Shown piece after piece: positions 1-39,386 of a stretch of 39,386 bases of DNA (the stretch's first letter is position 1; each line of letters opens with the position of its first letter). Where the stretch lies: assembly GCA_903892355.1 (NCBI GenBank), contig CAITIE010000110.1, forward strand, positions 1 through 39,386, read 5' to 3'. The notes under the pieces are model-generated. The model ran no database searches and was not told the DNA's origin. It saw only the letters and a list, made by a program, of their open reading frames with translations. The DNA is from an uncultured Pirellula sp. GTDB taxonomy: Bacteria; Planctomycetota; Planctomycetia; Pirellulales; Pirellulaceae. The position numbers were made by a program, and so were the translations under genes.

Positions 1-1
1 G

Positions 2-163
2 CAACTGCAGCACGATGTAGATAGATGGATCAAGAGCTATAACGAAGAAAGGCCACATTCAGGTAGGTACTGCTTCGGCAAGACGCCAATGCAGACCTTC
101 CTCGATTCGAAACAGTTAGTCGAACAAAAAATGCTCGACCAACTCGTACAATCCAGTACGTAA
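2..163 (+). CDS. IS transposase, C-terminal end (partial, 5' part outside window)
   Basis: The frame is open from base 2 and ends at a TAA at 161-163, giving 53 residues. It contains WIKSYNEERPHSG followed a few residues later by GKTPMQTF. This is the typical end of the DDE integrase core of IS3/IS481-type transposases, where a W...YN..RPH.....G.TP motif follows the catalytic glutamate. The catalytic residues themselves lie outside the window, so intactness cannot be judged. No clear terminal inverted repeat was recognised in the bases after the stop, although a short palindrome (TGGCAC 247-252 and GTGCCA 260-265) lies nearby. The family assignment beyond the rve-type integrase core is inference. 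Confidence 0.8.
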   Translation, partial: QLQHDVDRWIKSYNEERPHSGRYCFGKTPMQTFLDSKQLVEQKMLDQLVQSST

Positions 164-296
164 AAATGGGTAATTTCCGTCAGATCAAATACTGGCTACT
201 ACACGTTATGGCAACGATTCCTGGTGTAGTGCCTGATGCCCATCACTGGCACCAGAGAAGTGCCACCTAGACGCGACCCCCGTTCCGGTTCCCGAC
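164..296. other. Spacer between transposase tail and tandem repeat
   Basis: No gene is seen here. A short hairpin is possible between 247-252 (TGGCAC) and 260-265 (GTGCCA), with a 7-base loop. This stretch would contain the right end of the insertion sequence, but its exact edge cannot be fixed without the left end. Confidence 0.3.
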
Positions 297-705
297 ACGT
301 CTTCAGAGAATCGGCGCAGGACGAGAGCCGTTGAGGACAACTGCTCTACATTGCCCTACCGTAGAACAGCTGTCCTCAGCTGTTCCCACCCAGCGTTGGC
401 CACAGTTACAACGCTAAGCGCATGATCAAGACCTTCATATATCTGTCCTCTTAGTACTGTAGTTTAGCTTTTGACGTCTTCAGAGAGTCGGCGCAGGACG
501 GGAGCAGTTGAGGACAACGGCTCTACATAGCCCTACCGTAGAACAGCTGTCCTCAGCTGTTCCCACCCAGCGTTGGTCACAGTTACAACGCTAAGCGCTT
601 GATCAAGACCTTCATATTTCTGTCCTCTTGGTACCGTCGTTTAGCTTTTGACGTCTTCAGAGAGTCGGCGCAGGACGGGAGCAGTTGAGGACAACTGCTC
701 TACAT
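297..705. repeat. 177-bp tandem repeat, two full copies plus a truncated third
   Basis: Copies begin at 297, 474 and 651, each with the phrase ACGTCTTCAGAG, so the period is exactly 177 bp. The third copy stops at about 705, in the loop of its first hairpin. Each full copy contains an imperfect inverted repeat: an arm TGAGGACAACTGCTCTAC, a short loop, then GTAGAACAGCTGTCCTCA, with 16 of 18 positions paired in copy 1. A second small stem-loop (AGCGTTG and CAACGCT) follows it. The copies differ by a handful of substitutions. No convincing protein is encoded. The adjacent transposase end suggests mobile or non-autonomous DNA, but the link is only positional. Confidence 0.85.
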
Positions 706-857
706 GGAACGAGCGCGCCGCAGACAGCGACATGAGCGATCTCACATCTTCGAGACGCAGACGCAAAAATGCCGAAACGCCCCTGAAATCGCAGCCAGGG
801 GTGAATATTCGAACAGCAAAAACGGGGTGGAGCATCGTTGGGCGGGGGCAATGGCTG
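706..857. other. Non-coding stretch upstream of ispG
   Basis: No supported gene is seen between the truncated third repeat copy and the ispG promoter candidate. Short open frames occur on both strands but lack recognisable motifs and overlap the repeat. Confidence 0.4.
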
Positions 858-886
858 TTGGGAGAATACGGATTTCACGGTAGAAT
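858..886 (+). promoter_or_regulatory. Candidate sigma-70-type promoter for ispG
   Basis: TTGGGA at 858-863 (4 of 6 to the -35 consensus) and TAGAAT at 881-886 (5 of 6 to the -10 consensus) are separated by exactly 17 bases. The -10 box ends 43 bases before the ispG ATG. This is a sequence match only, and the promoter rules of planctomycetes are not well fixed. Confidence 0.4.
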
Positions 887-929
887 CCAATAGCTGTGCG
901 AATGCAACCTTTCGATAAAGCCTACCTCC

Positions 930-2084
930 ATGCAGATCCAACGAAATCCAACCCGTCCCGTCCGTGTCGGCTCCATCACCATCGGTGGCGGAAACCCAAT
1001 CGCGGTCCAGAGCATGACCGCCACCCATACGACCGATATCGACGCGACCGTCGCCCTGGTCAATGACCTTCACCGCGCTGGAGCGGATGTCGTTCGGATC
1101 GCGGTCGACAGCGACAAGGATGCCGACGCACTCGCCGAGATCCGCAAGCAAACCACCGCCAATCTCTCGGTTGACCTCCAAGAGAATTATCGCTTGGTGG
1201 TCAAAGTCGCTCCGCACGTCAACAAAGTGCGGTACAACCCAGGTCACTTGTACCATCACGAAAAAACGAAGCCTTGGCAGGACAAAGTCAAGTTTATCGT
1301 GGAAGCAGCTGTGGCCAACGACTGCGCAATTCGCGTCGGTGTGAATTGCGGTAGCGTCGACCCGGCGATCAAAGATAAATTCGATCCGCACGATTCCATC
1401 GGGCCGATGTTGGCTTCCGCCGCCGAGCATTGCGAACTGCTCGATTCGATCGGGTTCACCCGCTACGTCGTATCGCTCAAGGATAGCGATCCGAGTAAGG
1501 TTGTCGAAGTCAATCGCCGCTTCGCGGAAATGCGACCCGATGTTCCTCTCCACCTCGGAGTCACCGAAGCCGGTCTGCCTCCTGATGGGATCATCAAGAC
1601 CCGCATAGCATTTGAGCAATTGATCGGACGCGGGATCGGCGACACCATCCGTGTGTCGTTAACGGTTCCCAATTCTAAGAAGCCGATGGAAATCGAGGTC
1701 GGTCGCCAAATCATCGATGATATCTATCAAGGCCGCCTGCGGTCGGTGGTGGCCCTCGATCCGACCAAGATGAACATCATCTCGTGCCCGAGCTGTTCGC
1801 GGGTCGAGAACGAAGCCTTTGTCGAGCTGGCTCAGCAGGTCAAAGAGATGACCACCTACGCAAAAGACTACGCGATCACCATCGCGGTGATGGGGTGCCG
1901 CGTCAACGGCCCTGGAGAAACCGACGACGCCGACTTGGGCCTGTGGTGCGGACCGGCCAAGGTGAACTTGAAACGTCGCAGCGAACCGATCGGTGCCTTT
2001 GGTTACGATGAGATCCTGCCCAAGCTCCGCGAAGAACTCGACGCGCTCATCGCCCAGCAAAAAGCGACCACGACGACTCCCTAA
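930..2084 (+). CDS. ispG: 4-hydroxy-3-methylbut-2-en-1-yl diphosphate synthase (IspG/GcpE)
   Basis: IspG is a cytosolic [4Fe-4S] enzyme of the non-mevalonate isoprenoid pathway. It reductively converts MEcPP to HMBPP. The 384 residues match the usual length of the short bacterial form. The N-terminal TIM barrel begins [20 protein letters not shown], a family hallmark, and continues through VRYNPGH and the IRVGVNCGS strand. The cluster-binding C-terminal part has SCPSCSR (Cys286 and Cys289) and GCRVNGPGE (Cys323, with the fourth ligand Glu330). The ATG start has no obvious Shine-Dalgarno site but fits the conserved N-terminus. The stop is two bases from proB, so the two are probably co-transcribed although their pathways are unrelated. 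Confidence 0.97.
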
Positions 2085-2086
2085 CA

Positions 2087-3283
2087 ATGACACATCGCGA
2101 TCAAAACGGTCTGAAGAACAAAGGGCTGCAATCCGATGGCCATTACCGGAACGTCGACTCCGAACGTCAGGTGTTGATCGATTCGGCAACTTGGATTGTC
2201 AAGGTCGGATCGCGATCGCTGACCGACGATGCAGGACGACTTGATCCGGACCAGATCGCCAACTTGGCTACCCAGCTGGTGGCGCTGACCCAATTGGGCA
2301 AACAAGTCGTCCTCGTCTCCAGTGGGGCTGTTGCTAGCGGGATGGGAAAACTCGGCTTGGCGTCGCGGCCATCGGATTTGGCGACCTTGCAAGCTGTCGC
2401 GGCGATCGGCCAGACGCACTTGATCCAAGTCTACGAGCAAACCTTTTCAGCCCATGGCAAGCATGCAGCACAGATCTTGCTCACCGCGGCCGAACTCGAC
2501 GATCGGGTCGCGTACCTCAATGTGCGCAATACGTTGCTTCGTCTCCTCGAAATGGAAGCCATCCCGATCATCAATGAAAACGACAGCGTCGCTGTCGATG
2601 AGTTGAAGACCACCTTTGGTGATAACGATCGGTTGGCAGGGATGGTCGCAGGTTTGTTCCATGCCAGCTCACTCATCATCCTCAGCGATGTTCGAGGGCT
2701 CTACGACCGCGATCCTCGCGATGCGGGTGCCATGGTTCTGTCCAGTGTGCAAAGAATCGATGAGAGCATCGAGGATCTCGTGCGAGATCGTAAGACCGGA
2801 ATCAGCAAAGGTGGGATGGCGAGCAAGATCACGACGGCCAAGTTCGTCACTCACAGCGGCCAATCCGCGGTCATCGCTTGGGGGCGCGAACCCGACGTCT
2901 TGCTGCGACTGGCCAAGGGTGAGAACCTCGGCACATTATTCCTGCCCCAAGGCAAAACACTCGCCTCCCGCAAACGTTGGATCGGGTTCTCGACACAACC
3001 CAGCGGATCGGTGGTCGTGGACGACGGAGCGGCAGCGGCCATGAAAGGAGGCGGACGAAGCTTGCTCGCGATCGGGATTTCCGATGTTGAAGGGGATTTC
3101 GGCGAAGGAGAAGTTGTCTCGGTCGTCAATCGCGAGCGGGTTGAAATCGCACGCGGATTGTCCAACTACAGTTCGAACCAAATCCGAATGATTCGCGGTT
3201 GCCGCTCCGATCGTATTGCGCAGATACTAGGGCAGTGCCCCTACGATGAAGTCATCCATCGCGATAACCTGGCTGTGGTTTGA
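2087..3283 (+). CDS. proB: Glutamate 5-kinase with C-terminal PUA domain (ProB)
   Basis: ProB phosphorylates glutamate to gamma-glutamyl phosphate, the first step of proline synthesis. The amino-acid-kinase domain begins at about residue 35 with WIVKVGSRSL. It continues with VVLVSSGAVASGM, the substrate-binding stretch PIINENDSVAVDE and GDNDRLAGMVA, and the KGGMASKI motif. A PUA domain fills about residues 300-390. The 398-residue length is slightly above the usual 365-375 because of about 30 extra N-terminal residues. A later start is possible, but the ATG two bases after ispG suggests translational coupling. No proA lies in the window. Confidence 0.95.
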   Translation: MTHRDQNGLKNKGLQSDGHYRNVDSERQVLIDSATWIVKVGSRSLTDDAGRLDPDQIANLATQLVALTQLGKQVVLVSSGAVASGMGKLGLASRPSDLATLQAVAAIGQTHLIQVYEQTFSAHGKHAAQILLTAAELDDRVAYLNVRNTLLRLLEMEAIPIINENDSVAVDELKTTFGDNDRLAGMVAGLFHASSLIILSDVRGLYDRDPRDAGAMVLSSVQRIDESIEDLVRDRKTGISKGGMASKITTAKFVTHSGQSAVIAWGREPDVLLRLAKGENLGTLFLPQGKTLASRKRWIGFSTQPSGSVVVDDGAAAAMKGGGRSLLAIGISDVEGDFGEGEVVSVVNRERVEIARGLSNYSSNQIRMIRGCRSDRIAQILGQCPYDEVIHRDNLAVV

Positions 3284-3390
3284 TCGGTTCCCATGATGTA
3301 TGCGATTCGTTTCGATAAAATAGTTCCTGTGCGATAGTTTTTAGGGGAGACGCGTGGTGCCGTCGAACCGAACTTCAATAGCGATCCCTT

Positions 3391-4539
3391 ATGCCGTTCC
3401 AATCCTCGGAAAACCAAAGTCGATTCTGGGCAGAGCGTGAAAAATCGCTTTTGGCATCGTACGCGATGCATTCCATCGATTCCGAGGGCCGCGAGCATCC
3501 AGAGACACAGCATCCCTACCGCGGTCCATTCCAACGCGATCGGGATCGCGTGCTCCACAGCGCCGCCTTTCGCAGGCTTAGTGGCAAGATGCAGGTATTT
3601 ACGGGAGACATGGGGGATTACCACCGTACACGACTGACCCACACCCACGAAGTCGCATCCTTGGCCAGGACCATCGGACGAGCCTTGAGGCTCAACGAGG
3701 ACTTGATCGAAGCCATGGCGCTGCTGCACGATATCGGCCATCCACCCTTTGGCCATTGCGGTGAGGACGTCCTCGACGAGTGCCTAAAACATCACGGCGG
3801 CTTTTCGCACAATCAATTTGCGATCGATTTGGTGACTCGGCTCGAGGAACGGTATACCGCCTACCCAGGGCTCAATCTAACACGCGAAGTCCTCTCAGGA
3901 CAAAACTTCCGAAGTGACAAGCAAGACGCACAGACACAGATGCTCGAGATCCAGGTCGTCGATGCTGCCGATAGCATCGCTTACGATGCGCACGACGTGG
4001 ATGATGCGATCAAGCTCGGGCTTCTCTCGTGGGACCAATTGTCCGAACTCGCGTTGGTTCAGCGAGCGCGAGGAGTCGTGCCGCTCGACCAGACCCCCGA
4101 ACTGCACCGACGACAATTGCTGGTTCACACGCTGCTCGATTTGCAGATGGAGGATTTTCTGACCTATTCTCAGCAAATCTTAGAGCGGGCCGATGGTCTC
4201 GATTCGATCGGAGTTCGGGAGGTGCAGTTCACCCTCCGAATGTCCCCAGGGTTCGAGGCGGAAAAGAAAGAACTCGAACGGTTCTTGTTCCAAAATGTCT
4301 ATCGCCATCCCCGTTTGATCGATGTTCGGCAACGCGCAGCAACTCGACTGCAGCAGTTGTTTCTACTGCTCAAAGCCTATCCAGAGCGCCTTCCTGACCG
4401 GTTCCAGCGCCTCGCGGCGGAATGGGGGACGGAACGAGCCATCGGCGTCTATCTGGCCGGAATGACCGATCGATTTTGCGACGATCAGTACGTGTCCATG
4501 GTGGAAATGGGCCGATCCCAAGCCGCCGATTGGAGCTAG
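3391..4539 (+). CDS. dgt: Deoxyguanosinetriphosphate triphosphohydrolase-like HD protein (dNTPase)
   Basis: This family hydrolyses dNTPs to nucleoside and triphosphate, which tunes nucleotide pools. The 382 residues carry the signature pattern. HPYRGPFQRDRDRVLHSAAF and FRRLSGKMQVF come near the N-terminus. The metal-binding HD set is H78 to H86 in HRTRLTHTHEV, then H113/D114 in LLHDIGHPPFGH and D191/D194 in DAADSIAYDAHD. The length matches the short dGTPase-like subfamily and not E. coli Dgt (about 500 residues). The gene sits 107 bp after proB with no visible terminator. The nucleotide preference cannot be read from the sequence. Confidence 0.93.
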   Translation: MPFQSSENQSRFWAEREKSLLASYAMHSIDSEGREHPETQHPYRGPFQRDRDRVLHSAAFRRLSGKMQVFTGDMGDYHRTRLTHTHEVASLARTIGRALRLNEDLIEAMALLHDIGHPPFGHCGEDVLDECLKHHGGFSHNQFAIDLVTRLEERYTAYPGLNLTREVLSGQNFRSDKQDAQTQMLEIQVVDAADSIAYDAHDVDDAIKLGLLSWDQLSELALVQRARGVVPLDQTPELHRRQLLVHTLLDLQMEDFLTYSQQILERADGLDSIGVREVQFTLRMSPGFEAEKKELERFLFQNVYRHPRLIDVRQRAATRLQQLFLLLKAYPERLPDRFQRLAAEWGTERAIGVYLAGMTDRFCDDQYVSMVEMGRSQAADWS

Positions 4540-4747
4540 ATTGCAAGCAAACTGTGAAAAAATCCAAAAAAAGAGATTGGTTGACCAAGATCGCTCGTTT
4601 CATGGCGAATGCAACGTATCATAAAAGTTTCGCGATTTCGAGGTCCATGTCGTCCTTCGTAGTCATCGACGTTCTCCCTCGAAGTGTTAGCTCCCCCTCT
4701 AGATAGCCCCAGAAGTTAGCCCCGTAGTTAGCCCCGAGTAAGTAGAA

Positions 4748-6553
4748 ATGCAGTACCCACAATTGAGTCGCTTCCCCGTGATCCGCTCCTTAGCTCGTTT
4801 TGTTTTAGCTGGTTGTGTTTTCATCGCCATGGTGGCTCAGCCACTCTTCGCTCAGCGGCCGACCGCTCCGAAGTTGTTTTCGAACAAGACGCTCGCGTAC
4901 ATGCGAATCGACGATACTCGCGATATGAAGGCCAAGCTCGAGTCGACCGGGATGGGTAAGATGATGAACGATCCCCAGATCGCGCCGATCCTGGGGACCT
5001 TCTATTCGACCTTTGTCGGGCAGCTTCAGGGGATGCAGGACGCTATCGGATTGAATCTGGACGAACTTCTGTCCGTTCCAAATGGTGAGTTTGCAATTGC
5101 ATTGGTCGGAACCAAAAACGATCCTGCCATCGCCATCTTGCTCGAAGCTGGGGAGGAAATGCCCTCGCTTCAACTCTTGCTGGATCGAGGACGCCAAGCC
5201 ACCGAGAACAGTGGCGGAACCTTTGAAGAAAAGGAAGTTGGCCGGATCTCGATGAAGAGCTTGGGACGGAGCGATCGAAACAATCGTCTCTACTACTTCA
5301 TCGATTCCGGAGTGATGGTCGCATCGAACCGTCCGGAGTACGCCGAGCAGCTGGCCCTCGTCTGGACCGGGAACGGGATCGACCATAAACCGCTCGCCGA
5401 CAACCGCGACTTTACGACCATCATGAGCCGTTGCGTCGGTACCGAAGGGGAGCGGCCTCAGGTTTCCTTCTTTGTGGATCCGTTGGCTCTGGTCCGGGAA
5501 GTCGGGAAGAGCCAAAGCGGGTCGGTCGCGATTTTGGCCGCGTTGAAAACCCTCGGCATCGATGGCATCAAAGGGGTAGGTGGGAGCGCGATCATCGCGC
5601 CCAATGAGTTTGATTCGATCATCCATGGCCATTTGCTACTCAACAGCAACCGCCAAGGCATCATGCGGGTGATTCGTCCCAAGAGCGGATCGACCGAACC
5701 GGAACCATGGGTGAGCGAGCAAGTCACCAGTTACTTCACCATGAACTGGGACTTTGCCAAAACATTCAAGGCCATCGAGGAAATCGTGGATACCTTCGGC
5801 GGCGAAGGGACCTTGGAAGGCCGTGCGATCAGCCAAGCCAATCGGTTCCTCGGAATCGATCTGCGCAAAGATGTGATCGAACAATTGGACGATCGCTTGA
5901 GTTTGGTCCAATTGATTGTTCCACCCAAGAAGATCAACAGCCAATCGAACGTGTACAGCATCCACGTCAAAGACCCCTCGAAGATGAAAACGGAAGTGTT
6001 GCCAAAGATCTTTGAAAAGATCAAAGGTCAAGGTCCGGGGCTCAGCTCCAAACTTCTCGGGGATACCACCATTTACTACGCCAACATCAGTCAAGAAGCC
6101 AGCGAACGGGTTCGCAATATCCGATTGCCCCAGCCCGCCCTCTGCATCTTGGGCAAGGAGTTGATCGCGAGCGATTCGCTGGCGGCTATCGAGGAGATTG
6201 TCAAGTTTGAATCGAGCGGTGACGGACTGCTGGCCGACTCTATCGAATTCAAACTGGTTCGGGATCGGATCAAGGCCCAGTTGAAGAACAGCGAGATGTC
6301 GGTCCTCGCGTACCAGCGCCCCGAAGAAGGGATGCGCCTGATGTATGATCTGGCCACCGACCCCGAAAACATCGATAACCTCGAGCGGATGTCCGAGAAC
6401 AACCCGTTTTTTACAGCGTTGGTCACGGCAGTACGGAGCAAGAAACTGCCACCGTTTGAGGTGATCGCCAAATACCTCGCGCCCGGCGGAGCGTTCCTGG
6501 TCGATGAAGAAACCGGATTGCACTACACCGGCTTTTCGATGCGCCGCGAGTAA
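4748..6553 (+). CDS. Large exported protein of unknown function (DUF3352-like)
   Basis: The first 35 residues form a signal peptide: basic residues around R14-R17, a hydrophobic core FVLAGCVFIAMVA and a cleavage-type end LFA before Q36. The remaining roughly 565 residues lack catalytic motifs I recognise. They alternate beta-rich segments with statements such as GEFAIALVGTKNDPAIAILL and SVLAYQRPEEGMRLMYDLA, which resemble the repeated half-domains of DUF3352-type proteins common in planctomycetes. That relation is from memory and moderate. No membrane anchor is seen after the signal, so a periplasmic or outer location is likely. The gene stands alone, 208 bp after the dNTPase. The spacer contains several short AGTTAGCCCC-like direct repeats. 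Confidence 0.75.
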   Translation: MQYPQLSRFPVIRSLARFVLAGCVFIAMVAQPLFAQRPTAPKLFSNKTLAYMRIDDTRDMKAKLESTGMGKMMNDPQIAPILGTFYSTFVGQLQGMQDAIGLNLDELLSVPNGEFAIALVGTKNDPAIAILLEAGEEMPSLQLLLDRGRQATENSGGTFEEKEVGRISMKSLGRSDRNNRLYYFIDSGVMVASNRPEYAEQLALVWTGNGIDHKPLADNRDFTTIMSRCVGTEGERPQVSFFVDPLALVREVGKSQSGSVAILAALKTLGIDGIKGVGGSAIIAPNEFDSIIHGHLLLNSNRQGIMRVIRPKSGSTEPEPWVSEQVTSYFTMNWDFAKTFKAIEEIVDTFGGEGTLEGRAISQANRFLGIDLRKDVIEQLDDRLSLVQLIVPPKKINSQSNVYSIHVKDPSKMKTEVLPKIFEKIKGQGPGLSSKLLGDTTIYYANISQEASERVRNIRLPQPALCILGKELIASDSLAAIEEIVKFESSGDGLLADSIEFKLVRDRIKAQLKNSEMSVLAYQRPEEGMRLMYDLATDPENIDNLERMSENNPFFTALVTAVRSKKLPPFEVIAKYLAPGGAFLVDEETGLHYTGFSMRRE

Positions 6554-6701
6554 AATCTGGAGTAGAATAGGGCGGCCGCAGGGTTGATCGCCGAGCTCAT
6601 GAAACGGCTCGACTCTGCAGCGTTTTTCAGCCTGCGAATCCCAGCCTGTGTTCCCGCCTCCATGCGGACTTCATCATCCACAATACGAGTCTATCCCTCC
6701 T

Positions 6702-7697
6702 ATGCGCAATTCCACATCGAACTCCGGCACTAGCGGATCCAACCGCCGTTCCTTTCTCACGCGTTCCGCGGTGACCATCGGGGCTGCATCGGCCCTCTCC
6801 ACCACGGTGATCCAAAGCGGTCGAGCTGAGGACAAACCTCAAGCGTCCCTCTCGAAATTGATCACGCCCCCTGAAGGAAAGCGGATCCTGCTCTCCTGCA
6901 AGCTTTCGATGATCAAGGGTGATGTCGATGGAAAGCCAATCACGCTGGCCCAACGCTTGGGGTTGGCCAAACAAGCCGGATTCGATGGGGTCGACTTTGA
7001 TGAAGCTGGGCGATTCACGGTCGAGGAAGCACGCGCAGCGGTCCAAGAATCAGGTGTGTTTTGCCACAACGCGATCAACCATGATCACTGGAACAAACGG
7101 CTCACCAGCGCCAACGACGAGGACCGAAAAACAGGGGTCGCAAATATCGCCCATTGCCTCCGCGTTGCCCATGCGATCGGTGGTAGCGGTGTGCTGATCG
7201 TGATCGGTCGCGGAGCTGACGGGCCCGAATCCGAAATCAATGATCGTGCCAGAAACGAGATCAAAACACTTCTCCCTCTCGCTGCGTCCCTCGGCCAACC
7301 GATTTTGTTCGAGAACGTTTGGAATCAAATGCACTACGACCACGATGCACCGCCCGAGCAAAAGCCAACGCGCTTCATCGAGTTCGTCGATAGCTTCAAG
7401 AGCCCGTGGGTCGGAATGTACTATGACATCGGGAATCACTGGAAGTACGGGCAGCCACGCGAATGGCTCAATGCTTTCGGCCATCGCGCAGTAAAGCTCG
7501 ATGTGAAGGGGTTCAGCCGAGCCAAAAACAAATTCGTCGATATCACCTCCGCGGAAGATGATCTTCCATGGGATGAAGTTCGCAAGGGGCTCGACGATAT
7601 CGGTTGGAGCGGCTGGACCACCGCAGAAGTCGGCGGTGGTGGCGTCGAACGATTGACGACCGTACGCGAACAAATGCAAAAGGCATTCGGCGTCTAA
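6702..7697 (+). CDS. Tat-exported sugar-phosphate-isomerase-like TIM-barrel protein
   Basis: The chosen ATG gives 331 residues and places a twin-arginine signal (NRRSFLT, R15-R16) with a hydrophobic stretch VTIGAASALSTTVI at the N-terminus. An in-frame ATG 54 bases upstream would add 18 residues before the signal and is less likely. The mature part resembles the xylose isomerase/AP-endonuclease-2 barrel. Likely metal ligands are Glu204 (LFENVW), Asp242 (YYDIGNHWKYG), Asp in KLDVKGF and Glu309 (TAEVGGG). Planctomycetes encode many such exported isomerase-like proteins, mostly without known substrates. There are no pathway neighbours. The 3' end faces the next gene, a convergent arrangement with a 60-bp spacer. 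Confidence 0.88.
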   Translation: MRNSTSNSGTSGSNRRSFLTRSAVTIGAASALSTTVIQSGRAEDKPQASLSKLITPPEGKRILLSCKLSMIKGDVDGKPITLAQRLGLAKQAGFDGVDFDEAGRFTVEEARAAVQESGVFCHNAINHDHWNKRLTSANDEDRKTGVANIAHCLRVAHAIGGSGVLIVIGRGADGPESEINDRARNEIKTLLPLAASLGQPILFENVWNQMHYDHDAPPEQKPTRFIEFVDSFKSPWVGMYYDIGNHWKYGQPREWLNAFGHRAVKLDVKGFSRAKNKFVDITSAEDDLPWDEVRKGLDDIGWSGWTTAEVGGGGVERLTTVREQMQKAFGV

Positions 7698-7757
7698 TGC
7701 ATTGTCTAGATAGAGCTACAAATAGCGCTAGAGATTGTTGCGATTGAGATTGTTGCG

Positions 7758-9311
7758 CTAGAGATCGCGTGTGGCTCGCATCGTCAACCATAAGCTCGGG
7801 ATCGCTGCCGCGATCGCGAGCACCAAGGCCACGCTGGCCTCGCGGTTGCGAATTCCGTAATGGAGCAATTCAAACATCCGCATCGCTACGGTTGTCACTC
7901 CAGGTGGCTGGATGAGCAAGTACGATGCGAGATCGCCAAATGAGATAAAAAAGGTGATCCCGAGGCACGTCAGGATACTGCCGGTTGCGTACTTGAGCCA
8001 AATCGATTGCTGTATCCACCAAGGCAGGGATTTGTCGGTCGCGATCAAATTTCCATGCCGCGATTCATAACGCCATCGACCTAGGAGCAGGATCCCATAG
8101 GCGATCGGCAAGCAACGAAACTGCAAAGCTAGTATCGGTCCGATCAGGGTCCGCTCCGCGATAAAGCTCCAGCTGTCGGGCAACACACGATTGAAGAGCT
8201 GCAAGAGGGTCAGGTTCACCAAGGGGCCAGGGAGGGAGAGGGCAAAGCCCAAGAGAAAAAGAGTCGTGACGACGAAGGTTCGCGACGTGGAGCTAACAAT
8301 CAGGAGCAATGCCAGGGCGACCGCTAGCCCACTGCTCCAGATCGCCAACTGAAAGCTCCAACCGAACTCGGTGGAGAAGTCGGTGACGTGCACTATGGAT
8401 CGCAGAGTTTGTTCAACGCTCCAGCTGCGTATCGCACGCTCGCCGACAATGCGCGATTCCCAGCCAACGCGAGTGATCAAGCTTGCGAACGGAAGGAGCG
8501 ATGTCGCGAAAACGATCCCCCAAACGCCCAGAGCCCAAAGGGATTTGCCGCGGATGTTGAAGACGGCAACAGGTGTCCCGGACGGAACGTTGGATGCGCC
8601 AGGTCCAATCGGTAGGATCGCGCCGTGGCCGTTCGAACTGCTATCGCGGAAATCCCCAATCGATTGGGTGGGGAATCGAAACAACATTGCGATTGCCAAG
8701 CAGATCCCGCAGAGCATGGCCAGGAGCAGGCTTACGGTGATCGGTACCGCGCGGAGTTTGCCGAATTGGACTTGTTGGTAAACGCTCTCGCACAGCGTGG
8801 GGACTTGGAAGAGATTGGTGACCACCATGTCGTTCTGGGTCGAGCAAAACGTCCAAAGGGATGCGGCTAGGATCCAAGGAAACAGTTTCCGAAACAGGAT
8901 CTGGCGAAATGCGAACGCTGGACCCATCTCCACGAGAGCTTGTTCGTAGGCCGCATCGCGACCGCGCTGCAATCCGAGCGATACGATGAAAAAGCAGAAG
9001 GGTGTCGCGGCGGCGGTATGGATCCAAACGACAGCCGCAATGCCATACCAAGGGTTTTTAGCGGCGTCGACTTGGCTCAGCCGCAACCAGCCTTGCGAGC
9101 CAAATCCAGCGCTCCACGCGGTCGCTTGGACATAAACCGGAACCAACAAGAAGCTAGCAAGCAGCGCGGCCGCGACTCGCCAGCCAAACGGGCGGACTAC
9201 GATCAAGCCGTATGCCGCTACGGAGCCTAGGATCGGTGCGAGAACCGCAGCGATCCCGCTGATCAGCAAGGTAGAAACAAGACCATGGCTTACCGCGATG
9301 TCCCACTGCAC
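7758..9311 (-). CDS. Fused ABC transporter permease, Fe(III)/thiamine type (FbpB/ThiP-like)
   Basis: The 517-residue protein has about 12 predicted membrane segments in two BPD_transp_1 halves, the architecture of the FbpB/ThiP permeases that import iron(III) or thiamine. The first half has an EAA loop (EQALVEMG at 123-130, followed by RQILFRKLFPWI). The second has a more degenerate loop near the end, after a stretch GSILTCLGITFFISFGDLAS. The start is a GTG. An importer needs an ATPase and a binding protein, but neither is next to it: one flank is the convergent isomerase-like gene and the other is a cyclophilin gene. The substrate is therefore unassigned. Confidence 0.85.
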   Translation of the reverse strand: MQWDIAVSHGLVSTLLISGIAAVLAPILGSVAAYGLIVVRPFGWRVAAALLASFLLVPVYVQATAWSAGFGSQGWLRLSQVDAAKNPWYGIAAVVWIHTAAATPFCFFIVSLGLQRGRDAAYEQALVEMGPAFAFRQILFRKLFPWILAASLWTFCSTQNDMVVTNLFQVPTLCESVYQQVQFGKLRAVPITVSLLLAMLCGICLAIAMLFRFPTQSIGDFRDSSSNGHGAILPIGPGASNVPSGTPVAVFNIRGKSLWALGVWGIVFATSLLPFASLITRVGWESRIVGERAIRSWSVEQTLRSIVHVTDFSTEFGWSFQLAIWSSGLAVALALLLIVSSTSRTFVVTTLFLLGFALSLPGPLVNLTLLQLFNRVLPDSWSFIAERTLIGPILALQFRCLPIAYGILLLGRWRYESRHGNLIATDKSLPWWIQQSIWLKYATGSILTCLGITFFISFGDLASYLLIQPPGVTTVAMRMFELLHYGIRNREASVALVLAIAAAIPSLWLTMRATRDL

Positions 9312-9408
9312 TCTGAACTCACAGCACTCTCTGAACCCACAGCACTTTTTTCGCTACTACTTTTTGGCGTGCGCTAATCGAGCCGACGCGAGATGAGCCT
9401 CATCGGGA

Positions 9409-9921
9409 CTAGGCTGGAGCGATTTCCACCGAAACGATTTCGATCGCTTCGCTTGGAACATCGCTATGGCCGGATCGTCGCGTCGTTTCGACTTGCTCGA
9501 TATCATCGATCACCTCGGTACCTGAAGTGACTCGGCCAAAGACGCAGTAGCCAACGCCGTCTTGCGAGCTCTTCTTATCGAGGAAGCCGTTGTCCTTGGT
9601 GTTGATAAAGAACTGGCTGGTGGCGCTGTCGGGCACGCTCGTTCGAGCCATCGCGATCGAGTACTTGAGATTCCCCAGGCCGTTGGTCGATTCGTTCTTG
9701 ATCGGTTTCTTGGTACCCTTTTGCTTCATGTCTGGGGTAAAGCCACCACCTTGGATCATGAAGCCCGGGATCACGCGGTGGAAAATGGTGCCGTTGTAGT
9801 GGCCCTCTTTTGCGTAGGAGAGGAAATTCTCCACGGTGATGGGAGCCGCTTCCGCATCCAACTCGATCGTGATGTCACCTTTGTTCGTTTTCATGACGAC
9901 GGAAGTATGCGAAGCTGGCAT
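9409..9921 (-). CDS. Cyclophilin-type peptidyl-prolyl cis-trans isomerase
   Basis: The 170-residue protein is a single cyclophilin domain that catalyses proline isomerisation during folding. The family core is plain: FHRVIPGFMIQGGGFT with the catalytic arginine, then SIAMARTSVPDSATSQFFIN and the closing GYCVFGRVTSG. No signal peptide is seen, so it should be cytosolic (PpiB-like). The tail ending in EAIEIVSVEIAPA is typical. It lies 97 bp before the permease on the same strand. A shared transcript is possible but nothing suggests a functional link. Confidence 0.95.
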   Translation of the reverse strand: MPASHTSVVMKTNKGDITIELDAEAAPITVENFLSYAKEGHYNGTIFHRVIPGFMIQGGGFTPDMKQKGTKKPIKNESTNGLGNLKYSIAMARTSVPDSATSQFFINTKDNGFLDKKSSQDGVGYCVFGRVTSGTEVIDDIEQVETTRRSGHSDVPSEAIEIVSVEIAPA

Positions 9922-10088
9922 GGTTTTAGGCTTTCGTAAGGTTGGCGGAAAAGGAAGGATGGCTTAGGTGCAACGAATCGGTCGAGTTTACCATAAAACC
10001 TACGAATGCCGAGAACCAATTCGATTGGAATCCATGAGAGGGGATGCCGTGTGTTGTCGTAGCACGAGCACAGAAATGGTAGAGCAAG

Positions 10089-10883
10089 TTAATCTTGGGT
10101 GTGCAAACCGCACTCGGTTTTTCCTGTCCCACTCCATCGCCCAGCCCGTTCGTCTTCCCCGGAGAGGACAGCGCGTGTGCATGGCCAGCAGCCGATGCTG
10201 GTGTACCCGGCGTCGTGGAGTGGGTTGTAGGGGATATCGTTCTTGACGATCCGATCCCAGACCTGTTTTTTGGTCCAGTTGGCTAGTGGGCTGACTTTGA
10301 CCAAGTGGAATTTGCGGTCCCAACCGATGATGCTGGCCATGGCACGATCGGGGCTCTGGTCGCGACGGATCGCACTGGCCCACGCATACTTGCCCCGAGC
10401 CGCTCGCTTGAGCACCGAAAGCTTACGATCGCCGCAGCAACGGTTCGGATCGGTTTTATAAAGTGGCCCACCGTGGAGGGCTTCGTACTCGACGACGGTC
10501 AGTTCCGGACGCATCAGCTCCACTTCGATCCGGTACTTTTCAGCGACTCGATCGCGCAAGGCCAGTGTCTCCGCAAATTGGTAACCCGTATCCAAGTTGA
10601 ACACCGGTGTTCTAGGAGAAACCCGCGACAGCATTTCAAGGATCACCATCCCTTCGGGACCGAATGCCGTGGCCATGGTGAAGCGATTCCCGTACCTGGA
10701 TGCTGCCCACTCAAGGATCGTTTCAGGCTCTGCCGATTCGAAGGATTGGCTGATCGCTGCCAAATCTTCCAAAACCTCAGGCGTTGGAAGAAGGGGTGGA
10801 TCTGCGGCTTGTGAACCTATCAATTCTTGAGGTTCCATCAGTTTTCCTTCACCATCACCCTTCGGATCATTCGAATTGGTCAT
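10089..10883 (-). CDS. cysH: Assimilatory adenylyl-sulfate/PAPS reductase (CysH type)
   Basis: CysH reduces activated sulfate (APS or PAPS) to sulfite in sulfate assimilation. From the ATG at 10883 the protein has 264 residues. It has a PP-loop domain with TMATAFGPEGMVIL and VFNLDTGYQF, and a C-terminal KTECGLH with the catalytic Cys258. Cys149, Cys150, Cys232 and Cys235 (CCGDRK and GCWPC) form the [4Fe-4S] site. This cysteine set is characteristic of enzymes using APS, although some PAPS-using forms keep it. The frame extends 56 codons upstream, but that stretch reads unlike the family and is not favoured. No other cys genes lie in the window. Confidence 0.93.
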   Translation of the reverse strand: MTNSNDPKGDGEGKLMEPQELIGSQAADPPLLPTPEVLEDLAAISQSFESAEPETILEWAASRYGNRFTMATAFGPEGMVILEMLSRVSPRTPVFNLDTGYQFAETLALRDRVAEKYRIEVELMRPELTVVEYEALHGGPLYKTDPNRCCGDRKLSVLKRAARGKYAWASAIRRDQSPDRAMASIIGWDRKFHLVKVSPLANWTKKQVWDRIVKNDIPYNPLHDAGYTSIGCWPCTRAVLSGEDERAGRWSGTGKTECGLHTQD

Positions 10884-10989
10884 GGTGTACGCGAAACAAG
10901 GTCCATGCGTCGTGATGAAAATGGGATGATCCCTGGAAAAACCGCGGGAAAGCTGGTGAAATAATACAGGAGGCATCAGCAGGGTCAAG

Positions 10990-11013
10990 AATCCCACGGC
11001 CCTACGTGGGATT
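10990..11013. promoter_or_regulatory. Perfect 9-bp palindrome in the cysH/fmdB divergent spacer
   Basis: AATCCCACG (10990-10998) and CGTGGGATT (11005-11013) are perfect reverse complements around a 6-base gap. They lie about 107 bp upstream of the cysH ATG and 73 bp upstream of the fmdB ATG. The position between divergent starts suits an operator or a leader hairpin. No T-run follows, so a terminator is less likely. Confidence 0.45.
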
Positions 11014-11085
11014 TCGAAACATGGATGATACCCCCAGTCGAGCATCCACATCAGAAATGCTTCTTCTCACCAAGGGAGTTCGAAA

Positions 11086-11598
11086 ATGCCAATCTACGAA
11101 TACTATTGCCCACCCTGCCACACGATTTACAGCTTCCTGGCACGTTCGATGGCATTGCCAACATCACCCAAATGCCCCAAGTGCGGCCAGAAAAAGCTTG
11201 AGAAGAAAATCTCCCGATTCGCGATCTCCAAAGGTCTGGTAGAACCGACGAGCGATGGAAGCGACCCCTTTGAAAACGTCGACGAATCCAAAATGGAGCA
11301 GCTGATGGAGGAGATGGCGCCTCATATGGACGACGAAGGTCCCGAGGATCCTCGCCAAATGGCAGCCCTCATGAAAAAGATGTTCGATCTAACGGGGGCG
11401 GAACCCAATGGTGCCATGCTCGAAGCGATGCGCCGGATGGAAGCGGGTGAAGACCCCGACAAAATCGACGAGGAAATGGGAGATGCCTTGGACGCCGAAG
11501 GAGACCCATTTGTGAAAGGTAGCGGAAAGTCGTCCAAGCGATTGCGGCGGTTGTTCGAAGCCCCCAACGTCGATCCTGAGTTGTACGAGCTGAATTAG
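11086..11598 (+). CDS. FmdB-family zinc-ribbon protein
   Basis: The 170 residues start with MPIYEYYCPPC, the hallmark of the FmdB/CxxC_CXXC_SSSS putative regulatory family. Cys8, Cys11, Cys30 and Cys33 form the zinc ribbon. After residue 60 the chain is acidic and rich in Asp, Glu and Met, ending in a basic patch KSSKRLRRLF. That tail is longer than in the usual 70-110 residue members. A good Shine-Dalgarno site, GGGAG at 11074-11078, sits 7 bases before the ATG. The family name comes from a gene near a formamidase regulon. No molecular function is firmly established. The stop codon overlaps that of the convergent histidine kinase gene. Confidence 0.9.
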   Translation: MPIYEYYCPPCHTIYSFLARSMALPTSPKCPKCGQKKLEKKISRFAISKGLVEPTSDGSDPFENVDESKMEQLMEEMAPHMDDEGPEDPRQMAALMKKMFDLTGAEPNGAMLEAMRRMEAGEDPDKIDEEMGDALDAEGDPFVKGSGKSSKRLRRLFEAPNVDPELYELN

Positions 11599-13295
11599 TG
11601 GGCCTGCGTCACAGGAATGGTCAGCGTTGCTTTGGCTCCCCTCGGAACACGATTCTCAAGCGTTAGTTTGCCACCCAACTGCTTGGCGAACCGGTGGCTG
11701 ATCGCGAGCCCCAGTCCAATACCATGGACGGTGTCGGCTGCTTGTTCCACGGATTTGGAGAATGGATTTCTCCACTTTGCCTTGGGTGCGAACCCGGGAC
11801 CGTGATCGAGCACGGAGATGTGAACCATGCGGTCCTGCGCGAAGGCTTGTATTTCAATGGCTCGCTCCTCGCAATCGCGCGCGTACTTGCTCGCATTGTC
11901 GACGAGATTCACCAAGATCTGTTCGAGGATAGACGGGTCCACGGCGATGCAGCTGTCCCATGCGCTGGAATCGGTTATCGCTAGATGCATGTTGAATCGC
12001 TCGGCCAAAGAATCGAGCCTAGGTTCAATGCGATCGAGCATTGAGCGAATCGATGCAGTCTCGGAGGATCGACTGGATCGTCCACCTTCGAGCCTTGCAA
12101 AAGCAAAGACATTCTCGACCAAATGCCCGATGCGTTCGACTTCGTTCTGCAGAGTAGCAAGGTACGATTGGCGCGTTGCCTCGTCCCGTATCATTCCACT
12201 GTGGAGCATTTCCGTATAGAGCTGCAGCGTTGTCAACGGAGTGCGCAACTCGTGCGTCACCGCGGCCACAAACGCTTCGCGCCGTTCGCTCAATCGGAGA
12301 ACCCCAGCTAACAAGAGTCCGGTGAGTACGGCGGTGGTCAAGATTCCTATCCAACCGATGATCAGCACGAATGATACCGACAGCCCGCGATCCGCGGTGG
12401 GGGCTTGGAACTCTCCGACCACCGTTCCTGGAACCATGATGCATGGAATGGAGATGAGCATGTCGGGACTGCTTTGAGCTGCGACGTTTTCGATGGGACG
12501 AAAGTCACATTCAGGAAGAAGATCCTGGACCGCGCGGTTCATTGCGCGGCGCAGCGCGACCCAATCGACCACCCAGCCTTCGAATTGCGTTGGCACGGAG
12601 CTGTTTTGGCGAACCAGCAGCAAATTTCCTTGATGCCATACCGGGGTGAACGGTTGCGGTACATCGGCAGGTGGGATCAGTGCGTTGTTGCCCATCAGCA
12701 ACCGATTGCCTCGATCGTAATTCTGAACGCGTTGACTGAACTCGTTCGCAGCGAGTACTCGGTTTTGCTGGTTGCTAAAACCATCGAGCTTGGCCGTCGC
12801 ATCGGCCACAAGCGTAGGGGAATCTGCGGGCAGGTTCGAGCGAAACCGACTAAACTCCCGCATCTTGTTGAGCACAATCGACGGTTCCACCCATTCTCCC
12901 TCGAGTAGGACTGGCTCATTGGCAGGCAATTCCCATCGGAAGGAACTCCGATGAGGGATCGCTGAAAGGACCGTTTCCGTCTCGGTTGGCGAGCCCGCTG
13001 TGTTGGACTGCGGCACTGCCTTCCGGTCGTTTTCCGACAGGTTGTTTGGTTTGTCCTCCGACAATGGGATAGGGGAAAGGGCTTCTTGCGCGATGAGTGG
13101 AGTCAAGAGAGTATCGAGTCTCCAGAGACTGAGCCGCAGGCCTTCCTCGATGGCCGCAGCGTGGCGGGCTTCGCGTTCCGCTTGATCCAAACGAATGACG
13201 GATCTGCCTAGCCATAGGACGGCCGCAAAAGCGAGGCTCCAAAGGGCGGCAAAGGCGATCCATAACCATAACCGTCGCAGGTAGGCTCGCTTCAT
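11595..13295 (-). CDS. Membrane sensor histidine kinase
   Basis: The 566-residue sensor has a transmembrane helix at about 10-30, a long extracytoplasmic region of about 275 residues that matches no sensor domain I know, and a second helix at about 307-334. The kinase core follows. The phospho-accepting His348 lies in AFVAAVTHELRTPL, the N box in EQILVNLVDNASKYA (458-472), and the G boxes in DHGPGF (497-502) and GIGLGLAI (525-532). No HAMP domain is obvious, since the H box follows the second helix almost at once. The gene overlaps the upstream response regulator gene by 4 bp (ATGA), so the two form a pair. The stimulus is unknown. Confidence 0.94.
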   Translation of the reverse strand: MKRAYLRRLWLWIAFAALWSLAFAAVLWLGRSVIRLDQAEREARHAAAIEEGLRLSLWRLDTLLTPLIAQEALSPIPLSEDKPNNLSENDRKAVPQSNTAGSPTETETVLSAIPHRSSFRWELPANEPVLLEGEWVEPSIVLNKMREFSRFRSNLPADSPTLVADATAKLDGFSNQQNRVLAANEFSQRVQNYDRGNRLLMGNNALIPPADVPQPFTPVWHQGNLLLVRQNSSVPTQFEGWVVDWVALRRAMNRAVQDLLPECDFRPIENVAAQSSPDMLISIPCIMVPGTVVGEFQAPTADRGLSVSFVLIIGWIGILTTAVLTGLLLAGVLRLSERREAFVAAVTHELRTPLTTLQLYTEMLHSGMIRDEATRQSYLATLQNEVERIGHLVENVFAFARLEGGRSSRSSETASIRSMLDRIEPRLDSLAERFNMHLAITDSSAWDSCIAVDPSILEQILVNLVDNASKYARDCEERAIEIQAFAQDRMVHISVLDHGPGFAPKAKWRNPFSKSVEQAADTVHGIGLGLAISHRFAKQLGGKLTLENRVPRGAKATLTIPVTQAH

Positions 13296-14023
13296 GGGGT
13301 GTCACCGATCGGAGATGCTTCCTTCGGATGCGACTGAAACATGTAGCCTTTTCCACGGACGGTCAGCAAGACCGCAGGCTCGCTGCTGGTATCTCCCAGT
13401 TTTTCACGCAATCGAGCAATATGCATATCGATGGTGCGAGTGCTGAATCCATTGGGTTTCAATCGCCAAACATTTTGTAGGATTTCGTCGCGCGAGATCG
13501 CTCGGCCGCGATGCTGCACGAGGTATTGCAATAACTCCGCTTCACGCTCGGAGAGAGAATCGCGGCGCTGGTCCTCGCAGTAGATCTCACGCCGCTCAAA
13601 ATCGATTTGACCACCGCAATACGCAATCGAAGAAATGACTTGCGGCCTCTGTGGGGAGCGACGCAGAACGGCTTCGATGCGAGCCAGCAGTTCCTTGATA
13701 CTGAACGGTTTTACCACATAATCATCGGCACCTTCGCGGAGCCCGTCGACCCGATCGGTTTCATTGCCACACGCGGTAACGATAATCACCGGTACGGTCG
13801 AGTGGGCGCGGCGTATCTGCCGAAGCACTTTCCAGCCATCACCCCTTGGAAGAACGAGATCCAAAAGGACTAAGTTAGGATTCCCTTGCTGCGCTTTTGC
13901 CCAACCCTCTTCCGCGCGATCGGTTTGGTCCACCTCGTAACCCGAGATGGTTAGCGCATCGACAACCGCGCGCCGAATCGCGGCATCATCTTCAATCACC
14001 AAGATTCGTTTGCGGTCCAACAT
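13292..14023 (-). CDS. OmpR/PhoB-type response regulator
   Basis: Starting at the ATG 14023 (MLDRKRILVIEDD), the 243 residues form a receiver domain and a winged-helix DNA-binding domain. The acidic pair E11/D12, phospho-acceptor Asp55 (LVLLDLVLP), Thr83 and Lys105 (VVKPFS) are all present. The effector part has RAISRDEILQNVW, TRTIDMHIARLREKLG and VRGKGYMF, all typical of PhoB-like regulators. The open frame runs 39 codons further upstream into the spacer, but that stretch does not resemble a receiver domain. It is the partner of the overlapping histidine kinase. The DUF4139-like gene 67 bp upstream on the same strand may share the transcript or be a target. Confidence 0.94.
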   Translation of the reverse strand: MLDRKRILVIEDDAAIRRAVVDALTISGYEVDQTDRAEEGWAKAQQGNPNLVLLDLVLPRGDGWKVLRQIRRAHSTVPVIIVTACGNETDRVDGLREGADDYVVKPFSIKELLARIEAVLRRSPQRPQVISSIAYCGGQIDFERREIYCEDQRRDSLSEREAELLQYLVQHRGRAISRDEILQNVWRLKPNGFSTRTIDMHIARLREKLGDTSSEPAVLLTVRGKGYMFQSHPKEASPIGDTP

Positions 14024-14090
14024 GGCACCCAAGGAATAGTCGATATCTTTTGTCGGACGGTTCCACTGGTTAGCTGGACCACAAAAACCG

Positions 14091-15695
14091 TTAGTTGGAA
14101 GGTACAAACCGCTCAAAGCGATACTCCAAATCATACTCAACTCCCGGATCCAGCGTCAGGTTCCATTCGATAGTGCCGCTTCGTTCGAGCAGTCGGAGTT
14201 TCTCGGAATCCACTGCGAGCACGCCATTCTCGCTCGCAAAAATCGGCTTGCCGAAGACGTTTTTTCGGACCCGAATTTGGACCGGTGATCGCTCGTAACT
14301 TTTGAGCTTCAAGTGCCCACCGACCGTCACCAAATCGAAAAATTGATTCGGCTGCGGCTCATGGGACTTGAGCTTGCGATCCACTTCCGATTCCGTGATC
14401 TGCTTGGCAATATTGATCGCGGTAGTGACAGTCAGCTCCCCTCGCCCGTTGACCGGTGTGTATCTCAGCACATCCTCGCTCAAGGGTTGGGACCCGAAAA
14501 GGGCCAAGCAAGGGCCGGTGGTCCACGGTGTGGTCGTATTGTTGAAAAGAGACAATCGGTGCTCGATATCGCTCCCAGTATTCCACTGGTAAGTGTGGCT
14601 ATAGCGAATCTTCTTTGTCATCAAGGTAACCACGGCGCGCTCTCCTCGTCGAACAGTTACGCGGCTCTTCGTATAGACGCTGTAGTCGCCTGAGCCGACC
14701 GACTCCGACGGAGGCAATTGATTCATGATCGATGCGAACGCAGCATTCGGCTCGTTCGGGTTCGTCCCAGAAACGACGTCGTTGTTTTGTAGGGAGTTGC
14801 CATAATTATTGGCGATCGCCGCTCGATTCATGACCTGCGACATCACTTGTTGCGGAACACCCACACCGGGCATCGCCGTACCGAGGGTTCGGATGGTGTG
14901 TCCGACTGCCAATGGGGTAAGTAGCTCCGAGTGGACGAAATGAGGAACCCCAACCACGAAGTTCACATCGCAGTCGATCAAATCCTCTGCTTCGTTGACC
15001 AACGTGCCACGCAGTGTCAACTCCGCCGTCTCCTCATCGATCAGCTTGAGCGTGTATTCGGGGATCCAGACGATGCCGCTTCGGAGATACGCCATGTTCA
15101 ATGAAACTTTTTCAGCCGGAGCGCCTTGGTCACCCAGCACGTGAAATCTCAGCGGAAGCGTCGCTCGCTGCATCGATTGGATCGACTGCAAAGCAATCGC
15201 CGCGGCTGTCTTCCCTTGCTGGAGCACCACGTAGCCCCCACTGATCGCCTTGACCACCCCGGTCGCCTCCAATTCCTCGTTGCCATCGCTGTACTTGAGC
15301 TTGACCGACGTCGCTAGCGCCGACTCAAGTGCGCGTTGCTTGAGTACGAAGTCGTTTTTTTGCTCCAGGCCATCAAAGCGAGTAAGCTCCCCTTCGCCGA
15401 TCCCTACGATGTCGACCAGTTGCTGAGGGTTTTGAGCGTATATTGCTAGCGTCCCAAAAGCGGCTGGAGGGAGGTCAGCGGCATGACCCCATCCATCGCG
15501 CAAAGAAACGTCTCCTTCGCGAGTAAAAAAACCATACCCATTCTTAAACACGGAGACCGACTTGGTTTTGGGTTTCCAAACGTAGGGGTTGGATACTGCC
15601 TCGTCATCCGTACCGAAAACTTTCGTCCCCGACGACGCGAGACTCAAGCCAAATGTAAAGCCCATCAGAAGCATAGCTATCTTCAAAAATTTCAT
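14091..15695 (-). CDS. Exported DUF4139-like protein of unknown function
   Basis: The 534-residue protein begins with a signal peptide (MKFLKIAMLLMGFTFGLSL). The body resembles DUF4139 proteins: an early VSVFKNGYGFFTREGDVSL strand and a central core with YLRSGIVWIPEYTLKLID and ELTLRGTLVNEAEDLIDCDV, followed by beta-rich segments. A low-complexity Asn/Ala linker lies around residues 290-330. No catalytic residues are recognised. It sits upstream of the two-component pair, on the same strand and 67 bp away. It could therefore be sensed by, or be co-expressed with, that system, which is inference from position only. Confidence 0.75.
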   Translation of the reverse strand: MKFLKIAMLLMGFTFGLSLASSGTKVFGTDDEAVSNPYVWKPKTKSVSVFKNGYGFFTREGDVSLRDGWGHAADLPPAAFGTLAIYAQNPQQLVDIVGIGEGELTRFDGLEQKNDFVLKQRALESALATSVKLKYSDGNEELEATGVVKAISGGYVVLQQGKTAAAIALQSIQSMQRATLPLRFHVLGDQGAPAEKVSLNMAYLRSGIVWIPEYTLKLIDEETAELTLRGTLVNEAEDLIDCDVNFVVGVPHFVHSELLTPLAVGHTIRTLGTAMPGVGVPQQVMSQVMNRAAIANNYGNSLQNNDVVSGTNPNEPNAAFASIMNQLPPSESVGSGDYSVYTKSRVTVRRGERAVVTLMTKKIRYSHTYQWNTGSDIEHRLSLFNNTTTPWTTGPCLALFGSQPLSEDVLRYTPVNGRGELTVTTAINIAKQITESEVDRKLKSHEPQPNQFFDLVTVGGHLKLKSYERSPVQIRVRKNVFGKPIFASENGVLAVDSEKLRLLERSGTIEWNLTLDPGVEYDLEYRFERFVPSN

Positions 15696-15976
15696 CGTAT
15701 TCAGATCCTAGGGAAGAAGGTATTCGTGCTGTGGCGTTATTGGAGGCGTTGCGTTTCCATGAATTTTATCCCTGACCAATCAGCGTCTTGTAACAGCTTG
15801 GTAACAACCCACGGCCGAGCGACTTGCTAGCAAATCGAATCTTTCCCAGTTTCACATCCTGACCTTGACGCAATGGGGTGGGTTTTGCGATACCCGGCGG
15901 CTTAGCTGCAGCGTCTCCACTGGGGGTGTGCCGCTCGTTTGCCGAAACTATTCCCGCAAGCTAAAGCGCAACGTTC

Positions 15977-17935
15977 ATGAAGTCCTTTTGGAATGCGATC
16001 CACGACTCGCTTCACCACACGCCTGCCATCATCCTTGCAACACTTTGCTCGGTAGGAATTGCGTTTTTGTGGGGATCCAACATCGGTGCTCTCTACCCGG
16101 TCGTGGAGATGACGCTCAACGGGGAGTCGATTCAAAGTTGGCTGGAAAAGGGAGTGCAGGGATCGGATGCGCAAATTGTGAGACTTCACCAAGAGCTCCA
16201 AGATGCCCCTGTTCGGTTCAAAGATCGACATGCCTCGGAACTCGCCAGCGAAGAAAATCGCATCAAGCGATTGATCGCCGGACAAGAATCGTCGCGTTCA
16301 TGGAGGCAGTGGACCGTGCAGCTCGCCGATCGCTTTCTCCCCCGAGACCCCTTCCAAACCATCTGCTGGATCATGGGGATTTTGATCGTATCGACGCTCG
16401 TCAAGCACATGCTGATGCTGACTAACGACATGATCATCGGGCACGTATCGACCAGCATCGTTCGCGATTTGCGCATGCGAGTCTTTGACTCTGCGTTGAA
16501 AATGGATAGGCAATCGTATCAGGTGTATGGGACCAGCGGATTGCTGGCGGCGATCACCAGCGCTGCCGATGGTCTTACCGCGGGGTTGATTCATCTATTT
16601 GGGGCCGCAGTCCGTGAACCGCTTCGAATCGCATCCTGCTTGATCATGGCTAGCTTGATCAACTGGAGATTGCTTCTTCTCTCGTTGGTTTTGGCCCCGT
16701 TGCTAGTCGCTATCATCGTTTACTTCAATCGTCGTATTCGAGGCGTAGCGAACTCGATCCTCTCACGCAACGCGGGGTTCCATGAAGTGCTCCTGGAGGC
16801 TCTCAGTAATATTTTCACGGTACAAGCCTTCACGATGGAGAAGTACGAACGGCAGCGTTTCAGCGATTGCACCGGCGATATGCGACGCATTGGACTGCGC
16901 ATGATTTTCTGGACTGGGGTTGGCAAGCCGTTCACGGAATTGGTCGGAGTCGGAATGGTTGCCATCACCGTCTGCGCAGGAGCGTATTTGGTCGTGAACA
17001 AGCAGACGCATTTGTTTTTCTTGCGAGTCTGCGACAGCCCTATGTCGGTTACCGATTTGCTGATCTTCTTCGGATTGCTGATCGGTGCCAGCGACCCGTT
17101 GCGAAAACTCTCGGGCGTGTCGGTGATGATCCATCAAGGGATCGCGTCGGCAAACTTGCTCTATGGGATTTTGAACACCAAACCCGTATTGGCCGAGCCG
17201 GAGGTTCCCAAGAAGATTGCGGGCAAACATCATCAACTCGCCCTTGAAGGGGTCGAGTTTCATTACCATCCCGATCAGCCCGTGCTGAAGGATGTTCGTC
17301 TTGAAGTCCCCTTTGGTAAAACTATCGCCATCCTGGGATCCAACGGGAGTGGCAAATCCACGCTGATCCAATTGCTGTGCCGATATTATGATCCCGTTCA
17401 AGGTCGGATCACGATGGATGGGATGGATCTTAAGGAATTGGCGCTATCGGATGTGCGACAACGGATCACCTTGGTGAGCCAAAGCACCGAATTGTTCAAC
17501 CGAACGGTTCTTGAGAATATCCAGTACGGGAGCCCTGATAGCACGCGTGAAGAGGCGGAGCAAGCGGCAAAGCTGGCTCATGCTCATGAGTTTATTATGG
17601 GTTCGCTCAATCAAGGTTACGATACGATCGTCGGTCAGTCGGGTCAGCGGCTCAGTGGCGGCCAACGGCAACGTCTGGCACTTGCACGAGCTATCCTGCG
17701 CAAGCCGGAATTATTGATCTTGGATGAATCGACCAGCCAAATCGATATGGCGAGCGAGCTGCAAATTCGAGAGACGTTGCAAGCCATGAAGGGGGAAATG
17801 ACGATCATCATCATTACCCACCGCGAGGCATTGATCGCGCTAGCGGATGATGTCTATACGATGAAGGCGGGTGTTTTGACCTGCGAAACGCAATCTGCGG
17901 AATCGGTTGGCAATCAGATCCCATCAGCCGCTTAA
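15977..17935 (+). CDS. Exporter-type ABC transporter, fused membrane and ATPase domains
   Basis: The 652-residue half-transporter has MsbA-like order: transmembrane domain, then ATPase. The ATPase has Walker A GSNGSGKST (454-462), signature LSGGQRQRLALARAIL from 559, Walker B LLILDE (579-584) and the switch His615 in IITH. It probably works as a homodimer exporting a lipid or other hydrophobic molecule. Unusually, helix 1 is followed by about 75 charged, helix-prone residues (about 42-118, including IQSWLEKGVQGSDAQIVRLH) before helix 2. Most exporters have only a short loop there. It stands alone between oppositely oriented genes. The substrate cannot be deduced. Confidence 0.93.
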   Translation: MKSFWNAIHDSLHHTPAIILATLCSVGIAFLWGSNIGALYPVVEMTLNGESIQSWLEKGVQGSDAQIVRLHQELQDAPVRFKDRHASELASEENRIKRLIAGQESSRSWRQWTVQLADRFLPRDPFQTICWIMGILIVSTLVKHMLMLTNDMIIGHVSTSIVRDLRMRVFDSALKMDRQSYQVYGTSGLLAAITSAADGLTAGLIHLFGAAVREPLRIASCLIMASLINWRLLLLSLVLAPLLVAIIVYFNRRIRGVANSILSRNAGFHEVLLEALSNIFTVQAFTMEKYERQRFSDCTGDMRRIGLRMIFWTGVGKPFTELVGVGMVAITVCAGAYLVVNKQTHLFFLRVCDSPMSVTDLLIFFGLLIGASDPLRKLSGVSVMIHQGIASANLLYGILNTKPVLAEPEVPKKIAGKHHQLALEGVEFHYHPDQPVLKDVRLEVPFGKTIAILGSNGSGKSTLIQLLCRYYDPVQGRITMDGMDLKELALSDVRQRITLVSQSTELFNRTVLENIQYGSPDSTREEAEQAAKLAHAHEFIMGSLNQGYDTIVGQSGQRLSGGQRQRLALARAILRKPELLILDESTSQIDMASELQIRETLQAMKGEMTIIIITHREALIALADDVYTMKAGVLTCETQSAESVGNQIPSAA

Positions 17936-18012
17936 AGGCGAGGTGCTAGTGGCTGATGTGAGCAGCAGGTCGCTAACCAGCGGTGTGTTGAACGCCACGA
18001 ATATCACGATCG

Positions 18013-18059
18013 TTGTCGCGGGTTGGGTCGTCCCGAACGACACCGACGGCTAGCGACAA
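18013..18059. terminator. Inverted repeats between convergent genes (possible bidirectional terminator)
   Basis: TTGTCGC (18013-18019) pairs with GCGACAA (18053-18059). Inside it GTCGT (18027-18031) pairs with ACGAC (18037-18041). The structure lies between the convergent ABC transporter and membrane-protein genes. There is no T-tract, so intrinsic termination is only a possibility. Confidence 0.3.
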
Positions 18060-18065
18060 AGTCCC

Positions 18066-19169
18066 TCACGAAACCCCATCCCGCGTTAACGCCCGCGCTC
18101 GTCGCTTCCAAATAAACCCATCGAGCACGTAATGGGTGATCTGCGGAACCGCGAGCAGCGGCACTAACATCGAATGGACCGATGTCCAATCCTGAGGCGT
18201 CCCAAAAAGCCAACTTCGGTCGTGCCAGACGCCGACATCCCAGAGAAACTCCTCGAGATAAGCCAACCCCCAAAGCACCGCCAAGTAATGGATCCAACGG
18301 TTTCCAATCTTCATGGACTCTCCGCGATCATCGCGCGGCTGGACCCAATAGACGAGTACCAAATAGGGCACTCCATGGGTGATCACATTCGTGACGGTGA
18401 AGGCATAATCCGAATCAAACGTGATGATCCCAACGTACCAGCAAAGCACCGTCGATACGAACATGATTTCTTTGCCGGGATTCACTCTTCGGTCCCGCCA
18501 CGCGCGCACCGCCACACGGATCGCATATGCCACTATCGCAATCCAGTAGATCGCAGCTGCGACCTGCGACAACCAACCGGGCAACGCCACGAAATCCCCT
18601 TGCGTGAACCAAAAGAATTTTCGAGGCAAATGGGTATGCCAGTAGATGAGCGGATATAGGGTCGCCATGTAGATAGCTGCCGTGTCGATCCACCAGCCGA
18701 TCCGCTCCCTATCCCCTTCTTTGGCTCGATAGAGTGCCATCCAACCATACTGTTGCCGTACGAAATGAAATACGGCCAGGTACGCGAGCGCTCGCCAAAA
18801 GACCATTGGCCCTTGTTGGTACAGGAACCAGGAAATCCCAAACCCTAACACTGGCGTCAGCCCGTAAAGCCATGGATGACGACGCAATTCTTGCGGCACA
18901 AAGTAAACCTTAAAGCCCGTGGCATAGACATGCGCAACATCGATCATCAAGATGGTGGCCACCCACAACCAGTCAGGCGTCCCTTCCCCCAGCAATCCCA
19001 GCGGCTCCCCCATCGCTAGCAGTCCAAACGCTACCGCGGTACTTCCCAAGAACGCAAACAGGTCCAACGGCGCATTGAACAGCCACGGATACTCCGAGCC
19101 CGACCCCGCCGCAGGTTCACCGGATGCCCCAGCACCATGGGCCGATGTGCCCACCGTCCCTGAGGCCAT
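18066..19169 (-). CDS. Histidine-rich polytopic membrane protein (last gene of the polyamine/membrane cassette)
   Basis: The 367 residues form about eight hydrophobic segments after a Gly/Ala/Ser-rich N-terminus. Histidines sit in or next to membrane segments: DVAHVY (77-82), FHFVRQQYGW (134-143), YWHTH (176-180), HGVPY (265-269), H316, H332 and HYVLDGF (346-352). Such a pattern could bind a di-iron centre or haem, as in membrane desaturases, hydroxylases or Brp/Blh-type dioxygenases. I cannot match it to a named family. Its start is one base after the stop of the FAD oxidase-like gene, so it is surely co-transcribed. A membrane oxidoreductase working with that flavoprotein is plausible but unproven. 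Confidence 0.82.
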   Translation of the reverse strand: MASGTVGTSAHGAGASGEPAAGSGSEYPWLFNAPLDLFAFLGSTAVAFGLLAMGEPLGLLGEGTPDWLWVATILMIDVAHVYATGFKVYFVPQELRRHPWLYGLTPVLGFGISWFLYQQGPMVFWRALAYLAVFHFVRQQYGWMALYRAKEGDRERIGWWIDTAAIYMATLYPLIYWHTHLPRKFFWFTQGDFVALPGWLSQVAAAIYWIAIVAYAIRVAVRAWRDRRVNPGKEIMFVSTVLCWYVGIITFDSDYAFTVTNVITHGVPYLVLVYWVQPRDDRGESMKIGNRWIHYLAVLWGLAYLEEFLWDVGVWHDRSWLFGTPQDWTSVHSMLVPLLAVPQITHYVLDGFIWKRRARALTRDGVS

Positions 19170-19170
19170 T

Positions 19171-20805
19171 TCAAGCCCGCTCCTTAAGAAACCCTAAAAC
19201 CTCGTCGGCAGCACGAACGCCATGAAAGAATGCCTCTTCCATGAGCGCGATACCGCTGAGGTCCGTATTGGCGAAATGAATGTTCCGATCCGGTTTCGAG
19301 GCCATTTTCCGGGACTCGCTCCAGACAAATCCCGTGTAGGGTTGGACCATCGCATGCCCCCATCGCATAACGTCGATCCTGGTAACGAGCGACCGTATCT
19401 CGGGATGCGCGATCTCCAAATCGGTCATCACCATCTCCGCCCAATCCGCCCACGGGACACTCAGCAATTGCTCCCGTGTGTAACGCGGCTTCGCATCCGC
19501 AAACGGGTAATACCATGTCCAAACCGTCGGACCATAATCGATCCCCGACTGGTGGGTCGAAACGACATAGCCTAGAGACTTGCTCTCGTAGAGCACATTG
19601 TCCCAACTCATCGGGAACCCGCTATCCTTAGGCCGGCCTCGCAGATGCACGTTGGCCACCAACCACCAACCGTACCGAAACGGTTGATCGTTCACCGCAG
19701 TCCCTTCGCGAAATCGCTCGATAACATGCTTGGCGACGAACTGGGGCGCTGCAAAAATCACCCGCTTGGCTCGGTATCCGATCCAGCAGTCTTGATCTTT
19801 GTCAAAGACCACCAGCTCGCACGTTGCATCGCGTCCCGAATCGCCCGACGGCTTCAATCGTGCGACCAGCTTGCGTCGCTGCAGATGCGGTTCGAGCTGT
19901 CGCCGTAAATATTCGACGACGTGACCGTTCCCTGATGGCCAGGTGATGACATCCTGCGATTCATGCGACTCTCGCCGCAATCGTCCGGCATAATACAGGA
20001 TCCCGGCCCATGCGCTCGTCTGATCGATCGTTAGTCCGTAATCATCTCGGCACGCATAATCGACATACCATCGCAATCGAGGGGAATCCCAACCTTGTTC
20101 GTTCATCCAGTCGAGCATTGATACTTGATCGAGCCTGCGCGTTTCCGAATCCTCGGAACTATCCGCAATGGGAAGGGCAAACAATCGCTTCCCTTTCGCA
20201 TCGCGTTTAGTCGACCACTCCAGCATCTTCGCATGAAAATCCGCCACTTGATCCAGGTCATCCTGAGACGCTCCCGGGACGGGAAACAATCCTTCGTGCC
20301 ATTGCCCCTCGGCATAAACCCGCTCTTCGGGCTCCCTGCATAAATACTCTTCCGATACGATCGGGGATCCGTCGGGTGCCACCTCCCGGACAACCCCCAT
20401 CTCTTGCAGGAAATCGATCAAGGCTACATTTTCAGGCATCGGGGTGGTCATGTAATGCGCGCCCCATGGATAGCGGAATCGATCGCGATCGCCGCTGCGC
20501 GAGGTGCCACCTACCTCATCCTCCAGCTCGAGCAGTTCGAACTCCTCAAACCCCGATCGTCGCAGATGCCATCCTGCGGTCAGCCCGGCGATCCCGCCGC
20601 CAACGATCACGACCGGTATTTCTTTCCATTGCTCGATGGCTCCGATCGCGGTCGCTGGGTCCCTCAATCGATGCCCCGTGGCGAAATCGGGACTGAGCAA
20701 CTCTCCCTCAATGCGAACCTCTTGCGGTTTCGAGCATCCCGAAATGGTTGCAGCGGAGATCCCTAGCAAGGAGCTGATCAAGTCGCGGCGATTAATCGTA
20801 GCCAT
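19171..20805 (-). CDS. FAD-dependent amine-oxidase-like oxidoreductase, predicted exported lipoprotein
   Basis: The chosen ATG ([14 protein letters not shown]) gives 544 residues. It shows an RR motif at 6-7, a hydrophobic stretch and a lipobox-like ISGC ending at Cys24, suggesting a Tat-exported lipoprotein. The FAD-binding Rossmann fold follows: [14 protein letters not shown] (65-78), then the ribose-binding [16 protein letters not shown](P)-binding-8/amine-oxidase-like regions include [16 protein letters not shown] and the C-terminal [19 protein letters not shown], near where FAD is usually closed in. The gene start overlaps the end of the aminopropyltransferase-like gene by 14 bases, and it precedes the histidine-rich membrane gene by one base. 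A polyamine-like substrate is suggested only by context. Confidence 0.85.
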
Positions 20806-22318
20806 GCCACTCCTCATCGTAGTATCGCACCAAGGCTTGATTATCCAACCGATTGATCTCGGGCGTCAAACTCGGGATATCTTGTGGAAAGACAAAGAGT
20901 TCATGCAGGTTGCTGTTGTTCAAGAAGCGAAAGGATCCTTGATCGAGCGCCAATTGGAACGCATCCACGTCGGGTTCGCTCAAGCTCGCCAGTGCGTATC
21001 CCCAGATTCCGAACGAAGGGACGGTCGCTTGGAAAGGCCGCACGCGGTACCCTGCCGCTTCCAGGGTTCGAATGATGCACCAATACGATTTAGGGGCCAC
21101 AAGTGGCGAGGTGCATTGAATGCTCACCAGCGAATCCGGGTGGAGTTTGGTCTTTAGCTTCCGGAAGAAGTGGCTGGTGTAGAGTTTGCCGATCGAAAAA
21201 CTCCCTGGGTCCGGAAAATCGATGATGACCGCATCGAATGGATCGACCGCTTCGTTGATCCATACGAAGGCATCTTGGTTCACGACACGGACCCGCGGAT
21301 CGAGCAGCGAGGATTTGTTCAACGCAACCAAAGGTGGAAAGGTCTTCGATAGCTGCGTCATGGCGGGATCGAGGTCGACGAGCAGCACCTCGCGGATCTC
21401 GGGGTATTTGAGGATCTCCCGAACGGCTAACCCATCCCCACCTCCCATGACCAAAACGCGTTCCGGCCGTCGCGATCCGAGCATCGCAGGATGGACGAGC
21501 GCCTCATGATACCGGTACTCATCCACCGAATTGAATTGCAGATGACCGTTCAGGAACAATTGGAAACCGCCTCGTTTATTGGTGATCGCGATTCGCTGGT
21601 ATGGTGATTGCGACGTGTGGATGACGTTACCACCGAGGGTGCTTTCCTCCGCGAACTGGGTCAACTGATCCGCTTTGAGCAACCCGACCACCAAGATCCC
21701 CATCACGACAATCGAACGCCATCGCAAACTGGACACATTCCGTGGGTTCAGCAGCGGTTTTAAAAGAAACGTGCTCCACAAACCAACGCATGCATTCAAT
21801 ATCCCGAATACCAATGATGTTCGGACCAAACCGAGGTACGGAACGAAGACCAGCGGGAACAGCAGCGATGCGATCAGGGCACCGATGTAATCAAACGCCA
21901 GCACGCGCGAAACCAAATCGCTGAAGTCGAGATGCTCTTTGAGGATCCGCATCAGCAGGGGCAACTCGAGCCCCACAAAAACCCCGACGGCAAATACGGT
22001 TCCCAGCAGCAGTGGGCGGAACCAGTCGACCCACGGAAACGCGACAAAGAGTAGAGGGGCCGAGATCCCACCGAGAAAGGCGAGGGCCAATTCAATCTCG
22101 ATAAAGGCCCGCGCGAGTTGCCTCTCGATGTACCGCGATAGCCATGCTCCAACCCCCATGGCGGAAAGATAAGTCCCGATCACCAACGAGAACTGGGTGA
22201 CCGAATCCCCCAATACGTAACTTGCCAATGTGCCGGCCAGCAATTCATAGATCAAGCCACAGATGGCGATGACCAGTACATTGAGGTACAGCAGAAACAG
22301 CGGAGCGCGATTCAGCAT
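20792..22318 (-). CDS. Membrane-anchored spermidine-synthase-like aminopropyltransferase
   Basis: Residues 1-215 hold about seven transmembrane segments. Residues 230-508 form a SpeE-type Rossmann methyltransferase fold. The catalytic part has YQRIAI, DEYRYHE (266-272), [11 protein letters not shown] (GGGDG 292-296), the ribose-binding VDLD (314-317) and IIDFPDP (365-371). These correspond to the decarboxylated-SAM site and the gate and catalytic aspartates of spermidine synthase. FPDPGSF..GKLY is a variant typical of the membrane-fused subfamily. Family knowledge predicts aminopropyl transfer from decarboxylated SAM, and the cassette's SpeD would make that donor. The acceptor is unknown. The start follows DUF350 by 9 bases. 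Confidence 0.93.
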
Positions 22319-22327
22319 CGATTTGGT

Positions 22328-22633
22328 TTAGCCTAAAATCGATGCGGCGATAATGATCGCGATCCCGATCACAATCGCACCGACGATGATCGCGAGGGCC
22401 GTGTTATGCTCGTCGACGATCTCTTTGGTGATCGAAAAGCGAGTCAGTTTCTCCATCAGGAAAATGGCGAGGAAAAGGACCACAATCCCGACGACCGAAA
22501 AAATAGCTGCCGCTGCAAGATGGTATCCGAGCAGCCCCGTTCGAGCTTCGCTCACCACCGGCTCCAATTGCGCAAGCACCGCAGAACGTTGCATTGCAGA
22601 AACAAGACCATCATAAGAAACGATTTCTATCAT
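22328..22633 (-). CDS. DUF350 (YjfL-like) small membrane protein
   Basis: The 101 residues contain two hydrophobic segments of a DUF350 unit: LAAAAIFSVVGIVVLFLAIF around 40-59, and ALAIIVGAIVIGIAIIIAAS near the end. Between them lies EKLTRFSITKEIVDEHNTALA, with the conserved E..N.A pattern of the family. The ATG overlaps the TGA of the 61-residue gene as TGATG, which suggests translational coupling. A GTG one codon earlier is an alternative start. DUF350 proteins recur in membrane-stress and polyamine or glutathionylspermidine-type gene neighbourhoods. Their biochemical role is not known. Confidence 0.88.
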   Translation of the reverse strand: MIEIVSYDGLVSAMQRSAVLAQLEPVVSEARTGLLGYHLAAAAIFSVVGIVVLFLAIFLMEKLTRFSITKEIVDEHNTALAIIVGAIVIGIAIIIAASILG

Positions 22634-22818
22634 CACTTACCCCCTCCCCAAGACCCACCGCTGGAACGGCCCGAAGAGCCGCCGCCATAAAAAAATGAAC
22701 TCCCGCCGCTCGAGGATGAATCCATGTCAGGCATCTTCCATCCACTGTACGCCGCGTACGCAAACCAAGCACAAACGAGTATTCCCGTCGCCAAATAGCC
22801 GTTGAAAGCTGTATTCAA
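22633..22818 (-). CDS. Small Gly/Ser-rich single-pass membrane protein
   Basis: This 61-residue protein has one hydrophobic segment (ATGILVCAWFAYAAYSGW) and then a Ser/Gly-rich tail with repeated GGSS and GGG. The start is a TTG preceded by a strong GAGGGAG ribosome-binding site, which explains why a simple ATG search would miss it. It is embedded between the DUF4178 gene (35-bp gap) and DUF350 (1-base overlap) on the same strand, so it is very probably a real cassette member. It has no recognised family. The flexible tail could be a linker or interaction surface. Confidence 0.7.
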   Translation of the reverse strand: MNTAFNGYLATGILVCAWFAYAAYSGWKMPDMDSSSSGGSSFFYGGGSSGRSSGGSWGGGK

Positions 22819-22853
22819 TTTCGAATCTCCCTCTTTCCGGCAGCCGGACTCAA

Positions 22854-24428
22854 CTAGCTCTGAGCATATGGATTGAAATCGCTATTCCGCCAACGCTGTG
22901 TTTCATAAGACCACCTGTAGAGCAAAACGATAATCGGATACAGGGTTACAAAACCCATCGCAATCATCAGCAATGTGCCATCGGGGCGCCGGTCCGGTCG
23001 CAGCAACCCGATCAGCGTACTGATCATGTAGAGAGCGACAAGGAACGCGATGTTGCTGTACAAAAACCGATAGCCCATTTTCGGAGCGGGTTGGATCGCA
23101 CCCACCCCCAAAGGCCTACGTAAATTGGTTAATGAGAACGCCTTCTCAATCTCGTCAACCGTAACATACACTCCCTTGGAAACGGCGATCTCTTGATTCA
23201 CGGTCTCCGGACCGCTGGTCGCCGTCGGCAATGTCTGCTCAAACGACAGCATGTAGGGTGGTGCGATGTAATCCGAGGTGAATGAGGTCTCTCCGACGGT
23301 TACTCGCCATGGAAACTCACCTACGACGTAGCTAACGATCGCATCTCCGCGGTCAAAGAGTCGGTACGAATCGCCTTGATAACGAATCGTTGTCCCCGAA
23401 GTGATGTTTCCTGGGAAATCTATCTGCTCCACAAAGGACCAGTGGCTGTCATCCGTCTTGACGAGCCAACGGAAATTGACTTCCGGGTTGTAAAGCAGGT
23501 ACTCGCTCCACGGATACGTTTTTCCTTCGTACACAACGTGGCGACGCATGAATCCGACCACGGTGTACTCTTTGCCTTGCAATTTCCCTTTGGAACCCAA
23601 CGGCAGCACCGGTTTGATTTTTCGAGTGCTAAGCGTTTCGAGATACTTGAGTTTGCCTTGATCCGCGTCGAGGAGAGCGTTGCAATTCGGGCAGGTCACC
23701 CGCAACGATTGGTCGGGAGCAAAAAGCTCCAATGAGCCGGCACACTTAGGGCAGTTGAGTTGGAGGGCTTGAACAGTGATGTCTTTGGGCGCCCCCCAGC
23801 CGGAGTTCGGGGTCATCCCCAACGACTCCATCGTCACACGTTTGCCGAGAAAGAACCTAGTCGGCGAACTACTGAAATCAAGCGTCCCGATCGAGCCACC
23901 CTCCGACTTCAAATCGGCGTAGGAATGGGGTAGACCCGGTCGCACAGCCCACGGGATCTCTCCCTCAGCCGCAGCTACCTCAGCGATCGCTTTTTCGGTG
24001 ACCTTCAAGGACTCATCGCGGACTTCGAACGATTGCCCCAGTTCAATCGCATCGAACTGAGCCAAAGCCGATCCCGATTTCAATCGCTGCTCGAACATCA
24101 AGTAGAGATTGCCTTGCGCTTCGGCGAGCCAGCCCCAGCGATCCCCGGGGAAGCTCAAGTACCATTCGTTCCACATCGCGCCCGATGGATGTTTGTACTG
24201 GACGCGTCCGGTCACATGAAAGGCTTTATTCTCCACGCTGCCGGTCATCCCTACCGACAACGGCGAGTTCAAATCGGCGACATCGGCGATCTTGCCGCAG
24301 TCCTCAGGTTTCTTATCCCCGCGAGCAACCACCGAATGGCAGAAATCGCAGATGGTGACCAGCGACGAGCTGACCTGGAATGCAACCGGTCCCCCACATG
24401 CTGGGCAGACCGCAGTACGTGCTTTCAT
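22854..24428 (-). CDS. Double zinc-ribbon DUF4178 membrane protein
   Basis: The protein has 524 residues. It has two zinc ribbons, Cys8/Cys11/Cys27/Cys30 and Cys226/Cys229/Cys246/Cys249. Each is followed by a beta-rich DUF4178-type unit with parallel phrases: HVTGRVQYKHPSGAMWNEWYL versus YTVVGFMRRHVVYEGKTYPW. These end in WYLSFPGDRWGWLAE and YLLYNPEVNFRWLV. Two C-terminal transmembrane segments (about 457-475 and 485-504) anchor it, leaving the repeats in the cytosol. The start is fixed by the ATGA overlap with speD. The internal duplication is clear. DUF4178 is of unknown function but is known to accompany speD and DUF350. Confidence 0.88.
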   Translation of the reverse strand: MKARTAVCPACGGPVAFQVSSSLVTICDFCHSVVARGDKKPEDCGKIADVADLNSPLSVGMTGSVENKAFHVTGRVQYKHPSGAMWNEWYLSFPGDRWGWLAEAQGNLYLMFEQRLKSGSALAQFDAIELGQSFEVRDESLKVTEKAIAEVAAAEGEIPWAVRPGLPHSYADLKSEGGSIGTLDFSSSPTRFFLGKRVTMESLGMTPNSGWGAPKDITVQALQLNCPKCAGSLELFAPDQSLRVTCPNCNALLDADQGKLKYLETLSTRKIKPVLPLGSKGKLQGKEYTVVGFMRRHVVYEGKTYPWSEYLLYNPEVNFRWLVKTDDSHWSFVEQIDFPGNITSGTTIRYQGDSYRLFDRGDAIVSYVVGEFPWRVTVGETSFTSDYIAPPYMLSFEQTLPTATSGPETVNQEIAVSKGVYVTVDEIEKAFSLTNLRRPLGVGAIQPAPKMGYRFLYSNIAFLVALYMISTLIGLLRPDRRPDGTLLMIAMGFVTLYPIIVLLYRWSYETQRWRNSDFNPYAQS

Positions 24429-24880
24429 GGTACTGACTCCCACTGCGGGGCTGTACCGCGAGATCTGGGGTAGCCTCGCTGCATTGGATCGCGGCGCGCA
24501 CCGCGCTCGAAATGCAGGATGTCGCAATGCGTTGCTCCCAACTCGCGTTGGAGAGTCTCAGCCCAGGGCCAATGCGGGATGGCGCGGCAGCAGTACAAAT
24601 TGAAGGTCGCCATTCCAACTTCGGGATACGTGTGGCATGCCAGATGGGACTCGCTGAGCAAGTACAATCCGGTCACGCCAGCAGCACCGGGGAACTGATG
24701 CCACATCGGTTCACCGACGACATGCAATTGCAATTCACGAATAATCGTATCGCAAATGGCCCGCAGCGTCCCCAATTCGCGCAGCCGCTCAGGGATGCAA
24801 TCGAACGCATCGATCACCCATTCGCAACCGATCGTCGTGGCATTCGTCAAGCTCGGATATCCTGCGCGTACTGGCTCCAT
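24425..24880 (-). CDS. speD: S-adenosylmethionine decarboxylase proenzyme (SpeD, class 1b)
   Basis: SpeD self-cleaves to form a pyruvoyl enzyme that turns SAM into decarboxylated SAM, the aminopropyl donor. From ATG 24880 it has 151 residues, slightly longer than typical class 1b enzymes. The processing and active-site motif is SESHLACHTYPE: cleavage is expected before Ser78, with His83 five residues later and Cys98 twenty residues later. This spacing matches the catalytic Ser, His and Cys of the Thermotoga enzyme (63, 68 and 83). It starts 25 bases after the SPFH gene and overlaps DUF4178 by 4 bases. All residues needed for activity appear present. Confidence 0.95.
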   Translation of the reverse strand: MEPVRAGYPSLTNATTIGCEWVIDAFDCIPERLRELGTLRAICDTIIRELQLHVVGEPMWHQFPGAAGVTGLYLLSESHLACHTYPEVGMATFNLYCCRAIPHWPWAETLQRELGATHCDILHFERGARRDPMQRGYPRSRGTAPQWESVP

Positions 24881-24905
24881 CAATCGACGAGTTCGCTTTC
24901 TAGCG

Positions 24906-26039
24906 TTAGGAGGCTGGAGGCGGTGGAGGAGCTGCCGGTGGAGCTGCTGGCGGCGGTGGTGGTGGTGATTGGAAATACATCGCCCACTGAGAAACTTCAC
25001 GGGCTGGTTGCCACGCGGCCATGCCTGCGGTCCAAATCATCGTGTCGCCCTTGAGCTCTGAGCGGGCGATGGCATCCACCATCTGCTGCGAACTAAATGG
25101 CCCCAACGTTTGACCTTGATGGGCGATGTGCCACATCGTGGTGGGCAATGAAATCGACGGGCCCGCAGCAGCGGTCGCTGGTGCACCCATCGGTGCCATT
25201 CGATTCGCCATAGCTAATCCGATCCCGAGCCCTAATCCCTCTGCCGCACCACCACCGGCAGGATTCGCTGCCGCGGTCGTCATCGCTTCTCCCATTTGGT
25301 ACTGCTGGAATCGACCAAGGTCGCCGATGACCTTCATCTTGGTGCTCACATCGAGCGCCTTTTCGACTTCTTCGGGGAGCGAAATGTTGACGATCATCAG
25401 CTGAGGCAGTTCGAGCCCGTACTCGTCGTCGATCCGCTCCTGCACCTTCTCCCTCAATTCGCCGGCTAGCTTGCGATAGTTCGATGCGAAATCGAGTGCC
25501 GCAATCTGGGACGAACCGAGCATGTCGCTCAGCGCTTCGATGATGATCGCGCGGATCAACTCGGTCACTTCGTCGGTTGAAACCTCTGCGTTGGTACCAA
25601 CGATTTCGGTCAGCAAAGCGCGGGGATCGACCGCTTTCAACACATAGGTCCCGAACGCGCGAACCCGGATCGGGCCGAACTCAGGATCCCGCAGCATCAC
25701 CGGGTTAGGCGTTCCCCACTTGAGATCAAGCACAGGCCGCTTGTTGACGAAGTAAACTTCCGCTTTGAACGGGCTGTTGAAACCGTATTTCCATCCCTTG
25801 AGCGTCGACAGGATGGGCAAGTTCGAGGTTGTCAGTTCGTGAGTCCCCGCCTCAAAAATATCGGCGAGCTTTCCTTCGGAGACAAAGATCGCGACCTGAC
25901 CGGGTCGAACGATGAGCTTCGCCCCGTTCTTGATTTCGTTTTGGTACCGAGGGAATCGCCAGACGAGCGTGTTCCGAGAATCATCGAGCCACTCGATGAT
26001 GTCGATAAACTCGCCACGAATTTTGTCGAATAGCCCCAT
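24906..26039 (-). CDS. SPFH-domain protein with C-terminal GYF_2 domain (YdjI-like)
   Basis: The 377-residue protein, first of the cassette, starts MGLFDKIRGEFIDIIEW, a hallmark of the YdjI/virion-core SPFH subfamily. The SPFH core covers about 20-265. A Gly/Ala-rich linker (AAANPAGGGAAEGLGLGIGL) follows, and then a GYF_2 domain (MWHIAHQGQTLGPFSSQQM ... WTAGMAAWQP, about 304-355). It closes with an Ala/Pro-rich tail of about 25 residues. SPFH proteins form membrane-associated scaffolds. No transmembrane helix is seen, so it should sit on the cytosolic face. The frame extends 16 codons upstream, but this start fits the family and the strand. Confidence 0.9.
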   Translation of the reverse strand: MGLFDKIRGEFIDIIEWLDDSRNTLVWRFPRYQNEIKNGAKLIVRPGQVAIFVSEGKLADIFEAGTHELTTSNLPILSTLKGWKYGFNSPFKAEVYFVNKRPVLDLKWGTPNPVMLRDPEFGPIRVRAFGTYVLKAVDPRALLTEIVGTNAEVSTDEVTELIRAIIIEALSDMLGSSQIAALDFASNYRKLAGELREKVQERIDDEYGLELPQLMIVNISLPEEVEKALDVSTKMKVIGDLGRFQQYQMGEAMTTAAANPAGGGAAEGLGLGIGLAMANRMAPMGAPATAAAGPSISLPTTMWHIAHQGQTLGPFSSQQMVDAIARSELKGDTMIWTAGMAAWQPAREVSQWAMYFQSPPPPPPAAPPAAPPPPPAS

Positions 26040-26609
26040 GGTGATTTCAACCTTCGCTGAGAGGATTTTGCCTGCAAACGTGAGCATCCCGTGCCCAAAA
26101 GGACTGCGGGCTCTTTATCTTGAACTATTCCGGGCTAGCTTGCACCCAGAGGTAGGCGCACTCTTTTTCCAATTCCGAATTTTTTACGACGTTCTGGGGA
26201 TATTTTTTAGGCTTAAGGCTTACGGCTTCAGGTGTAAGGAAGGAGGGATTAGGGAAGAGGTTCAGCCATAGATTAGCGGTCGGCCTTAGCCGCGGTTTGA
26301 ACACCACTCTACTCCCCTCGCCCCGCTTCGGGGAGAGGGGGCGGGGGTGAGGGGTTGGGTTAGGAGTAAGAACAAGCCGGAGACTGGAGGCAAATCGATT
26401 CGGCAGGCCTCGAAAACGGGGCTACGGCCCATACGGCTGATCGAGGAACGGTGAGCGATAAGGTATTAGGTATAAGCTAAAGACATGAGTCGGTCCGCAT
26501 TAGCATTAACCGCAGTTTGTAGAGATCGGATGTCTCATGCTGCAAGATGCACAGTACTCATCCGATCCGCGAACGGAACTCGGAGAGTGCCTTCTACCTT
26601 GGAAATCAA
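26040..26609. other. Gene-free spacer upstream of the cassette
   Basis: About 570 bases without a supported gene. It lies upstream of the SPFH gene and downstream of the glycosidase-like gene, so it should hold the cassette promoter. It contains the GC-rich hairpin at 26314-26340 and several short GGCTTA-like direct repeats around 26210-26225. No promoter can be named with confidence. Confidence 0.4.
26314..26340. repeat. GC-rich hairpin, planctomycete-type intergenic palindrome
   Basis: CCCCTCGCCCCG (26314-26325) pairs with CGGGGAGAGGGG (26329-26340) across a 3-base CTT loop, with one G-A mismatch. It is followed by GGGGGTGAGGGG. Sequences of this style recur between genes in many GC-rich bacteria. 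Confidence 0.55.
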
Positions 26610-28718
26610 CTACAAACCTCCCGTCGGTTTGGTTTCCACTCGACCATCCGCATGCGCGGTGATGTCGATCACCTCATCCCCGATCCGGATGCCGGTGATC
26701 GTTAGCGACGGCCAGTCTTTGGGCAATCGGGGGTGGACGGTGTACCCGTCTGCGGTGGGCTGAAATCCCAAAAACCCATACAGCATGACTTGAGGGACCA
26801 TCACGCTTTCGAGAAACTCTTGATCGAGTCCCAGCCCTCCCGGCGGCCCGCCCCCTTGCAGCAAGCCTCGACCTGGTTTGGCGTAATAGCTACGGTATCC
26901 ACCTTCCGATTGCACCTCGCGGAACCATGCAAGGATCTCTCGCAGCCGCTTCCACGCATCGTCTGGTCCATTGGTCTTTAACCTGGCCATAAGATCAAAG
27001 TAGCTAAAACCGAGCACTGCCCCTCCGTCTTGAACTTGATCGCCCCAAGCAATCGACTCGGGTGCGGACCATACCCAACCATACGTTTCTATGTTGCGTT
27101 TGGTCGTCGCGCGGGGTGCGAATCGCCACCGATAGATGTCGGCTCCTTGAGACGTGTCCCCTTCGATCAGTCGTGTTCCATCGATCCAACCGAGGATCGA
27201 TCGAGCTTGCTCGCTCGTCGCCATTCCGTAATCGATCGCTTCTAAATTGACAAAGGTGAATCCGTAATCGTAGGTCTTGCCATCGCGATCGATCCATCCA
27301 ACAAAACGGCCCTTGGCTGAATCCCAAAACCGCTGTCGAAAATCATCGCGAATTCGAGCGACCAACCGATCGAGTACGTCATGGTCCAGACGCTGCTGCA
27401 TTGCGCGATCTGCCATCGCGTTGTGCTGCAGGGCTTGATCTGCTGTCTCGCTAACTGGCTCTGGTTCCCATTCCGGATGGGAGTTCAAACTCCGTTCTAG
27501 CGCGGCGAAACTCTGCAAGGCATCGGCAAGATACATCGTTGCGATGGCATCGTGGGCTCCGAAGGGGAGCAGATCCCAATAGTTGTTCCCAACTCCTGCT
27601 CCAGGTTTCAACGTCTTTTTACCATCGCTTCCAATTACCAATCCGCTTTTCCCATCATGGCCGACCCACGGCACGACCACATGCGCGTTTGCTTCCACTT
27701 GGAACTCTTCGAGGGCATAACGGATCGCTTTCCGCATGCGGGGCAAGGATGCTTTTAGGAACGTGATATCTTTCGTCCAAAGAAAGGTATCGATACAGCC
27801 TCGCACAAACATCGCGTTGGTGATCGGATGGCGCGTATCGATGGCTGTGATCACTGACTTGAGCTGGATATTGCAGCCCGATGCACCGCGGATTCGGATC
27901 CGGTAGCGGGTTAACAAGCCGGCGTACTCAGGATGTCGATAGAGCGGGATGTTGGCATAAGTCAGCTTCGAGGGCGCAGGGTGCGGGATCGTCATCGCTC
28001 GCGACGGTTTCCAATCGCTCTCGCCCTCGAGCAACCACTCGATCGAGCATTCCGCGGTGGGTGGCAAATCTGTCGCGGTCCACTCGATGCGTGCGAAGGG
28101 TGCGACGATGGTCCCACATCGAAACGGTGGGGTTGTAATTACGATCGTGTCCTCGGAGGCATGCAGTTGCAACCCTTGCGCGGGATCGATCCCAAGCGTT
28201 TCAGCCCCAGCGATTTCCCAACCATCGGTGGATACTGCCGCTTGCAATCGAAAGTTTTGGATCGCCCAGCCTTCGCCTTCGGTCGAAAAATGAAACCCGC
28301 TGCCGGTGCTTTGCTGCCACGCTGGAAACGGCCAACCGTCGCTATGGGCCATCCCGCGATGCTGTTGCATTGCGACATATCCTTCGTCATCGATCCGTCG
28401 GCGGTTGAGCGATCGGAGGTATTGCAGCCGTTTGGTTTCGGAGGCCCAAAGACTTGACCTTGGGAGCCAACCATCCCATAGAGTGCAATCGACATAGGCG
28501 TTGGGGTGATGGAGAGCATGAAGCTCCTCGAGCGATTTCATATCCGACACGAAACCGGGGACGGCAAAGGTTGGCAAAGTCTGCGCATGAGCATGGTTCG
28601 CTCCCACGATTGAAAACGAATCGTTTCCGGCCAGTCCAAGGACGATGGCAGCGATGGTCAAGATCGCTTTTGAGATCGAACGGAAGAAGTGGAAGTCGAG
28701 TCCAAACGGAGTTGCCAT
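26610..28718 (-). CDS. Exported six-hairpin (alpha/alpha-barrel) glycoside-hydrolase-like protein
   Basis: The 702-residue protein has a signal sequence (hydrophobic core AILTIAAIVLGLAG, cleavage-type AHA before Q46). A beta-rich N-terminal part of about 250 residues leads into a helical region with TNAMFVRGCIDTFLW, GVGNNYWDLLPFGAHDAIATMYLADAL and TYGWVWSAPESIAWGD. It ends with a beta-sandwich tail YTVHPRLPKDWPSLTITG. This order is typical of clan GH-L, GH-M or GH78-like glycosidases. I cannot assign a family or catalytic acid. It stands alone and convergent to nothing. It probably acts on an external polysaccharide. Confidence 0.72.
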   Translation of the reverse strand: MATPFGLDFHFFRSISKAILTIAAIVLGLAGNDSFSIVGANHAHAQTLPTFAVPGFVSDMKSLEELHALHHPNAYVDCTLWDGWLPRSSLWASETKRLQYLRSLNRRRIDDEGYVAMQQHRGMAHSDGWPFPAWQQSTGSGFHFSTEGEGWAIQNFRLQAAVSTDGWEIAGAETLGIDPAQGLQLHASEDTIVITTPPFRCGTIVAPFARIEWTATDLPPTAECSIEWLLEGESDWKPSRAMTIPHPAPSKLTYANIPLYRHPEYAGLLTRYRIRIRGASGCNIQLKSVITAIDTRHPITNAMFVRGCIDTFLWTKDITFLKASLPRMRKAIRYALEEFQVEANAHVVVPWVGHDGKSGLVIGSDGKKTLKPGAGVGNNYWDLLPFGAHDAIATMYLADALQSFAALERSLNSHPEWEPEPVSETADQALQHNAMADRAMQQRLDHDVLDRLVARIRDDFRQRFWDSAKGRFVGWIDRDGKTYDYGFTFVNLEAIDYGMATSEQARSILGWIDGTRLIEGDTSQGADIYRWRFAPRATTKRNIETYGWVWSAPESIAWGDQVQDGGAVLGFSYFDLMARLKTNGPDDAWKRLREILAWFREVQSEGGYRSYYAKPGRGLLQGGGPPGGLGLDQEFLESVMVPQVMLYGFLGFQPTADGYTVHPRLPKDWPSLTITGIRIGDEVIDITAHADGRVETKPTGGL

Positions 28719-28880
28719 AGCATGGAGCGAATCGTTCGAGTGATGATAGTGATGATATCGAGGAGCACAGGAGTGATGCTACCGAGGAGCATACGATTGG
28801 TAGTATATCCGTGGTGCGACAGATCCAAAGTGGAGTGAACGCTAACGACAGCCATGCTTGCTTGCGGTTGTTATCCGGCC

Positions 28881-28923
28881 GTACCCATACTCAGCGCAGC
28901 AGTACTCGTAATCGCACTCGACG
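28881..28923 (+). repeat. TACTCG-type interspersed repeat, copy 1
   Basis: A stretch with CATACTCAGCGCAGC followed by GTACTCGTAATCG and ACTCGACG. It matches copy 2 at 29326-29362 with a few substitutions, and its core is repeated in reverse at 29242-29263. Confidence 0.6.
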
Positions 28924-29086
28924 TCTGTTCTCGGCTGGTATCAGCTATTACCGGCAGCTTATCGGCCGTTCTGGGTTTTTCGCTCCGCTCGCTTCTTCAC
29001 TCAGCGCAATGTCCGGCCTCCATCCAGCCTTGTGCCGGTGGAGCCCCGACTGGATGCTACCAACCGTTTCCCCCTCCCTATTCCTG

Positions 29087-29111
29087 TCCGTTGGGGCGAA
29101 GCTCCAACGGA
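29087..29111. repeat. 11-bp stem-loop
   Basis: TCCGTTGGGGC (29087-29097) pairs with GCTCCAACGGA (29101-29111) across a GAA triloop, with one G-T wobble. No T-run follows. Confidence 0.55.
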
Positions 29112-29156
29112 TGGAGGCAACCTGATGGGGGAGGGGCTAAGTAGCTGTCAGTTGTT

Positions 29157-29186
29157 GCTTCCACCGGGATGAACCCGGTGGAAAGC
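29157..29186. repeat. Perfect 10-bp stem-loop
   Basis: TTCCACCGGG (29159-29168) pairs perfectly with CCCGGTGGAA (29174-29183) over a 5-base loop. Flanking GC pairs with a bulge at each end. It lies 46 bases after the previous stem-loop. Confidence 0.6.
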
Positions 29187-29241
29187 TAGGACCACCAATC
29201 GTGATCTTAGCGCTGTGCATCATCGAGGTGTCGGAAGATAC

Positions 29242-29263
29242 TACGAGTACGATTACGAGTACC
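29242..29263 (-). repeat. TACTCG-type repeat, inverted copy
   Basis: TACGAGTACGATTACGAGT and the following bases are the reverse complement of the GTACTCGTAATCG core in copies 1 and 2, about 65 bp before copy 2. Confidence 0.55.
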
Positions 29264-29325
29264 GTCCGCCGAAGCTGACTGTATGCGAAATATAGCCAAA
29301 TCATCGCAGTTGATCTTTTCCCATT

Positions 29326-29362
29326 GTACTCGTACTCAGCGCAGCGGTACTCGTACTCGACG
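29326..29362 (+). repeat. TACTCG-type interspersed repeat, copy 2
   Basis: GTACTCGTACTCAGCGCAGC is followed by GGTACTCGTACTCGACG. It is the cleanest copy, and internally it repeats GTACTCGTACTC on either side of AGCGCAGCG. Confidence 0.6.
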
Positions 29363-29655
29363 GCCACGATCGGTTGCTCTCGGTTCAGTCGATGCATTGC
29401 GGCGAATCGATTATCCCAATCTTTTATCCATGGTCGGCGCAACGCAGTCCATGGAAATCATGCAGAAAACGACCGTAAAGTTCCTGACATCTTTTCCACC
29501 GCATGGTGTGTTCCATCGCGGATGCACATAGTGCGTGCCGTTGCCAAAAAAGTTTGCATTCACGATTTGTGGTAGTTACCGTGAAATCCCATCACTTGAA
29601 TACTCAATGTCTCGTCAGCTCTTCTCTTGAAAGACTCGGCGTTGGGAACGGAGTC

Positions 29656-29686
29656 TTGCGAACGTTCTATAGATAACGTTGTTCGC
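29656..29686. promoter_or_regulatory. Nested inverted repeat upstream of the giant gene
   Basis: GCGAAC (29658-29663) pairs with GTTCGC (29681-29686). The palindrome AACGTT occurs at 29661-29666 and again at 29675-29680. It lies 60-90 bases before the GTG start, a place for an operator or a 5' leader element. Its role is unknown. Confidence 0.35.
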
Positions 29687-29732
29687 GAACACTTGTCATT
29701 CAATAAAGAACTCACGACGCATTGCTCATCTT

Positions 29733-29736
29733 GGAG
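29733..29736 (+). promoter_or_regulatory. Shine-Dalgarno site deciding the GTG start of the giant gene
   Basis: GGAG lies 9 bases before the GTG at 29746. It is the reason for choosing this start over the in-frame ATG at 29965, which lies inside the conserved EPLEGR-type N-terminal segment. Confidence 0.5.
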
Positions 29737-29745
29737 TATTGCACC

Positions 29746-32700
29746 GTGCTCGATTTAAGTTCTCTACGCCGTCACATCGGTTCTCGGTTTCTTCAGCGCC
29801 TCCGGCCAACCTGCTCCTCGAAGAAGAGAAGACTGTTCCCATCGAATCACGACGCGGCTCGCTTGAAAAAGCGACGACGATTGCTGCAGCGGCTTCGATC
29901 GCTTCTCATCGAGCCGCTCGAAGGCCGGATCGCCACCGGCTCCTTGATCCCAATTCCATTGGCAATGATCTCCGAAGCGTTGGACAACGCACGTTACCCG
30001 ATCCCCGCCCAGAGCACCATCGATCCCGTAACAAGACCTTCATCGCCCAACCAACAAACACTCGACCAGCGAACACCATCCCAATCGCAATCTCGAACCC
30101 CTCATCCTGCGTCGACCGAATCGCCGCTCGACCCAAATTCATCAGGCCAACCATCGTCCCAGAATGTGTCGTCGCCAACCACCACTCCAGATCCGCAAGC
30201 CTCCTCGAATTCCGCATTGAATAACGAACGGCTCCTGGATCCGAGCACCCCATCCGATCGCGAGGTCGACTCCAATAGCCATCCGATCCCGTCCGCGGAT
30301 GGAGATTCCGGTGGCAAGGGTGGTGGCTCAGCGGGATCGAGTGACCGGATGACGACCCCGCAGTCCCTTCACGGAGCACCGATACCGGAGGTGCCGCGTC
30401 CCGATCTGCAAGCAAGTGGTGGTAGTCCCAATCCTCAATCATCGCGGCCCATCAGCAATCCACCAGAAGGCGTAGCACCGAGCACCACCAACGCTTCCTC
30501 GGCGGCGAGTGCAACTCCATCAACATCCGCTGTCAGCAGTGCAATCGTTAACAGTTCGTCGAGCGCCGCTGCGTCCTCTTCGAAATCTTCAGATCGACCG
30601 ACTCTCCAACAGGCTCCGCCTGGAAAAACCATCCTGCTCAACGACCTACCATCCGCTCAATGGCGGTTCACGGAGTTCGGCGGTCGTGGAACTAACGCGG
30701 GGAGAGAGCAACAACCGCGCTGGATTGTCGAAGGCAATTCGTTTCTAAGCCAATTGGAGCTCGATTGGAGCCGGCCTGCAGACGTGGACCGCGTGGAGGT
30801 TCGCTTCCGAACGAAATGGGATAGCGACGCGGCGACCATCAACGACGCTTTCGAGATCGCGTGGCTCGACGCCGGCGATCGCTCCCTAGTTCCTGTTATC
30901 CAACCAGGCCGCGATAGTTTCTTCAACTTCAGCGAAGGTGAGAATCCACTGGTAGGTGCCACCACCAGCATCGATCTCAACCCCTTTGGCGGAACGACCA
31001 TCGGAACGGTCGGATTGGACGTATCGACTCTCCCGTCCGGGATGGCTGGAACTTTTGTCTTCAGGTTGATCAACAACGACAACGGTACCAATAACGATGA
31101 CCGGTCGTACGTTCGACTGGATCTCACCAACAGTTCCCCCGATGCCCTGGCGGATGCATTCGAGACCACTGAAGACCAGCCCATTCGGATTTTTTCACCC
31201 GGGGTATTAGCTAACGATCGCGACGTGGACGACGATCCATTGCGAGCGATCTTGGTCACCACAACACAGCATGGAACCATATCGCTGAACGAGGATGGCA
31301 GCTTTAACTATGTTCCAACCAAAAACTTCTCTGGATTGGATACGTTTGTCTATCAAGCCCACGATGGAACCATCGCATCGGCGCCATGCACCGTCACCAT
31401 TCTTGTGTCTGCGGTGAACGATCCACCGGTAGGCCTTCGCGATCACTACTCGTTGTCACGCGACAAGAAGTTCGTCGTCGACGGCACCGAAGGTGTCCTG
31501 CGCAACGACTTCGATCCTGAATCGAGCCCTCTTAAAGCGGTCTTAGTACGCGATACGATATCCGGCCCGATGCACGGAGTGATCGATTTCCGAGACGACG
31601 GTGGATTCACCTACACCCCAGACACCGGCTGGACAGGCAATGACTTTTTCACCTATCGGGTTTCCGATGGCGAAATACTCTCCGAGCCCATAGTTTCCAA
31701 CCTGCGAATAACACCGAGCATCACAGGGGTCTTTGTCGACTCTACGCGATGGAATCCAAGTTTCGCGTTTGCTGCGTCTGGTTACCCAGTCCTTGGCAAT
31801 TCACGCAATCTCCCATGGTTCAACATCAATCAAGTTCGCATCGAGTTCTCCGAGCCGGTTCAACGTATCACCAAAGATGATTTCACGTGGCTTGGCTCTC
31901 CGACCCTAGCCCGCGACTACAACAAGGAACTAACGTTTGAACAACCAACCCCATCGACGTTGGTACTCACCTTGGGCGGGGGCCAAACGCTGTCCACCGA
32001 AAAGATTCTTCTCGGCCTCCGAGAAACCATCCGAGATCTGGACGGAAACTCACTCGATGGTGATGGTAACGGTCAAGGCGGCGACCCGGCGAATCTACGT
32101 TTTCAAGTCGTACCTGGCGATGTCGACGGCAGTGGGTTGGTGTTATCAAACGATGTCACTTTGGTTCGCAACAGCCAAATCGGCATCGGCACCTACGATC
32201 CATTCCGCGATGTGAATGGAAGCTCGCTGATCCTCTCGGACGACGTGACGCTCACCAGAAACAATCAATTAGGGATGCCATCTGCGGATCGCAACCTAGC
32301 CAGTCTTTCGATGGCACCAACTCTGACCACCATCTCCAGCCAGAGCAAATTCTTCACGGTCGATCGAACTGCACAGAACATTTCGCGTTACCGAATCGAT
32401 GGAACCCCATTGCCCGAGATGCGCATCGAGCCTATTGCCTCTCCCCGCGGGATTGCGATGACGGAACGAGGCGACATGGCGTGGGTGCTCGCGTCGAACC
32501 ACACCGTTCACGTCATCGAAACAGCGACCCACCAATCACTTGGCTATTGGAACTCGAAGGTCGGCGACTCCGCACAAGGAATCGCGGTCGACGGATCCTC
32601 CATTTGGACAGTCGATTCCGGCACCGATCTTGTGTACCAATACACGCTCGCCGCAGATCGAACCAACGGTTCGCTAACTCCAGATTTTCAGTTCCAGCTC

Positions 32701-35700
32701 GACACGGCGAATTTCGAACCGACTGGAATCACTACCGACGGGAAAAACCTTTGGATCAGCGATTCCGCGAGCGATGCGGTGTTCGTATATCGCATGGACG
32801 GATCCTTGGTTGGACGCTGGGGTTTAGACACGAGAAACTCGGAGCCCTCAGGTTTAACGCTTAACCCGCAAGGCGGCGAGGACCTCTGGGTCGTCGACCG
32901 AACGGATGCCACGGTCTACACCTACACTGGTGGACTGGGATGGCGTAATGATTCGCACAGTGCATCGAGCTCCTTTGCTCTTTCTGGATCCAACCAATTT
33001 CCAGAGGATATCGCGGATCCGCCACCAGCAGAACCTCTCAACGAACAAACCATCGTACCGGACTACCAGACAACCTCATTCTCGGAGATCAACAACACTC
33101 TACATGTCGAACTCCAACTGAAGAACCAAGCTACCTACGCGATGAAAGGCCCACTGCTACTGGGCGTCCGTAATCTTTCGCGCGGCGATGTCGAACTTCG
33201 GAATCGGGACGGAATCAGCGACGAGGGAATTCCGTACGTTGAGTTCCTCTCCGCAAGCGGACACACCGAATTGGATCGTGGAGAAAACACAGAGACCATT
33301 CATCTGGCATTTCATAACCCTTCGCGAAGTCCATTCACCTATCAGCTGGTTCTTTTTCCGCAACCCAATCGCCCTCCCTCTATCGTCTCCGAACCCAAGA
33401 CCATGGTCCGCGCCGACGGAGCGATCTATCGCTACGATGTGGACGGTGAAGATCCCGATCAAGACAGCCCGTTGATCTATGACTTGTTGGAAGCGCCTGA
33501 CGGGATGAGCATCGATCCAAACTCCGGGGAGATCCACTGGAAGACAGGTCCTGGCGATATCTCAGCTGGCACACATCGGGTGACCGTCCAAGTGATCGAT
33601 CCGAGAGGACTGACTGGCACTCAATCATTCAGTATCCGTGTTTTGCCGATGGATTACGGCAATCATCCACCGGCGTGGATTACAACGCCCGTGGTTTCTG
33701 CCTACGTGAACACCGATTACATCTATCCGTCGAAAGCGATCGATCCAGATGGCGATCGCCTGAATTACTCGCTGATCCAATCCGCAGCTGGAATGACCAT
33801 GGATCCCATCTCCGGCGAACTTCGCTGGCGACCAACCGACGATCAACTTGGTCTTCACGAGGTCATCGTTCGCACGACGGATGATGCTAGACCGAGCCTT
33901 TACGCAGAACAGCAATTCGTCATCCTGGTCGGCAAGCAACCTGGCAATTCAAACCCGGTCATCGTTTCTACCCCGAGCTCGATCTACAACGTCGTCACCC
34001 CGAATCCAGCGGTTGGACCTGTATCGCCAACATCCCCCATCGTGATCAACGTGGGCGATGGCGAGGTATCATCGCATCAAGTAATGTACACTCGACTACC
34101 CACATTACCTCAAGCGGATGTTCTCTTCTTGCTGGATGATACAGCCAGCATGGATCGCTGGGGAAGTTCTACGCGACCTGGCAGCGAATCACTCCTCACT
34201 GCGTTCATGCAGTCGATCGATGGCTTGGTCAAGGCATACCCGGAAACCGATTTTGCGTTCGGTGTGAGTCGGCTAGAGAATTTCGCTCTCTCAGATCCGC
34301 AGAGCGCTCTCAATCGGCCTTTTATCTTGAACCAGCCCATCTATCGAAGCAGCGACGCGGGGTTTGAACGGTTCATCACCCAAGCCCTGATGCGGCGAGC
34401 TCCTGGCGTCGGTGCAGGGACTGTTTCCATTTTCGAGGCTCTCTACCAAGCATCCACGGGACTGGGATTGGATTACGGCAGCGATTCGAAGGATGGAACG
34501 GTCGGACCAGTGAACGGTAGCAACCTCGATAATCACCATTCACTGGATATCCCAGGCCAGACGCTCCTATCGTCCAATGGTGATGTCGCTGCTTTTGATA
34601 CTCCGCGAGAGTTCCGTTACCGGATTCTCAAACTGTCCGATTTTCCCAAGTTACCGTCCTTCAACCTCAATGCACCCATCACCCTATCCGGCAAATTTGA
34701 CGAACCCAGGATCGCTCTAGGATGGAGATTCCAATCGCAGGCATCCCATCAAAAGCTTCGCCTCTCGGCTGCGACGGAGCAAGGCACCGCAGAATGGCTC
34801 GCATTCAACCCGACGGGTGAGCGTATCTACCAAGGACCAAGCAATGTACCGATCGAGATTATGCTTGCGACACCAGGGGAATACACCCTCGTCTTAAACT
34901 CGTTGTCTAACTCGCCATTGAACTACAACAGCACGCTTTCTCTCCATTCCCAAACGCAAACTCTACCTCTGGACCGCAACCAATCAGGGAAAATTCAATA
35001 CCAACAGCAAAGCGACCATTACACATTTTCATTACCTGAAAGCACTACCATCATGGTCGACGTTATGAATCGCGCTCCTGGTGTGCAGTGGACGCTTCGT
35101 GCCCCCGATGGTGTTGCCAAAGCGTCTAACCGCTTCTCCGATGCGGTTGAGGGAACCGATGCTGCCAACGACTCCGGGGACACCCTCTTAAGGCTAGCCC
35201 CAGGTGACTACCAACTAGAAATCAACGCAACGGGGGCGTCAGCATGGCCCCATGAAGCCATCGACTACGCAATCGCCCTTCGAACCTTGCCAGCCATCGC
35301 ACACCCGCCCCTTGCGCCCAACGGAAGCTTATCGATCCCACACGCTACCGATAGGCCTTCGTCCACCAGTTTTTATGGCTTTAGTACGACCACTGCGGGA
35401 CAAGTGATTTCACTAGAGATCCCCGAACGAAGTGTGTTGCCCAACGTTCGTCAGTGGATCGTAGATGCCGATGGCAACGTGCTTCACAACTACTCCAACT
35501 ACAGCAACAGCAGCAACGGAACCAGACCCACGCAATTTCTGATCGCATCGGCAGGCGATTACACCGTTCTCTTCGATGGGGATATCAATCGCGAAGGCGG
35601 GAATCTATCCACAACGATTCGGCTCAATTGCAATTCGGTCGAGGTGCCACCTACAAGCATCTCCGTCTCGCCCAACCAAATCATTGACGGTACGGTGACC

Positions 35701-38700
35701 TCCCCGTCGGGCGTGAATTACAAAATTTCCGTCCCCTCAAACGGGGGCGATCTATATTTCGATCCACTCAGTTTGTCGCCAACACTCGGCTGGACATTGC
35801 TCGCCCCCTCTGGAGCCATCGTCGCTCGATCCAAATGGAACGGGGATGAACTAATCACTGATGACGCACTCCCAAAACTATCCAACAAGCCTCTCCGTCT
35901 GGACCGAAACGGATACTCGTTATTGATCAATAAATTGGCGGACGCTCCCGCAGGACGAGGCACCCCGTTTCAATTTCGATTGATCGACCTAAATAATACC
36001 CCGATCTTCGATGCCGGAACCATCACCCAATCAACCACCAACGAAGTGGGGACCAAGCTAGTTCGAGTGTCAACCGACGGTATCGATTCCAGGTACTTCA
36101 AAGCGGAATCGTTAGGAACGACTCCTTGGAAACTCTATGCACCGGACCATGCACTGCGGTTCGAAGTCGACGGCACCGCAGACGGAGGTTATCAATCCCT
36201 TCGATGGCCGGGCAGCAACCCGAGCTATTTTCTGCTCGATCTCGGGCGTCCATCGGCAGCCATCGGAACTGCCTTGGCGACCATCTATCCCCGTCTGGTC
36301 CATCATTTCGAGTGGTCCAGCGAACAGATGTCCGAAGGGACCTATTGGTCGTCCGAACACGAACACATCGCCGTAGAGAATGAATACCATTTCTCCCTCT
36401 CGAACCCGTCCCATTTTTATTTCGAGCCCAGACCAAACTCTCGCAATTCCGACGCTGACTGGTCGATCCTCGGCAGCCATGGAACCATCGTCGCTCCAAA
36501 AGCATTTTCAGCGTCTGCGGCGGATACCGATCCCCAAGAATCCAACAGTGTTTGGCTTCGCGAAGGGGAATATCGACTGGTTGTACGAAGCCGCTCCGGG
36601 GATGTCGGATTTCGCTTTGTGGACTTGCCCAATGCGGGTGCGCAACTGACTAGCAACCTGATCAATGGTGATGCGGGACCAAATCCGGAAGGAACACGGT
36701 TTTTTGCATTCGATGGCCGCCAAGGAGATTGGAACCGAATTCGATTCACAGAACCAAACACGCGAGGTTCGAGCGGGATCCTCAGAGTTCGCGTCGTGGA
36801 TCCGTTTGGCAGGTTAGTCACCACACGGTTTGTACCCGGACCGATCAACAGTGTTCCTTCGCCCGGCTATGTGGACATCGACCTCGATCTGCCAACCACC
36901 GGGAGGTACTCGGTCATCGTCGAACAGCCTCGCAGCGGAAACCTGACGCGGTCATTCACCATCCAACGAGACTTGAAATCGAATTTTCCAGCCAGCGATG
37001 TTCGATCACTCAGTACCAGCACACCCCATGCCGTGAGCATCGAATCCACGAAGCTTCTGTACGATGCGACGTTTCAATCAGTATCGAGTGAGCGTTATTT
37101 TTTCGATGGTCTAGAAGCCACAGGGGATTATCCAACCGATATCATTTTTGACCAACGAGGTGGTGGTCGGCACTTCTCGAACTCCATGTCGAGCTCCGAC
37201 ATAATTCACTTAAATACAACCAACCCACTCTTGGTGCAAACCTACACCAACAGCGTGCCGATCACCGCGGGCGGAACGCGAGGTGGAGCTGGGTTTCGCC
37301 CTCACTCTGTGCCGATCATCGTCTTGGCAACCGACACGTGGAGCGACGTACGTGCCGCAGGTCAACGCAAAAACACCCAACCGACCGAGGTCATCGGTTA
37401 CGGGGAAAGTGTTGTTCCACAGGATCATTTGTCCGGTGCATTCCTCAACCCGAACCCTAATCCAGGCGAAGCGTTCTCATTTCTCTTCCCGGACCCGAAT
37501 TCGAGTTCAGGTCGAATCCAGTACCGCGACCTAAATATCGGCAATCCTCCCAACGCGAGGATCCTCGAAGACAACATCGTGCGTTCGACCGAAGCAACCA
37601 TCACCAGAGCGATCGATGCCCTTCAGGATCTCGGCGCCTATGTGCTCCCTGTCTTCATGGATTACACCAGTTCCTTCGATTCCCCAGAGCAACGCCAAAT
37701 CCATGAATCGTGGTACGACCTTCCTCAAGCCATCGCTCGGCTAACAGGTGCAACGAATGCCTCGGACAACGATCTGAATACCGGCGATAGCGATTTTTCA
37801 ATCGAGCCGAACCAACCGCTGACCTTCTTCTTCGATGGTTACCGCTCCTCCCAACAAGCGACCCAGCTGACCAGCGCCGTAAGTCAATTCCTGCAGTCGG
37901 GACGACTGGACGTCGACATCATCGCATCCGACCCTTCCATACAAATCCAGACTTCCGGTGCGGTCGAAAATCTCAAGCCCGGTCAGACGGCGAAATTTGA
38001 TATACGGCTGACTGGCGATGGCACCAATCGAACCTTCGACCTTCTTTTTGTTCGCAAAGGAACAGGAAACATCGTCGGCTCGATTCCCGTTCAGATCCAA
38101 CAACCGTACCGTTACCCAGCCCGGGCCGTCGATCCGGATGACGATCCATTGACATTCTCTATGGTCGGCCAATCCCATGGTGCCTCCATCGACCCACGCT
38201 CAGGCCAACTCGCTTGGACGCCTCCCGCTCCTGGTACTTATCCATTCGAAATCAATGTCTCGGATGGGCGAGGTGGTCGCGACGAACAATCGTGGTCGGT
38301 GATCGCCGGCCCCGATCTCTCCATCGCATCGAATCGCTCACCAAACGTCGAAACAATCCCGAATCAAACAGCCTATGTCGGAAACGACTTTACCTACCAA
38401 GTCATTGCAACGGACGAAGATCGAGATCCAATTCTTTATTTCCTACAACCGTCGTCTGCCCGCAGCAGTATTCCTGACGGATTATCGATCGACCGTAAAA
38501 CTGGGGAGATCCACTGGAACGCGAAGTCCGCAACGAGAACCTGGGCAACCGTGCTGGTGGGTGCTCGCGATTCGAAAGGTGGAATCAGCACAACACCGTT
38601 GAAGATCCAAGCTGTCCTGCCACCGAGCGAACCCAACAGTCCCCCTGTGATCGATCCCATCCCAGACCTGCATGTACTCGCAGGCAATTCGATCGACTGG

Positions 38701-39386
38701 CGAATGCGAGGATCGGATCCTCAGAAAGAATCCATCGTGTTTCGGTTGTCGCTCGGCAACGAACGAGGCGCTATCATCGATCCAATCACCGATATGTTTC
38801 ATTGGGAACCCACCGAGGAACATTTAGGGATCCATGAAATGATCGTTGCTGCCTCCGATCCGCATGGAGCCGTTAGCACGCGCAAATTTAAAATCATCGT
38901 CGATGCACCCAACAGGGCTCCTGTCTTCCGCGAGAGAGTGATACCTGGACCCACCAACAGCAACAGGCATTACACGTTCACTCCCTCAGCGTTCGATCCC
39001 GATGGGGATTCGATCACCTTCGCCGGCAGTCCCACCAATCCATCAGGTGTCGCCATCGACGCGGTCACTGGCCAATTGGACTGGACACCCACCAACCAAC
39101 AGACGGGATCGTTTTCGATCGCTATCCTCGCATCGGATGAACATGGTGGCACAGCGATCCTGGAGTGGAAACTCGAGGTTCTCACCGACCCACCACCGAA
39201 TCGATTGCCAGTCTTCATCAGCGAGCCTCGCACGGTCATCCGTCCAGGCTTTGAATGGAGTTACGACATAGAAGCCATCGACATGGATGGTGACCCCGTC
39301 TCGTATGCGGTCGACTTGCCAGATGAATTCCAATTCGATTCCAGACGGCGGATCGTCTGGCCCAACCCTCGCGAAGGATTCGATCC
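29746..39386 (+). CDS. Giant mosaic surface protein (3' end outside window)
   Basis: The frame is open from the GTG start to the window edge, at least 3,213 codons. Parts by residue: basic N-terminus with EPLEGR (56-61), a planctomycete export-type segment; Ser/Thr/Pro-rich linker (about 86-299); unassigned beta domain (about 304-462); two cadherin-like tandem-95/VCBS repeats (about 466-655); an Ig-like Big domain (to about 787); an internal dockerin (791-845, DVDGSG and DVNGSS half-motifs); NHL-propeller-like region (846-1085); two He_PIG/cadherin-like domains (about 1206-1400). A von Willebrand A half starts with the MIDAS-type DDTAS (D1464). About 900 residues of beta-rich repeats follow, then the second A half (VLATDTWSDV, about 2527). 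Further cadherin-like repeats run to the edge. It is probably secreted or cell-surface and adhesive. Confidence 0.88.
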   Translation, partial: MLDLSSLRRHIGSRFLQRLRPTCSSKKRRLFPSNHDAARLKKRRRLLQRLRSLLIEPLEGRIATGSLIPIPLAMISEALDNARYPIPAQSTIDPVTRPSSPNQQTLDQRTPSQSQSRTPHPASTESPLDPNSSGQPSSQNVSSPTTTPDPQASSNSALNNERLLDPSTPSDREVDSNSHPIPSADGDSGGKGGGSAGSSDRMTTPQSLHGAPIPEVPRPDLQASGGSPNPQSSRPISNPPEGVAPSTTNASSAASATPSTSAVSSAIVNSSSSAAASSSKSSDRPTLQQAPPGKTILLNDLPSAQWRFTEFGGRGTNAGREQQPRWIVEGNSFLSQLELDWSRPADVDRVEVRFRTKWDSDAATINDAFEIAWLDAGDRSLVPVIQPGRDSFFNFSEGENPLVGATTSIDLNPFGGTTIGTVGLDVSTLPSGMAGTFVFRLINNDNGTNNDDRSYVRLDLTNSSPDALADAFETTEDQPIRIFSPGVLANDRDVDDDPLRAILVTTTQHGTISLNEDGSFNYVPTKNFSGLDTFVYQAHDGTIASAPCTVTILVSAVNDPPVGLRDHYSLSRDKKFVVDGTEGVLRNDFDPESSPLKAVLVRDTISGPMHGVIDFRDDGGFTYTPDTGWTGNDFFTYRVSDGEILSEPIVSNLRITPSITGVFVDSTRWNPSFAFAASGYPVLGNSRNLPWFNINQVRIEFSEPVQRITKDDFTWLGSPTLARDYNKELTFEQPTPSTLVLTLGGGQTLSTEKILLGLRETIRDLDGNSLDGDGNGQGGDPANLRFQVVPGDVDGSGLVLSNDVTLVRNSQIGIGTYDPFRDVNGSSLILSDDVTLTRNNQLGMPSADRNLASLSMAPTLTTISSQSKFFTVDRTAQNISRYRIDGTPLPEMRIEPIASPRGIAMTERGDMAWVLASNHTVHVIETATHQSLGYWNSKVGDSAQGIAVDGSSIWTVDSGTDLVYQYTLAADRTNGSLTPDFQFQLDTANFEPTGITTDGKNLWISDSASDAVFVYRMDGSLVGRWGLDTRNSEPSGLTLNPQGGEDLWVVDRTDATVYTYTGGLGWRNDSHSASSSFALSGSNQFPEDIADPPPAEPLNEQTIVPDYQTTSFSEINNTLHVELQLKNQATYAMKGPLLLGVRNLSRGDVELRNRDGISDEGIPYVEFLSASGHTELDRGENTETIHLAFHNPSRSPFTYQLVLFPQPNRPPSIVSEPKTMVRADGAIYRYDVDGEDPDQDSPLIYDLLEAPDGMSIDPNSGEIHWKTGPGDISAGTHRVTVQVIDPRGLTGTQSFSIRVLPMDYGNHPPAWITTPVVSAYVNTDYIYPSKAIDPDGDRLNYSLIQSAAGMTMDPISGELRWRPTDDQLGLHEVIVRTTDDARPSLYAEQQFVILVGKQPGNSNPVIVSTPSSIYNVVTPNPAVGPVSPTSPIVINVGDGEVSSHQVMYTRLPTLPQADVLFLLDDTASMDRWGSSTRPGSESLLTAFMQSIDGLVKAYPETDFAFGVSRLENFALSDPQSALNRPFILNQPIYRSSDAGFERFITQALMRRAPGVGAGTVSIFEALYQASTGLGLDYGSDSKDGTVGPVNGSNLDNHHSLDIPGQTLLSSNGDVAAFDTPREFRYRILKLSDFPKLPSFNLNAPITLSGKFDEPRIALGWRFQSQASHQKLRLSAATEQGTAEWLAFNPTGERIYQGPSNVPIEIMLATPGEYTLVLNSLSNSPLNYNSTLSLHSQTQTLPLDRNQSGKIQYQQQSDHYTFSLPESTTIMVDVMNRAPGVQWTLRAPDGVAKASNRFSDAVEGTDAANDSGDTLLRLAPGDYQLEINATGASAWPHEAIDYAIALRTLPAIAHPPLAPNGSLSIPHATDRPSSTSFYGFSTTTAGQVISLEIPERSVLPNVRQWIVDADGNVLHNYSNYSNSSNGTRPTQFLIASAGDYTVLFDGDINREGGNLSTTIRLNCNSVEVPPTSISVSPNQIIDGTVTSPSGVNYKISVPSNGGDLYFDPLSLSPTLGWTLLAPSGAIVARSKWNGDELITDDALPKLSNKPLRLDRNGYSLLINKLADAPAGRGTPFQFRLIDLNNTPIFDAGTITQSTTNEVGTKLVRVSTDGIDSRYFKAESLGTTPWKLYAPDHALRFEVDGTADGGYQSLRWPGSNPSYFLLDLGRPSAAIGTALATIYPRLVHHFEWSSEQMSEGTYWSSEHEHIAVENEYHFSLSNPSHFYFEPRPNSRNSDADWSILGSHGTIVAPKAFSASAADTDPQESNSVWLREGEYRLVVRSRSGDVGFRFVDLPNAGAQLTSNLINGDAGPNPEGTRFFAFDGRQGDWNRIRFTEPNTRGSSGILRVRVVDPFGRLVTTRFVPGPINSVPSPGYVDIDLDLPTTGRYSVIVEQPRSGNLTRSFTIQRDLKSNFPASDVRSLSTSTPHAVSIESTKLLYDATFQSVSSERYFFDGLEATGDYPTDIIFDQRGGGRHFSNSMSSSDIIHLNTTNPLLVQTYTNSVPITAGGTRGGAGFRPHSVPIIVLATDTWSDVRAAGQRKNTQPTEVIGYGESVVPQDHLSGAFLNPNPNPGEAFSFLFPDPNSSSGRIQYRDLNIGNPPNARILEDNIVRSTEATITRAIDALQDLGAYVLPVFMDYTSSFDSPEQRQIHESWYDLPQAIARLTGATNASDNDLNTGDSDFSIEPNQPLTFFFDGYRSSQQATQLTSAVSQFLQSGRLDVDIIASDPSIQIQTSGAVENLKPGQTAKFDIRLTGDGTNRTFDLLFVRKGTGNIVGSIPVQIQQPYRYPARAVDPDDDPLTFSMVGQSHGASIDPRSGQLAWTPPAPGTYPFEINVSDGRGGRDEQSWSVIAGPDLSIASNRSPNVETIPNQTAYVGNDFTYQVIATDEDRDPILYFLQPSSARSSIPDGLSIDRKTGEIHWNAKSATRTWATVLVGARDSKGGISTTPLKIQAVLPPSEPNSPPVIDPIPDLHVLAGNSIDWRMRGSDPQKESIVFRLSLGNERGAIIDPITDMFHWEPTEEHLGIHEMIVAASDPHGAVSTRKFKIIVDAPNRAPVFRERVIPGPTNSNRHYTFTPSAFDPDGDSITFAGSPTNPSGVAIDAVTGQLDWTPTNQQTGSFSIAILASDEHGGTAILEWKLEVLTDPPPNRLPVFISEPRTVIRPGFEWSYDIEAIDMDGDPVSYAVDLPDEFQFDSRRRIVWPNPREGFD

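Follow-up and report, generated by a model that had tools for sequence, protein, structure and literature searches.

Hypusine is formed when the side chain of an internal lysine of eIF5A is extended by a polyamine part, the aminobutyl group of spermidine, and then oxidised. Gene clusters of AdoMetDC, MFS-SpdSyn and DUF350 were reportedly described by Li et al. in 2019, with an acceptor said not to be putrescine and a membrane-fused aminopropyltransferase (APT) said not to replace SpeE. The YjfC/YgiC systems with DUF1190 and DUF350 (yjfIJKLMC and ygiBC in E. coli) combine an ATP-grasp ligase, named peptide-spermidine ligase in RefSeq, with an exported tail protein that is rich in Gly and Ser and encoded next to DUF350. 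Ravi et al. (2024; PMC11237479) describe, in the parts of the paper considered here, PspA-CesT/Tir operons with a 7TM-spermine synthase, DUF350, DUF4178 and a lipoprotein, and assign SpeD, band-7 and a neighbouring polyamine oxidase to a separate group of ATP-grasp operons.

We analysed a contig of an uncultured Pirellula sp. (CAITIE010000110.1; 39,386 nucleotides, the window), for which a sequence-only reading had proposed a compact cassette of eight same-strand genes at 18066-26039. All eight were found, on the minus strand, with gaps of at most 35 bases and overlaps between SpeD and DUF4178, the small protein and DUF350, and APT and the FAD protein. The same order was also seen in other phyla. 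Gene starts were chosen among several candidates, and the features are as follows.

24906..26039 (start at 26039 or 26087), minus strand: SPFH/band-7 protein with C-terminal GYF_2 (Pfam Band_7_1, E = 1.4e-97; GYF_2, E = 1.2e-16)
24425..24880, minus strand: SpeD, class 1b S-adenosylmethionine decarboxylase homologue (AdoMet_dc, E = 1.7e-22)
22854..24428, minus strand: double DUF4178 protein with zinc-ribbon-like Cys and two C-terminal hydrophobic segments (PF13785, E = 1.6e-32, two stretches)
22633..22818, minus strand: small membrane protein of 61 aa, TTG start, candidate acceptor, with a Gly/Ser-rich tail ending ...GGSWGGGK
22636..22638, minus strand: C-terminal Lys codon of the small protein, putative aminopropylation site (from the sequence)
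22328..22633, minus strand: DUF350 membrane protein (PF03994, E = 1.6e-11)
20792..22318, minus strand: APT with a fused N-terminal 7TM-like region (NCBIfam PRK03612, E = 3.6e-191)
19171..20805, minus strand: Tat-type FAD lipoprotein of the flavin amine oxidase fold (Amino_oxidase, E = 2e-16; twin Arg, lipobox)
18066..19169, minus strand: MbrHis, polytopic membrane protein with conserved His, without a Pfam or NCBIfam match

Like the clusters reported by Li et al., the cassette joins SpeD, a membrane-fused APT and DUF350; beyond these, it offers a candidate acceptor and a conserved FAD-MbrHis arm. Its Gly-rich tail protein beside DUF350 and its polyamine-type enzyme are also features of the YjfC/YgiC systems, but these pair an ATP-grasp ligase with a Gly-ended tail, whereas the cassette pairs an APT with a Lys-ended tail. 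With the operons of PMC11237479 it shares the 7TM-fused spermine-synthase domain, DUF350, DUF4178 and an envelope setting; unlike in the cassette, a Lys tail and MbrHis are not mentioned in the parts of that paper considered. Pfam and NCBIfam profiles detected neither an ATP-grasp protein nor the CesT/Tir-PspA pair among the eight proteins. The co-occurrence of SpeD, DUF350 and DUF4178, which the sequence-only reading attributed to comparative genomics, is already in print with the 7TM-APT included, and the FAD and MbrHis arm is much less so.

The gene set recurred in planctomycetes, Acidobacteriota and Myxococcota, and on Novosphingobium plasmids it was found together with SPFH and FAD genes. 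A survey covered 199 genomes of the phylum. APT was present in each of the 19 that carried the FAD gene, the FAD gene was never seen without APT, and two further genomes had a near full-length APT without it (Fisher 1.3e-24, with related genomes treated as independent). The FAD gene was also present in 15 of the 16 genomes with MbrHis, and in one genome (G081) SpeD adjoined MbrHis, both away from the remaining genes. The addition of these two genes to the core, as originally proposed, is therefore well supported by co-occurrence and recurring order. Since the order recurs in other phyla and FAD and APT co-occur, the cassette is more than a chance arrangement. The SPFH gene, by comparison, is present here but inconstant as a member, being found in 10 of 99 stretches, directly before SpeD in nine of these. 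Scattered homologues in related genomes, named earlier as evidence against a single pathway, were partly seen: in seven genomes of one family, three different contigs hold the APT operon, FAD and MbrHis, respectively, yet all are present. Tails were read in six of these seven genomes, and APT and the Gly-Lys tail type were retained. SpeD was not found in five of the seven, an observation that counts against the last Lys as the APT target.

We then considered the two enzymes expected to supply and transfer the aminopropyl group. The Ser/His/Cys active site of SpeD, reported as intact from the sequence, held up on alignment with the T. maritima enzyme, to which all three residues correspond; the portions of PMC10407285 consulted give the roles of the pyruvoyl Ser, catalytic His and Cys in class 1b enzymes. 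A Pro of the HT(Y/W/F)PE type, which may indicate a preference for SAM over ornithine or arginine, is also present; equating it with the Pro used for this distinction in those portions is our own reading. The protein scored 63.8 bits against TIGR03330, below the cut-off of 75.65. APT scored 636.1 bits against PRK03612, above the curated cut-off of 472, and retains the catalytic motifs GGGDG and DFPDP in alignment with solved enzymes. Judged by charges, and provided that the count of seven transmembrane segments is correct, its catalytic domain would lie on the outer side of the membrane. Decarboxylated SAM (dcSAM) is not expected on that side, and this predicted placement counts against the Lys reading.

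The tail protein was conserved at its end. Read by position, 54 of 54 related and hence not independent loci ended in Gly-Lys (Lys at -1 and Gly at -2 in all 54), although the tails otherwise diverge, with 34 different strings among the last ten residues. Lys was scarce elsewhere: residues -26 to -2 contained 12 Lys against 112 Arg across these loci, and 42 of the 54 tails had no second Lys. A terminal Lys was also found in all eight plasmid APT clusters fetched (GK in three, HK in four, VK in one). Among 60 Myxococcota loci, read only after the Gly-Lys idea had been noted, 44 showed Gly-Lys and one His-Lys; where DUF4178 was present, 31 of 33 had Gly-Lys. At two loci (L023 and L133) the DUF4178 protein itself bears the Lys end, in distant clusters it is carried by long proteins without a Pfam match, and in Alteromonas and Burkholderia by lipoproteins. 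By comparison, the 11 tails found in 13 sister clusters with the YjfC/YgiC ligase all ended in Gly. For several tails beyond the main set, the choice was made by eye from ORF lists. No description of the Gly-Lys end was found in the literature searched, which included parts of PMC11237479, PMC10407285, PMC11107197 and PMC11999265; the queries did not target peptide-spermidine ligase or Lys tails, and a recent paper may exist. A Lys tail was not found within reach in 15 of the 60 Myxococcota loci or in one further locus (L106), which also counts against the Lys as the APT target.

That Gly-Lys ends travel with the gene set suggests the last Lys as a candidate target of APT. The sequence-only reading had proposed SAM decarboxylation, aminopropyl transfer to a membrane-bound acceptor and oxidation of the product, understood either as modification of a membrane lipid or peptide or as an envelope-stress response. 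Between the two kinds of acceptor, the Gly-Lys end of the small protein, a feature that this reading left unnamed, speaks for a peptide. A plausible, though still tentative, reading is that the cassette is a cell-envelope protein-modification system, in which the terminal Lys is aminopropylated and FAD and MbrHis then oxidise or trim the product. SpeD, judging from its family, would provide dcSAM, from which the membrane-fused APT would pass the aminopropyl group on to the C-terminal Lys of the Gly-rich tail protein, at the side-chain amine, leaving a polyamine-like end bound to protein. DUF350, DUF4178 and, where present, SPFH may act as a membrane scaffold or regulators.

The oxidative arm of this scheme draws on co-occurrence, an export signal and a fold. 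The fold of the FAD protein resembles putrescine oxidase and SpdH, among others, and is common to MAO, protoporphyrinogen oxidase, phytoene desaturase and other enzymes; the sequence match to SpdH is confined to the Rossmann part. Once exported by Tat, the lipoprotein could oxidise or trim the modified tail, with MbrHis as its putative redox or metal partner. 'His-rich', as MbrHis was first described, proved a loose label, but some His are conserved: across 45 relatives, no variation was seen at H80, H135 or H265, and hardly any at H316 and H346. In a structure model with a pLDDT of 88.3, His, Asp and Glu are positioned within predicted membrane helices.

A hypusine-like, extracytoplasmic form of the modification can also be envisaged, in which the 7TM region carries dcSAM across the membrane, the outward APT domain aminopropylates the C-terminal Lys of anchored Gly-rich proteins, and the Tat FAD lipoprotein and the intramembrane His protein oxidise the product. 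We consider this specific arrangement unlikely. Extension of a Lys followed by oxidation would be common to hypusine and the proposed cap, and the enzymes are unrelated.

The Gly-Lys end could instead serve as a signal for docking, processing or stability in the assembly of a DUF350/DUF4178/SPFH complex, with the APT target elsewhere. The scaffold-like character of these neighbours, the retention of the tail in the five one-family genomes in which SpeD was not found, and the interpretation of such operons as membrane-stress systems in the consulted parts of PMC11237479 are consistent with this possibility. We regard it as somewhat unlikely, as it leaves unexplained both the scarcity of other Lys in the tail and the pairing of a Lys end with APT and a Gly end with the ATP-grasp ligase.

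Ordinary polyamine synthesis is possible because the only SpeD (PF02675) and only Spermine_synth (PF01564) matches found in the genome, stated to be 96.93% complete, sit here, and a biosynthetic SpeA is present. SpeD and APT would then yield spermidine, or N1-aminopropylagmatine from the agmatine supplied by SpeA, and the FAD protein, given its resemblance to polyamine-related oxidases, would degrade the product. However, fusion of APT to membrane segments, its ties to DUF350, DUF4178 and the tail, the five APT genomes without a detected SpeD, and the reported failure of such fusions to replace SpeE make this quite unlikely. An amino-lipid acceptor, with a head group further oxidised by FAD and MbrHis, would suit the membrane-fused APT and the intramembrane His, Asp and Glu of MbrHis. 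It is nevertheless very unlikely, since the Lys tail would be left unexplained and no constant lipid-gene neighbour was seen in the flanks, as surveyed through clustering and a limited Pfam sample.

Taken together, the Gly-Lys end, the few other Lys and the Gly end of the sister ligase clusters offer one candidate acceptor atom for a widespread membrane-fused APT. If aminopropylation of the terminal Lys is correct, the cassette and the ATP-grasp peptide-spermidine ligases would be two routes to a polyamine-capped tail next to DUF350, and several bacterial phyla would carry a protein-bound polyamine cap that is tied to envelope scaffolds and reached by two chemistries.

All eight genes were present on the minus strand at 18066..26039, with intergenic gaps of at most 35 bases, which bore out the sequence-only reading of a single-strand cassette. 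At 39,386 bases the window makes up a complete contig, from a source genome of 6.18 Mb given as 96.93% complete.

Members of the cassette, all on the minus strand, with the folds and signals observed
SPFH-GYF protein
SpeD, S-adenosylmethionine decarboxylase homologue
double DUF4178 protein
22633..22818, 61-aa Gly/Ser-rich membrane protein (the tail protein), ending GGSWGGGK
DUF350 protein
7TM-fused aminopropyltransferase (APT)
FAD protein with Tat/lipobox signal
MbrHis, polytopic membrane protein with conserved His

Just upstream, a 702-aa protein (26610-28718, minus strand) was without Pfam match and appeared glycoside-hydrolase-type by eye. An open frame of 2876 aa with Ig and cadherin-like repeats (30754-39384, plus strand) reaches the contig end.

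Within the phylum, 199 genomes were searched, including the one that carries the window, and 19 held the FAD protein at a cut-off of E 1e-30 (weakest match E 1e-103). APT matches at E 1e-40 occurred in 26 genomes, 21 being near relatives of the window's APT across its length (in two pieces in genome G164) and five more distant or partial; MbrHis was found in 16, SpeD in 51 and DUF4178 in 27. All 19 FAD genomes fell within the 21 near-relative APT genomes (Fisher 1.3e-24, 199 genomes), FAD was present in 15 of 16 MbrHis genomes (4.5e-18; exception G017), and FAD genomes carried a PF13785 match in 18 of 19 cases (5e-18; the exception was G081, where a custom profile detects the DUF4178 protein) and SpeD in 14 (4.8e-6), these tests counting related genomes as independent. 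SpeD of G081 adjoins MbrHis, apart from other cassette members. Among 60 stretches from the Myxococcota phylum, FAD occurred in 27 and MbrHis in 21, every time with FAD.

The cohesion proposed for the cassette was supported by the co-occurrence of FAD, MbrHis and APT, but not by gene placement in one family (f21), where seven genomes carry the APT operon, FAD and MbrHis on three separate contigs; this arrangement speaks against a fixed cassette. DUF4178 in f21 was divided between two genes wherever read. SpeD was not found in five of the seven genomes; a single absence is weak because these drafts are given as 84-90% complete, and five are not easily explained by incompleteness. The lone FAD gene in five f21 genomes (L032, L034, L035, L036, L037) stands next to a tandem pair of like genes of ~245 aa; two of these gene copies, when scanned, showed weak DUF3108 likeness below cut-off.

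A scan for further loci confirmed at least 545 candidate stretches, and 80 loci were kept. Judged by record title, most of these belong to Planctomycetota and Acidobacteriota and some to Myxococcota; a handful of titles resemble mislabelled MAGs. Three planctomycete-like cassettes (L046, L048, L051) stand under Kuenenia or Klebsiella titles that are probably wrong. Profiling of 98 loci (L086 and L117 duplicate L021 and L022) and the window detected APT in 68 stretches, DUF350 in 59, DUF4178 in 54, MbrHis in 53, SpeD in 46 and SPFH in 10, in a set where contig ends cut many loci and others hold FAD without other members. Gene order was usually that of the window. On the plasmid of Novosphingobium ES2-1 the annotation reads SPFH-DUF4178-DUF4178-hypothetical-DUF350-APT-FAD-SpeD. 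One locus (L102, genome G201) bears two cassette-like sets facing opposite ways, with an internal stop in one APT copy and a Gly-Lys tail on one DUF4178 protein.

We then read tails by position wherever DUF4178 lay upstream of DUF350, on the same strand and no more than 3 kb away, with duplicates excluded. A Gly-Lys end was found in 54 of 54 such loci, on an ORF between the two genes or on the DUF4178 protein itself (L023, L133); most gaps held one to three ORFs of at least 35 aa, from which the Gly-Lys-ending one was chosen, its position and length being consistent between loci. The last ten residues formed 34 strings, with Lys at -1 and Gly at -2 in all 54 and Gly at -3 in 49. Residues -26 to -2 comprised 12 Lys against 112 Arg, and 42 tails had no other Lys. 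Among 1218 background gene calls of at least 80 aa in the loci, Lys was the last residue in 10.8% and Gly-Lys the last pair in 1.1% (13); seven of the latter had a Gly/Ser-rich end, five being such tails themselves by our reading.

Gly-Lys ends also occurred in L152, L151 and L027, and on long proteins beside divergent APTs; no tail was found within reach in L106. APT matched 17 plasmid records, over at least 80% of its length in 12; the eight of these 12 that were fetched (H6, H7, H10 and H12 were left out) all had a Lys end, several tails being chosen by eye among ORFs. The filter applied to four shorter plasmid matches (L175-L178) detected no Gly-Lys tail.

Tail ends beside divergent and plasmid APTs
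L134, long protein: FGGK
L144, long protein: FGGGK
L147, long protein: SRGGK
L148, long protein: FGGGK
L149, long protein: SSGK
Gemmatirosa plasmid: RHGK
Ensifer plasmid: ESGK
Alteromonas plasmid: SSGK
Burkholderia stagnalis plasmid: GSHK
Tritonibacter plasmid: NRVK
Novosphingobium plasmids, three clusters: PTHK, PSHK, PSHK

In Pfam, the long protein of L148 had no match and that of L134 a match below threshold. The divergent clusters L144, L147 and L148 may form a subtype of their own: each has several DUF350-like stretches in tandem and a Ser/Gly/Arg-tailed protein of ~500 aa. The Alteromonas and Burkholderia tails are predicted to be exported because, by our reading, the proteins have lipobox-like starts.

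After the Gly-Lys idea was noted, we used APT to search 282 genomes from Myxococcota, the phylum to which Minicystis rosea (L098) belongs; it was found in 74 genomes at 76 places, and we read 60 of these, skipping mainly contig-end and partial matches. Using profiles derived from the first locus set and the entire stretch (up to ~6 kb per side) as reach, we found a Gly-rich Gly-Lys end in 44 of 60 loci (39 by gene calls, five by direct reading) and a His-Lys end in L226; the same reach gave no Lys tail in 15. With DUF4178 on the strand, Gly-Lys ends numbered 31 of 33, L226 being additional and L241 without; without DUF4178 they numbered 13 of 27.

Clusters with a YjfC/YgiC ligase, in contrast to the window-type clusters of APT and Lys-ending tail, had a Gly-ending tail wherever a tail was found. 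In E. coli K-12, DUF350 (YjfL) adjoins YjfM and YjfC, and YgiB adjoins YgiC; YjfM ends HWGG and YgiB SMGG. RefSeq names YjfC and YgiC peptide-spermidine ligase, and solved structures are labelled putative acid-amine ligases. YjfC matched 147 plasmid records, of which 40 were listed and 11 fetched; the nine tail proteins found beside these ligases all ended in Gly (four DUF1190 by annotation, five hypothetical or unannotated, two of the latter five chosen by eye), and none was found in L188 and L189. Overall, with E. coli included, the 13 clusters yielded 11 tails, all ending in Gly, ten of them in Gly-Gly and none in Lys.

A glutathionylspermidine-type ligase couples an amine to the carboxylate of a C-terminal Gly, as established for glutathionylspermidine. 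An aminopropyltransferase requires an amine, and the lysine side chain is similar to putrescine or cadaverine; the ligase and APT routes would both yield a similar tail end. Li et al. (2019) reportedly found no spermidine synthesis by the fused APT. Decarboxylated SAM would donate an aminopropyl group, which APT would place on the terminal Lys of the tail; we consider this acceptor a real possibility, at slightly less than an even chance. We infer the donor, the membrane side and the role of FAD and MbrHis. Ravi et al. (2024; PMC11237479), who cite Li et al. (2019), suggest either sensing of polyamines or aminopropyl transfer to other substrates. The cassette core was already known; this analysis adds the conservation of the FAD-MbrHis arm and the contrast between Lys-ending and Gly-ending tails.
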